Shown: positions 1 to 64,000, numbered from the stretch's first letter. The stretch is 64,000 bases of DNA from Gammaproteobacteria bacterium (GCA_036383255.1 DASVOS010000006.1:1-64000); one strand, 5' to 3'. Program-made: numbers and translations. Notes: a model not told the origin generated them from the letters alone.

Positions 1-33
1 CGGCGAGCACTGGAGCGAGCAAGGATGGCCGAA

Positions 34-194
34 GGGCGCGGTCAGGGAGACCGCGCCCGCGCGAAGGGACAGGGATGTCCCGTGAGCGCGGCCCCGCAGC
101 GAGCGAAGCGCGCAGCTTCAGCCCGCTTCGGGCCGGCATCCCGGGGGCGCCCTTTCTTTTCGCCCCTTTTCTTTGGGCGAGCAAAGAAAAGGGG
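34..194. repeat. hairpin-rich intergenic repeat
   Basis: This non-coding stretch holds three clean inverted repeats. The first (34-58) has a 10-bp stem around the loop AGGGA. The second (66-81) has a 6-bp stem around GGGA. The third (163-194) has a 13-bp perfect stem, CCCCTTTTCTTTG with its complement, around GGCGAG. The last unit looks like the dispersed CTTTGGGC-AGCAAAGAAAA repeat that I remember from Xanthomonadales intergenic regions; this is recollection, not a search. ORFs through the region are shadows. It lies downstream of the minus-strand lipoprotein gene that ends at 253 and may also act as a transcription stop. Confidence 0.6.
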
Positions 195-252
195 CCCGTG
201 AGCGCGGCGGAACGCGCCCTCTTGAATATCTCTTATGGGGTAGTGCCGGGGC

Positions 253-1161
253 TTAGGGATTAGGCGGCTGGGAGGGATCCCCGCCATTCTTCAGGTAATC
301 GGAGTACTGCTGGTCCTTCTTGGCGGCATCCGCGTCGCCGAGCGCCGTATCCACCTGCTTGAGTCCGTCCAGGATGCGCGCGGAGTGGGTCGCGTCGTAC
401 ATCCAAAGTCTCACATCCAGCGCCCGTTGCAAGTGGTCGCGAGCAGCGGGCCATTGCTGCTGCGACACGAGCAGCCCGCCCCATTCCTCGTGGGTCGCCG
501 CGATGCCGGGACGGTAGTAGGCCGCCTGGTAGCGTTTCAGCGCGTCGGCGTAGAGCGTATCGGCGCGCGCGGGTTCCGCCAGCGCCTGCAGGCGCGCAAG
601 GCGGGCCTCATCCAGTTCGCCCTGGGGGGCACCCAGTTTCGCGAGCCAGTCCGCCGCGTCGGACGCCTTCGCGTCGAAGGCCGCCTGGGTACGGGCGATG
701 AGCGCGGCGCGGCGCAGGTCCGCCGGCGTCGAAGCGTCGGCGAGCAGGCCGTCGAGCTTCGCCGCAGCGGCAGTGGGGTCCTGGGACTGCAGGTCGGCGT
801 AGCTCTCCAGCAGCGTGAGCCGCGCCGCAAGCCCTGCCACTGGATGCGTGGCCAGGAGCGAACGTGCCTGGGCAAGGTGTCCGCGCGCCGCCTTCACCTC
901 GCCCTGCTGCAGGGCGGCGTCGGCGAGGTCCGTGAGCGCGTCCGCCTCGCGGTCCAGGTTGTCCACGCTGCGGTATTCCATGAACGCGCGGCCGAAGAAG
1001 TTGCGCGCCTCGGCGTAGCGGTTGTCCTGGTAGGCCTGCATGCCGCTGGCCATGAACCTTTGGGCGTTGCTCACGGTGGCCGGCTGCTGCACGGGCTTGC
1101 TTCCGCAGGCGGCCAGCGAGGCCGTGAGCACCAGCATTGAGGCGGCGTTTATTCGCGTCAT
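253..1161 (-). CDS. TPR lipoprotein of the Mla-type operon
   Basis: A 302-residue lipoprotein. The signal peptide ends in the lipobox LAAC with Cys19, followed by Gly, so outer-membrane attachment facing the periplasm is likely. The rest is alpha-helical with tetratricopeptide-like repeats (for example YQDNRYAEARNFFGRAF near residues 45-61, and a last pair near 215-285). Its ATG overlaps the stop of the upstream MCE gene (ATGA, 1158-1161), so translation is probably coupled. The position, last gene after permease, ATPase and MCE protein, suggests a periplasmic or outer-membrane partner of the lipid transporter, taking the place usually held by MlaC/MlaB or an ABC-type lipoprotein. That role is inferred from context; the protein itself gives only the fold. 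Confidence 0.8.
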   Translation of the reverse strand: MTRINAASMLVLTASLAACGSKPVQQPATVSNAQRFMASGMQAYQDNRYAEARNFFGRAFMEYRSVDNLDREADALTDLADAALQQGEVKAARGHLAQARSLLATHPVAGLAARLTLLESYADLQSQDPTAAAAKLDGLLADASTPADLRRAALIARTQAAFDAKASDAADWLAKLGAPQGELDEARLARLQALAEPARADTLYADALKRYQAAYYRPGIAATHEEWGGLLVSQQQWPAARDHLQRALDVRLWMYDATHSARILDGLKQVDTALGDADAAKKDQQYSDYLKNGGDPSQPPNP

Positions 1162-2129
1162 GGGGGCGGCGGCACAGGTGTGAGCGTATCCGTCGGTTTC
1201 TTCGCCACCGAGGAAGAGATGGGCCAGGTGTTCTGCACCGCCTGCAGGGTGGCATCCGTCTCATCCAGGATCTGGCGGGTGCGGCCCACCATGTCCGGCA
1301 TGGCTTGCAGCTGGTAGTTCACCGTGCCCAGGGTAGTGTTGAGCTGGGTCACTAGCTTGCGGCTCTCGGCCACCAGGCCCGGGATGTCGGCGGAGGCAGC
1401 GTTCGCGCTCTTGATGAGCGGTTGGATCTCCGCGAGGCGCGCCTGGGTCTCCTTGAGGGTCGCCGCCAGGTTCTGCAGCGTAGCCTGGGTCGCCTGGGTG
1501 CCCTTGGGCGAGGCGAATTGATCGGTGATGACCTTGAGGTTCGCGGTGAGCTCGGCCAGGTTGTGCACCGTGGCCTTGAGGTCCTCCGGCGCGATGGAGT
1601 GGGTGAGCTGGTTCACCTGCGAGAGCGTGGACTTCACGTCAGCCAGCACCGGCGAGACCTGCGCCATCATCTGGTCCACCGACATGGGCTGCTCCAGCAC
1701 CAGGGTGGAGTCGGCGGGGATCATGGGCTTGTCCGGGGAGCCCGGCTTGATGCTGATGGCGGCGTTGCCGATCACCGAGAGCTTGCTGATCTCGGCCGTC
1801 GAGTCGGTCCTGATGAGCCTGTGGAACCGCTCCAGGATCTCCATGGTCACCGCGATGCGGTTGTCGTCGGAGAGACTGAGCTTGGTGACCTTGCCCACGT
1901 CCAGGCCGTACACCATCACCGGCGTATCCCGGGTCACGCCCTGGGCGTTGGTGATGTAGGCATGCAGCGTGAACTTGGGCGCGAAGAAGCGCAGTGTCTG
2001 GCGGTTGAAGGCGAGGGTGAAGAACAGCAGCAGCACCGCGGCCAGCACGAACACGCCCACCAGCCGTTCCCGCACCGTGTAGTTGAGGCGGTGGATGTAA
2101 TGGACCTGCTCAGTCTGTTTCTCGGCCAC
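1158..2129 (-). CDS. MCE (MlaD-like) lipid-transport protein
   Basis: A 323-residue inner-membrane-anchored periplasmic protein. One transmembrane helix lies at about residues 21-43, followed by a single MCE domain (about 48-125, with the typical GVTRDTPVMVYGLDVGKV stretch). A long helical tail (about 130-310) is rich in Leu, Gln and Thr heptads. MlaD proteins form hexameric rings that carry phospholipid between membranes together with MlaE permease and MlaF ATPase. It is the third gene of the minus-strand operon, but a 166-bp gap with four hairpins separates it from the ATPase gene. The long tail is more like the MlaD variants with extended coiled coils than the short E. coli MlaD. Confidence 0.88.
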   Translation of the reverse strand: MAEKQTEQVHYIHRLNYTVRERLVGVFVLAAVLLLFFTLAFNRQTLRFFAPKFTLHAYITNAQGVTRDTPVMVYGLDVGKVTKLSLSDDNRIAVTMEILERFHRLIRTDSTAEISKLSVIGNAAISIKPGSPDKPMIPADSTLVLEQPMSVDQMMAQVSPVLADVKSTLSQVNQLTHSIAPEDLKATVHNLAELTANLKVITDQFASPKGTQATQATLQNLAATLKETQARLAEIQPLIKSANAASADIPGLVAESRKLVTQLNTTLGTVNYQLQAMPDMVGRTRQILDETDATLQAVQNTWPISSSVAKKPTDTLTPVPPPP

Positions 2130-2153
2130 GAGCTTCGCTCTTCTGTTTAAGCC

Positions 2154-2270
2154 CTGAAAAATCCATCCCAGGATTTTTCAGAGTCGTCGAGCCAGGAGCA
2201 AGTCCTGGCTCTCCTCCGCCGAATCAAGCACTGCGTGCTTGATTCGCGTGCGGTGCATCCATGCACCGCA
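2154..2270. repeat. four serial hairpins between ATPase and MCE genes
   Basis: Four near-perfect inverted repeats in a row: 2154-2181 (11-bp stem, loop ATCCCA), 2189-2211 (9-bp stem GAGCCAGGA, loop GCAAG), 2221-2245 (10-bp stem GAATCAAGCA, loop CTGCG) and 2249-2270 (10-bp stem TGCGGTGCAT, loop CC). The stems share no sequence. The array lies between the ATPase stop (2296) and the MCE start (2129) on the minus strand, so an operon transcript would fold into four stem-loops here. Possible roles are mRNA processing, differential expression within the operon, or a mosaic REP-like element. Confidence 0.75.
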
Positions 2271-2295
2271 AAAGACGAGAATACAACCGTCCGCA

Positions 2296-3039
2296 TCACG
2301 CAGCGGTGTCGAGGAAGCCGCGCACCTCGGCACGCCGCGAATCCGTGAACTCGTCCCACCCCCTGAAGCATCCGACCCAACCCGGGTGCAGGAACACGAT
2401 GTCCTCGGCGTGGCGGCGCACGAACCCCAGGTTATGGGTGGCGATGAGCACCGCCATGTTCCGTTCCCGCGCGAGCTTCCGGTACACCGCCGCCTCGCGG
2501 TCGCGGCAGGCGTTGTCCGTCATGTGGAAAGGCTCGTCGAGGAAGATCGCTTCCGGAGACAGCATGAGGCAGCGCGCGATGGCGAGCAAGAGCCGCTCGT
2601 GTTGGTTGAGGTAGGCAGGCAGCAGGTCCTGCCGTCCCGGGTAGTCGAGGAAGCGCAGCGTCTCTATGGCGGCCGCCTGCACCTCGGTGGCGTTGCCGGG
2701 CCGGTGGTACATGGCCGGCAGGGTCACATTGGCGAGGCCGTTCACCACCGACAGGAGCGGCGCGCTCTCCATCACGAACGCCGCCCGCAACCTGAGGTTG
2801 CGCCGTGCGGTCTCGCCGAGCCGGCGCGTGTCCAGTCCGAACAGCTTGAGGTTCCCAGCGGCGGGCGGGTCCACCGCGGCGAGTGCGCGCAGGTAGGCGG
2901 TCTTGCCGCCGCCGTTGGGCCCCACCAGGCATACGGTGCGGCCGGCCGGGACGCGGAAGCTCAGCGGATGCAGGAAGGGGCTGCCGTCCTCGCGCAACGG
3001 GCGCAGGTCCTCGGCTTCCAGCAGCGCCGCCGCGCTCAC
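2296..3039 (-). CDS. ABC transporter ATPase, MlaF-like, atypical signature
   Basis: A 247-residue ATPase read from a GTG start that overlaps the permease stop (GTGA, 3036-3039). Walker A is GPNGGGKT (residues 40-47), Walker B is AIFLDEP (164-170) and the H-switch His lies in ATHNLG (about 202). The usual ABC signature LSGGQ is absent; the aligned place reads LNQHE (144-148) just before RLLLAIARCL. In the operon it should power lipid transport with the permease and MCE protein. The altered signature is unusual for MlaF and may lower or alter ATP hydrolysis. The long ORF upstream in the same frame is only a shadow of the permease gene. Confidence 0.85.
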   Translation of the reverse strand: MSAAALLEAEDLRPLREDGSPFLHPLSFRVPAGRTVCLVGPNGGGKTAYLRALAAVDPPAAGNLKLFGLDTRRLGETARRNLRLRAAFVMESAPLLSVVNGLANVTLPAMYHRPGNATEVQAAAIETLRFLDYPGRQDLLPAYLNQHERLLLAIARCLMLSPEAIFLDEPFHMTDNACRDREAAVYRKLARERNMAVLIATHNLGFVRRHAEDIVFLHPGWVGCFRGWDEFTDSRRAEVRGFLDTAA

Positions 3040-3842
3040 GACACCACCGCCAGCAGGCCATCGGCGGCGAACACCAGCACCAGGCTGGTCACGATGGCAC
3101 GCTGGGTCTGCTGCGGCAGCTCCGTGGGCGAGGTGCGCACCCTGAGTCCGTGGTAGCAGGCCGTGCCGGCGATGGTGATGCCGAACAGCAGGTTCTTGAG
3201 GCCGAACAGCAGCACCTGCTCCGGCGCGATCGCCTCGGCCAGTTTGCTGAGCTGGTGGGCGCTGCTGCCGGGCGTGAGCAGGTCGTTGATGAGCACGCCG
3301 CCGAACAGCGCGATCACCGCGAAGTACACCGCCAGGGTGAACTGGGCGATGCCGGCGCCGATGATGCGCGGCGCCACGAAGAACTCGTTGACGTTGATGC
3401 CGAGGAGTTCGAGGCCTTGCACCTCGCCGCGCAGCTTCATGGAGCCCAGGTCCACCGCGATGGCCGAGCCGGAACGGCCGATGAGCACGATCGCGGTGAG
3501 GATGGAGGAGAGCTCCATGCCCACGATGCGGGTGAGCAGCGCCGCCACGTCGGCTTCGTTGCCGAGCGCGGTGGCGAGCTTGAGCATCTGCGAGGTGATG
3601 GAGAGGCCCACCGCCAGGCCCAGGAAGCTGACCAGCGGCAGCGCGTCCACGCCGGTGAAGATGATCTGGCCGTAGAGCGTCTGCAGGGTGGCGCGGTTGA
3701 ACACCTGCCGGCGCTGCGCCCACTCGCGGAATGCGCGCAGCACGAACACGGTGAGCTCGAGCAGGTAGCTGCCGACCGACAGGGTGCGCCGGCCGGTCCA
3801 GCCGGCGAGGCCGTCAAGGCGGCCGGCCCGCGTCTCGGACAT
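3036..3842 (-). CDS. MlaE-family permease
   Basis: A 268-residue inner-membrane protein of the MlaE/YrbE family, the transmembrane part of MCE lipid transporters. It shows an N-terminal amphipathic stretch followed by hydrophobic helices, with the family segment VGMELSSILTAIVLIGRSGSAIAVDLG near the middle and the charged loop that contacts the ATPase. I chose the ATG at 3842 (MSETRAGR) over the ORF start at 3899, since the extra residues look non-native and GGGG lies upstream as a weak ribosome site. First gene of the four-gene operon; the ATPase overlaps its stop by 4 nt. Confidence 0.85.
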   Translation of the reverse strand: MSETRAGRLDGLAGWTGRRTLSVGSYLLELTVFVLRAFREWAQRRQVFNRATLQTLYGQIIFTGVDALPLVSFLGLAVGLSITSQMLKLATALGNEADVAALLTRIVGMELSSILTAIVLIGRSGSAIAVDLGSMKLRGEVQGLELLGINVNEFFVAPRIIGAGIAQFTLAVYFAVIALFGGVLINDLLTPGSSAHQLSKLAEAIAPEQVLLFGLKNLLFGITIAGTACYHGLRVRTSPTELPQQTQRAIVTSLVLVFAADGLLAVVS

Positions 3843-3905
3843 GCTCGTCACCCCACAACGAAGGAGCATCAGCCTAGAAGATGCCCCGCGGGGCCGCAAT
3901 AGGCG

Positions 3906-4586
3906 TCAGCGCCGCGTGAAGACGAGGTCGTACACCGCGTGCCCGAGCTTAAGGCCCCGGCGCTCGAACTTGGTCTCGGGCCGCTCCGGCGGGCGCGGCA
4001 CGCAGCCGCCCAGCGGGTCGCAGTTCCCGAAGGCCGGGGAGGCGTTTAGCACCTCCAGCGCGTGGCGGGCGTAGTCCTCCCAGTCGGTGGCGAGCTGCAG
4101 CGTTCCACCCCGTTTCAGTTTGTGCGCAAAGAGTTCCACCGTGTCCGGCTGGATGAGGCGGCGCTTGTGGTGGCGCTTCTTGGGCCACGGATCCGGGAAA
4201 TAGATGAGGAGCGTGTCGAGGCCCGCGTCGGGTATCCGTTCCTTGAGGAAGGGCAGGGCATCGTCCGGGTAGACCCGCAGGTTGGCGAGGCCGAGTTCCT
4301 CGATGCTGAGCAGCAGCCGGCCGACGCCGGGGCGGTGCACCTCGCAGCCTAGGAAATCCTGCTCCGGATGGCGGCGCGCCAGCTCCACCAGGTTGTGCCC
4401 ATCGCCGAAGCCGATCTCGAGGGTGCGCTTCGCGTCGCGGCCGAACAGCGCCGGGAAATCCACCGGGCCATCCGGCACCGCGTAGCGGGGCAGCAGTTCC
4501 GTCAGTGCACGCTCTTGCCCATGTGTCATGCGGCCTTGCCGGAGCACGAAACTCCGTACTCTGCGCATGACTGGCATCTCACTCAT
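3906..4586 (-). CDS. trmB: tRNA (guanine-N7)-methyltransferase TrmB
   Basis: A 226-residue SAM-dependent enzyme that methylates N7 of G46 in the variable loop of tRNAs. The SAM-binding motif EIGFGDG lies near residues 56-62, followed by the family hallmarks CEVHRPG and YFPDPWPKKRHHKRR, and the C-terminal PPERPETKFERRG segment. Length is normal. It is the last gene after thiS and thiG; its ATG follows the thiG stop after only 5 nt, through the odd run TAATAATAATG. A second possible start lies at 4568 (MRRVRSF). Confidence 0.95.
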   Translation of the reverse strand: MSEMPVMRRVRSFVLRQGRMTHGQERALTELLPRYAVPDGPVDFPALFGRDAKRTLEIGFGDGHNLVELARRHPEQDFLGCEVHRPGVGRLLLSIEELGLANLRVYPDDALPFLKERIPDAGLDTLLIYFPDPWPKKRHHKRRLIQPDTVELFAHKLKRGGTLQLATDWEDYARHALEVLNASPAFGNCDPLGGCVPRPPERPETKFERRGLKLGHAVYDLVFTRR

Positions 4587-4591
4587 TATTA

Positions 4592-5401
4592 TTAGAAGAA
4601 CAGGCCGTCGACGGGAGATGAGGCGGAGGCGAAGCGCTTCCTGGGGATGCGGCCGGCCAGATAGGCCTCGCGGCCCGCCTCGATGGCTTTCTTCATGGCC
4701 GAGGCCATTAGGACAGGGTCCTTTGCGAGCGCCACTGCGGTGTTCATCAGTACGCCGTCGCAGCCGAGCTCCATGGCGATGGCGGCATCGGAAGCGGTGC
4801 CTACACCCGCGTCCACCAGAACGGGTACCCGGGACTGCTCCACGATGGTGAGGATGTTGTAGGGGTTGCGGATGCCGAGTCCCGAGCCGATGGGCGCGCC
4901 CAGCGGCATCACTGCCACCACACCCAAGTCCTCCAGTTTCTTCGCCACCAGCGGATCGTCGCTGGTGTAGACCATGACCTCGAATCCTTCCTTCACCAGC
5001 ACCTCGGCGGCCTTGAGGGTCTCGCTCACGTCCGGGTACAGGGTCTTCTCATCGCCCAGGACTTCCAGCTTCACCAGCCGGTGGCCGTCCAGGAGCTCGC
5101 GCGCGAGGCGGCAGGTGCGCACCGCGTCCTCGGCGGTATAGCAGCCGGCGGTGTTGGGCAGGAAGGTGTACTTGGAGGGCGACAGCACCTCCAGCAGGTT
5201 GGGCTCGCCCGGCGTCTGGCCGAGGTTGGTGCGGCGGATCGCGAAGGTGACGATCTCGGCGCCGCTGGCTTCCACCGCGCGGCGCGTCTCGTCCATGTCC
5301 TTGTACTTGCCGGTGCCTATGAGCAGGCGCGAGCGGAAGGCCTTGCCGGCGACGGCGAAGCTGTCATCGGCCGAGGGGGCCGGTTTGTGGGCGGTGTTCA
5401 T
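4592..5401 (-). CDS. thiG: thiazole synthase ThiG
   Basis: A 269-residue TIM-barrel enzyme that makes the thiazole phosphate of thiamine from 1-deoxy-D-xylulose 5-phosphate, dehydroglycine and the ThiS thiocarboxylate. Family marks are [18 protein letters not shown], the Lys in VKLEVLGD that forms the imine with the sugar, and the phosphate-binding GLGIRNP and [12 protein letters not shown]. The ATG at 5401 (MNTAHKPAP) is preferred; the frame upstream only runs back through thiS. It lies 31 nt after thiS on the same strand, so the partner proteins are made together. Confidence 0.96.
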
Positions 5402-5432
5402 CGGGTTGTTGTCTCTATATCTATGGTGCGGC

Positions 5433-5633
5433 TCAGCCGCCGCCGACTGCATGGATGATCTCGACCGTGTCGCCATCCTTGAATTCGTGGGTGGCATGGG
5501 CGCTGCGGGGCACGATCTCGCCGTTCACTTCCACCGCCACGCGCTTGCCCGCCAGCTCCATGCGCTCCAGGAGATCCCGGGCGGTGAGGCCGGCGGGGTG
5601 GTCGGTGGACTGGCCGTTGACGTGCAGGCGCAT
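5433..5633 (-). CDS. thiS: sulfur carrier protein ThiS
   Basis: A 66-residue ubiquitin-like sulfur carrier for thiamine thiazole synthesis. It has the beta-grasp pattern, the [13 protein letters not shown] segment, and a C-terminal tail ending in GGG; ThiF-type enzymes adenylate the terminal glycine and convert it to thiocarboxylate. The ThiS family normally ends GG, so the third glycine is a small variation. First gene of thiS-thiG-trmB. No thiF, thiO or thiH lies in the window. Confidence 0.94.
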
Positions 5634-5698
5634 GGGCGGGCTCGTGGGGGTGCGATCCGGGATTTTACCGCACCCGCGCGCAGGCCCAGCGCGGGCCT

Positions 5699-5726
5699 TT
5701 GAAAGCCCCCGGGCCGCCGCTAGAAT
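5699..5726 (+). promoter_or_regulatory. predicted promoter of tRNA-Gly
   Basis: A sigma70-type promoter: TTGAAA (5699-5704), a 16-bp spacer and TAGAAT (5721-5726). It sits 10 nt before the tRNA-Gly gene, so transcription would begin at about the first tRNA base. It lies in the divergent gap with thiS. Confidence 0.7.
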
Positions 5727-5736
5727 GGGCCTGCAC

Positions 5737-5810
5737 GCGGGTGTAGTTCAATGGTAGAACTCCTGGTTCCCAACCAGATAACGTGGGTTCGATTCCCATC
5801 ACCCGCTCCA
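5737..5810 (+). tRNA. tRNA-Gly (anticodon CCC)
   Basis: A 74-nt cloverleaf with encoded CCA. The acceptor stem GCGGGTG pairs with CACCCGC, the D arm is GTTC...GAAC, the anticodon loop TTCCCAA gives CCC (reads GGG), and the T arm is TGGGTTCGATTCCCA. The lowest anticodon-stem pair is a C-A mismatch (27-43). Sequence is close to E. coli tRNA-Gly(CCC). No integrase or second attachment copy is seen nearby. Confidence 0.96.
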
Positions 5811-5824
5811 GAATTCTTCTGCTA

Positions 5825-5889
5825 ACCATCCCTGGTGACATGACCACGGCGTACATCCCTGTACGCCGGGCAGCCATATATGGCTGCCC
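5825..5889. repeat. three serial hairpins after tRNA-Gly
   Basis: Inverted repeats at 5825-5836 (ACCA/TGGT, loop TCCC), 5848-5867 (GGCGTACA/TGTACGCC, loop TCCC) and 5868-5889, a perfect palindrome of two 11-base arms (GGGCAGCCATA). The last two abut with no gap. They follow the tRNA by 15 nt and may stop its transcript, but no T-run follows. The TCCC loops match those of the cluster at 34-81, read on the other strand. Confidence 0.7.
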
Positions 5890-5994
5890 CTTGCGCGTCG
5901 GCTGCTGCGTGCTCTTTGGGAAAAACTGGCTGTCCTGTGCTTGCGCTATCCTTGGATGCAGTGGCCGCATCGGGGGATGCGGGAAGAGGGGAAC

Positions 5995-8328
5995 ATGGAA
6001 CCTGACCAGGCACCGCGCAGAGGGTTCGACAGCGGGTACACGCTCGCTGCCGGCGTGCTGGCGGCTGCCGCCATCCTGGCAGTCGCCGCCTATGCCGCGG
6101 GGTGGCTGCCGCCCAGTGCCGTGCTCATCATCCTCATCGCCTGCCTGGGCGGCGCCCTGTATGCGCTGCTGTTCCTGCGGCGTGCGGGCCTGCGGGCAGC
6201 CACCTCCCGTGAACTCGCCGCGCGGCTCGAACAAAGCGAGCGGCGCTACACCCGGCTGGTGGAGCAGGCGATCAACGGGTTCGTGGTGCGCAGCCCCGAA
6301 GGCCAACTACTGCTGGTCAACGAGGCTTACTGCCGCATGACCGGCTACAGCCGGGAAGAACTGCTCACGCTCAAGGCGCGGGACATGGTCGTGGACCAGG
6401 CGGTGCTGCAGAAGGTGGCGCTGCTGGAGCCCGGCGAGTCGACGCGCATCGAGACGCTCATGAGATGCAAGGGCGGCGGCCTGCGCGAGGTCGAGTATGT
6501 CACCCAGCGCCTGCCGGACGGCAACCTGCAATCCGTGCTGCTGGACGTGAGCGCGCGCAAGCAGGCCGAGAAGGCCCGCCAGGAGAGCGAGCGGCGCTAT
6601 GCAGCGCTCGTGGATCAGGCTGCCGACAGCATCTGGCTGCGCACTCCGGAGGGCCGCATGCTGTTCGTAAATGACTCGGCCTGTCGCATGCTGGGGTATG
6701 CCCGTGAGGAACTGCTGGCGAGCCGTTCCTCGGTGCTGATCCATGCCTCGGACCATGGCACCGCGGCGCGTATAGATGCCCTCAGGCCCCTCGAGACATT
6801 GCGCCTGGAGCGCGTCATGCGCCACAAGGACGGGCGCGCCATCCCCGTGGAGGCGAGCGTGCAGCGCCTCGCGGACGGATCGATCCAGGTCATCAGCCAC
6901 GACATCGGCGAGCGCAAGCGCATCGAGCAGGCCCGTGAGGAGAGCGAGCGGCGCTACGCCGAGCTGGTGGACCAGGCCCTGGAGGGGATCCTGGTGCGCT
7001 CGCCCCAGGGCAGATTGCTGTTCGTGAACGGCACTCTGTGCCGGATGCTGGGTTACGCGCGTGAAGAGCTGGTGCAGCTAAACATGCGGGACCTGGTGCA
7101 TCCGGAAGACGCCGACACCATCGTCCGCGTCGAGCAGCTCGAGTCGGGCGGCCACCTGCAGTTGCAGAAGCGCATGCGCCGCAAGGACGGCCAGGTCATC
7201 CACGTGGAAGTGAGCGCCCGCCGCCTTCACGACGGCAACATCCAGAGCGCCATCCAGGATGTGAGCGAACGCAAGGAGTCGGAGTTGCGTTTCCGTTCCA
7301 TGGTGGAGGGTGCTCCCAATGCCATGGTCATGGTGGATGAGCGCGGGGCCATCGTGCTCGCCAACCCCCAGGCCGAGAAGCTGTTCGGCTACACCGCCGC
7401 GGAACTGGCCGGGAAGCCGGTGGAGATGCTGGTACCGATGCGCTATCGCGGCGACCACGCGGCGCAACGCGAAGGGTACAGCCGCGCGCCGCAGATGCGC
7501 GCCATGGGGCAGGGGCGCGACCTGTTCGGCGTGCACAAGCAAGGCCATGAGGTGCCGGTGGAGATCGGCCTCAATCCCATCGTCACGGCTCAGGGACGCT
7601 TCGTGCTGGCCTCGATCATCGACATCACCGAGCGGCGCGCGGCGGAAGAGCGCGAACGCGCCTACACGGAAGAGCTGCGGCTCATGTCACGTCAGCTCCT
7701 GGAAGCGCAGGAGTCCGAGCGGCGGACCATAGCCAGGGAACTCCATGACGAAGTGGGCCAATCGCTCACCGCCACCCGCATCAGCCTGCGGGACCTGGAG
7801 CAGGATGCGGCAGCGGGCGCGCTCGCGCCGCGCCTAGCCGACACGTCCGCCATCATCGCCGACCTGCTGGCGAAGGTCAGGCAGATGTCCCTGGACCTGC
7901 ACCCTTCGGTGCTGGACGACCTGGGACTGGTGCCGGCCTTGCGCTGGTGCGTGCGCACCCGCACCGGCGGCAGCGGTCTCGAGGTGACGTGGGATCTTCC
8001 CGAGGACCTGCCGCGCTTCGACGCCATGGTGGAGCTGACGCTGTTCCGGGTGTTCCAGGAGGCCCTCTCCAACATCCTCAAGCACGCGGATGCGCACCAG
8101 GCGCAGGTGGCGCTGGCACATGCCGAGGGACGCCTGGTGCTCTCGCTCAGGGACGACGGACGCGGCTTCGATGTGGACGCTGCCCGCCGCCATGCCCTGG
8201 GGGGCGGCAGCCTGGGCGTGCTGGGCATGCAGGAGCGGGTACGGCTGGCCGGGGGCGAACTGGCCATGGAGTCGTCGCCCGGCCAGGGTACCCTGATCCG
8301 GGTGTCATTGCCGGATCGCGGGCGGTGA
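5995..8328 (+). CDS. multi-PAS sensor histidine kinase (HisKA_3 type)
   Basis: A 777-residue membrane kinase. Two hydrophobic segments (about residues 14-36 and 41-62) are followed by four PAS repeats starting near 81, 199, 319 and 431. The first three are close copies of each other (each begins ESERRYA-LVDQA), so they arose by internal duplication. The phospho-acceptor His584 is in ARELHDEVGQSL, typical of NarX/DegS-type kinases, and the ATPase domain ends the protein (DDGRGF, LGVLGMQERVRLAGG). The ATG at 5995 has the ribosome site AGAGGGG; an earlier TTG in frame at 5941 is less likely. The NarL-type regulator 41 nt downstream is the obvious partner. PAS ligands are unknown. Confidence 0.92.
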   Translation: MEPDQAPRRGFDSGYTLAAGVLAAAAILAVAAYAAGWLPPSAVLIILIACLGGALYALLFLRRAGLRAATSRELAARLEQSERRYTRLVEQAINGFVVRSPEGQLLLVNEAYCRMTGYSREELLTLKARDMVVDQAVLQKVALLEPGESTRIETLMRCKGGGLREVEYVTQRLPDGNLQSVLLDVSARKQAEKARQESERRYAALVDQAADSIWLRTPEGRMLFVNDSACRMLGYAREELLASRSSVLIHASDHGTAARIDALRPLETLRLERVMRHKDGRAIPVEASVQRLADGSIQVISHDIGERKRIEQAREESERRYAELVDQALEGILVRSPQGRLLFVNGTLCRMLGYAREELVQLNMRDLVHPEDADTIVRVEQLESGGHLQLQKRMRRKDGQVIHVEVSARRLHDGNIQSAIQDVSERKESELRFRSMVEGAPNAMVMVDERGAIVLANPQAEKLFGYTAAELAGKPVEMLVPMRYRGDHAAQREGYSRAPQMRAMGQGRDLFGVHKQGHEVPVEIGLNPIVTAQGRFVLASIIDITERRAAEERERAYTEELRLMSRQLLEAQESERRTIARELHDEVGQSLTATRISLRDLEQDAAAGALAPRLADTSAIIADLLAKVRQMSLDLHPSVLDDLGLVPALRWCVRTRTGGSGLEVTWDLPEDLPRFDAMVELTLFRVFQEALSNILKHADAHQAQVALAHAEGRLVLSLRDDGRGFDVDAARRHALGGGSLGVLGMQERVRLAGGELAMESSPGQGTLIRVSLPDRGR

Positions 8329-8369
8329 TTTATGGTGTGAGGGCTTGGGAGACAAGGGAGTGATGGCCC

Positions 8370-9002
8370 ATGCGGATACTCATCGCCGATGACCACACGC
8401 TGGTGCGGTCCGGGCTCACCGCGCTGATCGCGCGCCTACCGGAGATGGAGGTGGTGGCGGAGGCCGCCGACGGGCGCCAGGCGCTGCGCCTGGTGCGGGA
8501 CCTGCAGCCGGACATGGTGCTCATGGACATCGCCATGCCGGGGCTCAATGGCCTCGAGTCGGCTGAGCGCATCCACAACATCCATCCCCAGACCAAGATC
8601 ATCATCCTGTCCATGCACGCGAGCGAGGAGTACGTGGCGCAGGCGCTCAAGGCCGGCGCCTCCGGCTACCTGCTCAAGGACGCCGCCACCGCCGAGCTCG
8701 AGATGGCGCTGAAGTCCGTGGCGATGGGGCAGTTCTACCTGAGCCCCGCCATCTCGCGCCAGGTGGTGGATAACTTCCTGCGCGGAGGCCCCACGGGCCT
8801 GGACCTGCTCACGCCGCGCCAGCGCGAGATCCTGCAGCTCATCGCCGAAGGCAAGGGGACCCGCGAGATCGCCGATACCCTGCACCTCTCGGTGAAGACC
8901 GTGGAGACCCACCGTGCCCAGCTCATGGAGCGGCTCGACATCCACGACGTGGTGGGCCTGGTCCGCTACGCCATGAAGAAGGGGCTGATCTCCTCCGAAT
9001 AG
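8370..9002 (+). CDS. NarL/LuxR-type response regulator
   Basis: A 210-residue two-domain regulator. The receiver (about 1-120) has the acidic pair D7/D8, phosphorylation site D53 in LMDIAMPG, and K103 in YLLKD. The C-terminal LuxR-type helix-turn-helix (about 146-205) reads LTPRQREILQLIAEG and SVKTVETHRAQLMERL. It follows the multi-PAS kinase by 41 nt, so the two form a two-component system. Targets are unknown; inverted TCAGGGA repeats lie just downstream at 9044-9072 and may be a binding site. Confidence 0.94.
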   Translation: MRILIADDHTLVRSGLTALIARLPEMEVVAEAADGRQALRLVRDLQPDMVLMDIAMPGLNGLESAERIHNIHPQTKIIILSMHASEEYVAQALKAGASGYLLKDAATAELEMALKSVAMGQFYLSPAISRQVVDNFLRGGPTGLDLLTPRQREILQLIAEGKGTREIADTLHLSVKTVETHRAQLMERLDIHDVVGLVRYAMKKGLISSE

Positions 9003-9043
9003 GCCCAGACCCCGCGCAGGGCGGCCTCCCGCCGGCCCTCATA

Positions 9044-9072
9044 TCAGGGAATCCCTGAGACACAATCAGGGA
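9044..9072. promoter_or_regulatory. triple TCAGGGA repeat, candidate operator
   Basis: TCAGGGA (9044-9050) and its inverse TCCCTGA (9052-9058) form an odd palindrome. A third TCAGGGA (9066-9072) follows 22 bp after the first, two helical turns away on the same face. It lies between the response regulator gene and the lone receiver gene. It could be a binding site for the NarL-type regulator, or a hairpin ending its transcript. Confidence 0.45.
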
Positions 9073-9224
9073 AGCCCCAATGCCCCCCGTCCCCCGGAAC
9101 GCGCACATTGGCACCGTACCCGAAGCCTGTGCGCGACCAAGACTAAAGGACCCCGCATAAGGACGCGATCGTGCAGGCTCGGGGCATCCGGAGGGATGCA
9201 ATGCAGACCGGGGAGAAGAGACCG

Positions 9225-9584
9225 ATGCGCACGATACTGGTGGATGACTATCCGCCGCTGCTTTCCGCGCTGACCACCTTGCTGCGCACCTATGACGGTG
9301 TCGAGATCGTGGGCCGCGCCCACACCGGCGGAGACGGGCTCAAGCTGGCCGATGAACAGGAACCGGACCTGGTGCTGGTGGACTTCACTATGCCGGACAT
9401 GAACGGGCCCGCGGTCACCCGCAAGCTCAAGTCCCGGAAATCGCCGCCGAAAGTGGTGGTCATGTCTTTCCATGCGGAACCGGAGTATCGTGAGATGGCC
9501 CTGGATGCGGGGGCGGACGCCTACCTGGTGAAGTCCGACCTGTATCAGGAGCTGATGCCGCTGCTGAAGCGACTCTGCACCTGA
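9225..9584 (+). CDS. single-domain response regulator (receiver only)
   Basis: A 119-residue CheY-like receiver with no output domain. The acidic pair is in MRTILVDDY (D7/D8), the phospho-acceptor is D53 in LVDFTMPD, and the conserved Lys is in AYLVKSD. I chose the ATG at 9225 because GGGAGAAGAG lies at the right distance; earlier ATGs at 9171 and 9201 are in frame. It sits between the NarL-type system and the c-di-GMP protein that starts 25 nt downstream, so it may pass phosphorylation to that protein or act as a phosphate sink. Both roles are inference. Confidence 0.85.
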   Translation: MRTILVDDYPPLLSALTTLLRTYDGVEIVGRAHTGGDGLKLADEQEPDLVLVDFTMPDMNGPAVTRKLKSRKSPPKVVVMSFHAEPEYREMALDAGADAYLVKSDLYQELMPLLKRLCT

Positions 9585-9609
9585 GCCCCAGCGCTTCCAA
9601 GGTACAAGG

Positions 9610-11544
9610 ATGTACTGCATGGAGCACAGACCGCTTTCCATCGCAGGACTGTTCGGCTCTTCCTCGACCGGGGAAGTGGTCGCCGATCCTGCGTTGCTGG
9701 AAGGAGAGCGTCGCGTCTTCGAGCGCATGGCGGCGGACGAGGGGCTCAAGCCGGTGTTGGAAGAGATGGCCCGGCTGTGCGAGCGCCATTCCCGGCAGCC
9801 GACGCTGTACGCGGTGCTGCTCGCCAACGAGGCCGGCGACCGCCTGAACGTAGTGGCGGCGCCCAACATGCCGCCGGACTACAGTGCGCTGCTGGGCGAT
9901 GTGCCCGTGGCCGCGGATTCCAATCCCAGCGGCGTGGCCGCTTGGAGCAAGCAACCGGTGCTGGTGGAGGACTGCGCCACCGATCCACGCTGGAGTTCGC
10001 TGCGCGACCTCGCCGCCACGCTCGGCGTGGGCGCCGCCTGGTCGCTGCCGATCCTCTCGCAGCGCGGCAAGCTGCTCGGCACCTTCTCCGCCTACTCCCG
10101 CACGCCGGCACGGCCCGCACCGCAGGATGCGGCGCTGATGGAGCGCTTCGCCCACATCGCGCGCATCGCCATCGAGAAGCACCACGCCGAACGCACCATC
10201 GAGCGCATGACCAACTACGACGGCCTCACCGGCCTGCCTAACCGCTCGCTGCTGCTGGACCGGCTCGACGATGCGTTGCTCAGCATCGGGAAGCACAAGC
10301 CGGCGGCGCTGTTGTTGTTCAACCTCGACAGCATGAAGCAGATCAACGATACCCTCGGCTACGAGTACGGCAACCGCTGCATACAGGCGGTGGCGGGACG
10401 GCTCGCCGCGCATGTCGGCGGGAGCCTCATGGCTCGGGTCGGCGGCGACGAGTTCGGCGTGGTGCTGGAGGGGCAGGACGACGAGGGCGTGCTGCGCAGT
10501 ACCGTGCAGGCGCTGCTCGAGAACATCACCCAGCCCATCGGCGTCGACGGGCGCGACGTGTTCCTGACCGCGAGTCTCGGGGTCGCCGTCGGCCCGCGCG
10601 ACGGCGACGACGCCGACACCCTGTTCAAGCATGCCGACGTGGCGCTGCACCGTGCCAAGCAGCGCGGCCGCAACGGCTTCCAGTTCTTCGACGCCGCCAT
10701 GAACGCGCCGGCGGCGCGGCGGGTGGCGCTGCTCGGGGGGCTCCGCCACGCGCTGGAGCGCGGCGAGTTCGAGGTCCACTACCAGCCGCAGGTGGAGCTC
10801 GCGGGCGGCATGCTCAGCGGCGCCGAGGCGCTGCTGCGCTGGAACCACCCGGAGGAGGGCGAAGTCTCGCCGTCCGAGTTCATCCCGCTTCTCGAGGAGA
10901 CCGGCCTCATCCTGCCGGTCGGCGAGTGGGTGCTCACGCAGGTGTGCCGCGACTTCACGGAGCTGGAGCGGGGCGGCAGCGCCCCGCCGCGCATCGCGGT
11001 GAACCTCTCGGCCCGCCAGTTCATGCAGCCGGGCCTGGCGGAGCGCATCCAGGCGGTGCTGAAGGCCCACGCGGTGCCCGCCGAGCGCCTCACCCTGGAG
11101 ATCACCGAGAGCCTGCTGATGCGCGACCCGGCCGACGCCGAGCGCGTGCTGCAGCGCCTCAAGCAGGTGAACGTGAAGATCGCGCTCGACGACTTCGGGA
11201 CCGGCTATTCCTCGCTCAGCTACCTGAAGCGTTTCCCCGTGGACGAGCTCAAGGTGGACAAGTCCTTCGTGACCGGCGTCACCCACTCGGCGGCGGACGC
11301 GGCCATCACCGACACCGTGATCCGCCTCGCCCACAACCTCGGCATGCAGGTGCTCGCCGAGGGCGTGGAGCACGAGGCCCAACGCGCCTTCCTCGAGGTG
11401 CACGGCTGCGACCGGGTGCAGGGTTACCTGACCGGCCGGCCCATGGACTTCGGCGCCTTCCGCGTGCGGCTCGAAGCCGAGGCGGGCCGGCGCGAGAGCC
11501 CGCGACCGCGGTCGGATACGCCTCCGGCCCCCGCCCCGCGCTAG
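9610..11544 (+). CDS. GAF-GGDEF-EAL c-di-GMP protein
   Basis: A 644-residue cytoplasmic protein with a GAF domain (about 45-190), a GGDEF domain with intact GGDEF at 278-282, and an EAL domain with EAL at 406-408. EAL-domain residues for metal and catalysis look intact (LEITES, ALDDFGTGYSSL, KVDKSFV, LAEGVE). It could therefore make and break cyclic di-GMP. No RxxD inhibition site is seen before GGDEF. There is no membrane segment or signal peptide. It follows the lone receiver gene by 25 nt, suggesting the kinase system upstream and c-di-GMP signalling are linked. The C-terminal tail is Pro/Arg rich and probably disordered. Confidence 0.93.
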   Translation: MYCMEHRPLSIAGLFGSSSTGEVVADPALLEGERRVFERMAADEGLKPVLEEMARLCERHSRQPTLYAVLLANEAGDRLNVVAAPNMPPDYSALLGDVPVAADSNPSGVAAWSKQPVLVEDCATDPRWSSLRDLAATLGVGAAWSLPILSQRGKLLGTFSAYSRTPARPAPQDAALMERFAHIARIAIEKHHAERTIERMTNYDGLTGLPNRSLLLDRLDDALLSIGKHKPAALLLFNLDSMKQINDTLGYEYGNRCIQAVAGRLAAHVGGSLMARVGGDEFGVVLEGQDDEGVLRSTVQALLENITQPIGVDGRDVFLTASLGVAVGPRDGDDADTLFKHADVALHRAKQRGRNGFQFFDAAMNAPAARRVALLGGLRHALERGEFEVHYQPQVELAGGMLSGAEALLRWNHPEEGEVSPSEFIPLLEETGLILPVGEWVLTQVCRDFTELERGGSAPPRIAVNLSARQFMQPGLAERIQAVLKAHAVPAERLTLEITESLLMRDPADAERVLQRLKQVNVKIALDDFGTGYSSLSYLKRFPVDELKVDKSFVTGVTHSAADAAITDTVIRLAHNLGMQVLAEGVEHEAQRAFLEVHGCDRVQGYLTGRPMDFGAFRVRLEAEAGRRESPRPRSDTPPAPAPR

Positions 11545-11651
11545 GCCCTCCGGGGACAAGCTGATAACATGACCGTCCAGGCCCTTCAGGGGGGCTTGGG
11601 ACCGTCCACACGTCGCGCCCGCGGCGCGCCAGAGGCAGGCAGCCAAAGTCC

Positions 11652-13748
11652 ATGAAGAAAGCACTGAAGATAACCGGCATCGTCCTGGGAATCCTCGTGC
11701 TCGTGGTCATCATGCTGGCGGTGGCCCTGCCGTTCCTGATCAACCCCAACAGCTTCAAGGACGACATCGCGCGCCTGGTCAAGCAGAAGACCGGCCGCGA
11801 GCTCGCCATCCAAGGCGACATCAAGCTCTCCATCTTCCCCTGGCTCGGCATGCAGATCGGACCCATGGAGCTGTCCAACGCCAAGGGCTTCGGCGGCGTG
11901 CCGTTCGCCTCCATCAACGAGACCGACGTGCACGTGCGCTTCTGGCCGCTGCTGCACCGGCGCGTCGAGGTGGGCGCGGTCAAGCTCGACGGCCTCAACC
12001 TCGACCTCGAGCACGACGCCCAGGGCCGCAACAACTGGCAGGACATCAGCGAGCACCTGGCCCGCGCCTCCGCCAAGGGCGGGAGCGCGGACGAGGAAGA
12101 GAGCAACGTGGACCTCAGCGTGGCCGGCGTCAGCGTCACCGACAGCCAGGTGCGCTGGACCGACGCCGAGAAGCACAAGCAGTACACCATCAGCGACTTC
12201 ACCCTCAAGCTCGGCGCCTTCGCCTCGGCCAAGCCGCTGTCGGTGGAATCGGGTTTCGACTTCACCGGCACCAACCCGGCGGTGCAGGGCCACGTGGACT
12301 TCAGCGGTACCGCCACCGCCGACCTGGAGCGCCATCTCTATACGGCGGACGACGCCAAGCTCGAGATGCAGGCCAAGGGCGACGCGGTGCCCGGCGGCGA
12401 GGTGGACGCGGTGCTGCGCTGGCAGCACCTGGCGTTCAACCAGGAGCAGGGCAGCCTCGCGCTAAACGGCCTCGACGCCGGTGCCTACGGCATGCGCTTC
12501 CAGCTCGAGGCCCAGGGCAAGGATGTGCTCAAGGACGCGAGCTTCACCGGCAGCGCCAAGCTGGCGCGCTTCTCGCCGCGCGACACGCTCAAGGCCATGG
12601 GCCACGCCGGCGTCGCCGAGACCCGCGACCGCGGCGCCTTCGGCAACGCCTTCGGCAGCTTCAGCTTCGTGGCGGACGCGGGCTCCGCCGCCCTGAGCGG
12701 CCTCGACTTCACGCTCGACGACACCCATCTCACCGGCCGCGCCGCGATCAAGGATTTCAAGACCCTGGCCATGTCCTACGACCTCAACGTGGACAGGCTC
12801 GACGCCGACCGCTACCTCCCGCCCCAGCAGCTCGGCACGCCCGACAAGCCTCGCGAGGAGGTGGACGTGGACAAGGTGGGCATCCCGTTGCGCACGTTGC
12901 GCGCGCTGGAGATGGACGGCCACCTGCACATCGGCAGCTTCAAGTTGCTCAACGTCCAGACCAGCGACATGGACGTGGGCATCAGCAGCCACGACGGCCT
13001 CGCCCACGTGCAGCCGCTCAGCGCCAGGCTCTACGGCGGCGGCATCGACGGCGACATCCAGGTGGACGCACGCAAGCGCGTGGACGCACGCGGCCTGGAG
13101 GCGGATCCCACCGTGAGCGAGACGCTCAACCTCAAGGGCGTGCAGGTGGCGGGCCTCGCGCAGGACCTGTTCAAGACCGACAAGCTCTCCGGCACCATCG
13201 ACCTCACCAGCTCCACCCGCGGCACCGGCCGCCTGGTGGGGCAGCTGCGCCAGAGCCTGAACGGGCGCGCCAGCTTCGCTATCCGCAACGGCGCGCTCGA
13301 GGGCGTGAACGTGTGGGACGCCATCGCCCGCGCCTATGCGCGGGTGAAGGGCCAGAAGCCGCCGCCGCCGGCCCCGCCGCGCACCGAGTTCGCGGACATG
13401 CACGGCACCGCCACCCTCACCAAGGGCGTGATGTACAACAAGGACTTCAGCGCCGCGCTGCCGTTCCTGAACCTGTCCGGCGCCGGCAAGCTCGGCCTCG
13501 CCGACCTCACGGTGGACTACAGCCTCAAGGGCCGCGTCACCGGCACGCCGAAGCTCGGCACCGACCTCTCGGGCCTCAAGGGCGCGACGCTGCCGCTGCA
13601 CATCGGCGGCACCCTCGGCCACTTGAGCGTGCAGCCGGACCTGGGCGAGGCCGCCAAGGGCAAGCTCGACGACCTCAAGAAGAAGGCCGAGGACAAGGTC
13701 AAGGACAAGCTCCAGGACCTCCTCGGCAGCAGCAGCGGCGGGGAATAG
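11652..13748 (+). CDS. AsmA-family protein
   Basis: A 698-residue protein with one N-terminal membrane helix (about residues 5-28) and a long periplasmic part. The AsmA pattern shows in NPNSFKDDIARLVKQKTGRELAIQGDIKLSIFPWLG near 35-70 and a C-terminal AsmA_2-like stretch (about 490-660) with LKGVQVAGLAQDL and GRASFAIRNGALEGVN. The extreme C terminus is Lys/Asp rich and helical. AsmA proteins are now viewed as bridge-like lipid transporters or helpers of outer-membrane assembly. It lies upstream of the START-like gene and mutY; asmA-mutY-yggX is an order also known from Pseudomonas. Confidence 0.9.
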   Translation: MKKALKITGIVLGILVLVVIMLAVALPFLINPNSFKDDIARLVKQKTGRELAIQGDIKLSIFPWLGMQIGPMELSNAKGFGGVPFASINETDVHVRFWPLLHRRVEVGAVKLDGLNLDLEHDAQGRNNWQDISEHLARASAKGGSADEEESNVDLSVAGVSVTDSQVRWTDAEKHKQYTISDFTLKLGAFASAKPLSVESGFDFTGTNPAVQGHVDFSGTATADLERHLYTADDAKLEMQAKGDAVPGGEVDAVLRWQHLAFNQEQGSLALNGLDAGAYGMRFQLEAQGKDVLKDASFTGSAKLARFSPRDTLKAMGHAGVAETRDRGAFGNAFGSFSFVADAGSAALSGLDFTLDDTHLTGRAAIKDFKTLAMSYDLNVDRLDADRYLPPQQLGTPDKPREEVDVDKVGIPLRTLRALEMDGHLHIGSFKLLNVQTSDMDVGISSHDGLAHVQPLSARLYGGGIDGDIQVDARKRVDARGLEADPTVSETLNLKGVQVAGLAQDLFKTDKLSGTIDLTSSTRGTGRLVGQLRQSLNGRASFAIRNGALEGVNVWDAIARAYARVKGQKPPPPAPPRTEFADMHGTATLTKGVMYNKDFSAALPFLNLSGAGKLGLADLTVDYSLKGRVTGTPKLGTDLSGLKGATLPLHIGGTLGHLSVQPDLGEAAKGKLDDLKKKAEDKVKDKLQDLLGSSSGGE

Positions 13749-13805
13749 CCACGGACGCCGCCGGGTCCTCCTCCCACGGAGCACGGCTGCGGAGACCTCA
13801 AGGCG

Positions 13806-14414
13806 ATGCGTGAGTTGGCCCTGATCCTGGCCCTCGGTGTCGCGGCGCTGCCGCCCGCGGCGGGCGCCGCGGACTTCCATTCCCTCGAGGTCAGCCGGGA
13901 CGCCGGCCGCTACCGGGTGCAGGCGGACCTGTACCTGGCCGCGCCGCCGGATGCGGTGTACGCGGTGCTCACGGACTACGCACACCTGACGCGCATCTCG
14001 CCCAGCATCCGCGTCAGCCGCCTGGTGAAGCAGCTCGACCCGGACACGGCGCTGGTGTATACCGACAGCCGCATCTGCGCGCTGTTCCTCTGCCGCCACA
14101 TCCAGGGGATGCAGAAGTTCAGCCGCACTCCGCCCGGGGATCTCGCTGCGGTGGTGCTGCCGGAACAGAGCAACCTCAAGATGGGCGAGAGCCACTGGCA
14201 CCTGGAGGCGGAGGGCAAGGGCACGCGCATGCGCATGGAACTCACGCTGGAACCCTCCTTCTGGGTGCCTCCGCTCATCGGCTCGGCCCTGGTGGCCCAC
14301 AGCCTCAAGACCGAGGGGCGCCGTTCCGCCGACGGCGTCGAGCGGCTGGCGCGGGAGCGCGCGCATCTGCCGTCCATGGACGATTATGAGGACGAGGCAG
14401 GCGAGGATGAGTGA
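13806..14414 (+). CDS. exported START/SRPBCC-like protein
   Basis: A 202-residue protein with a signal peptide (cleavage near AAGAAD, about residue 22) and a helix-grip SRPBCC fold, as in polyketide cyclase/START families ([44 protein letters not shown]). Such folds bind hydrophobic ligands. The ligand is unknown; the periplasmic location next to an AsmA-like gene makes a lipid possible. Its stop overlaps the mutY start by 8 nt, so the two are co-translated. The C terminus is very acidic. Confidence 0.8.
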
Positions 14415-15462
14415 GCGCCGCACTGGGCGCGGTTTCGCCGCGCGGCTGCTCGCCTGGCACGCAGGCCACGGCCGCCACGACCTGCCCTGGCAGAAGCGCC
14501 GTACGCCCTATCGCGTGTGGGTGTCGGAGATCATGCTGCAGCAGACCCAGGTGGCGACGGTCATCCCCTACTACACGCGGTTCATGCAGCGCTTCCCGGA
14601 CGTCCAGGCGCTGGCGGACGCGCCGCTGGACGAGGTGCTGCACCTATGGACCGGCCTCGGCTACTACGCCCGTGCCCGCAACCTGCAGAAGGCGGCGCAG
14701 GCGATCCGCGATGCGCACGGCGGGCGCTTCCCGAAAGACATGGAGGCGGTGCAGGCGCTGCCGGGCATCGGCCGCTCCACGGCCGGCGCGATCCTCGCCC
14801 TCTCCACCGGCCAGCGGCATCCGATCCTGGACGGCAACGTGAAGCGCGTGCTCGCGCGCCACGGCGCCGTGGCGGGCTGGCCCGGTGCGAAACGGGTGGA
14901 GGAGAAGCTCTGGGCGCTGGCGGAGCGCCACACCCCGGAAGCCAAGGTCGCGGATTACACCCAGGCCGTCATGGACCTCGGCGCCACCGTCTGTACCCGC
15001 AGCAGCCCGCGCTGCGGCGAGTGCCCGGTGGCGGCGGATTGCGCCGCGCGCAGGCTCGGCAGGCAGACGAAGTTCCCGGCCCCGAAACCGCGCAAGGCGC
15101 TGCCGGTGAGACGCACCCGCATGCTGATGCTGGTCGCGCAGGATGCGGTGCTCCTGGAAAGGCGTCCGCCGGCAGGCGTCTGGGGCGGCCTGTGGGGCTT
15201 CCCGCAGGTGGATGTGGATGTAGACGTGGCGGCATGGTGCCGGGAACGCTTCGGCAAGCCGCCGCGCTCCGTGCGCGAGCACCCGGCGCTGCGCCACACC
15301 TTCAGCCACTTCCACCTGGACATCGAACCCTTGGAGCTCGCGCTTCCGGCCGCCGCAGCGGTGCGGGAGGAGGGGAGCCGCTGGCATCCCCTGGGCGAGA
15401 CGCCGCGCCTCGGGCTCGCGGCACCGGTGAAGCGGCTGCTCGAGACGTTGGTACAGGACTAG
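14407..15462 (+). CDS. mutY: A/G-specific adenine glycosylase MutY
   Basis: A 351-residue base-excision repair enzyme that removes adenine opposite 8-oxoguanine. It shows the catalytic Glu region EIMLQQTQV, the helix-hairpin-helix [13 protein letters not shown], catalytic Asp in LDGNVKRVL, and the 4Fe-4S cysteines in the C-x6-C-x2-C-x5-C pattern near residue 197. A C-terminal NUDIX-like domain that checks 8-oxoG ends with [13 protein letters not shown]. The ATG at 14407 overlaps the previous stop; an in-frame start at 14386 is less likely. yggX follows after 13 nt, as in many gammaproteobacteria. Confidence 0.96.
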
Positions 15463-15475
15463 CATGGAGAGGACG

Positions 15476-15751
15476 ATGACGCGGACGGTGCAGTGCGTGT
15501 TGCTGAAGCAGGACCTGCCGGGGCTGCCACGGCCGCCCTATCCGGGGGCGCTGGGCCAGCGCATCTTCGAGCAGGTCTCCCAACAGGCCTGGCAGCAGTG
15601 GCTGCGCCACCAGACCATGCTCATCAACGAGTACCGGCTTTCGGTCATAGACCCGAAGTCGAGGAAGTTTCTAGAAGCCGAGATGGAGAAGTACTTTTTC
15701 GGCGGCGGTGAGGCGGCGAAGCCGGAGGGCTATACGCCGCCCGGCGGTTAG
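15476..15751 (+). CDS. yggX: Fe(2+)-trafficking protein YggX
   Basis: A 91-residue cytoplasmic protein of the YggX family, linked to iron handling and protection of iron-sulfur clusters, including that of MutY. Family marks are the near-N-terminal Cys7, [31 protein letters not shown] and the C-terminal EGYTPP. The ATG at 15476 is preferred because GGAGAGG lies just upstream; an ATG at 15464 is in frame. Its stop overlaps the stop of egtD on the other strand. Confidence 0.95.
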
Positions 15752-16737
15752 CCCTCGACCGACGTGAGATACGCCACGCAGAAGTAGCGCCTGTCGTCGG
15801 TCCACTGCCGCTCGATCTTCAGGCCCGCCTGTGCCGCCAGCGCCGCGAAACGTTCCGGCGTGTACTTGTGGGAACGCTCGCTCAGGATGTGCTCGCCGGC
15901 CCGGAACTGGAAGCGCTCACCCGCCACCGTCACCGCCTGCGCCATGCTGCTCACGAGGTGCATCTCGATACAGCCGGCCTTCTCGTTGTAGGCCGCGCGG
16001 TGGTGGAAGCGCGCGACGTCGAAGTCCGCGTCCAGCTCGCGGTTGATGCGCGCGAGGATGTTGAGGTTGAACTCGGCGGTCACGCCCGCCGCGTCGTCGT
16101 AGGCCCGTTCCAGCACCGCCCGGTCCTTGGCCATGTCCACGCCCACCAGCAGCGCGCCGTCCTCGCCGGCGAGCCGGCGCATGTGGCGCAGCAGCGCCGC
16201 CGCCTCGGCTGGCGCGAAGTTGCCGAGCGTGGAGCCGGGGAAGTAGACCGCGCTGCGGGCCGCCTCGCGCCGCGGCACCGGCAGCCGGAAGGCCTGGTTG
16301 AAGTCGGCGCACACCGGCAGCACCTCAAGGGCCGGGTACAGCCGGTTGAGCCGGTCGGCGGCCTGCACCAGGTGCTCGCGGGAGATGTCCACCGGTACGT
16401 AGGCCACCGGATCCCTGAGGTGCTCGAGCAGGAGGCGCGTCTTCACGCTGCTGCCGCTGCCCGGCTCCACCAGCAACACCCGCTCGCCCAGGGCCGCCGC
16501 CATGGCGCCCACGTGGGTCTCCATGATGCCGAGCTCGGTGCGGGTGAGGTAGTACTCCGGCAGCTCGCAGATCGCGTCGAACAGCTTGGAGCCCCGCGCG
16601 TCGTAGAAATACTTGCAGGGCAGGGTCTTCTGCCGCTCCGCCAGGCCCGCGAGCACCTCCTCGCACATCTCGTCGAGGCGCGGATGGTAATCGTGCAGGG
16701 TGATGGAGAGGGCCTGGGAGATCTGCATGTCACGCAT
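15748..16737 (-). CDS. egtD: L-histidine N(alpha)-methyltransferase EgtD
   Basis: A 329-residue SAM-dependent enzyme that trimethylates histidine to hercynine, the first step of ergothioneine synthesis. It carries the family N terminus ([22 protein letters not shown]), the SAM motif [10 protein letters not shown] (91-100), DFNQAF and FPGSTLGNF, and the C-terminal ERSHKYTPE segment. It overlaps the egtB stop by 8 nt, so both are one operon with egtB first. No egtA, egtC or egtE is in the window. Confidence 0.95.
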
Positions 16738-17998
16738 CCTTGGCGAGGCGCAGGCCGGCGAACTGCCAGCGCTGCTGCGGGTAGAAGAAGTTGCGGTAGC
16801 TGGGGCGCAGGTGGCCGGCGGGCGTCACGCAGGCGCCGCCCCTCAGCACCATCTGGTTGGCCATGAACTTGCCGTTGTACTCGCCGAGCGCACCGGCGGG
16901 CGGCCTGTAGCCGGGATAGGCCGAGTAGGCGCTGGCGGTCCACTCCCACACGTCGCCGTACATCTGCAGCGCGCCCTCGCCGGTGGCGGGCGCCGGCTGC
17001 GCGAGGCCGCTGTCCAGGAAGTTGCCGGCCAGCGGCTGTTCCGCCGCCAGGCTCTCCCATTCGGTCTCCCCGGGCAGGCGCGCGCCGGCCCAGCGGGCGA
17101 AGGCGTCCGCCTCGTACCAGCTGAGATGGCATACCGGCGCATCCCAGGCGATCTCGCGCGTGCCGCCGAGGGTGAACTCCGTGGCGAGGTCCTCCTGCCA
17201 GTAGAGCGGCCGCTGCCAGCCTTCCTTCTGCGACGTGGTCCAGCCGTCGGACATCCACAGCGCGGGCTCGCGGTAGCCGCCATCGCGGATGAAGTCCCGG
17301 TACTCGGCGTTCGTCACCGGCCGGTTCGCGAGCGCGTGGCCCGGAACCAGCGCGGCGTGCTGCGGCGTCTCGTTGTCGAAGGCGAAGCTCCCGCCGGCAT
17401 GGCCGATGGACACCTGTCCCGCGGGACGGGAGATGTATTTGAGTGCGGGTGCCCGGGCCGCCGCCACCTTCGGCAGCGGCCGCCAGGTGGGCTGTAGCGG
17501 ATTCAGGGAGAAGAGGTGCTTCACGTCCATGAGCAGCAGCTCCTGGTGCTGCTGTTCATGGTTGAGGCCGAGGGCGAGGAGCGCGGCGAGCTCTGCGTCG
17601 TCGCCGGCCGCATCCTCCAGGAGGTGCTGCATGTGATGGTCCACATGTGCCCGGTAGGCCAGCACCTCCGCCGCTGCGGGACGCGAGAGCAGGCCGCGCT
17701 GGGGCCGCGGGTGCATGCCGCCGACGCTCTGGTAGTAGGAATTGAAGAGGTAGGCGAAGTCCGGATGGAACGGCCGGTAACCCGGCATGCGCGGCGAGAG
17801 CAGGAAGGTCTCGAAGAACCAGCTGGTGTGGGCCAGGTGCCACTTGGCCGGGCTGGCGTCGGGCATGCTCTGCAGGGCCATGTCCTCGGGCCCGAGGCTG
17901 CGGCACAGGTCCTCCGTGAGCGCACGCACCGCGGCGTAGCGTCTCTCGGGCGCCGTCCCGGGGGCGGGAGCGGCCGTGTGGCGGGCCTGGCTGTTCAT
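16730..17998 (-). CDS. egtB: ergothioneine sulfoxide synthase EgtB
   Basis: A 422-residue non-haem iron enzyme that joins hercynine to a thiol donor with oxygen. The N-terminal DinB-like domain carries the iron ligands: a His in WHLAHTSW (about 54-57) and H147/H151 in NHEQQHQELL. The C-terminal FGE-sulfatase-like domain has GEYNGKFMANQMVLRGG and ends with [20 protein letters not shown]. The ATG at 17998 is favoured over an in-frame start at 18040. With no egtC nearby the thiol may be cysteine rather than gamma-glutamylcysteine; this cannot be told from sequence alone here. Confidence 0.94.
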   Translation of the reverse strand: MNSQARHTAAPAPGTAPERRYAAVRALTEDLCRSLGPEDMALQSMPDASPAKWHLAHTSWFFETFLLSPRMPGYRPFHPDFAYLFNSYYQSVGGMHPRPQRGLLSRPAAAEVLAYRAHVDHHMQHLLEDAAGDDAELAALLALGLNHEQQHQELLLMDVKHLFSLNPLQPTWRPLPKVAAARAPALKYISRPAGQVSIGHAGGSFAFDNETPQHAALVPGHALANRPVTNAEYRDFIRDGGYREPALWMSDGWTTSQKEGWQRPLYWQEDLATEFTLGGTREIAWDAPVCHLSWYEADAFARWAGARLPGETEWESLAAEQPLAGNFLDSGLAQPAPATGEGALQMYGDVWEWTASAYSAYPGYRPPAGALGEYNGKFMANQMVLRGGACVTPAGHLRPSYRNFFYPQQRWQFAGLRLAKDA

Positions 17999-18061
17999 CC
18001 TTCGAGTCTCTCCCGCAGGGTAGTGGCGGTCCCGGGCCAAGTCAAAACGGCCGTCAACCCC

Positions 18062-18090
18062 TTGACCCGGCTTGCTTTCGCCGGTCTAAT
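18062..18090 (+). promoter_or_regulatory. predicted promoter of tRNA-Phe
   Basis: TTGACC (18062-18067), 17-bp spacer and TCTAAT (18085-18090). It lies in the gap divergent to egtB and about 90 nt upstream of tRNA-Phe, giving a leader of about 80 nt that RNase P would remove. Confidence 0.65.
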
Positions 18091-18178
18091 ACCCGCCCTT
18101 CGCCGGGTTTATTACGCCTATCCCGCTTTAACGGATGCAGGAAAGCCTGCATGGCGAAGAGTCAAAAGCAGACAAGAT

Positions 18179-18254
<76 letters not shown>

Positions 18255-18493
18255 TTTTCTATTCCTGCTGCAGATAACTTCCCAGTTTTTCGTCCCATCC
18301 GCTGTCAAAAACCTGCGCCGGATCCAGTCCGACTTCACCTTGCCCGCGCACACCATAATCCCCGCGCCGCTCCGAAGATACTTCACGCATCCGACGTGTC
18401 AGATATGAAGATGCGATTCTGCGCAGCAGTTCCGGGAAATCGGCACAGATGCGCGGAATCTGTGGGGTGTCAGGGTCGCAAGGAGTCTGCAAG

Positions 18494-18916
18494 ATGAAAG
18501 ACCACGTGGTGAAGACGTCCATCCACATCGATGCACCCGCCAGCCGGGTGTGGGCCACCCTCACGGAGCCGGAGGAGATCAAGAAGTTCCTGTTCGGTAC
18601 CCAGGTCGAGACCGATTGGAAGCCCGGCAGCCCTATCGCGTTCAAGGGCAACTGGAAGGGCAAGGAGTACGAGGACAAGGGACGCGTGCTGGAATACGTG
18701 CCGAACGCGCGTCTGGTGCACAGTTTCTGGAGCAGCCTCGAAGGCTCGCCCGACAAGCCCGAGAACTACAAGACCGTCTCCTATTCGCTCAAGCCCGACG
18801 GGGAAGGCACGCTGCTCACCCTGACCCAGGACCACAACGCCAGCGAGGAGGCGAAGCGGCACTCCGAGGACAACTGGAAGCAGGTCCTGGAAGGCGTGAA
18901 GAAGGCGGCCGAGTAG
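18494..18916 (+). CDS. AHSA1/SRPBCC-domain protein
   Basis: A 140-residue cytoplasmic protein of the AHSA1-like SRPBCC family (helix-grip fold). Typical family pattern: VVKTSIHIDAPASRVWATLTEPE at the start, then FKGNWKGKEYEDKGRVLEY, and ending with NWKQVLEGVKKAAE. Members bind small hydrophobic molecules or act as co-chaperone-like proteins; the ligand is unknown. The ATG at 18494 has AGGAG upstream. It stands alone between tRNA-Phe and the hydroxylase gene; the 239 nt upstream hold nothing I recognise. Confidence 0.85.
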   Translation: MKDHVVKTSIHIDAPASRVWATLTEPEEIKKFLFGTQVETDWKPGSPIAFKGNWKGKEYEDKGRVLEYVPNARLVHSFWSSLEGSPDKPENYKTVSYSLKPDGEGTLLTLTQDHNASEEAKRHSEDNWKQVLEGVKKAAE

Positions 18917-18921
18917 CCCAG

Positions 18922-18950
18922 GAGGACGGGGCTTCCCAGGTCCCGTCCTC
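18922..18950 (+). terminator. stem-loop after the SRPBCC gene
   Basis: A 9-bp perfect stem, GAGGACGGG with CCCGTCCTC, around an 11-nt loop, 5 nt after the stop codon. No T-run follows, so it may only slow transcription or protect the mRNA end. Confidence 0.4.
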
Positions 18951-19007
18951 GCCGGCTTAGTGCTACATTCCTTCCACCCCGATGGGGTCCATCGGGAAGG
19001 GGTAGCC

Positions 19008-20138
19008 ATGCTGGAACAGAAGATACACGCGATCTTCGGCGACGAAGATCCCACCGGCTTCGGCACCGGCTGGTGGAGCGGCGTCCTGTCAGCCTTCTTC
19101 GGCGTGCTCGCCTTCGGCGCGGTGGTGTGCCTGCACTTCCCGCAGCTCCTGTCATCTCCCGACCTGCGCGTCCACTACCCGATGCCGCTCATGCGGATGC
19201 TGATCCAGGGCGTGATCGTGGCGGCGATCGCCTTCGGCGTCATCTCCGCGTTCCTGCGCCGGAAGAAGCTGCTGGGCCTGACCGGGATGCTTTTCGCCCT
19301 GGGCGCGACCCTGCTGGGAGGCGCCAGCGTGCCGATCAACGAGCAGCTGCACGACGGCCCGGCCATCGGCCTGGACTGGTTCCTGCTCGACCTCCTGCTG
19401 ATGACGCTGATCTTCTCGCCCATCGAAGTGCTGTGGCCGGCTTACCCCAAGCAGGGCGTGTTCCGCCCCGAGTGGCTGCTGGACGTGGAGTATTTCCTGT
19501 TCACCCACCTGCCCATCCGGGTCACCTCGTTCCTGATCCTGCTGCCCGCGACCCAGCTCACGGGCCTCCTGGGAAACGCGCGCCTGCTGGCTGCTACGGG
19601 CAGCCTGCCCTGGCTGGTGCAGTTCCTGCTGGCGGTGCTGGTGGCGGACGTGGCCGAGTACTGGATCCACCGGGCCCTGCACCGGGTGCCGTGGCTGTGG
19701 CGCTTCCACGCCGTGCACCACTCCTCCAAGGCGCTGGACTGGATCGCGGGCTCACGCGCCCACCTGGTGGACGACCTGCTGATCCGGGGCCTGATGCTCA
19801 TCCCGATGATGTTCATGTTCTCCCAGGACATCATCGTGGCCTACCTCTTGTTCGTGACCATCCACGCCACCTGGGCGCACACGAACTTCGGCCCGAGCAT
19901 CAAGTGGCTGGAGCCCTACCTCATCTTCCCGAGATTCCACCACTGGCACCACACCTCCCAGAAGGAGGCGATCGACAAGAATTTCGCGATCCACTTCCCG
20001 TGGATCGACCGGCTGTTCGGCACCTATTACTATCCGGCGGACATCTGGCCGCACACCTACGGACTCTCCAACGAGCCCATCCCGGCCGGCTTCTGGAGCC
20101 AGACCTGGTATCCCTTCACCCGCAGGAAACGGCGCTAG
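19008..20138 (+). CDS. sterol desaturase/fatty acid hydroxylase family protein
   Basis: A 376-residue integral membrane di-iron enzyme. Several hydrophobic helices are followed by the His clusters of the family: EYWIHRALHR with FHAVHHSS, and FPRFHHWHHTS. Such enzymes hydroxylate or desaturate lipids at the membrane; the substrate cannot be told. The ATG at 19008 has the ribosome site GGGAAGGGG; an in-frame GTG at 18960 is less likely. Its stop overlaps that of the convergent acyl desaturase by 4 nt. Confidence 0.88.
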   Translation: MLEQKIHAIFGDEDPTGFGTGWWSGVLSAFFGVLAFGAVVCLHFPQLLSSPDLRVHYPMPLMRMLIQGVIVAAIAFGVISAFLRRKKLLGLTGMLFALGATLLGGASVPINEQLHDGPAIGLDWFLLDLLLMTLIFSPIEVLWPAYPKQGVFRPEWLLDVEYFLFTHLPIRVTSFLILLPATQLTGLLGNARLLAATGSLPWLVQFLLAVLVADVAEYWIHRALHRVPWLWRFHAVHHSSKALDWIAGSRAHLVDDLLIRGLMLIPMMFMFSQDIIVAYLLFVTIHATWAHTNFGPSIKWLEPYLIFPRFHHWHHTSQKEAIDKNFAIHFPWIDRLFGTYYYPADIWPHTYGLSNEPIPAGFWSQTWYPFTRRKRR

Positions 20139-20989
20139 AAGCCCAGGGACTCCAGCGGCACGTCGTTGGGCAGCGTCGCGCCCTTGGGCGTCGCCCGCAC
20201 CAGGCCCAAGGCCTTCATGGCCTTGACGGTCATGAACCCGAAGTCGTACTCCGACTCATCGTGGCTCAGGCGCAAGAGGCCTGGGGAATGGTGGTGGTTG
20301 TTCTGCAGGCAGGCGCTGAAGGTGGCGGTGACCGGCAGCCATTCGCCGATGTTCATCGCGTTGTCCCCGTCGTCGTAGCGCCGGTAGCCGAACCGGCGCT
20401 CATGGGTCCAGTAGTTCTGGATCATGTTGATCCACAGCGCCCAGATGCGGAACACCACCCACATCGCGGCCGCGAAGCGCCAGTCGCCCACCAGCAGCCA
20501 CAGCAGCCAGAAGTTGAAGGCCTGGGCCGCCACCATGAACACGGGGTTCGAGACCAGCCGGAACGGCCAGGAACCGAAGATGGCGTCGGTCGCCATGTTG
20601 GCTTCGCATTTGTAAGGCAGCAGGCAGAGATACAGCGTCCGCCAGAAGCCATCGGAGGCGAGCTTGTTGGGATCGCCAGGATGGTCGGCGAACTTGTGGT
20701 GCAGCCGGTGCCGGTTCACCCAGCTGACGGGATCGATGTAGACCCCGAAGGTGTTGTTCACCACAGTGAGCGCCTTGACGAACCATTCCTGATAGTCGAG
20801 TGCCCGGTGGGCGATCCCCATGTGGATCACGGAAGACAGGTAGAGCCCGCCCATGAACCAGCAGACCAGGAAGTAAGCTGCGCCTATCCCCAAGCCGGCC
20901 CAGGGGCCGAGATGCGGCGGCGCGAGATACAGGCAGCTCAGCGCATAGGCGAGGATGAGCGCGTAACCGGCGGCGTTGTAGACCTTCAT
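20135..20989 (-). CDS. membrane fatty acid (acyl-CoA) desaturase
   Basis: A 284-residue membrane desaturase with the three His boxes of the acyl-CoA desaturase family: HMGIAHR (56-62), NRHRLHHKF (92-100) and QNNHHHSPG (229-237). Hydrophobic helices pair around them. It would put a double bond into fatty acyl chains, using di-iron and oxygen. Convergent with the hydroxylase-family gene, with 4 nt overlap. The two lipid enzymes may act on the same membrane lipids, but they are not in one operon. Confidence 0.88.
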   Translation of the reverse strand: MKVYNAAGYALILAYALSCLYLAPPHLGPWAGLGIGAAYFLVCWFMGGLYLSSVIHMGIAHRALDYQEWFVKALTVVNNTFGVYIDPVSWVNRHRLHHKFADHPGDPNKLASDGFWRTLYLCLLPYKCEANMATDAIFGSWPFRLVSNPVFMVAAQAFNFWLLWLLVGDWRFAAAMWVVFRIWALWINMIQNYWTHERRFGYRRYDDGDNAMNIGEWLPVTATFSACLQNNHHHSPGLLRLSHDESEYDFGFMTVKAMKALGLVRATPKGATLPNDVPLESLGF

Positions 20990-21121
20990 GAGTCCCCCCC
21001 TTTCATCTGGAAATTCCCTGGCCCACGCGCACTGGCGTGGCGGTGCAAAAGCATATCAGCAGGGCCTTGACCCCGGCCGTGGCACGCGGTTGCGCCGGCG
21101 CCTGACTGGAGATTGGGGATT

Positions 21122-21150
21122 TTGGCCCAATATTACATAGGGCGCATAAT
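21122..21150 (+). promoter_or_regulatory. predicted promoter of the DksA-like gene
   Basis: TTGGCC (21122-21127), 17-bp spacer and CATAAT (21145-21150), 24 nt before the start codon at 21175. Confidence 0.5.
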
Positions 21151-21174
21151 GACGCGGTGTAGTGAGGAGCGGAC

Positions 21175-21441
21175 ATGGCCACAGGTTGGGCGAAAGACGG
21201 CGCGGTGCAGGAGCAGATCGACGCCAGCATCGACGACGCGGTGAAGGCCGCGCGCCGGCACCTGCCCAAGGGCCCGAGCCTGAAGAACTGCGAGGAGTGC
21301 GGCGCGGAGATCCCCGAGGCGCGCCGCCAGGCGTTGCCCGGCGTGCGCCTGTGCGTCGCCTGCCAGACCGAGGCGGACAAGGAAATGAAGCAGCATAGCC
21401 TCTACAATCGCCGCGGCAGCAAGGACAGCCAGCTGCGCTGA
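21175..21441 (+). CDS. DksA/TraR-type zinc-finger protein (YbiI-like)
   Basis: An 88-residue small protein with one C4 zinc finger: CEECG then CVACQ (C-x2-C-x17-C-x2-C), with the family segment IPEARRQALPGVRLC. Short members such as YbiI and TraR act on RNA polymerase through the secondary channel or have unknown roles. It lacks the long coiled coil of true DksA, so full DksA activity is doubtful. It is 20 nt ahead of the metallo-beta-lactamase-fold gene and may share a transcript with it. Confidence 0.9.
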   Translation: MATGWAKDGAVQEQIDASIDDAVKAARRHLPKGPSLKNCEECGAEIPEARRQALPGVRLCVACQTEADKEMKQHSLYNRRGSKDSQLR

Positions 21442-21461
21442 GATCGTCTCGAGGGGACACC

Positions 21462-22436
21462 ATGCGAAGCCTTTTGCTCGTGCTGATGCTCGCCGGCATG
21501 GCCCTCCCTGCGGCCGCGGATGAGAAGAATGTTCCGGCCCTCGATGCCCATTGGGATGCGGGGGCTGAGGACTGCAAGGCCGGAAACCATCCGCCCCTGG
21601 AAGTCTACCGTTACGACCCGCGCACTTACATATTGCGTGAGGATCTCTGTTCCACCTGGGAAGCGCCTTTCATCTATCTCCTGATAGGGGACCGGCAGGC
21701 GCTGCTCATCGACACCGGCGACGTGGCCGACCCCAGGCTCATGCCCTTGAAGGACACGGTGCTGGCGCTCCTGCCCACGGCGAAAGGCGAGCGCATGCCG
21801 CTCACGGTCGTGCACAGCCATACCCACTTGGACCACCGCGCCGGCGATCCGCAGTTCGACCACGTCCCCGGCGTCACGCTGGTGGACGCGCACCTCGACA
21901 GCGTGCGGAAGTTCTTCGGCTTCGGCGAATGGCCGCAAGGGGCCGCGGACCTCGACCTCGGCGCGCGCACGGTGGACGTGCTGCCGGCGCCGGGACACAA
22001 CCCCGCGCATGTTGTCTTCTACGACCGGGAAACCGGCCTGCTGTTTTCGGGGGATTTCCTGATGGCGGCACGACTCTTAGTTGACGATATTGACGCATAC
22101 CGCGCGAGCGCGCGGCGGGTGGCGGATTTCGTGCGGGACAGGCCGGTGAGCTACGTGCTCGGCGGCCACATAGAAGAAGACCGCGGCGGGAACCTCTACG
22201 ACTGGCAGTCGACCCACCACCCGGACGAGCATGCGCTGCAGCTCGGCAAGGCCGAGATCATGGCGCTGCCGGCGGCGCTGGAAGGCTTCAACGGCTTCCA
22301 GTCCAGCCGGGACGGCTTCTTCATCGTGAACTCCATCCACATGCTGGAGGCGATGGGGGCGGCGGCGATACTGGTCCTGGCGGGTATCGGCTACTTGTTA
22401 TACAGGCTGTGGCGCCGCCGCCGGCGGGTTGTATGA
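21462..22436 (+). CDS. membrane-anchored periplasmic metallo-beta-lactamase-fold hydrolase
   Basis: A 324-residue protein with a signal peptide (about residues 1-19), a metallo-beta-lactamase fold, and a C-terminal membrane helix (about 296-316) followed by a basic tail. Metal-binding motifs are HTHLDH (120-125), APGHN, SGDFL and a final GGHIE. The family is broad (lactamases, glyoxalase II, lactonases), so the substrate is unknown. The C-terminal anchor places the active site in the periplasm, tethered to the inner membrane, which is less usual for this fold. Confidence 0.85.
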   Translation: MRSLLLVLMLAGMALPAAADEKNVPALDAHWDAGAEDCKAGNHPPLEVYRYDPRTYILREDLCSTWEAPFIYLLIGDRQALLIDTGDVADPRLMPLKDTVLALLPTAKGERMPLTVVHSHTHLDHRAGDPQFDHVPGVTLVDAHLDSVRKFFGFGEWPQGAADLDLGARTVDVLPAPGHNPAHVVFYDRETGLLFSGDFLMAARLLVDDIDAYRASARRVADFVRDRPVSYVLGGHIEEDRGGNLYDWQSTHHPDEHALQLGKAEIMALPAALEGFNGFQSSRDGFFIVNSIHMLEAMGAAAILVLAGIGYLLYRLWRRRRRVV

Positions 22437-22505
22437 CCAAATAATGACCGGGTAAAATATGTCACCTGAAGCGCCGGGAATGCGTTTCAAACTGTAGGGC
22501 AGGAG

Positions 22506-23048
22506 ATGGATTTGAGCGGGATGCGTACCTTGATCGCGGCCTTCGGGCTGGCTGGACTGCTGGCGGCCTCCACGGCCGAGGCCGGCAACGGCCTCACGCG
22601 CCAGCAGAACTGGGCACTGCTCTATGCCTCCGTGGTGGGCACCAGCTATTACGCCGACCCGCTGCCGGATGAGTACGACTTCCCCCACACCCTGACCGCG
22701 GTGCTCGCCCAGGAATCCAGCCTGTGCCACCACAAGAAGGGCCTGGACAAGCATTCCTACGGCTGCGGCCAGGTGCGCCAGCAGACCGCGCTGCTCATGA
22801 ACGGCAAGCCGGTGGCGGCCAAGAAGCTGCAGCACGACGACGCCTTCAACATCCGCATCGCCGCCCGCTACCTCGCCTACTGCATGCAGGCGATGCCGGA
22901 CTGGGACCGCAGCGTGATCTGCTACAATCGCGGCCCCTACCACGCGCGCACCATGGCCAAGGCGGACGTGGCGAAGGACGCTTACCTCGCCAACATCAAG
23001 CGGCGCATGCGCGAAGCCAGGAAGCTCCTGGCCAGCAACCTCAAGTAA
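22506..23048 (+). CDS. exported lysozyme-like (SLT-type) protein
   Basis: A protein of about 175-180 residues with a signal peptide ending near STAEAG and a lysozyme-like helical domain. AVLAQESSLCHH carries the probable catalytic Glu, followed by SYGCGQVRQQTA as in lytic transglycosylases, and later ICYNRGPYHARTM. It would cut peptidoglycan in the periplasm. The start is uncertain: AGGAG directly touches the ATG at 22506, so the TTG at 22512 or ATG at 22521 (MRTLIAAFG) may be used. Three Cys in the domain could form a disulfide. Confidence 0.75.
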   Translation: MDLSGMRTLIAAFGLAGLLAASTAEAGNGLTRQQNWALLYASVVGTSYYADPLPDEYDFPHTLTAVLAQESSLCHHKKGLDKHSYGCGQVRQQTALLMNGKPVAAKKLQHDDAFNIRIAARYLAYCMQAMPDWDRSVICYNRGPYHARTMAKADVAKDAYLANIKRRMREARKLLASNLK

Positions 23049-23094
23049 TCCCAGAGATTTTGATGTTCGAGAATCGCCATTCTGAAAGAACGGC

Positions 23095-23215
23095 GAGAAG
23101 GGCTATTTTGGCCTATGGCTAGGCGCAGACGGCCGAGCAGCCGAAGCGTACATTCCAGTACGTGAGGATTGCGAGGCCGGCTGCAACAACGCCAGAGGGC
23201 AAAATAGACCTTCTC
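23095..23215. repeat. 121-bp MITE-like long hairpin
   Basis: The ends are inverted repeats, GAGAAGGGCTATTTTG (23095-23110) and CAAAATAGACCTTCTC (23200-23215), with 15 of 16 bases paired. Complementarity continues inward with gaps (TGGC, GCAG-CGGCC) to a central CGTAC-ATTCCA-GTACG loop at about 23147-23162. A second small stem (CGCC-TTCT/AGAA-GGCG) lies just before it. No gene is inside. The right end abuts the stop codon of the next minus-strand gene, which it may help terminate. It looks like a non-autonomous mobile element or REP-like sequence. Confidence 0.65.
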
Positions 23216-23216
23216 A

Positions 23217-24026
23217 TTACATCTCGCACATCTGTGCGAGGGTAAACGCCGTGACATACAGCGGCTGCGGCACGCCGTTGATGGTGAAGAGGTGGGGCCT
23301 GAAGCCGCTCTTGTCCTTGTACATCACGAACTGCAGCACCGCCACCGCCGGCCGGTCCTGGTAGGTGAGGATGCCGCTCACGTTCACGAAGTCGGTCCCG
23401 TCGCTGGTGGCGCCGGCGTCCCAGCGCGGCGACTCGAAGTAGCCGCTCACCTCCTGGTCGAGGGTGCGGCGCGGGCAGTTGTCCAGGTGCCCGGTCTTCA
23501 CGATGTAGATGTCGTCAGGGTCCGGGATCCAGTGCGGGTCGGAGGTGAGCAGCGCCGGTTCCGCCTGCTTCTGCTCGGCGCTCGGCGGCGCCTTGGCGTA
23601 GCCCGTGACAGTCACCACGGCGCCGGCCACCGCCGCCGCCACGAACAATGCGTCCACGGCCAGCGCGGCCTTCATCCAGTCATCCAGCTTCCAGCGCTTG
23701 CGCTCCTTGAGATAGAGCGGGTAGCCCACTGGCCAGGCGAAGCTGAGGAGCGCGGCCCAGCGGGCGATGGCCCTGGTCGGCGGATCCGGGTCCCAGGCTG
23801 CCGGAGCCTGCACGATCTCCAGCACCGCCATGATGGCGGTGACGACGAAGGTGAGCGCCACCAGCCATATGAAGCCCGTGAGGGAGTAGCTGGCGAAAGC
23901 CGTGATCAGGATGCCGATGGCGCCGATCACGGGGGTGGCCAGCAGGAACACGCCGTAGTCCGCCCCCGGGATGCCGGAGGAGAGCAGGCGTCGGGCGGGC
24001 TTGGCCTTTGCGGGGGTCTCGTTCAT
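23217..24026 (-). CDS. uncharacterised membrane protein with C-terminal soluble domain
   Basis: A 269-residue protein I cannot assign. The N-terminal half has about four hydrophobic helices (about residues 25-48, 52-72, 88-108, 122-143), with the basic loop LKERKRWKLDD between the third and fourth. The C-terminal half (about 160-269) is soluble and probably periplasmic, rich in beta strands, with two Cys (NCPRRTLDQ and QMCEM) that may pair. The stop abuts the MITE-like hairpin. The next gene upstream on the same strand ends in its own terminator, so this one is probably separate. Confidence 0.7.
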   Translation of the reverse strand: MNETPAKAKPARRLLSSGIPGADYGVFLLATPVIGAIGILITAFASYSLTGFIWLVALTFVVTAIMAVLEIVQAPAAWDPDPPTRAIARWAALLSFAWPVGYPLYLKERKRWKLDDWMKAALAVDALFVAAAVAGAVVTVTGYAKAPPSAEQKQAEPALLTSDPHWIPDPDDIYIVKTGHLDNCPRRTLDQEVSGYFESPRWDAGATSDGTDFVNVSGILTYQDRPAVAVLQFVMYKDKSGFRPHLFTINGVPQPLYVTAFTLAQMCEM

Positions 24027-24058
24027 GGGGATAGGTTAACGCGGCGGCCCAAAAGTAA

Positions 24059-24086
24059 GAAGCCGAAGGGTCGCCCCTTCGGCTTC
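24059..24086 (-). terminator. terminator of the small lipoprotein gene
   Basis: A 12-bp perfect stem, GAAGCCGAAGGG with its complement, around TCGC. On the minus strand it is followed by TTACTTTT, 22 nt after the lipoprotein stop. Confidence 0.75.
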
Positions 24087-24108
24087 CTTTGGCCATGCGA
24101 CGGGCCGC

Positions 24109-24603
24109 TTACGGCAATTTGTCGAGGCTCGAGAGGTCAGGCCAGCCGAGGTAGGAGTACGGGTCCTCGGGGTCGTTGCTGATCGCCATGCTGCCGCACA
24201 TGCGCTGCGAGAGCTTGTCGCGGCTCGCGATGCCCGGGGTCTTCCCGCCGCCCAGGTCGTACACCAGGATCTTGCCCTGGGCCTGCCACTCCTTGGGCAG
24301 GTCCTTGGCCTTGGGCGAGACCTGCACCTGGATCTCGACCCACTTGTTCCAGCCCCACTTCTCGGTGCGGTAGTTGAAGGAGTTGCCGGCGTTGTTCGCG
24401 ACCGATGCGGTCCAGGTCTTCTTCAGGAGGTCGTAGGAATACTGGTTGAGGCCGGTGCAGGCGGTGACGAGCTGCTTGGTGGCGTCCTTCACCAGGGCCT
24501 GCACGTCGGCGCTCTGGCTGGCATCCACGGCCACCACCTTGTCGGGGGTCTTGCCGCAGGCGGCGAGCGCGAGGAGAAGCGACAGGAACAGGACTCTTTT
24601 CAT
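24109..24603 (-). CDS. small lipoprotein, function unknown
   Basis: A 164-residue lipoprotein with lipobox LAAC (Cys16) followed by Gly, so outer-membrane location is likely. The mature part has no family I recognise. It is of mixed composition with several Trp (KKTWTAS, EKWGWNKWVEI) and Cys near TACTGLN and RMCGSM, which may form a disulfide. The start ATG at 24603 follows AGGGGTTTTCGCC on the minus strand. A strong terminator follows it, so it is likely expressed alone or with the DedA gene upstream. Confidence 0.8.
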   Translation of the reverse strand: MKRVLFLSLLLALAACGKTPDKVVAVDASQSADVQALVKDATKQLVTACTGLNQYSYDLLKKTWTASVANNAGNSFNYRTEKWGWNKWVEIQVQVSPKAKDLPKEWQAQGKILVYDLGGGKTPGIASRDKLSQRMCGSMAISNDPEDPYSYLGWPDLSSLDKLP

Positions 24604-24667
24604 GGCGAAAACCCCTGGAGTACGTTTTCACGAAGTATAGCCCGGAACACCAGGCGTCCGCATCGTC

Positions 24668-25273
24668 TCAGCGGCCGCTCTGGTTCTTCCAGCGGTGCTT
24701 GAGGTACATGCCGAGCAGCACCAGCAGCACCAGGACCAGCATCGCCACGAACAGGATGCCGGCCTTCTCGGTGAGGTCGTCGTAGCTCTGGATCTGGCGG
24801 CCCAGCCGCCAGCTGCCGAGTCCCCAGGTGCAGGACCACAGCAGGCCGCCCAGGAGGTTCGCCGCGAAGAAGCGGCGGAACGGCATCTCCACGATGCCTG
24901 CCACGATGCCCTGGATCTGGCGCAGCACCTCGAAGAAGCGCGCGGACAGCACGAACCAGAAGCCGTAGCGGTCGAAGGAGCGTTCCAGCTTCATGAGCTC
25001 CGGCTCGCCGATGCGCACGTAGCGGCCGAAGCGCAGGATCAGGCGCCGCCCGCCGCGGGTGCCGATCCAGTAGCCGATGCAGCCGCCGAGGGTGGTGGCG
25101 GTGACGGCGGTGACGAGCACCGCCACGATGTTGAGCTTGCCGTGGGCCGCCAGCAGCGCGGCGGCGATGAGCAGCGCCTGGCCGGGGCCGGGGATGCCGA
25201 AGCTCTCCAGAAGCACCACCAGGAACAGCGTCGGGTAGCCGTAATCGGACAGGTATCGGAGCAGGAGTTCCAT
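24668..25273 (-). CDS. DedA-family membrane protein
   Basis: A 201-residue integral membrane protein of the DedA (SNARE-associated, VTT) family. The N-terminal re-entrant segment FGIPGPGQALLIAAALLA and the second half GYWIGTRGGRR, ARFFEVLRQIQGIVAGIVEMPFRRFFAANLLGG are typical. DedA proteins act as lipid flippases or carriers recycling undecaprenyl phosphate or phosphatidylethanolamine, driven by proton motive force. The usual Arg in the second re-entrant loop (ARFFEVLRQIQG) is present. It is 64 nt upstream of the small lipoprotein gene on the same strand. Confidence 0.9.
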   Translation of the reverse strand: MELLLRYLSDYGYPTLFLVVLLESFGIPGPGQALLIAAALLAAHGKLNIVAVLVTAVTATTLGGCIGYWIGTRGGRRLILRFGRYVRIGEPELMKLERSFDRYGFWFVLSARFFEVLRQIQGIVAGIVEMPFRRFFAANLLGGLLWSCTWGLGSWRLGRQIQSYDDLTEKAGILFVAMLVLVLLVLLGMYLKHRWKNQSGR

Positions 25274-25328
25274 GCGGGACCGCGCCGGGGACGAGTCCCG
25301 ATGTTAGCAGAAAGGGCCCGCAGGCCCG

Positions 25329-27344
25329 TCAGTTCAGGGATTTGGTCGCGTTCAGGAACGCGGCGCGCATGCCGCGGTGCAGCAGCTGTTCGCAGGCGTC
25401 GCCGTCCAGGGGCTCGCTGAGCAGGTAGCCCTGGATGAACGCGCAGCTCTCGCCCTGCAGCCATGCGAGCTGGGCCTCGTTCTCCACGCCCTCGGCCACC
25501 ACGTGCAGGCCCAGGGTGTTGGCGAGGCGTATGGTGGCGCGCGCCACCGCCGCGTCCTGCGGGTTGTGCGCCACGTCGCGCACGAAGCTCTGGTCGAGCT
25601 TGAGCACCTCGATGGGGAAGCGCTTCAGGTAGCCGAGCGAGGAGTTGCCGGTGCCGAAGTCGTCGAGCGCCAGGCGGATGCCGAGGCCGCGCAGCTTGCG
25701 CAGCTCCGCCATGTTGCCGTCCTCGTTGCCGAGCGTCACGCTCTCCGTGATCTCCAGGAGCAGCGCCGAGGGCGGCAGCCCGGTCTCGCCCAGGATGCGG
25801 CCGATGCTGCCGGCGAGGTCCGGCTGGGTGAACTGCCGTGCCGAGAGGTTCACCGCCATGTGGAAGTGCTCGCCGGTGATGGCGCGCCAGCGCACCGCCT
25901 GGCGGCAGGCCTCGCGCAGCACCCACTCGCCGATGGGGATGATGAGGCCGGTCTCCTCGGCGAGCGGGATGAACTCCGAGGGCGGCACCAGGCCGAACTC
26001 ATGGCTCTGCCAGCGCACCAGCGCCTCCACGCCCATCAGCCGGCCGGTGGGCAGGTCGAACAAGGGCTGGTAGTGCAGCTTGAGCTCGTCGCGGCGCAGC
26101 GCCTTCCGGAGCTCCACCTCGCGCTTCAGGCGCTGCAGCGCGGCCACGTGCATGTCGGGGGTGAAGAACTCGGCGCAGTTGCGGCCGAGCTTCTTGGCGC
26201 GGTAGAGCGCGGTATCGGCGTTGGCCAGGAGGCTCTTCACGTCCGGGCTGTCCTCGGCCAGCAGCGTGATGCCGACGCTGGCGGTGATGCGCAGCTCCGT
26301 CTCGCCGAGCAGCATGGGCTTGCCGATCACGCGCAGGATGCGCTCCGAGAGCACGTTGAGGTCCTCGCGGTCCTCGGCGTCCTCGATGAGCATGATGAAC
26401 TCGTCGCCCGAGAGGCGCGCCACGGTGTCGCGCTCGGTCACCGAGCGCTGCAGGCGCTGCGCCACGCGCTTCAGGACCTCGTCGCCTATGTTGTGGCCGA
26501 GCGAGTCGTTGATGGTCTTGAAGCGGTCCAGGTCCACGAACAGCACCGCCAGCTGCACGCCGCCGTTGCGGGCGCGCACGATGGCGCGGCCGAGCTTGTG
26601 CTCGCAGAGGGTGCGGTTGGCGAGGCCCGTGAGGGGGTCGTAGTTGGCGAGCTGGGTGAGCTGCTCCTCGGCGCGGCGCCGGTCCGCCATCTCGTTGCGC
26701 AGCTCCTCGGCGATGTCGGCCACCGCGAAGCGGATGTTGAGCTGCTCCACCATGCGCTTGTGGGTGCCGAAGGCCATGCGCGCCAGGAGCACGATGCCCA
26801 CGCAGGACATGATGCCGGCAGTGAGCTGGATCTCGCCGCCCTCGGCCACGAGGTGCGCCGCCAGCGGCAGCGCCGAGACCAGCAGGAACATGAGGTAGCA
26901 GCCGAGGTTCGCGGCGAGCGCGGGCATGGTCACGGCGCAGGCGCCCAGCACCACCATGGTGAGGAACAGCTGGTGCGCCACGTCGCCGTGCGGGAAGAGG
27001 AACGCGGCGGCCGCGCCCCAGCCCAGTGCCGAGGCGAGGTTGCCGGCGAGGAAGCGGCGGCGCCAGGCGCGGCTGTCGCCGAGCGCGATGGCGCTGTGGC
27101 GGAAGCGGCGGCTCAGCAGGCCGCGGCCGGCCTCCACCGCGGTCATGTAGGCGAGCCACAGGCCGAGCAGGCGTCCGGCGAGCGCGGTATCGCGGAAGCT
27201 GATGACGAGCAGGAGCGAGACAGCGAACCCGGCGAGATGCATCCCGCGGGTGTTGTGGAAGAGCAGGTTCGTCAGTTCCGCCTGCACGTGCCGGCCGACA
27301 TCGCGGCTAGGCACGCGCGGGTCCACCATGGTGGCGATCGCCAT
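25329..27344 (-). CDS. membrane GGDEF-EAL c-di-GMP protein
   Basis: A 671-residue protein. About six N-terminal membrane helices (about residues 35-205) act as the sensor, followed by a GGDEF domain whose motif is SGDEF, and an EAL domain with intact VEALVRW, LLEITES, ALDDFGTGNSSL and AEGVE. SGDEF is a common variant of unclear activity; no RxxD inhibition site precedes it. The phosphodiesterase part looks complete. The ATG at 27344 has GGGAGA upstream; the longer frame to 27548 is not credible. It is divergent from the first GGDEF protein with a 332-bp gap. Confidence 0.9.
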   Translation of the reverse strand: MAIATMVDPRVPSRDVGRHVQAELTNLLFHNTRGMHLAGFAVSLLLVISFRDTALAGRLLGLWLAYMTAVEAGRGLLSRRFRHSAIALGDSRAWRRRFLAGNLASALGWGAAAAFLFPHGDVAHQLFLTMVVLGACAVTMPALAANLGCYLMFLLVSALPLAAHLVAEGGEIQLTAGIMSCVGIVLLARMAFGTHKRMVEQLNIRFAVADIAEELRNEMADRRRAEEQLTQLANYDPLTGLANRTLCEHKLGRAIVRARNGGVQLAVLFVDLDRFKTINDSLGHNIGDEVLKRVAQRLQRSVTERDTVARLSGDEFIMLIEDAEDREDLNVLSERILRVIGKPMLLGETELRITASVGITLLAEDSPDVKSLLANADTALYRAKKLGRNCAEFFTPDMHVAALQRLKREVELRKALRRDELKLHYQPLFDLPTGRLMGVEALVRWQSHEFGLVPPSEFIPLAEETGLIIPIGEWVLREACRQAVRWRAITGEHFHMAVNLSARQFTQPDLAGSIGRILGETGLPPSALLLEITESVTLGNEDGNMAELRKLRGLGIRLALDDFGTGNSSLGYLKRFPIEVLKLDQSFVRDVAHNPQDAAVARATIRLANTLGLHVVAEGVENEAQLAWLQGESCAFIQGYLLSEPLDGDACEQLLHRGMRAAFLNATKSLN

Positions 27345-27676
27345 CACGTCTCCCGGTCTCCGCCTGCCCGTCTTCCGCGGGGTTCCGGCCGGAGGCTTGT
27401 TGCTGAATCCGGGCGCAGTGTGCCGGTCGGGGCCCTCGCCTGTCCAGTGGGTGAGACGCGGACCTGCGCATGGGCCCGGGCCGGCTCTCCAGGGACGCAG
27501 AGGCCGGGAACCTGCCGGGGACGGTGGTGCATCTACCCCTTGAAGCACGGCAGGTGCTGGCCGAGCGGCATGCCCGTGGCGACCAGCGGCCTTGAGGCGG
27601 GGCCGCCCCCCGGCGCATCATCGTGGATACAAGAAGGGCCCAACACGTCCTCGGTCCGGAGCCCTCAAGGGGAAGC
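27345..27676. other. 332-bp gap between divergent c-di-GMP genes
   Basis: GC-rich, non-coding. Apart from ribosome sites at each end (GGGAGA for the minus gene, AGGGGAAGC for the plus gene) I see no clear promoter, repeat or RNA structure. Confidence 0.5.
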
Positions 27677-28924
27677 ATGGCGTCCGCGCAGCTATCCACC
27701 CAGGTGCTGTTCCAGTACCTGGGGCTCATCAGCCAGGCAGCCACGGTGGTGCTGCTGGTGGTGTTGTTCATGTTGCTGCGGCGTTACGCCGACCGGCGCG
27801 CCTACTTCTACGCCTGGAGCAACTCCTGGATCGCGCTGGCGCTGGCGCTCACGGTGCTGGTGCTGCGCTACATCCTGCTGCCGCACCTGCTGGGAGGGCC
27901 GGCGCCCGAGGATGCGATCGTCACGCGCATCACCTATTTCATATACCAGTTCAGCAAGTTCGCGTTCCTGATCCTGCTGCTGCGCGGCACCCTGCTGTAC
28001 GTGGGCGGGCTCCAAGACCCCCCGCTCGGCTACATCAAGTACCTGTGGGGCATGGCGGGCGGGGCGGCGCTGGTCTCGGTGGCCATGACCCGCGACTCGG
28101 TCGGCGTGCTGTTCTGGCAGGCCTTCGCCAACGTGCTGGTGTTCGGCTGGTGCAGCCTGGCCCTCATGCTGCTGCCGCGGGCGCGCCACAGTCTTGGCAC
28201 CCGCGCCACCGCGGCGGTGCTGGCGATGAACACCGTGCTGTGGGCCTGCTACCTGATGGCCTTCACCTTCCACTTCTATCCGCAACTCGGCATCGGCGGC
28301 GCGGTGTGGGGCTTCTTCAGCGGCCGCAACGTCTACTTCGACCTGATCCTGGAGATGCTGCTGGCCTTCGGCATGGTGCTGGTGCTGTTCGAGGACGCGC
28401 GGCGCGAGATCGACAGCGCCCACAACGAGCTGCGCATCGCCCACGAGCAGCTGCTGCGCGAGTCGTTCCTGGACTCCCTCACCGGCGCCTACAACCGGCG
28501 TGCCTTCAACGAGGGCGCCGGGCTCGAGGACGCGCGCGGCAGCTTCGGGGCGCTGGCGGTGTTCGACCTCGACAACCTGAAGGACGTGAACGACCGCCAC
28601 GGCCACAAGTACGGCGACGACCTGCTCCGGCACTTCGCCAACATCCTGCGCGCCGGGCTGCGCTCCAACGACAAGCTCTACCGCCTCGGCGGCGACGAGT
28701 TCCTGCTGGTGATGCCGCGTGCGGTGGCGGGGGTGGTGGAGAAGCGCATGCGCGAGCTGATCGCCGCCGCGCCGCCGCTGGCCTTCCCGGACACGGGCCT
28801 GAGCTTCACCGTGGAGGCCAGCATCGGCGTCGCCGACTTCAAGAGCGTCGAGGAACTGGAGGCCGCGGTGCACGTGGCGGACCGCGCCATGTACGACGCC
28901 AAGCGCGGCCGCAAGGGTTCCTGA
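27677..28924 (+). CDS. membrane diguanylate cyclase (GGDEF), copy A
   Basis: A 415-residue protein with about seven N-terminal hydrophobic segments (about residues 12-225), a short coiled linker (EDARREIDSAHNELRIAHEQL) and a C-terminal GGDEF domain. GGDEF is intact in RLGGDEF, and an RxxD inhibition site (RSND) lies five residues before it, so active and product-inhibited c-di-GMP synthesis is expected. The ATG at 27677 has AGGGGAAGC. It is a paralogue of the protein at 29874 with the same layout, linker and length. Confidence 0.92.
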   Translation: MASAQLSTQVLFQYLGLISQAATVVLLVVLFMLLRRYADRRAYFYAWSNSWIALALALTVLVLRYILLPHLLGGPAPEDAIVTRITYFIYQFSKFAFLILLLRGTLLYVGGLQDPPLGYIKYLWGMAGGAALVSVAMTRDSVGVLFWQAFANVLVFGWCSLALMLLPRARHSLGTRATAAVLAMNTVLWACYLMAFTFHFYPQLGIGGAVWGFFSGRNVYFDLILEMLLAFGMVLVLFEDARREIDSAHNELRIAHEQLLRESFLDSLTGAYNRRAFNEGAGLEDARGSFGALAVFDLDNLKDVNDRHGHKYGDDLLRHFANILRAGLRSNDKLYRLGGDEFLLVMPRAVAGVVEKRMRELIAAAPPLAFPDTGLSFTVEASIGVADFKSVEELEAAVHVADRAMYDAKRGRKGS

Positions 28925-28952
28925 CCCGCCCGCTGGCGCGCGGCCTGCAGGT

Positions 28953-29747
28953 TCAATAGTCGGTATAGACGAACTTCGCCGCGAGCTGCACCGCGTTGCT
29001 GCAGGCCTGCTCCGACTGCTGCGACACCAGCTTCACCGCCGCCAGTTCCTGCACCGGCAGGTTATCCCGCTGCATCATGACGTTGAAGCTCTTCGGGTCC
29101 ACCCCGTCCGGCACCGCGCTGGCCTTCCTGAAGTACTCCTGAGTGTCCTTGAGGAACTGCGGCCAGGCCTTGGCCACGGCGGCCAGGTACTGGTCCGCGG
29201 CCGCGTCCTTCTTCGCGGTGCTGTCCGCGTCGATGGGCTTCTGGCAGCTCTCGATGGGGAAGCGCCCAGCCTCGCTGTCCTGCATCGGGCACTTCTTGAG
29301 CTTGGCACTGGCGGCGCCCAGCACCGCGTCCACCGTGCTCTCCGCCGACTTGAACGGCGGGTCGAGCAGGGTCTGGGCGCGCACGTCCGGCATGAGCGGA
29401 CCCAGGCCCCCCAGGTACTGGGAGTAATGCATCTGGGACATGGCGCTGGCCGGGTCCATGGAGGCGCTCATGGATTGCATCGCCATGTCCTGCTGCACCT
29501 TGGGGTCGGACATGCGCTTGCGCAGGTCCTGCTCCAGCTTGTCGGAAGCGGCCTGCAGCTGCTCGCCGAGCTTGTCCCAGGAGCGGGGGCGCGGCGCATT
29601 CTCGCCGCACCGGGCCTGGGCCTCGGCGAGGGTCTTGGGAGGCTGCGGCACCTTGGCGAGCCAGTCGTCGCCCACGTCGGCCCGGGCCGCGGCGGAAGCA
29701 AGCAGCAGGGCCGGCAGCAACCAGGCCCGTTGCATATGCATGGTCAT
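28953..29747 (-). CDS. exported protein of unknown function between two GGDEF genes
   Basis: A 264-residue periplasmic protein with a signal peptide (cleavage near AAARAD, about residue 24). The rest is helical and Met/Gln/Ala rich in the middle (MAMQSMSASMD), with Cys in ARCGEN, KKCPMQ, ESCQKP and EQACSN, enough for two disulfides. I recognise no family. The ribosome site AAGGGGG precedes the ATG. It lies opposite and between two paralogous diguanylate cyclases, so it might be regulated by or feed a signal to their sensor domains; that is only inference from position. Confidence 0.75.
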   Translation of the reverse strand: MTMHMQRAWLLPALLLASAAARADVGDDWLAKVPQPPKTLAEAQARCGENAPRPRSWDKLGEQLQAASDKLEQDLRKRMSDPKVQQDMAMQSMSASMDPASAMSQMHYSQYLGGLGPLMPDVRAQTLLDPPFKSAESTVDAVLGAASAKLKKCPMQDSEAGRFPIESCQKPIDADSTAKKDAAADQYLAAVAKAWPQFLKDTQEYFRKASAVPDGVDPKSFNVMMQRDNLPVQELAAVKLVSQQSEQACSNAVQLAAKFVYTDY

Positions 29748-29873
29748 GGAGCCCCCTTATCGTTTTGCCTGCAAAATATGTCCGGCGGAACCCACCCACC
29801 GGCGCCCGGAAGTATAGACCGCGGTCATGCCGCCCCTGGCCGCGGCAGGGGGCCTATACTTGCGGCAGCCTGA

Positions 29874-31139
29874 GTGGGGGCTGTCCTGACCGTGCCAGAA
29901 AAGGACCTTTGGAGCCTCATCGCGCTGATCGGCCTGTGCGTGCAGATCGGCGTCAGCGCCCTTTTGTGGCTGTTCTTCTTCCTGCTCAAGCAGCACGCGG
30001 GCCGGCGCTCGCGCTTCTTCCGTTTCTGGACCTTCAGCTGGATCGCGCTCCTGGCCGCGCTCACGTCCCTGGCGGTGGGCTTCTACGGCTCAGAGTCGGA
30101 ACCGCTGCGCGACGCCACGCTGCTCTGCTACCAGTGCGCCAAGCTCGTTTTCCTCCTGCTGCTCCTGGCGGGCACCCTGGAATACGCCGACGGCCGGCTG
30201 CCCAAGCACTTCCTGAAACAGGGCGCGGTGGCGGTGCTGCTGCCGACGCTCGCCTCGGTGCCGATCGCGGACGACCTCAGCCGGCTCGCCCTGCTGCAGA
30301 GCGCGCTGTGCATGCTGGCGCTCGGCTATGCCGCCTGGCGGCTGCTCAGCCTGCCGCCCATGCGCCGCACCCTCGGCGCGAAGGTCACCGCCGCCACCTT
30401 CATCGTCTACGCGCTGCTGCGGTCGGGCTACGGCCTGCACCTATATAAGGAGCAGCACCTGCTGCCCCAGCTCCTCAGCCTGTCCCTGGACCAGTTCGAG
30501 CGCTTCAACGGCTACCTCGATTCGCTGCTGCAGATCCTCATGGCCTGCGGCATGGTGCTGATGCTCCTGGAGGACGCGCGGCGCGAGACCAACGCCGCCC
30601 ATGCCGAACTCGCGGTGGCGCACGAGAAGCTGCTGCACGAGTCACTCACCGATCCCCTGACCGGGGTGTACAACCGCCTGGCCTTCACCCGCGGCGTGTT
30701 CCTGCAGAGCGCCGCCAGCACGTTTGGCTCGGTGTTCCTCTTCGACCTGGATAACCTGAAACGCGTCAACGACAGCTACGGCCACGAGGCCGGCGACGAG
30801 CTGCTCAAGCACTTCGTGATGGTGCTGCGCGGCGGGCTGCGCCCCGGCGACCAGCTCTACCGCTGGGGCGGCGACGAGTTCCTGCTGCTCCTGCCGGGCG
30901 CCACCTATGCGAACGTGGTCTCGCGCCTGAACCGGCTGCTGCACGCCACCCCGCCGCTGCCGTACTCGGCCAAGCAGCTGCCGCTCAAGCTCGAGGTGAG
31001 CGTGGGCGGCGCGGACTACTTCGACCCGGAGAGCCTGCGGGCCGCGGTGAACGCCGCCGACCGGGCCATGTATGAGCAGAAGCGCATCCACAAGACCGCA
31101 CCCCCGGCCAACGCAGACATGGGCGACGCCCCCACCTGA
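29874..31139 (+). CDS. membrane diguanylate cyclase (GGDEF), copy B
   Basis: A 421-residue paralogue of copy A: about seven membrane segments in residues 12-230, linker EDARRETNAAHAELAVAHEKL, and a GGDEF domain with RWGGDEF and an RxxD inhibition site (RPGD) five residues before it. Active c-di-GMP synthesis is expected. The start is uncertain: GTG at 29874 or GTG at 29892. A TATACT box at 29855-29860 may be its -10. A second gene of this type so close suggests local duplication, with sensor domains that diverged more than the output domain. Confidence 0.9.
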   Translation: MGAVLTVPEKDLWSLIALIGLCVQIGVSALLWLFFFLLKQHAGRRSRFFRFWTFSWIALLAALTSLAVGFYGSESEPLRDATLLCYQCAKLVFLLLLLAGTLEYADGRLPKHFLKQGAVAVLLPTLASVPIADDLSRLALLQSALCMLALGYAAWRLLSLPPMRRTLGAKVTAATFIVYALLRSGYGLHLYKEQHLLPQLLSLSLDQFERFNGYLDSLLQILMACGMVLMLLEDARRETNAAHAELAVAHEKLLHESLTDPLTGVYNRLAFTRGVFLQSAASTFGSVFLFDLDNLKRVNDSYGHEAGDELLKHFVMVLRGGLRPGDQLYRWGGDEFLLLLPGATYANVVSRLNRLLHATPPLPYSAKQLPLKLEVSVGGADYFDPESLRAAVNAADRAMYEQKRIHKTAPPANADMGDAPT

Positions 31140-31235
31140 ACCCCCGCATGAAATGCCCCGCGACTTAGGGCACCAAGCCAGCCGGCCGTGGTCTCATGGC
31201 TTGTCATCCGCACGCTTCTTCCCAAGGGAGTCCGC

Positions 31236-33005
31236 ATGAAACGTCTTACCAAACACGCACTTGGCCTCGGCCTGGGAGCACTCCTGGCCGCCACCGCGGT
31301 CCAGGCCGAGAGCCCGGCCTGGGTCAAGGAGAGCAACCAGAACGCCATGCTCCTGCTCAAGGTCACGGCCCAGTTCGCCCCCGAGTTCGCCGGCCGGACC
31401 GGGGTGGACGGCCTCGATGACAAGATCTTCGACCTCAAGCCGGGGGTGTACGAGCGCTCCCAGAAGGCCGGCGCTGACGCGCTGGCGGAACTGAAGAAGC
31501 GCCTCAAGGCGGCCAGCGATCCGCTGGTGAAGCAGGACCTGGAGATACTGATCCAGTCCGCCGAGGACAACCAGCACAGCAACCAGCTGCAGCACGACCT
31601 GATGCTGAACTACATCGACGTGGCGCAGATCGAGTTCAGCGGCATCCGCTTCCTGCTGGACAAGCAGGTGCCGAAGGAGCGCCAGAAGGCGGCGCTCACG
31701 CGCCTCAAGCTCTACGCCGGCGATGCGCCGGGCGTGACCCCGCTCACGGTGCTGGCCGAGCAGCGCACCGCCGAGGGCTTCTCCGACAAGAAGCTCACGG
31801 GTCCCTACGTGGAGGAGGTGAAGCAGAACCTGGACAACACCGCCCAGTACATGCAGGGCCTCAGGCAGCTGTTCACGGCGAGCGGCCTGGAGGGCTGGCA
31901 GGATGACCTCGCCAAGCTTGAGAAGCAGAACCAGGACTACAACGACTGGCTCACCAAGAACGTGCTGCCGCGCGCCCGCCAGGAGAACCGCCTGCCGGCG
32001 GCCATCTACGCCGACAACCTGAAGCAGGTGGGCGTGGACATCCCGCCCCAGCAGCTCATGGCCATGGCGCAGTTCTCCTTCACCGAGATCCAGCACCAGA
32101 TGGAGGCGCTGGCCCCGCTGGTGGCGCAGCAGAAGGGCTTCAAGAGCAGCGACTACCGCGACGTGATCCGTGAGCTGAAGAAGGACCAGATCACGGGCGA
32201 TGCGATCCTGCCCTTCTATCAGAAGCGCCTCGCCACCCTCGAGGACATCATCCGCAAGGAGCACGTGGTGACGCTGCCGGAGCGCAAGGCCTCGATCCGC
32301 CTGGCCTCGGACGCGGAGACCGCCCAGACGCCGGCTCCGCACATGACGCCGCCGCGCCTGATCGGCAACACCGGCGAGTACGGCGAGTTCGTGCTGCCGC
32401 TCAACCTGCCGCCGAAGGAGGGGCAGGCCCCGCAGAAGTTCGACGACTTCACCTACGACGCGGCGGCCTGGACCCTCACCGCCCACGAGGCGCGGCCCGG
32501 CCATGAGCTGCAGTTCGCCTCCATGGTGGAGCACGGCGTATCCATCGCCCGCGCCATCTTCGCGTTCAACAGCGCGAACGTGGAGGGCTGGGGCCTGTAC
32601 TCCGAGGCGGAGATGCAGCCTTACGAGCCCATCGATGGCCAGCTCATCACCCTGCAGCTGCGCCTGCAGCGGGCGGCCCGCGCCATCCTCGATCCGATGC
32701 TGAACCTGGGGCTGACGACGCCGGAAGAGGCGCGCCAGTTCCTGCAGCGCGAGGTATGCCTGTCGCCGGCCTTCGCCAAGTCCGAGGTGGACCGCTACAC
32801 CTTCCTCTCGCCGGGCCAGGCCACCGCCTACTACTACGGCTACTCGCGCATCATGCAGCTACGCGGCGAGACCGAGGTCAAGCTCGGCGCGGCCTTCGAC
32901 CGGCAGAAGTTCAACGACTTCCTGCTGTCCCAGGGCCTCCTGCCGCCGGACCTGATGCGCAAGGCGGTGGACGAGCAGTTCGTGCCTAGCCAGCTCAAGA
33001 AGTAA
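31236..33005 (+). CDS. exported DUF885 (metallopeptidase-like) protein
   Basis: A 589-residue protein with a signal peptide ending near TAVQAE and the DUF885 family pattern. The metal-binding motif is TAHEARPGHELQF, followed by the SANVEGWGLYSEAEM-type segment (here FNSANVEGWGLYSE) and the C-terminal RYTFLSPGQATAYYYGY. DUF885 proteins resemble M2/M32-like zinc peptidases; the substrate is unknown. The ATG at 31236 has the ribosome site AAGGGAG. It ends in a strong terminator shared with the convergent EamA gene. Confidence 0.88.
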   Translation: MKRLTKHALGLGLGALLAATAVQAESPAWVKESNQNAMLLLKVTAQFAPEFAGRTGVDGLDDKIFDLKPGVYERSQKAGADALAELKKRLKAASDPLVKQDLEILIQSAEDNQHSNQLQHDLMLNYIDVAQIEFSGIRFLLDKQVPKERQKAALTRLKLYAGDAPGVTPLTVLAEQRTAEGFSDKKLTGPYVEEVKQNLDNTAQYMQGLRQLFTASGLEGWQDDLAKLEKQNQDYNDWLTKNVLPRARQENRLPAAIYADNLKQVGVDIPPQQLMAMAQFSFTEIQHQMEALAPLVAQQKGFKSSDYRDVIRELKKDQITGDAILPFYQKRLATLEDIIRKEHVVTLPERKASIRLASDAETAQTPAPHMTPPRLIGNTGEYGEFVLPLNLPPKEGQAPQKFDDFTYDAAAWTLTAHEARPGHELQFASMVEHGVSIARAIFAFNSANVEGWGLYSEAEMQPYEPIDGQLITLQLRLQRAARAILDPMLNLGLTTPEEARQFLQREVCLSPAFAKSEVDRYTFLSPGQATAYYYGYSRIMQLRGETEVKLGAAFDRQKFNDFLLSQGLLPPDLMRKAVDEQFVPSQLKK

Positions 33006-33022
33006 GCCTTAGACGAAGAACG

Positions 33023-33053
33023 GGCCCGCTCCAGAGATGGAGCGGGCCTTTTT
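33023..33053 (+). terminator. terminator between DUF885 and EamA genes
   Basis: A 10-bp perfect stem, GGCCCGCTCC with its complement, loop AGAGAT, then TTTTT. It follows the DUF885 stop by 17 nt and touches the stop codon of the convergent EamA gene. Confidence 0.9.
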
Positions 33054-33982
33054 CATGTGGAGCGCTTGAACCCGCGCGGCTCGATCTTCAGCTTGCGCAT
33101 CTTCGCCCGCAGTGTATCGGCCAGCAGCGGCCCGGCTTCCACCATCACCACCGCCAGCAGGATGAGCCCGCAGCCCACGGCCGCGGCCGGTGTGAGCATG
33201 TCGTTCAGGAACAAGGCGCCCGCCAGCGCGGCGAACACGCACTGCAGGGCCATGATGAGCCCCGCTTCCGCGGGCGGCGTGTGCTTCTGGGCGATCACCT
33301 GCAGCCCGCCGGCGATGCCGGCCGCGGCGCCGGCATAGAGCGTGGAGGGCAGGGCCGCCACGAGGTCCGGCAGCGAGAGAGGTTCCCACAAGAGGCCCGC
33401 CGCCAGCGTCGGCAGCACGATGATGACGTCGATGGCGACGCACAGCAGGAAAGGCCGGCCGCTCGTCAGGAACAGGTCGATGAGCGCGATGCTGAAGGCC
33501 CAGAACACATCCGCCGCCGCCACCAGGATGTCGCCCTGGGTCCAGCGCTGGGCGACCCCGTGGGCGGTCAGCAGCCAGGCGCCGGCGAGGCAGATCACGC
33601 AGGCGAGCAGCACGAACCACTTGGGCGGCATGCGCCGCAGGCCCCAGACCGCGAAGGGTACGAACACCACGTAGAGCGCCGTGAGGAAACCGGCATTGGT
33701 GACGCTGGTGCTGGCGAGTCCCCATTGCTCGAAGCTGTTGCCGCCCACCGCGCACAGGCCGATCCAGCCCACCAGCCGCCAGTCGCGCCGCGACAGGGTG
33801 GCGCTGGAGCGCCGCGCTTCGGCGACAGCCAGCGGCAGCAGCAGCAGGCCCGCCACCAGGTAGCGCAGCGCCACCACGGTCAGGGGCCCCAGCGCGCCGC
33901 CCGCTTCCTTCTGGCCCAGGAAGGAGGTGCCCCAGAAGAAGGCGGAGAGCAGCAGCAGGAGGTCGGCGCGCAGTCTGTCCAT
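33053..33982 (-). CDS. EamA-family transporter
   Basis: A 309-residue protein with ten predicted membrane helices in two EamA repeats. Family signs are AFFWGTSFLGQKEA near the start and the QKHTPPAEAGLIMALQCVFAALAGALFLNDMLT segment in the second half. It resembles the transporter at 38542 (RLRADLLLLL, QKHTPPAEA), so the two are paralogues. The substrate is unknown; EamA proteins export amino acids and other metabolites. It is downstream of a MarR-type regulator (81-nt gap) on the same strand, which may control it. The basic C-terminal tail is cytoplasmic. Confidence 0.88.
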   Translation of the reverse strand: MDRLRADLLLLLSAFFWGTSFLGQKEAGGALGPLTVVALRYLVAGLLLLPLAVAEARRSSATLSRRDWRLVGWIGLCAVGGNSFEQWGLASTSVTNAGFLTALYVVFVPFAVWGLRRMPPKWFVLLACVICLAGAWLLTAHGVAQRWTQGDILVAAADVFWAFSIALIDLFLTSGRPFLLCVAIDVIIVLPTLAAGLLWEPLSLPDLVAALPSTLYAGAAAGIAGGLQVIAQKHTPPAEAGLIMALQCVFAALAGALFLNDMLTPAAAVGCGLILLAVVMVEAGPLLADTLRAKMRKLKIEPRGFKRST

Positions 33983-34063
33983 GGGACAGGGATGCGGCCG
34001 GGATGGCGTTTATTACATGGGGATCAGGCAGTGCCGTCGTGCAGCCGGCGCAGGGGTCCCGGG

Positions 34064-34480
34064 CTAGCCGTGGGTCTGGTAGGTGCAGACCACCTGGTGC
34101 AGGTCCGCCGATATCTTGCCGAGCTCGCGCAGGTGGTCGTCCACCAGGGCTGCCAGGACCATGCGTCCTTCGTCGGTCAGCCTCACGTGCACCACGCGCT
34201 TGTCATGGTCGCCCCGGCTCCTCACCGCGAAACCCTTCGCGCACAGCACGTCCACGACGCCCACCGCCGAGTTGTGGCGCAGGTGCAGCAGGTCCGCCAG
34301 CTCGCCGACGGACAGCCCATCGTCCTTCGGCGCGGCCCAGAGTTCCAGCATGCCGTGGTAGCCCCGGCTGCTCACGCCGTGGCGCTTCAGGATCGCCTTG
34401 CTCCCGTGCAGGAACTTGTGGAGGCTGGAGCGCCACAACAGGATGCGCGCATGGTTCTCGAGTTGGGTCTTCGGCATCAT
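34064..34480 (-). CDS. MarR-family transcriptional regulator
   Basis: A 138-residue winged helix-turn-helix regulator. The DNA-binding part is LSVGELADLLHLRHNSAVGVVDVLCAKGFAVRSRGDHDKRVVHVRLTDEG (about residues 56-105), with the wing at DHDKR. Helices at both ends form the dimer. It lies between the ClC gene (39 nt upstream) and the EamA gene (81 nt downstream), all on the minus strand. By family habit it represses neighbours until a small phenolic or other ligand binds. No clear palindrome was seen by eye. Confidence 0.9.
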   Translation of the reverse strand: MMPKTQLENHARILLWRSSLHKFLHGSKAILKRHGVSSRGYHGMLELWAAPKDDGLSVGELADLLHLRHNSAVGVVDVLCAKGFAVRSRGDHDKRVVHVRLTDEGRMVLAALVDDHLRELGKISADLHQVVCTYQTHG

Positions 34481-34519
34481 GTCTCCCTCTTGATTATCGA
34501 TGCATCCTTCGCATCGTCG

Positions 34520-35833
34520 TCACTGTCCTTGCTTCGGCCGGCGCGTGCGGCCGCTGCCTTCCGGCTTGTCGGCCAGGAACTCGTCCGCCAGCGCCCAGTA
34601 GATCGGGTGCCGGCAGAGGAGCTTCGATGCGCCGAGCGCGATGACCGCCGTCGTGATGATGGGGAACACCATGCTGCGGTCATCCACCATCTCCATGACG
34701 ATGACCGAGGCCGTGAGCGGGGTCTGCACCACGCCGGTGAAGTACCCGACCATGCCGAGCAGCACCACCGCGCTCACGGGCACGTAGGGCATCAGGCTGG
34801 CGAGGTCGCCGCCCAGCCCGGCGCCGATCGAGAGGGACGGCGAGAAGATGCCGCCCGGCGCCCCGCTGAAGTAAGAGCTGATTGTCGCGCCGATCTTGTA
34901 GAACGGGAAGGTCCAGTCCGGGTCGGCCTGGCCCTGCAGGATGCGCCGGGCCTCTTCGTAGCCTGTACCGTAGGAGGTGCCGTGCGACAGCAGGCCGATC
35001 ACCGCGATCAGGAGGCCGCAGACGGCGGCGATGGCGAACCAATGCCGGGCCATCGCCGGGCGCAGCCGCTTCATCCCTTCCAGCAGGATCCGCGAGAACG
35101 CGCCGCCCAGCAGGCCGCCGATGACCCCGCACATGGGCACCGCTATCCAGGAATGCAGCCCGGCCAGGGAGGCGCTGCTCTCGCCGAAATAGGTGTAGTT
35201 GCCGAGCAAGCCGAGCGCCGCCAGGCCGGCGATGATGACCGCCACCAGCAGCAGGCCGGTGGCCCGCTCCTCGTAGAACCTGGCCATCTCCTCGATGGCG
35301 AAGATGATGCCGGCCACTGGCGTGTTGAACGCGGCGGCGATGCCTGCGGCGCCGCCCACCATGATCAGGCCGTGGCGGACGTAGTGACGCGGGAACTGGG
35401 TGAACCGGCCCAGCGAGTACATGATCGAGGCGCCGATGTGCACGGTGGGCCCTTCGCGTCCGATCGAGGCGCCGGCCAGGAACCCCATCAGCGTGAGCAG
35501 CAGCTTCCCCGCCGCGATGCGCAGCGACAGCAGGCGCCGCCGTTCGCCGGCGTTCTCGCTGCGCAGTGCGGCGATGGCCTGGGGTATGCCGCTGCCTTCC
35601 GTGCCCGCGAACAGGCGCCGGGTGCAGAACACCACGGCGATCATTACCAGCGGGGACAGCAGCAGGCTCCACCAGGGCGACCGCGCGATGATGCGCGCGT
35701 GCAGGTCCATGACGCGGCTGCTGGTCATGGCGAACAAGGCGGCGGTGATGCCCACCGCCAGTGCCCCGGACCAGAAGATGAGACGGGTCTTCCAGTCCCG
35801 TACCGAGAAGATGCCGGATAACTGGTGTCTCAT
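34520..35833 (-). CDS. ClC-family chloride channel/antiporter
   Basis: A 437-residue integral membrane protein with the ClC selectivity motifs: GTEGSGIPQ (Ser of the central Cl- site), GREGPTVH (gating Glu) and GGIFSPSLSIG. The gating Glu argues for a Cl-/H+ antiporter or gated channel. There is no CBS domain at the C terminus. The ATG at 35833 (MRHQLSG) is chosen because the longer frame upstream has no membrane or family match. It is the first of three minus-strand genes (ClC, MarR, EamA) and may set the operon. Confidence 0.9.
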   Translation of the reverse strand: MRHQLSGIFSVRDWKTRLIFWSGALAVGITAALFAMTSSRVMDLHARIIARSPWWSLLLSPLVMIAVVFCTRRLFAGTEGSGIPQAIAALRSENAGERRRLLSLRIAAGKLLLTLMGFLAGASIGREGPTVHIGASIMYSLGRFTQFPRHYVRHGLIMVGGAAGIAAAFNTPVAGIIFAIEEMARFYEERATGLLLVAVIIAGLAALGLLGNYTYFGESSASLAGLHSWIAVPMCGVIGGLLGGAFSRILLEGMKRLRPAMARHWFAIAAVCGLLIAVIGLLSHGTSYGTGYEEARRILQGQADPDWTFPFYKIGATISSYFSGAPGGIFSPSLSIGAGLGGDLASLMPYVPVSAVVLLGMVGYFTGVVQTPLTASVIVMEMVDDRSMVFPIITTAVIALGASKLLCRHPIYWALADEFLADKPEGSGRTRRPKQGQ

Positions 35834-35967
35834 GGAGCCATGTCGGAGGCGCAGCCCTTGGTTTCGTGGGAAATTGCAGACGAATCGTACCGCAATCGTG
35901 AAATATCGTGTCCCAGACATATCTCGATGCGCAGCCAAGTCAGGCCATCAAGCGGCCGATTCGCGCG

Positions 35968-36864
35968 TCAGGCGGCGAAACGCTCCTTCAGGAAATCCAC
36001 CATCACCCGCACCTTGTTCGGCAGGTAAGCGCGGCTCGGATAGACGATCCAGGCGGCGGTGTCGAAGGTCGTCGCGGTCACGGCGTAGCCGGGGAACAGG
36101 TCCACCAGCACGCCGTCACGCAGCAGGCCTTCCACCAGCCAATACGGCAGCAGGCAGGGGCCGAGACCGAGCACCGAGAGATCCCGCAGCGCGGTGAAGG
36201 TGGAGAGCGTCACGTCGCCCCGCACCGGCACTTCGGTGACGCGGCCCTGCGCGTCCTTGAACAGCCAGTTGGGGCGGAACACCTGGTAGGGCGGCAGCAG
36301 GCACGCATGGCCGGCGAGGTCCGCCGGCGAGCGCAGCGGAGGGGCCGATTTCAGATAGGCCGGGCTCGCCACGACCCTGTAAGGCGTGTCCATGAGCCGG
36401 CTGGCGACGAGGTCTCCTTCCACCGTCGGCGCGAGCCGGATCGCGAGGTCGATCCGGTCCGCCACGAGGTCCAGGTTCTCGTCCGTGAAGACGCAATCCA
36501 GCTTCACGCCGGGATGGCGCCGCCTGAACTCCGGCAGCAGCGGCACGATGCAGAGTTGCCCGAAGGTCACCGAGGCGGTGAGCCGCAGCGTGCCGGCGGG
36601 CTCGGCCGAGACCTTGCGCGCCTCGTCGAGGGCGCCTTCCAGTTCCGTCACCAGCGGCTCGACCTTCGCCAGGAAGAGTTCGCCCGCCTCCGTGAGCGCC
36701 ACGCGCCGGGTGCTGCGCTGGAAGAGCCGCGCCCCGAGCTCGGTCTCGAGCGTGGCCATCAGGCGCGACACCGTGGAAGGGTCGAGGTTGTGGTCGCGAG
36801 CCACGGTGGCGAAGCTGCCGCGCCGCGCCACCTCGGCGAAGAGTTTCAGGGATTCCATGTCCAT
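35968..36864 (-). CDS. LysR-family regulator
   Basis: A 298-residue LysR-type regulator. The N-terminal winged helix (SLKLFAEVARRGSFATVARDHNLDPSTVSRLMATLE) is followed by a periplasmic-binding-like effector domain. It belongs to the CrgA-like group that often acts on the divergent gene. The start is uncertain among ATGs at 36894, 36864 and 36858. It is divergent from the AhpD-like gene at 36989, with 124 bp between them, so that gene is the likely target. Confidence 0.9.
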   Translation of the reverse strand: MDMESLKLFAEVARRGSFATVARDHNLDPSTVSRLMATLETELGARLFQRSTRRVALTEAGELFLAKVEPLVTELEGALDEARKVSAEPAGTLRLTASVTFGQLCIVPLLPEFRRRHPGVKLDCVFTDENLDLVADRIDLAIRLAPTVEGDLVASRLMDTPYRVVASPAYLKSAPPLRSPADLAGHACLLPPYQVFRPNWLFKDAQGRVTEVPVRGDVTLSTFTALRDLSVLGLGPCLLPYWLVEGLLRDGVLVDLFPGYAVTATTFDTAAWIVYPSRAYLPNKVRVMVDFLKERFAA

Positions 36865-36988
36865 TGATGCAGTATGCGCATTAATCCAGTGCAATGGAAC
36901 TACTTTGTCGATGATTTATGAGCCAATACCATGCCTGACCCCTGTGCCCCCTGTTGGAGGCGGGCACGCCAAGTCAGGAGCCCATGCC

Positions 36989-37564
36989 ATGAAACCGTTC
37001 GCCGTCCATACCCTGGAGAGCGCTCCCCAGGCCTCCAAGTCCCTGCTCGAGATGTCCCAGAAGGACTGGGGCTTCATCCCCACCCTGCACGCGGTGCTCG
37101 CGGAAAGCGCGCCCACCCTCGAGGCCTACCAGCAGCTCTTCAAGCTCTCCACCCAGTCGGGCATGTCGCCCGCCGAGCAGCAGCTGGTGTACCTCACGGT
37201 CAGCGTGTTCCACGGCTGCGAATACTGCGCCGCCGGCCACACCTACCTCGCCCGCATGTCGAAGCTCGACGAGGACGTGATCAAGGCGGTGCGTGAGGAG
37301 AAGCCCGTCTCCAACGCCCGGTTGCAGACCTTGAGGTCCTTCACCGAAGCGGTGGTGCGCGAGCGCGGCTTCGTGGGCGACGCGGCCGTGGAGAAGTTCA
37401 TCGCCGCCGGCTACACCCAGGCCAACGTGCTCGAGGTGCTGCTGATCATCGCCTGCAAGACCATCTCGAACTACGTCAACCACATCGCGCACACGCCCCC
37501 GGAGTCCTTCATGAGCGACCCGGCGCTCAACTGGAAGGCTCCGCGCAAGCGCCGCGTGGCCTGA
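36989..37564 (+). CDS. carboxymuconolactone decarboxylase (AhpD-like) protein
   Basis: A 191-residue all-helical protein of the CMD/AhpD family. The redox motif HGCEYCAAGH (75-84) has Cys77, Cys80 and His84, as in alkylhydroperoxidases. It could reduce hydroperoxides with a thiol partner. The ATG at 36989 is chosen by alignment with the second CMD gene at 46142; the ORF runs far upstream as a shadow of the LysR gene. It is divergent from the LysR gene and 51 nt ahead of an EamA transporter, which may be co-transcribed. Confidence 0.9.
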   Translation: MKPFAVHTLESAPQASKSLLEMSQKDWGFIPTLHAVLAESAPTLEAYQQLFKLSTQSGMSPAEQQLVYLTVSVFHGCEYCAAGHTYLARMSKLDEDVIKAVREEKPVSNARLQTLRSFTEAVVRERGFVGDAAVEKFIAAGYTQANVLEVLLIIACKTISNYVNHIAHTPPESFMSDPALNWKAPRKRRVA

Positions 37565-37615
37565 CGGGACTGGCGGCGGCCGGCGGGCGTACATCGCCCG
37601 CCGGCCGATACCGGC

Positions 37616-38545
37616 ATGGGAACGCATCAAGTCTCCACCCGCTGGGCCTTGCCGGCTGCCGCGCTCGCGGTGCTGCTCTGGTCCTCGTCCTATTCCGCGA
37701 TGGCCTACGCGCTGCGGGTGTTCACGCCGGGCGAGATCTCGTTCCTGCGCTTCGCCGTGGCGAGCGCGGCGCTGGCGGTCCCCACCTGCCTGGGCTGGAT
37801 CCGGCTGCCGCCGCGGCGCGACTGGCCCGCGGTCATGGTCCTCTCGTTCCTCGGCAACGTCGCCTACCAGCTCTGCCTGGGTTACGCGCTCGTCCATATC
37901 ACCGCCGGCATGGTCTCGGTGGTGCTCTCCATGACCCCGGCCGCCACTTCCGCATTGGCGGTGCTGCACCTCAAGGAACGGCTCAGTGCCCGCGCCGTGG
38001 CCGGGCTCGGCATCGCCTTCGGCGGCGCGCTGCTGGTGACCTTGGGCCGGGGGAGAGTGGGCCACTTCGAGCCGGGGGCGCTGCTGGTGCTGTTCGCGGT
38101 GCTGCTGAATGCCGTCTACTTCGTGTACCAGAAGCCCTTGCTGGCACGCAGCAGCGCCATCGGCTTCACCGCCGCCAGCACCTACGCAGCGATGCTGGGC
38201 CTCGCGCCCTTCGCGCTGGCGCTGCCGTGCAAGCTGCCCGCCGTATCGACGGCGCAGATCTGCTCGCTGCTCTACCTGGGCATCCTGCCTACGGTCGCGG
38301 GGTATCTGTGCTGGTCCTGGGCCCTGGCCCGGGCGCCCGCGTCGCGGGTGTCCAACTTCCTGTACCTGCTTCCGGTCAGCGGCTGTGCCATCGCCTGGCT
38401 ATGGCTGGGAGAGCTGCCTAGCTGGCCGGCGGTGATGGGCGGCGTGATCGCCCTCGCGGGCGTGGCGCTGGCGACGGCGCCTGCGGGAGCATCGCGCTGG
38501 CTTGCGGGTAAATCCGGCGGGCCAGCGCCGGACCCGGGGAACTAG
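37616..38545 (+). CDS. EamA-family transporter
   Basis: A 309-residue protein with ten predicted membrane helices in two EamA repeats (LAVLLWSSSYSAMAYALRVFTPGEISFLRF and the second-half YLGILPTVAGYLCWSWALARAPASRVSNFLYLLPV). It is the RhaT/YdcZ type and unlike the two paralogues at 33053 and 38542. It follows the AhpD-like gene by 51 nt. Its stop overlaps the stop of the convergent EamA gene by 4 nt. The substrate is unknown. Confidence 0.88.
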   Translation: MGTHQVSTRWALPAAALAVLLWSSSYSAMAYALRVFTPGEISFLRFAVASAALAVPTCLGWIRLPPRRDWPAVMVLSFLGNVAYQLCLGYALVHITAGMVSVVLSMTPAATSALAVLHLKERLSARAVAGLGIAFGGALLVTLGRGRVGHFEPGALLVLFAVLLNAVYFVYQKPLLARSSAIGFTAASTYAAMLGLAPFALALPCKLPAVSTAQICSLLYLGILPTVAGYLCWSWALARAPASRVSNFLYLLPVSGCAIAWLWLGELPSWPAVMGGVIALAGVALATAPAGASRWLAGKSGGPAPDPGN

Positions 38546-39441
38546 TTGACCGGCGTGCGATTCATGTAGCGCACCAAGGCCGGCCCGGTCTCGACCAAGA
38601 CCACGCCCAGCAGGATCAGCCCGCAACCGGCGGCGGCGAGCGGCGTCAGCCGCTCGTGCAGCATCACCGCGCCCGCGAGCGCCGCGAACACGCTCTCCAG
38701 GGACATGATCAGCGCCGCTTCGGCGGGCGGCGTGTGCTTCTGCGCCACGATCTGCAGCGTGTAGGCGACGCCCCCCGAGAGCAGGCCCGCGTAGAGGATG
38801 GCGGGCGTGGCGGCGGCGATGCCCGGCAAGGAGACAGGCTCGAACAAGAGGCCTGCCCCGAGGCCTAGCACTGCGGTGATGGCGTACTGGGCGAAGGACA
38901 GGAAGAACGGCCGGTGGGTGCGTTCCAGGAAGTCGCCGATCACGGTGATGGCGAGCGCCCAGGCGAAATCCGCCAAGAGCACCAGCAGGTCGCCGCGCGA
39001 CCAGTGGCGCGCGCTGCCGTCGTCCGTGAGCAGCCAAGCCCCCCAGATGGAGACGGCGCAGGCCGCGATCACCAGCGCGCGCGGGCGCTTGCGCGCCATG
39101 CCCCATACCATGAACGGCACGATCACCACGTAGAGCGCCGTGAGGAAGCCGCCGTTGGTGGCGGAGGTGGTGACGAGGCCCACCTGCTGCAGGCTGGCAC
39201 CGGCGAACAGGCACAGGCCCACGATGAGCGCCTGCAGCCAGTCGCGCCGGCTGAGCCCGATGCTCTGACGGCGCGCTTCATATAAGACCAGCGGGATCAG
39301 CGCGAGCGCCGAGAGCAGGAAGCGCGAGCCCACGAACAGCACCGGCGCCATGCTCTGGTTCGCGTCCTTCTGGGCGATGAAGGCCGTGCCCCAGATGAAG
39401 GCGGTGAGCAGCAGCAGCAAGTCGGCGCGCAGGCGGTTCAT
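38542..39441 (-). CDS. EamA-family transporter
   Basis: A 299-residue ten-helix protein and a paralogue of the transporter at 33053: both start with RLRADLLLLL and share the block QKHTPPAEA-LIM. It is convergent with another EamA gene and downstream (43 nt) of the LysR gene at 39485 on the same strand, so the two may be one transcript. The substrate is unknown; export of amino acids or related metabolites is the usual role. Confidence 0.88.
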   Translation of the reverse strand: MNRLRADLLLLLTAFIWGTAFIAQKDANQSMAPVLFVGSRFLLSALALIPLVLYEARRQSIGLSRRDWLQALIVGLCLFAGASLQQVGLVTTSATNGGFLTALYVVIVPFMVWGMARKRPRALVIAACAVSIWGAWLLTDDGSARHWSRGDLLVLLADFAWALAITVIGDFLERTHRPFFLSFAQYAITAVLGLGAGLLFEPVSLPGIAAATPAILYAGLLSGGVAYTLQIVAQKHTPPAEAALIMSLESVFAALAGAVMLHERLTPLAAAGCGLILLGVVLVETGPALVRYMNRTPVN

Positions 39442-39484
39442 GTCAGGCCTTGTTCTTGTGGGCGCGAGGGTAGCAGTCCGCGCT

Positions 39485-40390
39485 TCAGGCGGCAGCTTTG
39501 TGCTTGCCCATGCCGCGCGCTTCCTCCTGCAGCCACTCCACGAAGGCCTGCACGGAAGGATCGCCGCCGCGGCTCTTGGGGTGCACCGCGTAGAACGCGA
39601 GCTCCACCGGCAGGTTGATGCTGAAGGGCTTCACGAGGCGCCCCGCCTCGATCTCCGCCTGCACCAGCGGCGCGGAGGCGAGCGCCACGCCCTGGCCCTC
39701 GATGGCGGCCTGGATCAGCACGTTCATGTCCTCCACCACGAGGCCCTGGCGCGCGTCCACGCCGTGCGCGCCGGCGAGCTCCAGCCACTGCTGCCAGTGG
39801 CGGTGGGTGGTGTCGTGCAGCAGCGCCACGTGCTTGAGGTCCGAGGGCTCGCGCAGGGGGTGCGCGCCCTTGAGCAGCCGCGGCGAGCACACCGGGAACT
39901 CCTCCGGCGTGAACAGGCGCAGCGCGGTCACGCCGGGCCAGCGGCCACGGCCGTAGCGGATCGCGAGGTCGATGCCGTCCCGGTCGAAGTCCGTGAGCTG
40001 GGGCGAGGTGCTGAGGCGGATCTCGAGCTCCGGGTGGCCCTTCTGGAAGCAGTGCAGGCGCGGCACCAGCCAGCGGGCGGCGAGGGAGGCGAGGGTGCTC
40101 ACCGTTAGCACCTGCTTGCTGCTGTCCACCCGCACCGCCTCCACCGCCTCGCGGATCTGGTCGAAGGCGCTCTGCACGCCGAACGCGAACTCGCGGCCGC
40201 GGGCCGTGAGCTGCAGCCCGCGCGGCAAGCGGTGGAACAATTCGCAGCCCAGGAAGTCTTCCAGTTGGCGTACCTGGCGGCTCACGGCACCGTGGGTCAC
40301 GTGCAGCTCCACCGCGGCCTTGCTGAGGCTGCCGTGGCGGGCGGCGGCCTCGAAGGCCTTGAGGGCGTTGGGGGGAGGCAGGTTTCGCAT
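39485..40390 (-). CDS. LysR-family regulator, GcvA-like
   Basis: A 301-residue LysR-type regulator. The N terminus RNLPPPNALKAFEAAARHGSLSKAAVELHVTHGAVSRQVRQLE is typical of the GcvA/AmpR group, followed by the effector domain. It is divergent from the PLP-dependent decarboxylase gene with 112 bp between them. Two conserved DNA blocks in that gap (40423-40434 and 40474-40492) recur before the EamA gene at 42057, so this regulator probably controls both promoters. The co-inducer is unknown, but an amino acid or amine fits the targets. Confidence 0.9.
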   Translation of the reverse strand: MRNLPPPNALKAFEAAARHGSLSKAAVELHVTHGAVSRQVRQLEDFLGCELFHRLPRGLQLTARGREFAFGVQSAFDQIREAVEAVRVDSSKQVLTVSTLASLAARWLVPRLHCFQKGHPELEIRLSTSPQLTDFDRDGIDLAIRYGRGRWPGVTALRLFTPEEFPVCSPRLLKGAHPLREPSDLKHVALLHDTTHRHWQQWLELAGAHGVDARQGLVVEDMNVLIQAAIEGQGVALASAPLVQAEIEAGRLVKPFSINLPVELAFYAVHPKSRGGDPSVQAFVEWLQEEARGMGKHKAAA

Positions 40391-40422
40391 GGGTTACCCG
40401 TCAGTTATTTGCACATCTAAAT

Positions 40423-40492
40423 GTGAAAAAACATGATTAGTTAGGCCTATCAACCGAAACTTACACTAGGCTTCTGTGAAAATTCCTAACAG
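40423..40492 (+). promoter_or_regulatory. promoter/operator of the PLP decarboxylase gene
   Basis: It contains GTGAAAAAACAT (40423-40434), a -10-like TACACT (40462-40467) and the near-palindrome CTGTGAAAATTCCTAACAG (40474-40492), 10 nt before the ATG. The same three elements, at the same spacing (39 and 12 nt from the -10 box), occur before the gene at 42057. An additional inverted repeat CACAT-CTAA-ATGTG (40412-40425) lies upstream and could be the LysR recognition site. Confidence 0.65.
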
Positions 40493-40502
40493 TATATAGC
40501 AC

Positions 40503-41951
40503 ATGGACAACAAGCCTGAGTTGAGCCTCGATCCCCAGGACTGGGACGAGTTCCGCCGCTTCGCCCATGCGGCGCTGGACGACTCCCTCGACTACCTCGC
40601 CGGCATCCGTGAGCGGCCCTGGCAGCCGGTCCCGGCGGCGGTGCGCACGCGGCTCACGGCGGGCGTGCCCCGCCAGGGCGAGGGCGTGCAGGCGGCTTAC
40701 CGTGACTACCGGGAACTGGTGCAGCCCTATCCCACCGGCAACGGCCATCCCCGCTTCTGGGGCTGGGTGCACGGCAACGGCACGCCCCTCGGCGTGGTGG
40801 CGGACATGCTGGCGGCCACGCTGAACGTGAACGCCGTGGGCTTCGACCAGAGCTCGACCCTCGTGGAACTGCAGGTCATCGAGTGGTTCAAGGAGATCAT
40901 GGGTTTCCCGGCCGAGGCCAGCGGCATCCTGGTGAGCGGCAGTTCCGTGAGCAACCTCGTGGGCATGAACGTGGCGCGCAGCGCCATGGCGCCGTTCCCG
41001 GTGCGCCGCGAAGGCCTCAGCGGCCACGCGCGCCTGATGTTCTACACCTCCTCCGAGACCCACAACTCCGCCCAGAAGGCGGTTGAGCTCATGGGTCTCG
41101 GTGCCGAGTCCCTGGCCTGCATCCCCGTGCAGGGTGATTTCCGCATGGACCTCGCTGCGCTCAAGGCCCGCATCGCCGCGGACCGGCGCGCCGGGCGCCT
41201 GCCGGTGTGCGTGGTGGCGAACGCCGGCACGGTCAACACCGGCGCGGTGGACGAGCTGGACGCCATCGCCGACCTCTGTCGCGACGAGAAGATGTGGCTG
41301 CACGTGGACGGCGCGTTCGGTGCCTGGGGCGTGCTGGATCCCGGTTCACGTGCGCTGCTGAAGGGCATGGAGCGCGCCGACTCCGTGGCTTTCGACCTGC
41401 ACAAGTGGATGTACCTGCCCTACGACGTGGGCTGCGTGCTGGTGCGCGACCGCGTGAAGCACAAGGATGCCTTCGCGGTGGCGGCGAGCTACCTCAACAA
41501 GCTGGAGGGCGGCATCGCCAACGGTGCGGTGGCCTTCGCCGACTACGGTCCGCAGCTCTCGCGCGGCTTCCGCGCCCTCAAGGTGTGGATGAACCTCAAG
41601 GCCTACGGCCTGGAGCGCTTCGCCGCGCTCATCAGCCAGAACCTGGAGCAGGCGCGCTACCTCGAGGCACGCGTGAGGCGGGAGCCGGACCTGGAGCTGC
41701 TGGCGCCGGTGCCGCTCAACGTGGTGAACCTCCGTTACCGCAAGCCCGGCGTCCCCGACCCGGTGCTGGACGAGCTCAACGCGCGCATCCTGGTGGCGCT
41801 GCAGGAGCGGGGCATCGCCGCGCCGTCCTCCACCGTGCTCAAGGGCCGCTTCGCGATCCGCGTGGCTATCATTAATCACCGCAGCACGCGCGCGGACTTC
41901 GACGCCCTGGCGGACGGAGTGCTGGCCCTGGGGCGCGAGCTCTCCCTTTGA
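40503..41951 (+). CDS. PLP-dependent group II decarboxylase
   Basis: A 482-residue pyridoxal-phosphate enzyme of the aromatic amino acid/glutamate decarboxylase fold. It has the PLP-contacting THNSAQKAVELMG, LHVDGAFGAWG, and the Schiff-base Lys301 in FDLHKWMYLPYDVGC. It may decarboxylate an amino acid, though some members are aldehyde synthases. The exact substrate is not evident. It is divergent from the GcvA-like LysR gene, and its promoter region is duplicated ahead of the EamA gene downstream, so enzyme and transporter may handle the same amine or amino acid. Confidence 0.9.
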   Translation: MDNKPELSLDPQDWDEFRRFAHAALDDSLDYLAGIRERPWQPVPAAVRTRLTAGVPRQGEGVQAAYRDYRELVQPYPTGNGHPRFWGWVHGNGTPLGVVADMLAATLNVNAVGFDQSSTLVELQVIEWFKEIMGFPAEASGILVSGSSVSNLVGMNVARSAMAPFPVRREGLSGHARLMFYTSSETHNSAQKAVELMGLGAESLACIPVQGDFRMDLAALKARIAADRRAGRLPVCVVANAGTVNTGAVDELDAIADLCRDEKMWLHVDGAFGAWGVLDPGSRALLKGMERADSVAFDLHKWMYLPYDVGCVLVRDRVKHKDAFAVAASYLNKLEGGIANGAVAFADYGPQLSRGFRALKVWMNLKAYGLERFAALISQNLEQARYLEARVRREPDLELLAPVPLNVVNLRYRKPGVPDPVLDELNARILVALQERGIAAPSSTVLKGRFAIRVAIINHRSTRADFDALADGVLALGRELSL

Positions 41952-41975
41952 TGTGAGTTACACGCATATCAGACG

Positions 41976-42045
41976 GTGCAAAAACATCGTTTGTTTCGTG
42001 TAAATGCCCGCTCCTAGAATAGCGGCCTGTGAAAATTGCTTACAG
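41976..42045 (+). promoter_or_regulatory. promoter/operator of the EamA gene, copy of that at 40423
   Basis: GTGCAAAAACAT (41976-41987), TTGTTT (41991-41996), -10-like TAGAAT (42015-42020) and CTGTGAAAATTGCTTACAG (42027-42045), 11 nt before the ATG. The two blocks match the region at 40423-40492 in 11 of 12 and 17 of 19 bases, with identical spacing to the -10 box. This implies one shared regulator. Confidence 0.68.
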
Positions 42046-42056
42046 GCTGCTAGCCC

Positions 42057-43052
42057 ATGATCTCGCCTTCTGAAGAACGTGTCGAGCGCGCGGCTCTCGT
42101 CGAGTTGGACGCGGTGGTGAGTGCGGCGCGGGGTGTCGAGTCGCCCGAAGCGGAGCCCGCGCCCGCATCGCCGGCCCGCGCCTCCCTGTGGCCCGTGGTA
42201 CTGGCCCTCGCCACCACCCTGGTGCTGTGGGCCTCGGCCTTCACTGGCATCCGCTACGCGGTGCGCGAGTACGACGCGCTCGGCCTCGCGCTCACCCGCA
42301 ACACCGTCACCGCCCTCGCCATGCTCGCCGTGGCGCTGGCCTGGAAGCGCGAAGCCTTCGCGCGCCTCACGGCGGGCGAGTGGCTCAGGCTCGCGGCGGC
42401 CGGCATCGTCGGCATCGCCACCTACCAGGGCGCACTCATCCTCGGCGAGCGCAGCGTGGACGCCGGCACCGCCTCGCTCATCATCAACACCTCGCCCATC
42501 TTCACCGCGCTGCTCGCGCTCGTGTTGCTGCGCGAGCACCTGGGCACCCGGGGCTGGCTCGGCGTCCTCATGGGCTTCGTGGGCGCCGTGCTGCTGGTAT
42601 CTGGCCAGCACGGTGGCACGCGGGTGGAGGCAGGCGCGCTGTTCGTGCTGGTGGCGGCGGTGGCCCAGGCGGTGAGCTTCATCATCCAGAAGCCGCTGCT
42701 CGCGAAGTTCGGTCCCTTCACGGTCACCGCCTGGGTGGCGGTGTTCGGCGCGCTCTCGCTGCTGCCCTGGACCGCGCAGGCTGCCCATGGCCTCAGCACC
42801 GCTTCGGCACCCGCGACGCTCGCGGTGCTGTACCTTGGCCTCTTCCCCGCGGCCATCGGCAATCTCACCTGGGCCTACGCCCTCTCGCGCCTGCCGGCGG
42901 GCCGCGCCGCCGCAGCGCTCTATCTCGGCGGACCCATCGCCATGCTCATCTCCTGGCTCTTCCTGGGCGAGCAGCCGGCGCTGCTCGCCATGGTGGGCGG
43001 CGGCGTGGTGATCGGCAGCGTGGCACTGGTGAACATGCGCGGCCGTGGTTGA
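42057..43052 (+). CDS. EamA-family transporter
   Basis: A 331-residue protein with ten predicted membrane helices and an unusual N-terminal extension of about 42 residues, acidic then Pro/Ala rich, before the first helix (LWPVVLALATTLVLWASAFTGIRYAV). The two EamA repeats are complete (second half: VLYLGLFPAAIGNLTWAYALSRLPAGRAAAALYL). It shares its promoter/operator sequence with the PLP decarboxylase gene upstream, so it may export the product or import the substrate. A GST gene follows 19 nt downstream. Confidence 0.88.
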   Translation: MISPSEERVERAALVELDAVVSAARGVESPEAEPAPASPARASLWPVVLALATTLVLWASAFTGIRYAVREYDALGLALTRNTVTALAMLAVALAWKREAFARLTAGEWLRLAAAGIVGIATYQGALILGERSVDAGTASLIINTSPIFTALLALVLLREHLGTRGWLGVLMGFVGAVLLVSGQHGGTRVEAGALFVLVAAVAQAVSFIIQKPLLAKFGPFTVTAWVAVFGALSLLPWTAQAAHGLSTASAPATLAVLYLGLFPAAIGNLTWAYALSRLPAGRAAAALYLGGPIAMLISWLFLGEQPALLAMVGGGVVIGSVALVNMRGRG

Positions 43053-43071
43053 ACCCGACGAGGTATCCGAC

Positions 43072-43719
43072 ATGCTGAAGCTTTACTACTCTCCCGGCGC
43101 ATGCTCTCTCGCTCCGCACATCCTGCTGGAAGAGCTGGGCCTGCAGTACCAGCTGGAACTCGTGGCCCTGGCCGAGAACAAGCAGCAGACCCCTGGATAC
43201 CTCGCCATCAACCCCAAGGGCCGCGTGCCGGCGCTCCTCACCTTCGAAGGCGAGGTGCTGACGGAGGCGCCGGCGGTGTCCTGGTACATTGCCCTGCAGG
43301 CTCCCCACGCGAGCCTCATCCCCCACGGCACGCTGGCGCAGGGCCGGTGTCTGGAGTGGTTCAACTGGATCTCGGGCACGGTGCACGCCATGGCCTACGG
43401 CCAGCTCTGGCGTCCGCACCGCTTCGTGGCGGACGAGGCGCTGTACGGCGCGGTGAAGGCCAAGGGGCAGGAGATGGTGCTGGAGCACTATGCCTCCATC
43501 GAGCGGCGCATGGCCGGACGCGACTGGGCCGTGGGCAACGCCTACACCCTGGTGGATCCCTACCTGCTGGTGTTCTACCGCTGGGGCGGGCGCATCGGCC
43601 TCGACATGCGCGCCGGCTACCCGGGGTGGACCCGCCACGCCGAGCGCGTGATCGCGCGCGCCGCCGTGCAGCGGGCGCTGCAGCAGGAAGGCATCCAGAT
43701 TTGGAACAAAGCAGCGTAA
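43072..43719 (+). CDS. glutathione S-transferase family protein
   Basis: A 215-residue cytoplasmic GST. The thioredoxin-like N-terminal domain starts MLKLYYSPGACSLAPHILLEELG, the beta-class type with the GAC-S active-site region, and has NPKGRVPAL. The C-terminal helical domain has the GRDWAVGNAYTLVDPYLLV N-capping box. The ATG at 43072 matches the family start; the ORF extends to 43045. It lies 19 nt after the EamA gene and 11 nt before the glyoxalase-like gene, so all three are probably one operon. Confidence 0.92.
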   Translation: MLKLYYSPGACSLAPHILLEELGLQYQLELVALAENKQQTPGYLAINPKGRVPALLTFEGEVLTEAPAVSWYIALQAPHASLIPHGTLAQGRCLEWFNWISGTVHAMAYGQLWRPHRFVADEALYGAVKAKGQEMVLEHYASIERRMAGRDWAVGNAYTLVDPYLLVFYRWGGRIGLDMRAGYPGWTRHAERVIARAAVQRALQQEGIQIWNKAA

Positions 43720-43730
43720 GGAACGGACCC

Positions 43731-44099
43731 ATGCTCGATCATCTCGAAGTCGAAGTGCGCGACCTCGCGGCCAGCCGGCGCTTCTACAGCGCCGCGCTCG
43801 CGCCGCTCGGCTACGCTGTGAAGGTCGAGGGTCCGAGCCTCGGCTTCGGGGACGAGCGGGCCAAGGACTTCTGGATCAAGTCCGGCACTCCCGCCGAGCG
43901 GCCGCTGCACTATGCGTTCAACTGCCCCAGCCAGGAGCACGTGAGAGCGGCATATGAAGCCTCACTCATGGGAGGCGGCGCCGGCGACCGTACCCCGGCA
44001 CTCCTGCCCCACATCCACCCCCATTACTTTGCAGGCTTCGTCTTCGATCCTGACGGTAACTTGGTGGAATTCGTCACCCACGCGCCAGAGTCTGCTTAA
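43731..44099 (+). CDS. glyoxalase/VOC-family protein
   Basis: A 122-residue single VOC (glyoxalase/bleomycin resistance/dioxygenase) domain. It starts MLDHLEVEVRDLAASRRFYSAALAPLGY and ends with GFVFDPDGNLVEFVTH, where Asp/Glu close the metal site. It may act on a small metabolite or glutathione adduct with the GST just upstream. The ATG at 43731 has AAGGAAC before it. The longer ORF in this frame is a shadow of the GST gene. Confidence 0.88.
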   Translation: MLDHLEVEVRDLAASRRFYSAALAPLGYAVKVEGPSLGFGDERAKDFWIKSGTPAERPLHYAFNCPSQEHVRAAYEASLMGGGAGDRTPALLPHIHPHYFAGFVFDPDGNLVEFVTHAPESA

Positions 44100-44120
44100 G
44101 ACCCTTTGGCTCCCACTGCC

Positions 44121-44213
44121 CTGGCAATACGCCTTCGCGGGCGTATACTGGTTCTAGATATATGTAAAATCGAACCAGGGTAAATCCGCCAGGGAAGGCT
44201 CCTGCAGCAGGAG
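44121..44213 (+). promoter_or_regulatory. promoter and ribosome-site hairpin of the 44222 gene
   Basis: A promoter with CTGGCA (44121-44126), 17-bp spacer and TATACT (44144-44149). Near the end of the leader, CTCCTG-CAG-CAGGAG (44199-44213) is a perfect stem-loop that locks up the AGGAG ribosome site, 8 nt before the ATG. This could make translation depend on a factor or on temperature. Confidence 0.55.
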
Positions 44214-44221
44214 ACCAGCGG

Positions 44222-44698
44222 ATGAGCAAGCAGTATCTACGCCTCACGTTCTACGGGCGCGCGACACCCGTGCATGTTGAGATCGGCCAGGTGGACGCGG
44301 ACGACATCCTCGGCGGAGTGAAAGGCCTCGCCGCCGGAGGCAAGGACATCCAGGCGTTCTATCTTTTCCCCGTCAGCGACGCCCTGAGCGTTCTCATCTC
44401 CGTGAGCGAGATCCAGACCTTGCAGCTCACCTCCCAGCCCAACGGCGACTGGAAGCCGGCGGCGCATAAAGGCGGCGTGGCGTTCTTCCTCAAGGGCCGC
44501 ACCGAACCGCTGGTGCTGGACTACACCGGCCACGGCCCGCTGGACGACATGTTCCACGGCCTCGCCGAGATGCGCTACGGCGAGGAGATCCCCGGCTGCA
44601 TCATGCTCACGGACGGTGCCGGCGAACCGGCGTTCTTCCGCATGGACGAGATCCAGTACGCCGTGGTCAAGACGGGCCTCATCAAGCGCCTGTCTTGA
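44222..44698 (+). CDS. conserved-looking hypothetical protein
   Basis: A 158-residue soluble protein with no signal peptide or membrane helix. I recognise no family. It has an alternating strand pattern (YLRLTFYGRATPVHVEIGQVD) and a middle block (FFLKGRTEPLVLDYTGHGPLDDMFHGL) that looks like a small-ligand or protein-binding domain. It has its own promoter and a hairpin over the ribosome site. It overlaps the convergent Lrp gene by 17 nt. Confidence 0.75.
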   Translation: MSKQYLRLTFYGRATPVHVEIGQVDADDILGGVKGLAAGGKDIQAFYLFPVSDALSVLISVSEIQTLQLTSQPNGDWKPAAHKGGVAFFLKGRTEPLVLDYTGHGPLDDMFHGLAEMRYGEEIPGCIMLTDGAGEPAFFRMDEIQYAVVKTGLIKRLS

Positions 44699-45191
44699 GC
44701 TCCTCGGCTGCGAGCCGTTCCTGCACCGTCGGCACGTACACCGGGAATCCCGGGTTGCGCCGCTCCTCGAAGATCAGCCGCGTCTCGATGTGCACGATCT
44801 CGGGGCGCACCGACAGCGCGTTGATGATGAACTCGCGCAGGTGCTCCACGTCGCGCACCGCCACGTGCAGCATGAAGTCGTCGTCGCCGGAGACGTGGAA
44901 GAACGACACCACCTCGTCGCGTGCCAGCACGTGGCTGCGGAACGAGTCGATGTCCTCCCGGTCGTGGCGCGTCATGCGCAGGCACACCATGGCCTGGGCC
45001 CCCACGCCCACGCCCTTGGGGTTGAACTCCGCGTAGAAACCGGAGATGGCTCCACCGTCCACCAGGCGCCGCACCCGCGTGATGCAGGTGGAGGGCGCGA
45101 TGCCCACTCGCGCCGCCAGCACCTTGTTTGGGATGCGCGCGTTCTGCCGAAGTTCTCTCAGGATATTGAGGTCGGTCTTATCGTAATTCAT
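44682..45191 (-). CDS. Lrp/AsnC-family regulator
   Basis: A 169-residue regulator with an N-terminal helix-turn-helix (DLNILRELRQNARIPNKVLAARVGIAPSTCITRVRRL) and a C-terminal RAM domain (about 70-150, SGDDDFMLHVAVRDVEHLREFI). It would form octamers and respond to an amino acid. Just upstream is GCCGA-TATTAAT-TCGGC (45207-45223), an AT-centred inverted repeat that may be its own operator. It is convergent with the 44222 gene and lies near several amino-acid-type transporters. Confidence 0.92.
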   Translation of the reverse strand: MNYDKTDLNILRELRQNARIPNKVLAARVGIAPSTCITRVRRLVDGGAISGFYAEFNPKGVGVGAQAMVCLRMTRHDREDIDSFRSHVLARDEVVSFFHVSGDDDFMLHVAVRDVEHLREFIINALSVRPEIVHIETRLIFEERRNPGFPVYVPTVQERLAAEELKTGA

Positions 45192-45257
45192 GATTCCACC
45201 CTTTTTGCCGATATTAATTCGGCTTATTACCCGAGGCCGCGAAAATATAGTACCTTC

Positions 45258-45444
45258 CGGGGGCTAAATCCAGAACCGCCATGAACGGTCGGGCTGCTCC
45301 CCTGGGGCGGCTATCTAAGCAGAGCTACATCGGGTGGAGGTGTCTCGCAGGGTCCGGACGCTGCCTAAAGGGGGCGAGGCGGCCGGACCAGGAAGACACG
45401 CAAGGATAGGGCCGTCCGGCGCGAGCCGGGCGGCCTCATCTTTT
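45258..45444 (+). ncRNA. candidate structured small RNA with intrinsic terminator
   Basis: A 187-nt non-coding stretch that folds well by eye. A long composite stem has GTGTCT (45340-45345) with AGACAC (45394-45399), then GGTCCG (45351-45356) with CGGACC (45384-45389) and GCTGCC (45360-45365) with GGCGGC (45378-45383). It ends in an 11-bp stem with a GCGA tetraloop (45410-45435) and TCATCTTTT (45436-45444). A TATAGT box (45246-45251) sits upstream. It lies between lrp and the TetR gene, both on the other strand. GGA motifs (GTGGAGG, CAGGAAG, AAGGATAG) could bind CsrA/RsmA. I match it to no known family. Confidence 0.5.
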
Positions 45445-45479
45445 GGGGGTCTTCTTCCGGGCGAGGCGCTGCTTGCCGT

Positions 45480-46037
45480 TCACGGCGCCAGTTCGTCACC
45501 GAGCTGGCGCAGCAGGCGGCGGAAGGGCCCGGTGTCGCCCCGAGCCTGGGCCAGGATCAGCGCCCCCTCGATGCGTGCCACCGTGTCCTCAGCGCGTTCC
45601 CTTGCGGCGCGACGGTCCGAACCGGCATCGCGCAGGGCTCCCGCCAGCGCGTCGATCCAGGCATCGAAGATCCGCTGCAGGCGCTTCCTGAACAGCGTGC
45701 GCGAATCCCCCACCGTGAGCGTGCCCAGCAGGCAGGCGGCATTGCCGCCGTCGTAGAGCGCATCCAGGCTCTTCAGCATGCGGCCGATGCGCTGCCGGGG
45801 CGGAGTCTCTTCGCCGAGGGGGCCGAGCACGTGTTCCTGCATCCAGGACTCGGTCACGTCCAGGACCACGTTCCCCATGTCCTCCTTCCCGCCGGGGAAG
45901 TAGTGGTAGAGGCTGGCCTTGCCGAGGCCGGTGGCTTCGGCGATGCGGGCGAGGGTGGCGCCCTCGAAGCCGCGCTCGCGGAACACGGCCATGACGCGGT
46001 CCACGACTTCACTCTTGGGGAGCAGGGGGGCGGGCAT
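45480..46037 (-). CDS. TetR-family repressor
   Basis: A 185-residue TetR-type repressor. The N-terminal helix-turn-helix (VMAVFRERGFEGATLARIAEATGLGKASLYHYFPGGKEDM) is followed by a ligand-binding C-terminal domain of the AcuR/YxaF type. The ATG at 46037 (MPAPLLPKSE) is preferred; the longer frame runs into the operator region. Two palindromic operators lie just upstream (46045-46062 and 46094-46115), one over its own start region and one over the promoter of the divergent AhpD-like gene. It should repress both. Confidence 0.93.
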   Translation of the reverse strand: MPAPLLPKSEVVDRVMAVFRERGFEGATLARIAEATGLGKASLYHYFPGGKEDMGNVVLDVTESWMQEHVLGPLGEETPPRQRIGRMLKSLDALYDGGNAACLLGTLTVGDSRTLFRKRLQRIFDAWIDALAGALRDAGSDRRAARERAEDTVARIEGALILAQARGDTGPFRRLLRQLGDELAP

Positions 46038-46044
46038 GGGTCTA

Positions 46045-46115
46045 TTGTACCGCAAGGTACAACGAGTGTTGACAAGGCGGACATCGGCCAGTATTGTACC
46101 GACCGTTCGGTACAA
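46045..46115. promoter_or_regulatory. TetR operators and divergent promoter
   Basis: Operator 1 is TTGTACC-GCAA-GGTACAA (46045-46062). Operator 2 has 9-bp arms TTGTACCGA and TCGGTACAA around CCGT (46094-46115). A strong plus-strand promoter, TTGACA (46069-46074), 17 bp, TATTGT (46092-46097), overlaps operator 2 at the -10 box. Bound TetR would block the AhpD-like gene and, through operator 1, its own gene. Confidence 0.85.
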
Positions 46116-46141
46116 ACACACTCAACTCAAGGAGCCTGACC

Positions 46142-46684
46142 ATGTCCCGTATCGCCCCCCTGGCCCAGCCCGCCGGCGAAGCCAAGACCCTGCTGGATGC
46201 CGTCCAGAGCAAGCTCGGCGCCACCCCCAACATGTTCCGCACCTTCGCCCATTCGCCGGCGGCGCTGAACGGCCTGCTGGGCCTGTTCGCCGCCGCCGAT
46301 GCCGGTTCCCTCGGCAAGCCCCTGGTCGAGAAGATCGCCCTGGTGGTGGCGGAGGCGAACGGCTGCCAGTACTGCCTCTCGGCCCACAGCTACCTCGGCA
46401 AGCATGTGGCCAAGCTCGATGACAAGGCCCTGGAACAGGCCCGCTCCGGCCGCTCGCAGGACGCGCGCGAGCAGGCGGCGCTGCGTTTCGCCGGCGCCTT
46501 GCTGGAGGAGCGCGGGCACGTGAGCGATGCTGAGCTCAAGGCGGTACGGGATGCCGGGTTCTCGGATGCCGCGATCCTGGACATCGTCACCGCGGTGGCG
46601 CTCAACGTGCTCACCAACTACGCGAACGTGGTGACCCAGGTGGAAGTGGATTTCCCGGTGGTGAAGCTCAGGTCCGCAGCCTGA
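46142..46684 (+). CDS. carboxymuconolactone decarboxylase (AhpD-like) protein
   Basis: A 180-residue helical CMD/AhpD-family protein with redox motif NGCQYCLSAHS: Cys75, Cys78 and His82. It would reduce peroxides or act on an electrophile with a thiol partner. The ATG at 46142 has CAAGGAG upstream. The TetR repressor and its two operators directly control it, so the inducer of that repressor is probably the substrate or a related toxic compound. It ends in a strong hairpin shared with the convergent pirin gene. It is a distant paralogue of the CMD gene at 36989. Confidence 0.92.
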   Translation: MSRIAPLAQPAGEAKTLLDAVQSKLGATPNMFRTFAHSPAALNGLLGLFAAADAGSLGKPLVEKIALVVAEANGCQYCLSAHSYLGKHVAKLDDKALEQARSGRSQDAREQAALRFAGALLEERGHVSDAELKAVRDAGFSDAAILDIVTAVALNVLTNYANVVTQVEVDFPVVKLRSAA

Positions 46685-46693
46685 GTTGTGACG

Positions 46694-46719
46694 GTGCCGC
46701 ACCCGCGAGGGTGCGGCAC
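46694..46719. terminator. hairpin between AhpD-like and pirin genes
   Basis: An 11-bp perfect stem, GTGCCGCACCC with its complement, around GCGA, 9 nt after the AhpD-like stop and 2 nt before the pirin stop. No long T-run follows on either strand. Confidence 0.6.
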
Positions 46720-46721
46720 AT

Positions 46722-47630
46722 TCAGCGGTGGGATTTGAGGCGCGCGGTGAGTTCCGGCGACACCAGCCGCGGACCGTCATAGCCCTGCACCTCGCCGAAG
46801 CGGGCCGCGCGTTCTTCCCACTCCCGCCGCGCCGCCTGCATCTCCTCGTTGCTGCGGCCCACGAAGTTCCACCACAGCAGCACGTCCTCGCCGAAAGGTA
46901 CGCCGCCCAGGAGGAACACGTGGGCCGGCGCCTCGTTCTCCAGCAGCATGCCGTCGCGCCCCGCCCCCAGGTAATAGAGGTTGCCGGGTTCCGCCTGCAG
47001 GCCCTCCAGCGTGAGGCTGCCGGAGATGGGCAAGAGCGCGTGCTCGAAGGCCGGATCCAGGGGCAGCCTGCGGCGGCCGGTGTCCTTGAGCTGGATGTCG
47101 AGCCCCACCATGGGCGAGTGCACCTTCGCGGGGGAGCGTTCCCCCAGCGCATCGCCCACGATGAGCGAGAGCTTGAGCCCGTCACGCTGCATCGCCGGCA
47201 GCGCCGCGTGGTGGTCGAAGGCGGCGGCGCCGTGGCGCGCGGATTCCGGCAACGCGATCCAGAACTGCAGGCCGTGCAGGTCCTGCGGATGGGGATGCGG
47301 GCTCTCCTCGGAATGGGAGATGCCATGGCCCGCGGTCATGAGGTTGAGCTGGCCGGGGCGGATGAGCTGTCTCGAGCCCAGGCTGTCCCGGTGCAGCACC
47401 TCGCCGGCATAGAGCCAGCTCACGGTCTGCAGCCCCATGTGCGGATGCGGCCCCACGCGCATGCCGGCGTCTTCGGCTTCCAGCGGCACGGGCCCGTAGT
47501 GGTCCAGGAAGCACCAGGCCCCCACCATGCGCCGCAGGCGGTGGGGCAGGGCGCGGCGCACCTGCATGTTCGAGCCCACCGTGGCCACGTGGACCGGCAG
47601 GCTCTCGATGAACGGGCTCGGGACGCTCAT
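46722..47630 (-). CDS. pirin-family protein
   Basis: A 302-residue bicupin of the pirin family. The metal-site His are in GPHPHMGLQT (N-terminal cupin, about residues 59-68) and TAGHGISHSE (about 99-108), typical of pirins such as YhhW with quercetin 2,3-dioxygenase activity. The C-terminal part has the pirin_C pattern (LLENEAPAHVFLLGGVPFGEDVLLWWNFVGRSNEEM). It probably takes part in oxidation of flavonoid-like or other compounds or in redox sensing. It is 4 nt downstream of the YfaZ-like gene on the same strand. Confidence 0.93.
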   Translation of the reverse strand: MSVPSPFIESLPVHVATVGSNMQVRRALPHRLRRMVGAWCFLDHYGPVPLEAEDAGMRVGPHPHMGLQTVSWLYAGEVLHRDSLGSRQLIRPGQLNLMTAGHGISHSEESPHPHPQDLHGLQFWIALPESARHGAAAFDHHAALPAMQRDGLKLSLIVGDALGERSPAKVHSPMVGLDIQLKDTGRRRLPLDPAFEHALLPISGSLTLEGLQAEPGNLYYLGAGRDGMLLENEAPAHVFLLGGVPFGEDVLLWWNFVGRSNEEMQAARREWEERAARFGEVQGYDGPRLVSPELTARLKSHR

Positions 47631-47634
47631 GGCA

Positions 47635-48201
47635 TCAATATAGGTACCGCAGCCCGATCACCCAACTGTGCGCATCGCTGAACCAGACATATTGGGCGCG
47701 CAAGGTGAGGCCCTCGGTGAACTCGTAGCTCTCGCCGAGGCGCAGCCCGGTATCGGTCAGGCCGACGTTGGCTTTCTCCACGCCGGTGTTGAGTTCCAGC
47801 CGGTCCGTGACCTTGGAGCGCAGGCCCCATACCCAGCGGTAGCCATCCTGCGTGACCGAGCTGCCGTTGCCGCTGACCTGCTTGTGCAGGTAGTCCACCG
47901 AGAGGAACACATCCACCGGCTGGAAGTGCACGCGGTAGCCCGGCCCCAGGAACAGCGTATTGCTGGTCACGTCGCCCGGCACGCTGTTGTCCTTCAGGTG
48001 GTAGTACAGGCCTTCCGCGAAGAAGCCGCTGCCGATGTCGTACGAGCCGTTGACCGCGAATCCGTCCGCATCGCCGCTATCGGTCACGATGCGCGCGTAC
48101 AGGAGCTCCGCCAGGTTGTAGCTGGGCTTGTCGTCCGCCAGCGCGAGGGACGGCAGTGCCAGCGCCAGCACCAGGAGGACCTTTGGCATGATTCGGTGCA
48201 T
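47635..48201 (-). CDS. YfaZ-like outer-membrane beta-barrel protein
   Basis: A 188-residue outer-membrane protein with a signal peptide (cleavage near SLALAD, about residue 22). It has amphipathic beta strands with alternating aromatic residues (DIGSGFFAEGLYYHLKD, GPGYRVHFQPVDVFLSVDYLHKQV) and ends in the aromatic signature RYLY expected for BAM recognition. It fits a small eight-strand barrel such as YfaZ. The ATG at 48201 has GGGAG upstream. A palindrome (48220-48233) lies just ahead of it. Confidence 0.75.
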   Translation of the reverse strand: MHRIMPKVLLVLALALPSLALADDKPSYNLAELLYARIVTDSGDADGFAVNGSYDIGSGFFAEGLYYHLKDNSVPGDVTSNTLFLGPGYRVHFQPVDVFLSVDYLHKQVSGNGSSVTQDGYRWVWGLRSKVTDRLELNTGVEKANVGLTDTGLRLGESYEFTEGLTLRAQYVWFSDAHSWVIGLRYLY

Positions 48202-48219
48202 ACCGGCTCCCGCGAGATC

Positions 48220-48233
48220 ACCTATATATAGGT
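48220..48233. promoter_or_regulatory. palindrome ACCTATATATAGGT
   Basis: A perfect 14-bp palindrome in the divergent gap between the YfaZ-like gene and the CHASE2 cyclase gene. Similar CCT-TATATA-AGG sites recur at 30440, 55328, 57817 and 61832. It may be an operator for either gene; no regulator is known. Confidence 0.4.
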
Positions 48234-48321
48234 AGCCGCAAGTCTAACATTGGTCCCCCAAGCGGCACGCCGTCCCCGCCTCCCGCATAATGGTGCGGTC
48301 TTTGCAGCGGCGAAGCGCGGC

Positions 48322-50202
48322 ATGGCTCCCTTGCAGGGCTACCTCAAGTACCTGTTCCTGGCGGCGGCGGTACCGTTACTGGTGTTGCTGCTCGTGTTGT
48401 TCGCGCGCGCGCCGGTAGTGCAGGACTTCGAGGCCTGGGGCTACGACCTCCTGGTGCACGCCGCCGTGCGCACCCCGGCCGACCCCGACATCCTGGTGGT
48501 GGACTTCGACAACGCGCTGCTGCAGAAGCTGCGACGCTACCCGGTGCCGCGCGGCACCGTGGCGGAGGTGCTGCAGAAGGTGGCGGCGGACCGTCCCGAC
48601 CTCATCGGCTTCGACCTCCTGCTCTCGGAGCGCCGCGGCGCGGAGGAGGACAAGCGCCTCGCCGCGGCCATGGCCGGGGCAGGCGACGTGGTGGTGGCGG
48701 CCCAGCTCGGCAGCGACGACATCCCCGCCAGCGAGCCCCTGCCCGAGTACTGCGTGCTGGACGCGGCCAACCCCTCCAGCTGCAAGGAGGGCGCGGCGCT
48801 CGCCGCCGGCTTCATCAACATGCCGGTGGATGACGACGGCTTCGTGCGGCGCATGTTCCTGCTGCCGCCGCGCGGCTACCCGGCGCTGCCGTTCCCGGTG
48901 GTGCTCGCCAGCAACCGCCTGCGCCTGCCGCTCACGCCCTGCGGCACGGACGTGTGCCTGGGCGGGCGGCGCATCGCGCTGGATGGCAGCAGCCTGCGCA
49001 CCGCGCTCATCGGCTGGCCCAGCGGGTTGCCGCGGGTGATCCCCGCCGGCGAGGTGCTGGCCGGGCGCGTGCCTGCCGGCACCTTCACCGGCCGCGTGGT
49101 GCTCATCGGCCAGAGCAGCGCCGCCGGCAACGACCTGCACTTCACCCCCCAGTTCCGCTTCCGCCGGCCCGACGGCAGCCGGCTGCAGATGCCGGGCACG
49201 CTGGTGCACGCGGCCGCGCTGCAGACGCTGCTCGAGGGCGGCGCGATCCGGCCGATTACCACCATTTCGAGTTTCGTGTTGGCCGGCGCCTACATGGCGC
49301 TGGCCCTGTTCCTGATCCTGTTCGCCGCGCCGCGCTGGAGCCTGCCGGCCGTGCTGCTGCTGATGCTGGCGGCGGCCTTCATCGCCGGCTGGCTGTTCGG
49401 GCACCGCCAGCTCTGGCAGCCTTTCATGCTCTGCGAGCTCGGCCTCCTGCTCAGCCTGCCTGCGGGTTTCGGCTACCGCTTCGTGGAGGAACGTTGGCTC
49501 AAGGGCCGCGCCGAGCGCGAGCGCCACGAGCTCATGGGCCTGTTCTCGCGCTACGTGTCGCCGCAGGTGGCGGCCGAGATCTGGTCGCGGCGCGCCGAGA
49601 TCACGCTGGCCGGCGAGGAGCGCTACGCCACTGTGATGTTCACCGACATCCGCAACTTCACCGCCATCACCGCCGGCAAGCCGCCCGGCGAGGTGCTGCT
49701 GTGGCTGAACGGCTACCTCACCGAGATGAGCGCGGTGATCGAGGCGCACCACGGCTTCCTCAACAAGTTCATCGGCGACGGCATCATGGTGCTGTTCGGC
49801 GTGCCGCTGAGCGGCGGGCCGGCGGAGGACGCGGTGCACGCGCTGCAGACCGCGCTCGACATGCTCCAGCGGGTGGAGGAGTGGAACCGCCGCCACCGCG
49901 GCGACCCCCGCTACCCCGAGGTCAGCATCGGCATCGGCATCCACAGCGGCAAGGTGACGGCCGGCAACGTGGGCTCCGACACCCGCGTCGAGTACTCGGT
50001 GATCGGCGCGGCAGTGAACCTGGCCTCGCGCCTGGAGAGCCTCACCAAGGAGTTCCACGTGCCGGTGATCATGACCGCCGACACCGAGTTCCTGGTGCGC
50101 GGGCGCTTCAGGACCCGCGACCTGGGGGAGACCCAGGTACGCGGTTTCGAGGGCAGCGTCCGGGTCTATACTGTCGAGGGGGAGATCAAGAGAGATACCT
50201 AG
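48322..50202 (+). CDS. CHASE2-domain adenylate/guanylate cyclase
   Basis: A 626-residue membrane cyclase. An N-terminal helix (about 9-30) leads to an extracytoplasmic CHASE2 sensor (about 35-300, LLVHAAVRTPADPDILVVDFDN, FTGRVVLIGQSSAAGNDLHFTP), three membrane helices (about 310-385) and a cytoplasmic class III cyclase domain. Metal-binding Asp442 (FTDIRNFTAIT) and Asp486 (FLNKFIGDGIM) and the Asn and Arg in VIGAAVNLASRLE are present, so it should be active. YSVIG resembles class IIIb adenylate cyclases. The ATG at 48322 is chosen over a TTG at 48250; the ribosome site is weak. First gene of the TPR-CHAT cluster; the next gene starts 17 nt after its stop. Confidence 0.9.
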   Translation: MAPLQGYLKYLFLAAAVPLLVLLLVLFARAPVVQDFEAWGYDLLVHAAVRTPADPDILVVDFDNALLQKLRRYPVPRGTVAEVLQKVAADRPDLIGFDLLLSERRGAEEDKRLAAAMAGAGDVVVAAQLGSDDIPASEPLPEYCVLDAANPSSCKEGAALAAGFINMPVDDDGFVRRMFLLPPRGYPALPFPVVLASNRLRLPLTPCGTDVCLGGRRIALDGSSLRTALIGWPSGLPRVIPAGEVLAGRVPAGTFTGRVVLIGQSSAAGNDLHFTPQFRFRRPDGSRLQMPGTLVHAAALQTLLEGGAIRPITTISSFVLAGAYMALALFLILFAAPRWSLPAVLLLMLAAAFIAGWLFGHRQLWQPFMLCELGLLLSLPAGFGYRFVEERWLKGRAERERHELMGLFSRYVSPQVAAEIWSRRAEITLAGEERYATVMFTDIRNFTAITAGKPPGEVLLWLNGYLTEMSAVIEAHHGFLNKFIGDGIMVLFGVPLSGGPAEDAVHALQTALDMLQRVEEWNRRHRGDPRYPEVSIGIGIHSGKVTAGNVGSDTRVEYSVIGAAVNLASRLESLTKEFHVPVIMTADTEFLVRGRFRTRDLGETQVRGFEGSVRVYTVEGEIKRDT

Positions 50203-50219
50203 ACGTGGAGGGGATGACC

Positions 50220-50996
50220 ATGGCCCTGCGCATCGCGTTGCTGTCCCTGAGCCTTTACCTGCCCGTGGCACTGGCCGGTACGCCACCCGCGTCCACCGCC
50301 GCGCCGCCGGCCGCGGCCAAGCCCGCCAAGGCCGCGCCCGTGAAGAAGCCGCGGGTGGTGACGGTGCTCGCCGGATTCGACCTCCTCGACAAGGACGCGC
50401 TCAAGAAGCAGAGCATGGCGGCGGGCGCCTCCCGCGACCTCGGCACCGCGCCGGTGGCGCTGGCGCCGCGCCTCGGCAAGGTCTACGGCCTCACTCCCGA
50501 GTTCTGCTGGAACGGCGCGACCGGCGCCGGCCAGTACGTGTTCACCCTGTGGGACGACGCCCAGAACGCCGTCTACCGCGGCGACGTGAAGGGCTACCGC
50601 TTCCGCTATCCCGCCGGCGCGACGGCGCTGGTGCCGGGCAAGACCTACTTCTGGACCGTGGAGACGCCGCCCAGCATGTCCGGCAGCCAGCAGTCGGAGC
50701 CGGTGGGCTTCGTGGTGGTGTCCGGCGAGCAGCGCGCGGCCGTCGAGCAGAAGCTCGCGGCGGCGGGCAGCGGCGAGGGCTACGACGCCGAGCTCGCTCG
50801 TGCCCGGGCCTACACCGACGCGCGCCTGTGGTACGACGCGGTGGGCGCCTACCTCGCGCTCATGCACAAGTACCCGGCCAAGGCGGAACTGTACGATGCG
50901 CGCGGCACCCTGTTCGCGCAGTTGCCGGTGACGCGCAAGGACGCGGACCAGGACTTCGAGCACGCGGAGCAGTTGCGCGCCGGCACCACGCCCTAG
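50220..50996 (+). CDS. exported beta-sandwich protein, DUF928/FN3-like
   Basis: A 258-residue periplasmic protein. A signal peptide ends near VALAG (about residue 19), then a Pro/Ala/Lys linker (about 25-45), a beta-rich domain (about 85-170) whose strands resemble fibronectin III or DUF928 (EFCWNGATGAGQYVFTLWDDAQNAVYRG, LVPGKTYFWTVET), and a helical TPR-like end (about 180-258). I know DUF928 genes beside CHASE2 and CHAT genes in cyanobacteria, but whether this is a true member needs a profile search. The ATG at 50220 has GGAGG 7 nt upstream. It lies between the cyclase and the CHAT genes, so a structural or ligand-binding role in that system is likely. Confidence 0.75.
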   Translation: MALRIALLSLSLYLPVALAGTPPASTAAPPAAAKPAKAAPVKKPRVVTVLAGFDLLDKDALKKQSMAAGASRDLGTAPVALAPRLGKVYGLTPEFCWNGATGAGQYVFTLWDDAQNAVYRGDVKGYRFRYPAGATALVPGKTYFWTVETPPSMSGSQQSEPVGFVVVSGEQRAAVEQKLAAAGSGEGYDAELARARAYTDARLWYDAVGAYLALMHKYPAKAELYDARGTLFAQLPVTRKDADQDFEHAEQLRAGTTP

Positions 50997-51025
50997 CCCA
51001 TCCGCGTCCCCCGCCGGAGTCATCC

Positions 51026-54000
51026 ATGCGCGCCCTGTCTGCCGCCTTTTTCCTCATCCTCTGCGGCTGCGCCGCGGACGCGCCCAAGCCCGTGGACTGG
51101 CAGGCCGAGCGCATCCAGGTGTATGACCTGGGCTCCGCGGCCCATTACCGGGAAGCCCTGGCGCCGGCGCGGCGCGAACGGGCCGGTGCGGAGCAGGCGC
51201 TGCCGCCGGCGTCCCCGGAGCTCGCCGGCGCGCTCATGGACCTCGCCTACGTGGAGCGGGAATCCGGCGCCTACGCCGATGCCGCGGCGCATTACCGCCG
51301 GGCGCTGGAGATCCGCCGCGCCGCCTTCGGCGCGCAGAGCGCCGAGGCCGCCGAGAGCCTGGCCGCGCTGGCGCGGGACGAATACCTGCAAGCGGACCTG
51401 CCTTCGGCGGTGGCCGACTTCAAGGCGGCGCTCGAGGCCCAGGAGAAGGCGGGCGCGCCGGACGACGTGCTCGCGGTCACCCTCACCGACTACGCCCGCT
51501 GCCTCGCGGACTACAACGAGCTGGAAGCGGCCCAGGGGCTCATGGACCGGGCCCTGGCCATCCGCGAGAAGATGCCGGGGCCGCGCCAGATCGACCTCGC
51601 CCATGCCCTCAACCAGGCCGCCTTCCTCGCCATCATGAACGGCGATGACGAGACCGCCGCCAAGCTCCTCAAGCGCTCCCTCGGCATCCTCGACGTCCCC
51701 GGCGGGCTGGAGCGCCCGGAGCTCGCCTACGCGCTCGACCTCTCGGGCAATGTGGACCTGGACAGCGGTGCGTATCCCGACGCAGAGCCCAAGTTCCGCC
51801 GCGCCCTCGGGATATTCACCCGCGTGTACGGGCCGGACCACCAGGAGGTGGCGAACGCGCTCAACGACATCGCCCGCGCCTTCGACGACGAGGGGCGCTA
51901 CGCCGAGGCGGAGGACTACTACAACCGCTCCATCGCCGCCTACCGGCGCGCCATGGGCGGGCAGAACATCAACCTCGCCAGCGTCATGGACAACCTGGCG
52001 CAAATGCAGAGCACCGCCGGCAAGTTCCGCGAGGCGGAGGCCAACTTCAAGCGCGCCATCGCCATCGACGAGGCCGGCTGGACCGCGGACCGCATCAACG
52101 CCGCCTACGACTACAACAACCTGGCGCAGCAGTACCGGGAGCTCGGCCGCTACGCGGAAGCGGAGCCGCTGATGCTCAAGGCCCTGGACATCTTCCAGCG
52201 GCGTCTGCCGCCGGACCACCCGAACATCGCCGTCATCCTCAACAACCTCTCGGTGCTGTACGTCGAGCAGCGGGACTTCGCCAAGGCCGAGCCCTACGCC
52301 AAGCGCTCGCTGGAGATGGGCGTGAAGGCGTTGGGGCCGGACAACCCGCAGGTGAGCACTGCCTACAACAGCCTCGCCCAGGTGTACGAAGGCCAGGGGC
52401 GCTATGCCGAGGCGGAGCCGCTGTACATCAAGGCCTATGAAATCGTGCGCAAGGCCCTGGGCCCGGGCCATCCGCTCACCGGCGAGGGCATCAACAATCT
52501 CGCCAACCTGTATGACCGGGAGGGCAAGTTCGCCCAGGCTGACAAGCTCTTTCCCCAGGCACTTGCGGTGCTGCGCAAGGCCTATGGGCCGCGCCACCCG
52601 CGCGTGCAGGAGACGCTCACCAACTACGCCGGTGAGCAGTACGCGGAAGGCCGTGATCCCGCCAAGGCGGGCGCGCTGTTCGATGAGTCCCTGGGCCTGC
52701 TCCACAGCATCTACGAGGAGCAGTTCGCCTACATGAACGAGCAGGACCGCCTGCAGTACTTCGCCCGCAGCCACGGCGACTTCCAGATCTACTACAGCTT
52801 CTGCCTCAAGAACCACGCGGCGCGCCCGGAGCTCGCCGGCAAGATGTACGACGTGCTGCTCTGGCAGAAGGGTCTCGTCGGCAACAGCATCGCGGCGCTG
52901 CGCGCCAAGATCGCCGCCAGCGGCGACCCCGAGGCGCTGGACCTCCTGGAGAAGCTCTCCGCCAGCAAGACCCGGCTGGCCAACCTCATCAACAACCCGG
53001 ACGGGGACCGGGCCGCCTGGCAGAAGGCGGTGGACCAGCAGCAGAAGGATGCGGACGACCTGGAGCGGCGGCTGCTCAGCCGTTCCGGCGCCCTGGCGCA
53101 GGACCGCAAGCTGCAAGCCGTCACCTGGCGCGACGTGCAGAAGGCGCTGAAGCCCGGCGAGGCCGCGGTGGAGATGGTGCACTTCCAGTTCGAGGATGGG
53201 CAGCGCTTCACCGACGACTATTACTATGTCGCTCTCGTGCTCACACCCCGGAGCCGCGGGCCGCAGTTCGTGGTGCTCGGCAAGTCCAGGGATCTCGAGT
53301 CCGCGCCCGTGGCGGACTACGCGGCGCGCATCCGCAAGTTCGGCGCAGCGGGCGGCACCGCTTTCTATGGCGCTTTCTGGCGGCCCCTGGAGGCGGCGCT
53401 CGGCAAGGCCACGCGCGTCTACCTCGCGGCGGACGGCATGCTCAACCAGGCCTCGCTCGGCATCGTCGCGGACGGCCAGGGCCGGCTGCTCATGGAGCGC
53501 TATGACCTGCGCCTCGTCACCAGCAGCCGCGACCTCCTGCGCCCGGCCTATGCGGGCGGCGCCGCCACGGCGGTGCTGGTGGGCGGGCCGCATTTCGATC
53601 TGCCGCCGGGGCAGTACCTCGCGGCGGTGGCCGGCCTGGATGCGAACTCCGCGCACGGGCAGAAACTGGCCCAGCGCGGCAGCCCCGATCCCGATCTCGC
53701 CATGGCGCGGGATGCTGCCGGTAAATGCCCACTGCCGGACACCGGCGTGCTGTGTCCGCTACCCGGCGCGGCAGCGGAGGTGGACGGCATCGGCGCCGAA
53801 CTCACCCGCGCCCGGTGGCAGCCCACGCTCTACCGGGACGACCAGGCTCTGGAGGAAGCGGTGAAGCAAGTGCGCCATCCGCGGGTGCTGCACCTCGCCA
53901 CCCACGGCTTCTTCCTGCCGGACCAGAAGGTCCTGAGCGAAGACCCCATGCTGCGCTCGGGCCTCTACTTCGCCGGCGCGGACAACACCCTCTCCGGAGC

Positions 54001-54376
54001 CATGCCGCCGGAGGGGGCGGACGACGGTGTGCTTACAGCCTACGAGGCCACGCAGCTGGACCTGGAGGGCACCGAGCTCGTGGTGCTCTCCGCCTGCGAC
54101 ACGGGCCTCGGCAGCAGCCAGAGCGGCGAGGGCGTGTTCGGGCTTAACCGCGCGCTGCAGGAAGCCGGCGCCCAGGCGGTGCTCATGAGCATGTGGTCCG
54201 TGCCGGACCAGGAGACCCGCGAGCTCATGCAGCTCTTCTACAAGAACTGGCTCGGTGGCATGGAGAAGCACGAGGCCCTGCGCCAGGCGGAGCTCGCCGA
54301 GCGGGACGTGGTGAAGCAGCGCTACGGCCACGACCTGCCTTACTACTGGGGCGCCTTCGTCATGGTGGGCCGTTGA
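51026..54376 (+). CDS. TPR-CHAT lipoprotein (caspase-like), copy 1
   Basis: A 1116-residue lipoprotein. The lipobox LCGC (Cys15) is followed by Ala, favouring outer-membrane attachment. Residues about 40-560 are TPRs of the 42-residue kinesin-light-chain type (for example NALNDIARAFDDEGRYAEAEDYY). A linker and a CHAT domain (about 690-1116) follow. The caspase dyad is present: His960 in LHLATHGFF and Cys1024 in VLSACDTGLG. CHAT proteases include separases' relatives and the TPR-CHAT protease of Craspase, but those are cytoplasmic; this one has an export signal. GGAG precedes the ATG. Its last 650 bp are nearly identical to copy 2, pointing to gene conversion. Confidence 0.92.
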   Translation: MRALSAAFFLILCGCAADAPKPVDWQAERIQVYDLGSAAHYREALAPARRERAGAEQALPPASPELAGALMDLAYVERESGAYADAAAHYRRALEIRRAAFGAQSAEAAESLAALARDEYLQADLPSAVADFKAALEAQEKAGAPDDVLAVTLTDYARCLADYNELEAAQGLMDRALAIREKMPGPRQIDLAHALNQAAFLAIMNGDDETAAKLLKRSLGILDVPGGLERPELAYALDLSGNVDLDSGAYPDAEPKFRRALGIFTRVYGPDHQEVANALNDIARAFDDEGRYAEAEDYYNRSIAAYRRAMGGQNINLASVMDNLAQMQSTAGKFREAEANFKRAIAIDEAGWTADRINAAYDYNNLAQQYRELGRYAEAEPLMLKALDIFQRRLPPDHPNIAVILNNLSVLYVEQRDFAKAEPYAKRSLEMGVKALGPDNPQVSTAYNSLAQVYEGQGRYAEAEPLYIKAYEIVRKALGPGHPLTGEGINNLANLYDREGKFAQADKLFPQALAVLRKAYGPRHPRVQETLTNYAGEQYAEGRDPAKAGALFDESLGLLHSIYEEQFAYMNEQDRLQYFARSHGDFQIYYSFCLKNHAARPELAGKMYDVLLWQKGLVGNSIAALRAKIAASGDPEALDLLEKLSASKTRLANLINNPDGDRAAWQKAVDQQQKDADDLERRLLSRSGALAQDRKLQAVTWRDVQKALKPGEAAVEMVHFQFEDGQRFTDDYYYVALVLTPRSRGPQFVVLGKSRDLESAPVADYAARIRKFGAAGGTAFYGAFWRPLEAALGKATRVYLAADGMLNQASLGIVADGQGRLLMERYDLRLVTSSRDLLRPAYAGGAATAVLVGGPHFDLPPGQYLAAVAGLDANSAHGQKLAQRGSPDPDLAMARDAAGKCPLPDTGVLCPLPGAAAEVDGIGAELTRARWQPTLYRDDQALEEAVKQVRHPRVLHLATHGFFLPDQKVLSEDPMLRSGLYFAGADNTLSGAMPPEGADDGVLTAYEATQLDLEGTELVVLSACDTGLGSSQSGEGVFGLNRALQEAGAQAVLMSMWSVPDQETRELMQLFYKNWLGGMEKHEALRQAELAERDVVKQRYGHDLPYYWGAFVMVGR
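53726..54372 (+). repeat. near-identical tract with copy at 57112
   Basis: These 647 bp match 57112-57758 with no gaps and, by my count, about 20 mismatches (about 97% identity), nearly all silent. The tract begins abruptly at the KCPLPDTGVLC codons; just upstream the two genes differ in sequence and length. It encodes the catalytic half of the CHAT domain. Confidence 0.85.
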
Positions 54377-54399
54377 TATAACGAGAACGAGGAGGGGGT

Positions 54400-57300
54400 A
54401 TGCGCATCCGTCACGCGTCCGTCGTCCTTCTGCTGTCCCTGTCCGCCTGTGCGTCCGCGCCGCCCGCCGCGGCGCCGGACTGGAAAGCCCGCGCCGCCGA
54501 GCGTGAGGCTTACGAGCGCAAGGCGGATTACGTCCACGCCCTCGCCGCGGCGCGCCAGGAATACGCCGCCGCCCAGGCGGGCCTGCCCGCCGATTCCCCC
54601 GGGATGATGCAGGCGCTCTTGGACCTCGGCAGCGTCGAGGCCCGCTCGGGGCTCGGCTCAGAAGCGGAAGCGCATCTGCGCATGGCCCTGGACCTCGCCG
54701 CCCGGCAGCACGGCGCAGAGAGCCTCGAGGCGGCGCAGGCGCTCAGGCAGGTCGCCGCGAGCGAAGGCGCCCAGGCCAAGTGGGACGAGTCGGCGAGGGA
54801 CCTCAAGGCCGCGCTCGCGATCCTGGAGAAGCTGCCGGCGGCGGATGCCGCCGAGACCGCCCGCACCCGCGGCGACCTCGCCATGGCCGAGTACAACCTG
54901 GGGGACATGGACGCGGCGGACGCGGACTACAAGCGCGCACTCGCGGTGCAGGAGCAACTGCCGGGCGAGGAGGGCAGGGAAGACCTGGCCGAGACCCTCA
55001 CGGGCCAGGGCCTTCTGTTCCTCGTGAACGGCGACAACGACTCCGCGGGCAAGTCGTTGGACCGCGCCCTCAAGATCCTTGACCAGCCCGGCAAGCCCGC
55101 GACCCCGACGCTGGCCTACGCGCTGGACTACCTCGGCAACGTCAACCTCAACGAGGGCCGCAACGAGGAGGCGCTGGCGCTGTTCCAGCGCGCGCTCAAG
55201 ATAGACGAGCAGAGCCTGGGGCCGGACAGCGTGGACGTCGCCAACGCGCTCAACGACCTGGCCCGCTGCTACGACAACATGGGCGTGTATGCGAAGTCGG
55301 TGCCGCTCTACCAGCGCTCCATCGCCACCTATATAAAGGTGCAGGGCGAGGAGAACGGCAACGTCAGCCAGGTGTCCGGCAACCTCGCCGGCACCTACGA
55401 CTACCTGGGCGACTACGCCCGCTCCGAGGCGCTCTACCGCAAGGCCCTGGCGCTGGACGAGAAGCTGCTCGGCCCGGACAACATGCAGACCGCCTACGAC
55501 CTCAACAACATGGCGGTGCTGTACCGGGACATGGGCCGCTTCGCGGACGCGATCCCGCTCATGGAGCGCGCCACCGCCGTGTTCCAGAAGATCTACCCGC
55601 CGGACCACCCCAACATCGCCATCGCCCTCAGCAACCTCGCGGTGCTCTACGCCCACGAGCGCGACTACGCCAAGGCCCGCGACCTCGCCCAGCGCGCGCT
55701 CGCCATGTCGGTGAAGACCGAGGGCCACGACCACCCGGACGTAGCCGCCCGGCTCAACGTGCTGGCGGAGATCGCCGAAGACGAAAAGCACTATCCGGAA
55801 GCGGAGAAGCTCTACAAGGAGAGCGTGGCGGTGTACCGCAAGACCTTGGGGCCCGGCCACACCATCACCGCCCAGCAGAGCATCAACCTCGGCAAGTTCT
55901 ACGGCCGGCGCAGCCGCTTCGCCGAGGCGGCGCCGCTGTTCGACAGCTCGCTCACGGCGATCCGCAAGGCCAACGGCGAGGCGAGCGATGTCGCCACCAC
56001 CGCCGCGTTCATGGCGGGCGTCGAGCACTACGCCCAGGGGGACCGGCGCGGCGCCGGGCGCCTCTTCGGCGAATCGCTGGAGCGGCTGCACCAGGCCATG
56101 GCGACCCAGCTCCCCTACATGAACGAGCGGGACCGCCTGCAGTTCCTCGCCAACGTGGCCGAGCGCTTCCCCGAGTACTACAGCTACTGCGTGAAGTACC
56201 ACGGCGAGGACCCCGGGCTCGCCGGCCGCATGTACGACGTGCTGCTCTGGCAGAAAGGCCTGGTGGGCGGCAGCATCGCGGCGCTGCGCGCCAAGATCGC
56301 CGCCAGCGGCGACCCCGAGGCCCTCGCGCTGCTGGACAAGCTCTCCGCCGGCAAGACCAGGCTCGCCACGCTGCTCAACTCCCCCGGCGAGGACCGCGCC
56401 GCCTGGCAGGCCGAGGTGCAGCGGCAGCAGGCCGCCACCGAGGACCTGGAGCGGGCCCTTGCACAACGTTCTGCAGCGCTGTCGGAGGACCGCCGCCTGC
56501 AGGCCGTCACCTGGGAACAGGTGCGGGACGGACTCAAGCCCGGCGAGGCGGCGGTGGAGATGGTGCGCTTCCCCTACAGCGAGGGCTGGGCCGAGGTGAG
56601 GGCGGACTACTACGTCGCGCTGGTGGTGACGCGCGAGACGCGCACCGCGCCCCAGCTCATCCTGCTGGGCAAGTCCACGGACCTGGAAGCCGCGCCGGTG
56701 GCGGACTACGCCACGCGCATCCGCAAGTTCGGCGCGGCCGGCGGCCACGCCTTCTACGACGCGTTCTGGAAGCCGCTCGAACCGGCCCTGGCCGGCGCCA
56801 CCCGCGTGTACCTCGCCGCGGACGGCGTACTGAACCAGGCCTCCCTCGGCATCGTCGCGGACGGGCAGGGGCGCCTCCTGCTGGAACGCTATGACCTCGA
56901 GCTCGTGCCCAGCACCCGCGACGTGCTGCGCGCCGCTTCCAGCACCGCCTCCCGCGACGCGGTGCTCATGGGCGGCCCGGACTTCGCCCTCAAGGGCGGC
57001 AGTTATCTCGCCGCAGTGGAGAAGCTCGGCCAGGGCGCTCAAGCCGGGCCGCGCTATGCGATGGACCCGCTGCAACCCACCCGCGCGGTGCGCGGCGGAG
57101 AGGTCGGCAAGTGCCCACTGCCGGACACCGGCGTGCTCTGTCCGCTACCTGGTGCGGCAGCGGAGGTGGACGGCATCGGCGCCGAACTCACCCGCGCCCG
57201 GTGGCAGCCCACGCTCTACCGGGACGACCAGGCTCTGGAGGAAGCGGTGAAGCAAGTGCGCCATCCCCGGGTGCTGCACCTCGCCACCCACGGCTTCTTC

Positions 57301-57762
57301 CTGCCGGATCAGAAGGTCCTGAGCGAAGACCCCATGCTGCGCTCGGGCCTGTACTTCGCCGGCGCGGACAACACCCTCTCCGGAGCCATGCCGCCGGAGG
57401 GGGCGGATGACGGCGTGCTTACAGCCTACGAGGCCACGCAGCTGGACCTGGAGGGCACCGAGCTCGTGGTGCTCTCCGCCTGCGACACCGGTCTTGGCAC
57501 CAGCCAGAGCGGCGAGGGCGTGTTCGGCCTCAACCGCGCGCTCCAGGAAGCCGGCGCCCAGGCGGTGCTCATGAGCATGTGGTCCGTGCCGGACCAGGAG
57601 ACCCGCGAGCTCATGCAGCTCTTCTACAAGAACTGGCTCTCCGGCATGGAGAAGCACGAAGCCCTGCGCCAGGCGGAGCTCGCCGAGCGGGACGTGGTGA
57701 AGCAGCGCTACGGCCACGACCTGCCTTACTACTGGGGTGCCTTCGTCATGGTGGGTCGCTAG
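54400..57762 (+). CDS. TPR-CHAT lipoprotein (caspase-like), copy 2
   Basis: A 1120-residue paralogue of copy 1. Lipobox LSAC (Cys17) is followed by Ala, again favouring the outer membrane. Kinesin-light-chain-type TPRs span about 50-560 (YEKRADYVHA-like first helices, then ALNDLARCYDNMGVYAKSVPLYQ), then a CHAT domain (about 690-1120) with His964 in LHLATHGFF and Cys1028 in VLSACDTGLG. The middle (about 600-860) is clearly related to copy 1, the TPR part is more diverged, and the last 216 residues differ at only about two sites (GSSQ/GTSQ, WLGG/WLSG). GAGGAGGGGG precedes the ATG, 23 nt after copy 1. Different TPRs with the same protease suggest different partners or triggers. Confidence 0.92.
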   Translation: MRIRHASVVLLLSLSACASAPPAAAPDWKARAAEREAYERKADYVHALAAARQEYAAAQAGLPADSPGMMQALLDLGSVEARSGLGSEAEAHLRMALDLAARQHGAESLEAAQALRQVAASEGAQAKWDESARDLKAALAILEKLPAADAAETARTRGDLAMAEYNLGDMDAADADYKRALAVQEQLPGEEGREDLAETLTGQGLLFLVNGDNDSAGKSLDRALKILDQPGKPATPTLAYALDYLGNVNLNEGRNEEALALFQRALKIDEQSLGPDSVDVANALNDLARCYDNMGVYAKSVPLYQRSIATYIKVQGEENGNVSQVSGNLAGTYDYLGDYARSEALYRKALALDEKLLGPDNMQTAYDLNNMAVLYRDMGRFADAIPLMERATAVFQKIYPPDHPNIAIALSNLAVLYAHERDYAKARDLAQRALAMSVKTEGHDHPDVAARLNVLAEIAEDEKHYPEAEKLYKESVAVYRKTLGPGHTITAQQSINLGKFYGRRSRFAEAAPLFDSSLTAIRKANGEASDVATTAAFMAGVEHYAQGDRRGAGRLFGESLERLHQAMATQLPYMNERDRLQFLANVAERFPEYYSYCVKYHGEDPGLAGRMYDVLLWQKGLVGGSIAALRAKIAASGDPEALALLDKLSAGKTRLATLLNSPGEDRAAWQAEVQRQQAATEDLERALAQRSAALSEDRRLQAVTWEQVRDGLKPGEAAVEMVRFPYSEGWAEVRADYYVALVVTRETRTAPQLILLGKSTDLEAAPVADYATRIRKFGAAGGHAFYDAFWKPLEPALAGATRVYLAADGVLNQASLGIVADGQGRLLLERYDLELVPSTRDVLRAASSTASRDAVLMGGPDFALKGGSYLAAVEKLGQGAQAGPRYAMDPLQPTRAVRGGEVGKCPLPDTGVLCPLPGAAAEVDGIGAELTRARWQPTLYRDDQALEEAVKQVRHPRVLHLATHGFFLPDQKVLSEDPMLRSGLYFAGADNTLSGAMPPEGADDGVLTAYEATQLDLEGTELVVLSACDTGLGTSQSGEGVFGLNRALQEAGAQAVLMSMWSVPDQETRELMQLFYKNWLSGMEKHEALRQAELAERDVVKQRYGHDLPYYWGAFVMVGR
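57112..57758 (+). repeat. near-identical tract with copy at 53726
   Basis: Second member of the pair described at 53726-54372. It ends at the stop codon region; sequences after the stops are unrelated, so the identity is limited to coding sequence. Confidence 0.85.
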
Positions 57763-57828
57763 CGGCATGACAAATGCCACTAGGCGGAAACCCTAAGGCT
57801 AGGGCATGATGCGCATCCTTATATAGGA

Positions 57829-59133
57829 ATGCCGGACCCCGCCATGAACCAGCCCGCCGCCGCCAAGCGTCCCTCGGTGTTCTCGAACCGGGACTTCGTG
57901 CTGCTGTTCTTCGGCAGCAGCATCTCCGCCATCGGCGACACCTTCACCCTGGTGGCGCTGCCCTGGCTCGTGCTCAAGCTCACCCACGACCCGGCGGCGG
58001 TCGGCCTCACCGCGCTCCTGCAGGCGCTGCCGCGCGCCCTGTTCATGTTCGTGGGCGGCGCGGTGGTGGACCGCAGCTCCCCGCGACGCATCCTGCTCAT
58101 GTCCCGCGCCGTCAACTGCGCGTTCGTGGCGGTGCTCGCCGTGCTTGTGGTGACAGGCAAGATCCAGATGTGGGAGGTGTACGCCATCTCCCTGGGCATC
58201 GGCCTGTCCACCGCGTTCGTGTATCCGGCCGGCAGCGCCATCCTGCCGCAGCTCGTGGAGAAGGCGCATCTGCACGCGGCGAACGGCGTCATCATGGGCA
58301 TGCGCCAGGTGGCCATGATCGTCGGCCCCATCCTCGCGGGCCTGCTGGTGGCGGCGGACATCACCACCAGCGCCGACCAGCGCCTGGCGGACGCCGGCGG
58401 CATGGGCCTCGCGTTCAGCATCGACACCGTGAGCTTCCTGTTCTCGCTGGTCTCGCTCTGGATGATCCGCGTCCACAGCGACTACCACCCGCCCAAGGCG
58501 GAAGGTCACATCCTGGCGGACGTGTGGAAGGGCTTCACCGGCGTGTGGGCAGACGTGCAGCTGCGCGCGTTCATCTCCTACGTGGGCATCGTCTCGCTGT
58601 TCGTGGGCGGTCCCGTGCAGGTGGGCCTGCCGGTGCTGGCGGACGACCGCCTGAGCAGCGCCGCCGCCTTCGGCATCCTCATGACGTCCTACGGGTTGGG
58701 CATGCTCGCCGGCAACGCCCTCTCGGTGCTGGTCACGCGCGCGGCGCGCGGCCACCTGGGGCTCATGATCCTCAGCCTCGACACCATCGCCGGCATCCTG
58801 TTCGCGCTCATGGGCGAGGTGCACTCCACGCTCGTGGGCTCACTCCTGCTCGCCGTGGTGGGCAGCTTCGCCGGCATCGGCCAGGTGGCGCTCATGAGCT
58901 GGATCCAGCAGCGCGTGCCCCAGGCCATGATGGGCCGCACCATGAGCATCCTGTTCTTCACCTTCCTCGGCGTGGGGCCGCTCTCGGCGGCCGTCGCGGG
59001 TCTCCTGCTCAAGGTCATCTCGCTCACGCAACTCTTCACGGGTGCGGGCGCCGCGCTCAGCGTCATCGCGCTCCTGTGCATGACGCGCCCGGCGCTGCGC
59101 AACATCACCCTGGCCCCCCGCGCCAAGGCCTGA
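57829..59133 (+). CDS. MFS transporter
   Basis: A 434-residue protein with 12 predicted membrane helices, of the MFS_3/enterobactin-exporter-like group (NRDFVLLFFGSSISAIGDTFTLVALPWLVLKLT at the start, VGMRQVAMIVGPILAGLL-type loop in the first half, here GMRQVAMIVGPILAG). It probably exports a drug or secondary metabolite. The start is uncertain: ATG at 57829 (AGGA touches it) or ATG at 57844. A TATATA-centred palindrome (57817-57828) covers the region just before the start. It is 66 nt after the second CHAT gene and might belong to that operon. Confidence 0.88.
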   Translation: MPDPAMNQPAAAKRPSVFSNRDFVLLFFGSSISAIGDTFTLVALPWLVLKLTHDPAAVGLTALLQALPRALFMFVGGAVVDRSSPRRILLMSRAVNCAFVAVLAVLVVTGKIQMWEVYAISLGIGLSTAFVYPAGSAILPQLVEKAHLHAANGVIMGMRQVAMIVGPILAGLLVAADITTSADQRLADAGGMGLAFSIDTVSFLFSLVSLWMIRVHSDYHPPKAEGHILADVWKGFTGVWADVQLRAFISYVGIVSLFVGGPVQVGLPVLADDRLSSAAAFGILMTSYGLGMLAGNALSVLVTRAARGHLGLMILSLDTIAGILFALMGEVHSTLVGSLLLAVVGSFAGIGQVALMSWIQQRVPQAMMGRTMSILFFTFLGVGPLSAAVAGLLLKVISLTQLFTGAGAALSVIALLCMTRPALRNITLAPRAKA

Positions 59134-59411
59134 ACCCGAGCCCCGGCCGTCGCCTGCGCGGCGGCCGGGCAAGCTTTCGTTTCGTGTCATAAGTTTCCGC
59201 TAATCCGCTGAATAGGCGGCGGTTTGCTGCGCAGCTCGCCGTGCGTAGGCCATGCCTTACGTCGGCTGTCATATCTCCCCCACGCCCCAGCCCTTGCCGC
59301 CCCGTTCGGCAGGGGTCCAGACTCATCCTCGCTTGAGCCGGTGCTCGGCCCGGCTCTGTTGCCGCAGGCGATCCCCCTGAGAGGGGAGTGCGGTCTTGAG
59401 TGGAGTAGGGA
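59134..59411. other. 278-bp gap before the HD-GYP-like gene
   Basis: Non-coding. An imperfect stem (CCGGCCGTCGCC with GGCGGCCGG, about 59143-59170) follows the MFS stop and may end its transcript. AT-richer sequence around 59180-59205 may hold a promoter, but I find no convincing -35/-10 pair. Confidence 0.4.
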
Positions 59412-60599
59412 GTGGAATCCAGCAAGCTCATGAAAGTGGCCGTCGGCGACCTGAAGATCGGCATGTACGTCGATCGTCTGGATCGCCCGTGGACGGAGAC
59501 CCGCTTCATGTACCAGGGGTTCTTCGTCCAGAACCAGGAGGCCATCGAGGAACTGCAGCGCACCTGCGAACACGTGTTCGTGGATGCCGCGCGCCGCGAG
59601 GAGGCCAAGCCCGCTGCGCCGCGCCAGCTCCACGTCGAGCGCTACCCGGTGACCGCGCTGGCCGAGAAGGAGATCGTGCGCGCCAAGTCCATCCACCGGG
59701 AAGCCAGCGCCGCCGCCAAGGCCATATTCACCCAGATGCTGCAGAGCGGCCGGCTCGACATCGACCTCGCCCGCCTCACCGTCGGCACCATGCTGGACAG
59801 CATGCTGAGAAACCCGGACGCATTGGTCTGGCTCACCCGCATGAAGCAGCACGACTCCTACATCTTCAGCCACGCCCTCAACGCCTCCATCTGGGGTATC
59901 GCCTTCGCCCGGCACCTGGGGCTGGACCAAGACGAGATCTACGAGGTGGGCCTGGGCTGCATGCTGTTCGACGTGGGCAAGACCCAGCTCCCGCTCACCC
60001 TCCTGCTCAAGCCCATGCCGCTTACGGAGGAGGAGACCAAGCTCGAGCGCACCCACGTGGCCCACAGCCTCACCATCCTGCGCGGCATGGAAGGCATCAC
60101 CCCGCGTATCATGGAGATGGTGAAGTGCCACCACGAGCGCTTCGACGGCAGCGGCTACGCCGGCGGCCTGAAGGGCGCCGCCATCCCCGTGTTCGCCAAG
60201 ATCGCCGGTATCGTGGACACCTACGACGCCCTGGTGAGCTTCCGCCCCTATGCCGGCGAGCGCTCGCCCCACGAGGCCGTGCGCTACGTCTACGGCCTGC
60301 GCGGCACCCTGTTCCAGCCCGAGGTGGTGGAGAAGTTCATGCAGCTCGTGGGCGCGTTCCCCACGGGCTCCGTGGTGGAGCTCAACACCGGCGCGGTGGG
60401 CGTGGTGCTCGCCCAGAACCAGCAGCGCCTGCGTCCGCGCCTCGCCCTGGTGCTGGACGAGGACAAGCGCCGCATGGAGTATCCGGCGGTGGTGGACATG
60501 ATGTACGACAATCCCTGGTCCGACAGCGGCCAGTTCTGGGTGGACCGTTGCCTGCAGAACGGCGCCTATGGAGTGGACCCTCAACAACTAGGCATCTGA
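59412..60599 (+). CDS. HD-GYP-family protein with degenerate active site
   Basis: A 395-residue cytoplasmic protein: an N-terminal DUF3391-like domain (about 8-70, KVAVGDLKIGMYVDRLDRPW) and a HD-GYP domain (about 140-320). The HD pair of the family (normally LLHDIGK) reads MLFDVGK (Phe186, Asp187), and GYP reads GYA in HHERFDGSGYAGG (240-252). Other ligands remain: His154, His215 or His218, His240/His241 and Asp269. Loss of the HD His should hurt c-di-GMP phosphodiesterase activity, so it may be a c-di-GMP sensor. The GTG at 59412 with GGAG 6 nt upstream is used; the ATG at 59430 is an alternative. Confidence 0.88.
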   Translation: MESSKLMKVAVGDLKIGMYVDRLDRPWTETRFMYQGFFVQNQEAIEELQRTCEHVFVDAARREEAKPAAPRQLHVERYPVTALAEKEIVRAKSIHREASAAAKAIFTQMLQSGRLDIDLARLTVGTMLDSMLRNPDALVWLTRMKQHDSYIFSHALNASIWGIAFARHLGLDQDEIYEVGLGCMLFDVGKTQLPLTLLLKPMPLTEEETKLERTHVAHSLTILRGMEGITPRIMEMVKCHHERFDGSGYAGGLKGAAIPVFAKIAGIVDTYDALVSFRPYAGERSPHEAVRYVYGLRGTLFQPEVVEKFMQLVGAFPTGSVVELNTGAVGVVLAQNQQRLRPRLALVLDEDKRRMEYPAVVDMMYDNPWSDSGQFWVDRCLQNGAYGVDPQQLGI

Positions 60600-60625
60600 C
60601 TTCCGCGTTCCTTTATAGTGTTTCC

Positions 60626-61393
60626 ATGACCGAATCCATTCGCCACTTCGGCGCCCACCGCGACGCCCCCGACCCCCGCGACCGCGCCTTCAGCCTCCCG
60701 CCTCACCGGCTGAAAGACCTGCCCGCTTCCGTGGACCTGCGCCCCCACTGCCCGCCGGTCTACGACCAGCGTCCGCTCCATAGCTGCACCGCGAACGCCG
60801 CCGCCGCGGCGGTGCAATACGAGCGCAAGCGCCACGGCCTGGCTCCCGACTTCACCCCCTCGCGCCTTTTCATCTACTACAACGAGCGCAGGCTCCTTGG
60901 CACCGCCCATAAGGATGCCGGCGCGCCGCTGCGCGAGGCCATCAAGGTACTGGCCAAGCACGGGGACTGCCCCGAGCACCACTGGCCCTACGAGGCCGCC
61001 AAGGTCAACGTCGAGCCGCCGCACCCCTGCTACCGGGACGCAGTGCGCTACCGGGACATGGTCTATGAACGCGTTCCCCAGGACCTGGCCCACATGAAGG
61101 GCTGCCTCGCTGCGCGCCAGGCCTTCGTGCTGGCCTTCGGCGTGTATGAGAGCTCCGAGACCAAGGAAGCCGCCAAGGCCTGCACCATGCCCATCCCCAA
61201 GGAAGGCGAGAAGTTCCTGGGCAACCACGCCGTGATGGCCGTGGGCTATGACGATGCCCACGGGCACTTCATCCTGCGCAACTCCTGGGGGCCGCACTGG
61301 GGGAGGGAAGGGCACTTCTTCCTGCCCTACCGTTACCTCACCGACCCCAAGCTCGCCGGCGACCTCTGGACCCTGCGGCTCGCGACTGGTTAA
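60626..61393 (+). CDS. papain-like (C1) cysteine protease, cytoplasmic
   Basis: A 255-residue C1A-type peptidase. The oxyanion Gln48 and nucleophile Cys54 are in YDQRPLHSCTANA, His201 in GNHAVMAVGYDD, and Asn219 in ILRNSWGPHWG, so the catalytic set is complete. There is no signal peptide and no long inhibitory propeptide (about 33 residues precede the mature-type start LPASVDLRP), so it is probably cytoplasmic and not made as a classical zymogen. It is 26 nt after the HD-GYP-like gene and may share its transcript. The substrate is unknown. Confidence 0.9.
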   Translation: MTESIRHFGAHRDAPDPRDRAFSLPPHRLKDLPASVDLRPHCPPVYDQRPLHSCTANAAAAAVQYERKRHGLAPDFTPSRLFIYYNERRLLGTAHKDAGAPLREAIKVLAKHGDCPEHHWPYEAAKVNVEPPHPCYRDAVRYRDMVYERVPQDLAHMKGCLAARQAFVLAFGVYESSETKEAAKACTMPIPKEGEKFLGNHAVMAVGYDDAHGHFILRNSWGPHWGREGHFFLPYRYLTDPKLAGDLWTLRLATG

Positions 61394-61433
61394 GATTGAG
61401 CCCAGCTTTCCACCCCATCATCAGGAGCACGTC

Positions 61434-61538
61434 ATGAGCAAAGGTATGGAACGCAAGAAGGAAGACAAGAAGAAGCCCCAGAAGAGCCTCAAGGAGAAGC
61501 GCGCTGAAAAAGCCGCGAAGCGCGCTTCGCGCGGCTGA
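61434..61538 (+). CDS. very small Lys-rich protein
   Basis: A 34-residue protein with about half of its residues Lys/Arg and several Glu (starts MSKGMERKKEDKKK, ends KRASRG). It is preceded by CAGGAG 7 nt before the ATG and followed by a strong terminator, so it is very likely translated. I recall similar tiny basic proteins in other proteobacteria but no function. It lies 40 nt after the protease gene. RNA or ribosome binding is a guess from charge only. Confidence 0.7.
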   Translation: MSKGMERKKEDKKKPQKSLKEKRAEKAAKRASRG

Positions 61539-61560
61539 TTTAGCTCGCGCCGTCTTAGAG

Positions 61561-61584
61561 AAAGGGGAGCTTCGGCTCCCCTTT
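61561..61584 (+). terminator. terminator after the small basic protein gene
   Basis: A 10-bp perfect stem, AAAGGGGAGC with its complement, around TTCG, 22 nt after the stop. The arm ends in TTT. It would close the transcript of the HD-GYP-like, protease and small protein genes. Confidence 0.8.
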
Positions 61585-61599
61585 CCATTCCCGCATCGG

Positions 61600-61628
61600 T
61601 TGAACGCCCGCCGCCGCTCCGCTACGCT
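61600..61628 (+). promoter_or_regulatory. predicted promoter of the NHL-like gene
   Basis: TTGAAC (61600-61605), 17-bp spacer and TACGCT (61623-61628), 37 nt before the ATG at 61665. Confidence 0.5.
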
Positions 61629-61664
61629 CAAGTCAAATAACGCAGCGCGCCTCAAGGGGAACTC

Positions 61665-63431
61665 ATGGACCGCAAACGCCTGACCACGGTGCTCGCCGCC
61701 GTGGGCATCCTCGCCATCTGTGGCCTCGTGGGGCTGCGCCTGTGGGCCAACGCCCAGCGCAACGGCATGCCGCAGCTCGACATGGTCCACGTTGGGCCGG
61801 ACGGCCGCATCTACGCCATGCTGGCCGACACCCTCTATATAGAGGCGCCGGACGGGCGCTTCATCCGCTCCATCCCCCTGAGCCGCTTCGGCATCACCGG
61901 CTTCTTCGGCGATTTCGCCGTGCTGGCGGACGGCAGCCTGGTCCTGCCCGCCAGCGCGCAGCCGGCCGACAGCCTGCGCAAGGAAGTGCTCATCTACCAG
62001 CGCATCCCCACCAGCGGCGACGAGCAGCCGGACGCGGTGCCCCTCACGCGCTGTTCCCTCGCGGACTACAGCTGCACACCGCTCACGGGTGGGCAGGGCG
62101 GCCGCTACTTCCGCGCCGACCGCACCTTCAAGCTCGCGGTGGACGAGGCGGCTGGACGCATCTACGTCGCCGACACCGCCGCCCAGCGCCTGCTGATCCT
62201 GGACATGCAGGGCAGCGTGCTGGCCCGGCAGGCCGGTTTCGACTTCCCCAACCAGATCGAGCTCGCCGGCCCCGGCGCCGTGCGCGTGGCAGACACCAAC
62301 GACCATGCCCTGCGCAGGCTCACCGTCAGGGACGACGTGTTCGCCGGCGGCAGCTCCCAGCCCGTACCCGGCTGGCCCAAAACCGGCTCCCACTGCTTCC
62401 CGGTGGGCCTCGCGGCGGACCGCCTGGGCCAGCAGTGGGCGCTGCTCACGGACAACCACATCCGCAACGGCTGGCTCTACCGGGTGGATGTCGCCGGCAA
62501 GCCGGCGCTGCTCAAGCTGCCCGAGGGGTCCGACGTGCTCTTCCTCGCCGCCACGGCGGACACCGTGCTCGCCGCGGACCGGGCCCACTACGCCGTGCAC
62601 GTGTACGGGCTGGACGGGCAGGCGCGGCCGGACCTGGGCTCCGGCGAGTTCGCCGCGGCGCTCTCCGGCTTCGCCGCGAAGCGGCGCCTCTACGACGCGG
62701 CCTTCGACTACAGCTTCGTCGCCCTGCTCGCCGCGCTGCCGCTGCTGTTGGTGGCGCTACTCATCGTGCAGATGCAGCGCGGGCCTGCCGCCGGTGCCGA
62801 ACCTCTGCCTGGCCCAAGCGAGGGGACACCGGCGGTGGCCTGGCAGGGTGAGCAGGTGTTCCGCCGCCGCGTGGGCGGCATCGTGGACGCACGCGGGCGC
62901 CGTCGACTCTTGCTGCTGCTGTCGCTCGCCCTGGCGGCCCCGGTCGCCATCATCGTGCTGGTGCACGCCGGCCTCGGGCGTCCCAACCTCGTGTTCGGGT
63001 GGCATTCGGTCGTCACCGACCCGCGTCTCTATGTCATCGTGATCCTCGCCCTTGTCCTTCTCGTGTACGCCCTGCTATGCCGCCGCTATGAGCGCCTCAT
63101 CCTGGACCGGCACGGCATCCGCTACGTGAGCTGGCTCGGCGGGCCGCTCGCGTTCCTCGCGCCGCTGCAACCCGCCTGGCAGCTGCGCTGGGAGGAAGTG
63201 ATCGACGTGAGGCTGGTGGCCACCGCGCGGCAAGCGGCCCAGTGGTACTACGAACTCGCCCTGCGCCAGGGCGGCACGCGCCGCATCGGCGTCTTCGTGT
63301 GGCGCGACGCCAGTCAGCAGGACGAGACCGGCCTCGGCATCCGCGACCTGCAGGCGCGGGACCCGGCGCGCTTCAGACAGGCGCTCGCCGGCACGCGCCT
63401 CTTCGCCTATCTCAACCTGGCCAAGCCGTAA
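61665..63431 (+). CDS. NHL-like beta-propeller membrane protein
   Basis: A 588-residue protein: an N-terminal membrane helix (about 8-28), an extracytoplasmic part (about 35-335) with NHL/YVTN-type repeats (HVGPDGRIYAMLADTLYIEAPDGRFI, VDEAAGRIYVADTAAQRLLILDMQG), then three more membrane helices (about 350-370, 418-440, 452-475) and a cytoplasmic end (about 480-588). I recognise no named family. Propellers usually bind proteins or ligands, so a sensor or scaffold is possible. The ATG at 61665 has CAAGGGG. It ends in a strong terminator. Confidence 0.75.
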   Translation: MDRKRLTTVLAAVGILAICGLVGLRLWANAQRNGMPQLDMVHVGPDGRIYAMLADTLYIEAPDGRFIRSIPLSRFGITGFFGDFAVLADGSLVLPASAQPADSLRKEVLIYQRIPTSGDEQPDAVPLTRCSLADYSCTPLTGGQGGRYFRADRTFKLAVDEAAGRIYVADTAAQRLLILDMQGSVLARQAGFDFPNQIELAGPGAVRVADTNDHALRRLTVRDDVFAGGSSQPVPGWPKTGSHCFPVGLAADRLGQQWALLTDNHIRNGWLYRVDVAGKPALLKLPEGSDVLFLAATADTVLAADRAHYAVHVYGLDGQARPDLGSGEFAAALSGFAAKRRLYDAAFDYSFVALLAALPLLLVALLIVQMQRGPAAGAEPLPGPSEGTPAVAWQGEQVFRRRVGGIVDARGRRRLLLLLSLALAAPVAIIVLVHAGLGRPNLVFGWHSVVTDPRLYVIVILALVLLVYALLCRRYERLILDRHGIRYVSWLGGPLAFLAPLQPAWQLRWEEVIDVRLVATARQAAQWYYELALRQGGTRRIGVFVWRDASQQDETGLGIRDLQARDPARFRQALAGTRLFAYLNLAKP

Positions 63432-63451
63432 GCGGATGCGACACAAATAAG

Positions 63452-63476
63452 AAGGGGAGCCTCGGCTCCCCTTTTT
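63452..63476 (+). terminator. terminator of the NHL-like gene
   Basis: Stem AAGGGGAGC with GCTCCCCTT around CTCG, then a T-run (to 63476), 21 nt after the stop. Confidence 0.88.
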
Positions 63477-63496
63477 CATTTCTTCTTTCTCGGTGA

Positions 63497-63666
63497 GCAG
63501 CACTGCTGCGAACGACCGGGCAGGGAAAGCCCGGGCTGGGCGTCTCGCGTAGCAGGGCTTGCGGCACAGCCGCAAGCGACCGCACAGGATGTGCGGGCTG
63601 GGCTTTTTGCGGAGCAGGAGCACAGCAAAAAGCGAAGCGGGGAAGGTGGCGAAGCCACCACGCTTC
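63497..63666. repeat. serial hairpin cluster
   Basis: Six or more stems in 170 bp: 63497-63509 (GCAGCA), 63516-63534 (CCGGGC, loop AGGGAAA), 63557-63577 (9-bp GCTTGCGGC, loop ACA), 63580-63596 (CCGCACA, loop GGA), 63602-63633 (9-bp GCTTTTTGC) and 63645-63659 (GGTGGC, loop GAA) inside an outer GAAGCG/CGCTTC pair (63634-63666). GGGCTGGGC occurs twice between stems. No ORF here is credible. It is the largest of the four hairpin clusters in the window. Confidence 0.7.
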
Positions 63667-63675
63667 TTTAGGTCA

Positions 63676-63705
63676 TAAAAAAGCCGCCCATTGGGCGGCT
63701 TTTTT
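63676..63705. terminator. bidirectional terminator of the RHH gene
   Basis: A-run, AGCCGCCCA, inverted repeat and T-run in perfect symmetry (63676-63705), directly downstream of the minus-strand RHH gene. It can stop transcripts from both sides. Confidence 0.92.
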
Positions 63706-63706
63706 C

Positions 63707-63898
63707 TTAGCGTTTCTTGCGTCCCGTTGCCTCCGGCTCCCAGGGCTTCCCCGTACGGTACTCGATGTAATCCCTGATCAGCTTCCTCACCACTTGCGAG
63801 GGCGTCAGGTCCACGTCCGCGCACAGGGCCTCGAACGCGGCTTTCTTGCGCGGATCGATCAGGATCGTCAGGCGGGCGGTGCGGCTTTCCCGGGGCAT
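63707..63898 (-). CDS. small ribbon-helix-helix (CopG-like) DNA-binding protein
   Basis: A 63-residue protein. TARLTILIDPRKKAAFEALCADVDLTPSQVVRKLIRDYIEY fits the ribbon-helix-helix fold: one strand (ARLTILI) then two helices. Such proteins bind DNA as dimers and are often antitoxins. No toxin gene is next to it: a terminator follows at once, and upstream the window ends. A perfect inverted repeat (63915-63934) lies 17 bp upstream of its start and is probably its own operator. The C terminus is basic. Confidence 0.85.
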   Translation of the reverse strand: MPRESRTARLTILIDPRKKAAFEALCADVDLTPSQVVRKLIRDYIEYRTGKPWEPEATGRKKR

Positions 63899-63914
63899 AT
63901 TGCATCCGATTTAC

Positions 63915-63934
63915 ATGCTATGCACATAGCATGA
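63915..63934. promoter_or_regulatory. operator palindrome of the RHH gene
   Basis: CATGCTATG-CA-CATAGCATG, a perfect 9-bp inverted repeat. A TATTAT box (minus strand, 63940-63935) touches it, so a bound RHH protein would block its own promoter. Confidence 0.7.
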
Positions 63935-63940
63935 TAATAC

Positions 63941-64000
63941 TCGCCTGAGTGCCCCACAACCGGGCGTTTGTCACACAGGTCCCATGATCGCCATCCGGCA
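63941..64000. other. window end, no gene seen
   Basis: The last 60 bases hold no feature I can support beyond the probable upstream part of the RHH promoter. Confidence 0.4.

Follow-up and report, generated by a model that had tools for sequence, protein, structure and literature searches.

Gene content of the locus

The window, by which we mean the whole stretch of 64,000 nucleotides analysed here (GCA_036383255.1 DASVOS010000006.1:1-64000, Gammaproteobacteria bacterium), contains four co-directional plus-strand genes whose ends leave the gaps of 17, 29 and 23 nt given in a preliminary description of this DNA. The first (48322..50202) encodes a predicted CHASE2 adenylyl cyclase of 626 aa, identified by the Pfam CHASE2 and Guanylate_cyc domains, and the second (50220..50996) a putatively exported DUF928 protein of 258 aa, identified by Pfam DUF928. 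The remaining two (51026..54376 and 54400..57762) encode TPR-CHAT lipoproteins 1 and 2 (1116 and 1120 aa; hereafter CHAT1 and CHAT2), each with a lipobox, TPRs, a C-terminal CHAT domain (residues 778-1116 and 782-1120) and a His/Cys dyad. Profile searches with the four families that the preliminary description had named, CHAT, CHASE2, DUF928 and Guanylate_cyc, matched every one of them in its expected protein.

The genes beside the operon appear ordinary: the four flanking genes scanned encode a pirin, an OMP, an MFS protein and an HD-domain protein. As had been noted, no cas gene is present among them, nor does a Cas7-11 effector gene accompany the TPR-CHAT genes within this set, and a link to Craspase or another CRISPR system was rejected on this ground and because both CHAT proteins carry lipoboxes. 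With a GC content of 69-72% the operon exceeds its flanks (65-69%) by little, and a recent foreign island was therefore also rejected, although none of the 18 other genomes of the order gave a DUF928 homologue.

The CHASE2 adenylyl cyclase

The product of the first gene matches CHASE2 (1.5e-42) and Guanylate_cyc (6.7e-26) in Pfam and is composed of a TM segment (10-28), a CHASE2 domain predicted to be extracytoplasmic (21-330), more TM segments at about 318-359 and a class III cyclase domain (436-619), an arrangement that agrees with the extracytoplasmic CHASE2 sensor proposed earlier. Both of the metal-binding Asp residues previously described as intact are present (D442 and D486), as are K482/S559 and N566/R570. 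With CHASE2, a cyclase domain, both metal-binding Asp residues and the Asn/Arg pair, the protein has the features of a class III adenylyl cyclase with CHASE2. The K482/S559 pair presumably fits ATP as the substrate, and the product is predicted to be cAMP rather than cGMP. The cyclases of four other DUF928 loci (L039, L040, L042 and L044) have Asp in the column of K482, either because the alignment has slipped there or because they use another substrate.

The window cyclase scores highest against cyclases of its own genome and against those of other gammaproteobacterial DUF928 loci. Five CHASE2 proteins are encoded by the window genome altogether; on contig 16 (L049, 6285-8623) another CHASE2 cyclase stands immediately before a bacterial SH3-domain protein, and on contig 13 (L167, 444-1337) an FHA-fused soluble class III cyclase precedes a two-partner-secretion pair by ∼6 kb. 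PADLOC matched the window cyclase to PycC at the domain level only (4.8e-22), and none of its Pycsar effector models was matched by the other three operon proteins; given also the CHASE2 sensor, assignment of the operon to Pycsar was rejected.

The DUF928 protein and the likeness of its model to MtxA

The second gene product is a divergent member of DUF928 (PF06051; 2.1e-8, 34.6 bits against a cut-off of 26), with 19-24% identity to its relatives and no homologue found in 18 other genomes of the order. Its export, claimed in the preliminary description, is supported by a predicted signal peptide, which is followed in the structural model by an Ig-like beta-sandwich at about 80-166 and by C-terminal TPR-like helices, five in number, at 169-253. 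This model, which is of modest quality (pLDDT 58), has as its top VIA match the MtxA structure 4z29 (Z 8.8, 162 of 176 residues), with both domains aligned; the next matches had similar Z values and covered the Ig/Fn3 part only.

MtxA (PDB 4Z29) is an exported protein with a signal peptide, an Ig-like domain and a TPR domain, and was described as specific to magnetotactic bacteria; a CHASE2-adenylate cyclase gene comes after mtxA in its cluster, and the report names no CHAT gene (PMC4439547). At the sequence level, the DUF928 protein gave no match to the MtxA profiles (PF22433/PF22121) in Pfam at E 0.1, hhalign against MtxA-type profiles returned a weak but collinear alignment (probability 13%), and a PDB sequence search with the DUF928 profile yielded nothing meaningful. 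Judging from the model, DUF928 probably fills the slot of MtxA in this operon, with homology unconfirmed by sequence.

Two predicted TPR-CHAT lipoproteins with intact catalytic dyads

Both large proteins are strong matches to CHAT (PF12770; 4.2e-62 and 210.7 bits for CHAT1, 4.5e-64 and 217.1 bits for CHAT2, cut-off 24) and carry 7-8 TPR_12 stretches each. The best PDB matches of these TPRs are kinesin light chains, in line with the type assigned to them earlier. The N termini, MRALSAAFFLILCGC and MRIRHASVVLLLSLSAC, have the n-region, hydrophobic stretch and lipobox Cys within the first ∼30 residues that characterise bacterial lipoprotein signals, and acylation is predicted at Cys15 of CHAT1 (LCGC followed by Ala) and Cys17 of CHAT2 (LSAC followed by Ala), the lipoboxes that had been recognised before. 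An Ala at the +2 position of a lipobox is compatible with an outer-membrane location as a general rule, and both proteins may be located there.

The motifs HLATHG and SACDTG place the dyads at H960/C1024 in CHAT1 and H964/C1028 in CHAT2, as previously assigned, and neither the His nor the Cys varies across 46 aligned relatives of these CHAT proteins from several phyla. A model of the last 556 residues of CHAT1 (pLDDT 83.6) matched best the Craspase TPR-CHAT chains (Csx29; 7y84_C, Z 29.6, 374 residues), followed by separase and then by the anti-sigma factor DdvA (Z 21), gingipains, SAVED-CHAT and caspases. The Csx29-like caspase fold thus bears out the placing of the dyad that structure prediction had been proposed to check, and a sequence search of the PDB with the 46-sequence CHAT profile likewise recovers Csx29, the Cys motifs being aligned. 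The window proteins, with the catalytic dyad intact, are putative proteases. They share with Csx29 a TPR array followed by a CHAT caspase fold with a His/Cys dyad; Csx29, however, acts inside the cell with Cas7-11 and RNA, whereas the window CHATs are predicted to be exported.

The preliminary description had set this exported pair against cytoplasmic TPR-CHAT proteins. The export and lipidation signals stand, but the contrast does not: most TPR-CHAT proteins read with complete N termini, from Pseudomonadota, Bacteroidota and Cyanobacteria, begin with a signal-type hydrophobic segment, and we conclude from these predicted signals that export is the rule for TPR-CHAT proteins and not an oddity of the window locus. 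A few others are lipoprotein-like (L083, L084 and L085). HetF of Anabaena, a membrane protein of the divisome, also combines a CHAT domain with TPRs and is membrane-associated, but its CHAT domain is N-terminal, it has one TM segment and a role in division and in the formation of heterocysts, and no cyclase partner is described for it (PMC8406250).

Gene conversion of the catalytic cores

A feature missing from the preliminary description is the near-identity of the two CHAT genes over their C-terminal ∼217 codons. The final 217 codons in CHAT1 (53722..54376, plus strand) and in CHAT2 (57108..57762, plus strand) are about 97% identical in nucleotide sequence, with a sharp 5′ edge near 53714; upstream, identity falls to about 50-75% save for one short, highly similar patch around codons 605-645. 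Because identity at four-fold sites is 0.88 inside the tract and 0.53 outside it (p 1e-12), we attribute the tract to gene conversion, or to recombination, acting on the catalytic core. The same test rejects protein constraint alone as the cause, and an assembly duplication was rejected since 21 of the 217 codons differ, 19 of them silently. Only the catalytic cores are homogenised by gene conversion, and the TPRs diverge. Diverging TPR receptors joined to a shared protease core would fit two input specificities with one output, and the pair lends itself to comparing receptor specificities while the protease stays the same.

Neighbouring copies in a Chitinophagaceae tandem array are homogenised likewise (0.66 versus 0.26, p 5e-8), the pairs at L023 and L160 show the same pattern more weakly, and some other pairs lack it. 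The array itself (L009, a Chitinophagaceae MAG, 726-18154) consists of six exported TPR-CHAT genes in a row, with C termini homogenised between neighbours and the last gene truncated at the end of the locus.

Recurrence of the gene set

The preliminary description regarded conserved co-occurrence across Gammaproteobacteria as support for a system, and such co-occurrence was found. Among 274 genomes drawn evenly from the class, DUF928 was above cut-off in 9 and CHAT-C matches were present in 30; apart from the window genome itself, all DUF928 genomes (8/8) belonged to the remaining 29 genomes with CHAT (p 6e-9). A CHASE2-cyclase gene lay <5 kb from 7/9 of the DUF928 loci, on the same strand in all cases, and most of these 7 also had a CHAT gene. 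These gammaproteobacterial clusters (L037-L042 and L044) resemble the window in the adjoining DUF928 and CHASE2 cyclase genes and the exported CHAT, but most add TpsB and/or TpsA, several of them the TpsA/TpsB two-partner-secretion pair, and their CHATs are shorter, are not lipoproteins and belong to another branch of the CHAT tree. At two of them, DUF928 and a TPS-type protein are separated by an exported protein that is conserved and weakly matches a beta-helix (L039, 2974-3960; L040, 14425-15348).

In the phylum sample, the closest relatives of the window CHATs lie in an operon of a TPR-CHAT gene, a gene for an exported protein of 310-350 aa and a CHASE2-cyclase gene, with constant order and strand, and the middle gene matches Pfam MtxA_IG-like, DUF7354 and MtxA_C. 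A CHASE2-cyclase gene was found <5 kb away at 12/34 CHAT-selected loci, always on the same strand, and 10 of these 12 had an MtxA-type gene; the 34 loci are partly close relatives, and independent events are fewer than these counts. Thus, of the system first described, it holds that a TPR-CHAT and a beta-sandwich protein, both exported, recur together with a CHASE2 cyclase, but the cyclase is most often partnered by an MtxA-type protein and not by DUF928. The MtxA/CHASE2-adenylate cyclase operon of magnetotactic bacteria places an exported Ig-like and TPR protein beside a CHASE2 adenylyl cyclase, as the window may do with DUF928, and in many genomes an exported TPR-CHAT gene precedes it (L147, where the protein has 1475 aa, L141, L134, L149 and others). 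The window differs in having DUF928 for MtxA, in opening with the cyclase gene instead of ending with it, and in its pair of lipoprotein CHATs.

The module is real and widespread, and literature searches found no published description of the CHAT/CHASE2 pairing. What is new in the window is the twin CHAT lipoproteins and a sharp conversion tract restricted to their catalytic cores; the order cyclase-DUF928-CHAT-CHAT with both CHATs as lipoproteins was found in no other genome sampled, and a genome-wide peptide-pattern scan returned only distant Bacteroidota and Cyanobacteria loci and one Hydrogenedentes locus. In the CHAT tree the window CHATs lie on the side of the MtxA-type and Bacteroidota relatives, apart from those of the other gammaproteobacterial DUF928 loci. 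Because the window CHATs and the window cyclase thus have affinities to different loci, the module has probably been reshuffled.

A candidate protease-to-cAMP relay

We regard the chances as evenly balanced that the four genes form one envelope-signalling module, a protease/adaptor relay to cAMP that would be a local variant of the widespread one. Such a module would consist of an exported TPR-CHAT caspase-like protease, an exported Ig/TPR adaptor (MtxA-type elsewhere, DUF928 here) and an inner-membrane CHASE2 adenylyl cyclase. The lipid-anchored CHAT pair at the outer membrane would present two separate TPR superhelices as receptors for envelope ligands, joined to a common protease core. Csx29 is switched allosterically via its TPR region (PMC10028731), and by analogy, ligand bound to the TPRs may re-order the dyad. 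The activated protease might then cleave or release the DUF928 adaptor or another envelope protein, the altered adaptor would be read by the periplasmic CHASE2 domain, cAMP synthesis would change, and cAMP would reach intracellular cNMP-binding regulators.

Consistent with a relay are the operon and its domains, the co-occurrence, the MtxA-type middle gene, the match of the DUF928 model to 4z29, the invariant dyad, the precedent of DdvA and the 8 cNMP-binding proteins above cut-off in the window genome. Against it we count the weak hhalign probability, the low pLDDT of the DUF928 model (58), the separate position of the window CHATs in the CHAT tree, the lack of any sigma-70-like promoter found, the absence of a CHASE2-cyclase gene within 5 kb at 22/34 CHAT loci of the phylum set and 12/14 of the class set, and the deletion of mtxA in Magnetospirillum, which was without phenotype under standard conditions (PMC4439547). 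The more specific proposal, that an envelope-anchored TPR-CHAT pair whose cores are kept alike by conversion cleaves a DUF928/MtxA adaptor gating the CHASE2 adenylyl cyclase, is distinctly more tentative.

The nearest competitor, somewhat less probable than even this specific proposal, is that the CHATs mature or trim secreted surface proteins such as adhesins or filamentous proteins while the cyclase sets their expression, a case of co-regulation and not of relay. The relatives that cluster with TpsB (ShlB/POTRA) and TpsA (TPS domain) genes (L037, L038 and L042) are consistent with this idea, as is the presence of gingipains, which are secreted caspase-fold proteases, among the structural neighbours of CHAT1; however, the two-partner systems of the window genome are on other contigs, and the MtxA-type operons were without two-partner-secretion genes in the stretches read. 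It is rather unlikely that the CHAT domains are non-proteolytic envelope scaffolds or receptors that signal through binding alone. TPR superhelices are binding modules, and DdvA (PDB 8ROT, 8RW5), a transmembrane anti-sigma factor, has a CHAT-fold region within a transmembrane signalling protein, although DdvA has a sigma factor as its output, within a single polypeptide, and the output protein here is a separate cyclase; yet a His and Cys invariant in 46 relatives would be unexpected without catalysis, and it is exactly the catalytic core that gene conversion has kept.

Of these three alternatives, defence is the least supported. The preliminary description had suggested defence, self-recognition or programmed death, none of which is supported. 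In a defence or programmed-death system the CHATs would be triggered by phage or non-self signals to kill the cell, with cAMP as an alarm. CHAT proteases do function in CRISPR type III-E and SAVED-CHAT systems, both represented among the fold matches, and the cyclase has its domain-level match to PycC, but PADLOC yielded generic cyclase and TPR matches and no full system, so that a known defence system was rejected; the locus is without an effector gene among ordinary flanking genes, and extracytoplasmic locations are predicted for both CHATs, for DUF928 and for the CHASE2 sensor; taken together, these points make this reading improbable. That the genes are unrelated chance neighbours would account for the absence of this exact order from every other genome sampled, but is contradicted by the way such genes recur side by side in the same direction, in two forms, with their order and spacing fixed, and we consider it very improbable.

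If the relay exists, it would unite magnetotactic and non-magnetic Proteobacteria in one protease-to-cAMP signalling class, with a common role for MtxA and DUF928. The module would open two questions to testing together, the role of MtxA and the ligand of CHASE2 domains.

Exported TPR-CHAT proteins with other outputs

Work on CHAT proteases has treated them as executioners inside the cell (Craspase, SAVED-CHAT); the sequences examined here reveal a large branch of predicted exported CHATs, linked to a transmembrane cyclase through a third gene of Ig/TPR type. Exported TPR-CHAT proteins seem to be a sensor/protease front end that may be coupled to various transmembrane outputs. A link of CHAT to ECF54 sigma factors has been noted (PMC8999054). 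At three loci (L087, L089 and L091), exported TPR-CHAT genes have ECF sigma-70 region 2 genes nearby in place of a cyclase gene, and an unassigned small protein, possibly an anti-sigma factor, is also encoded there.
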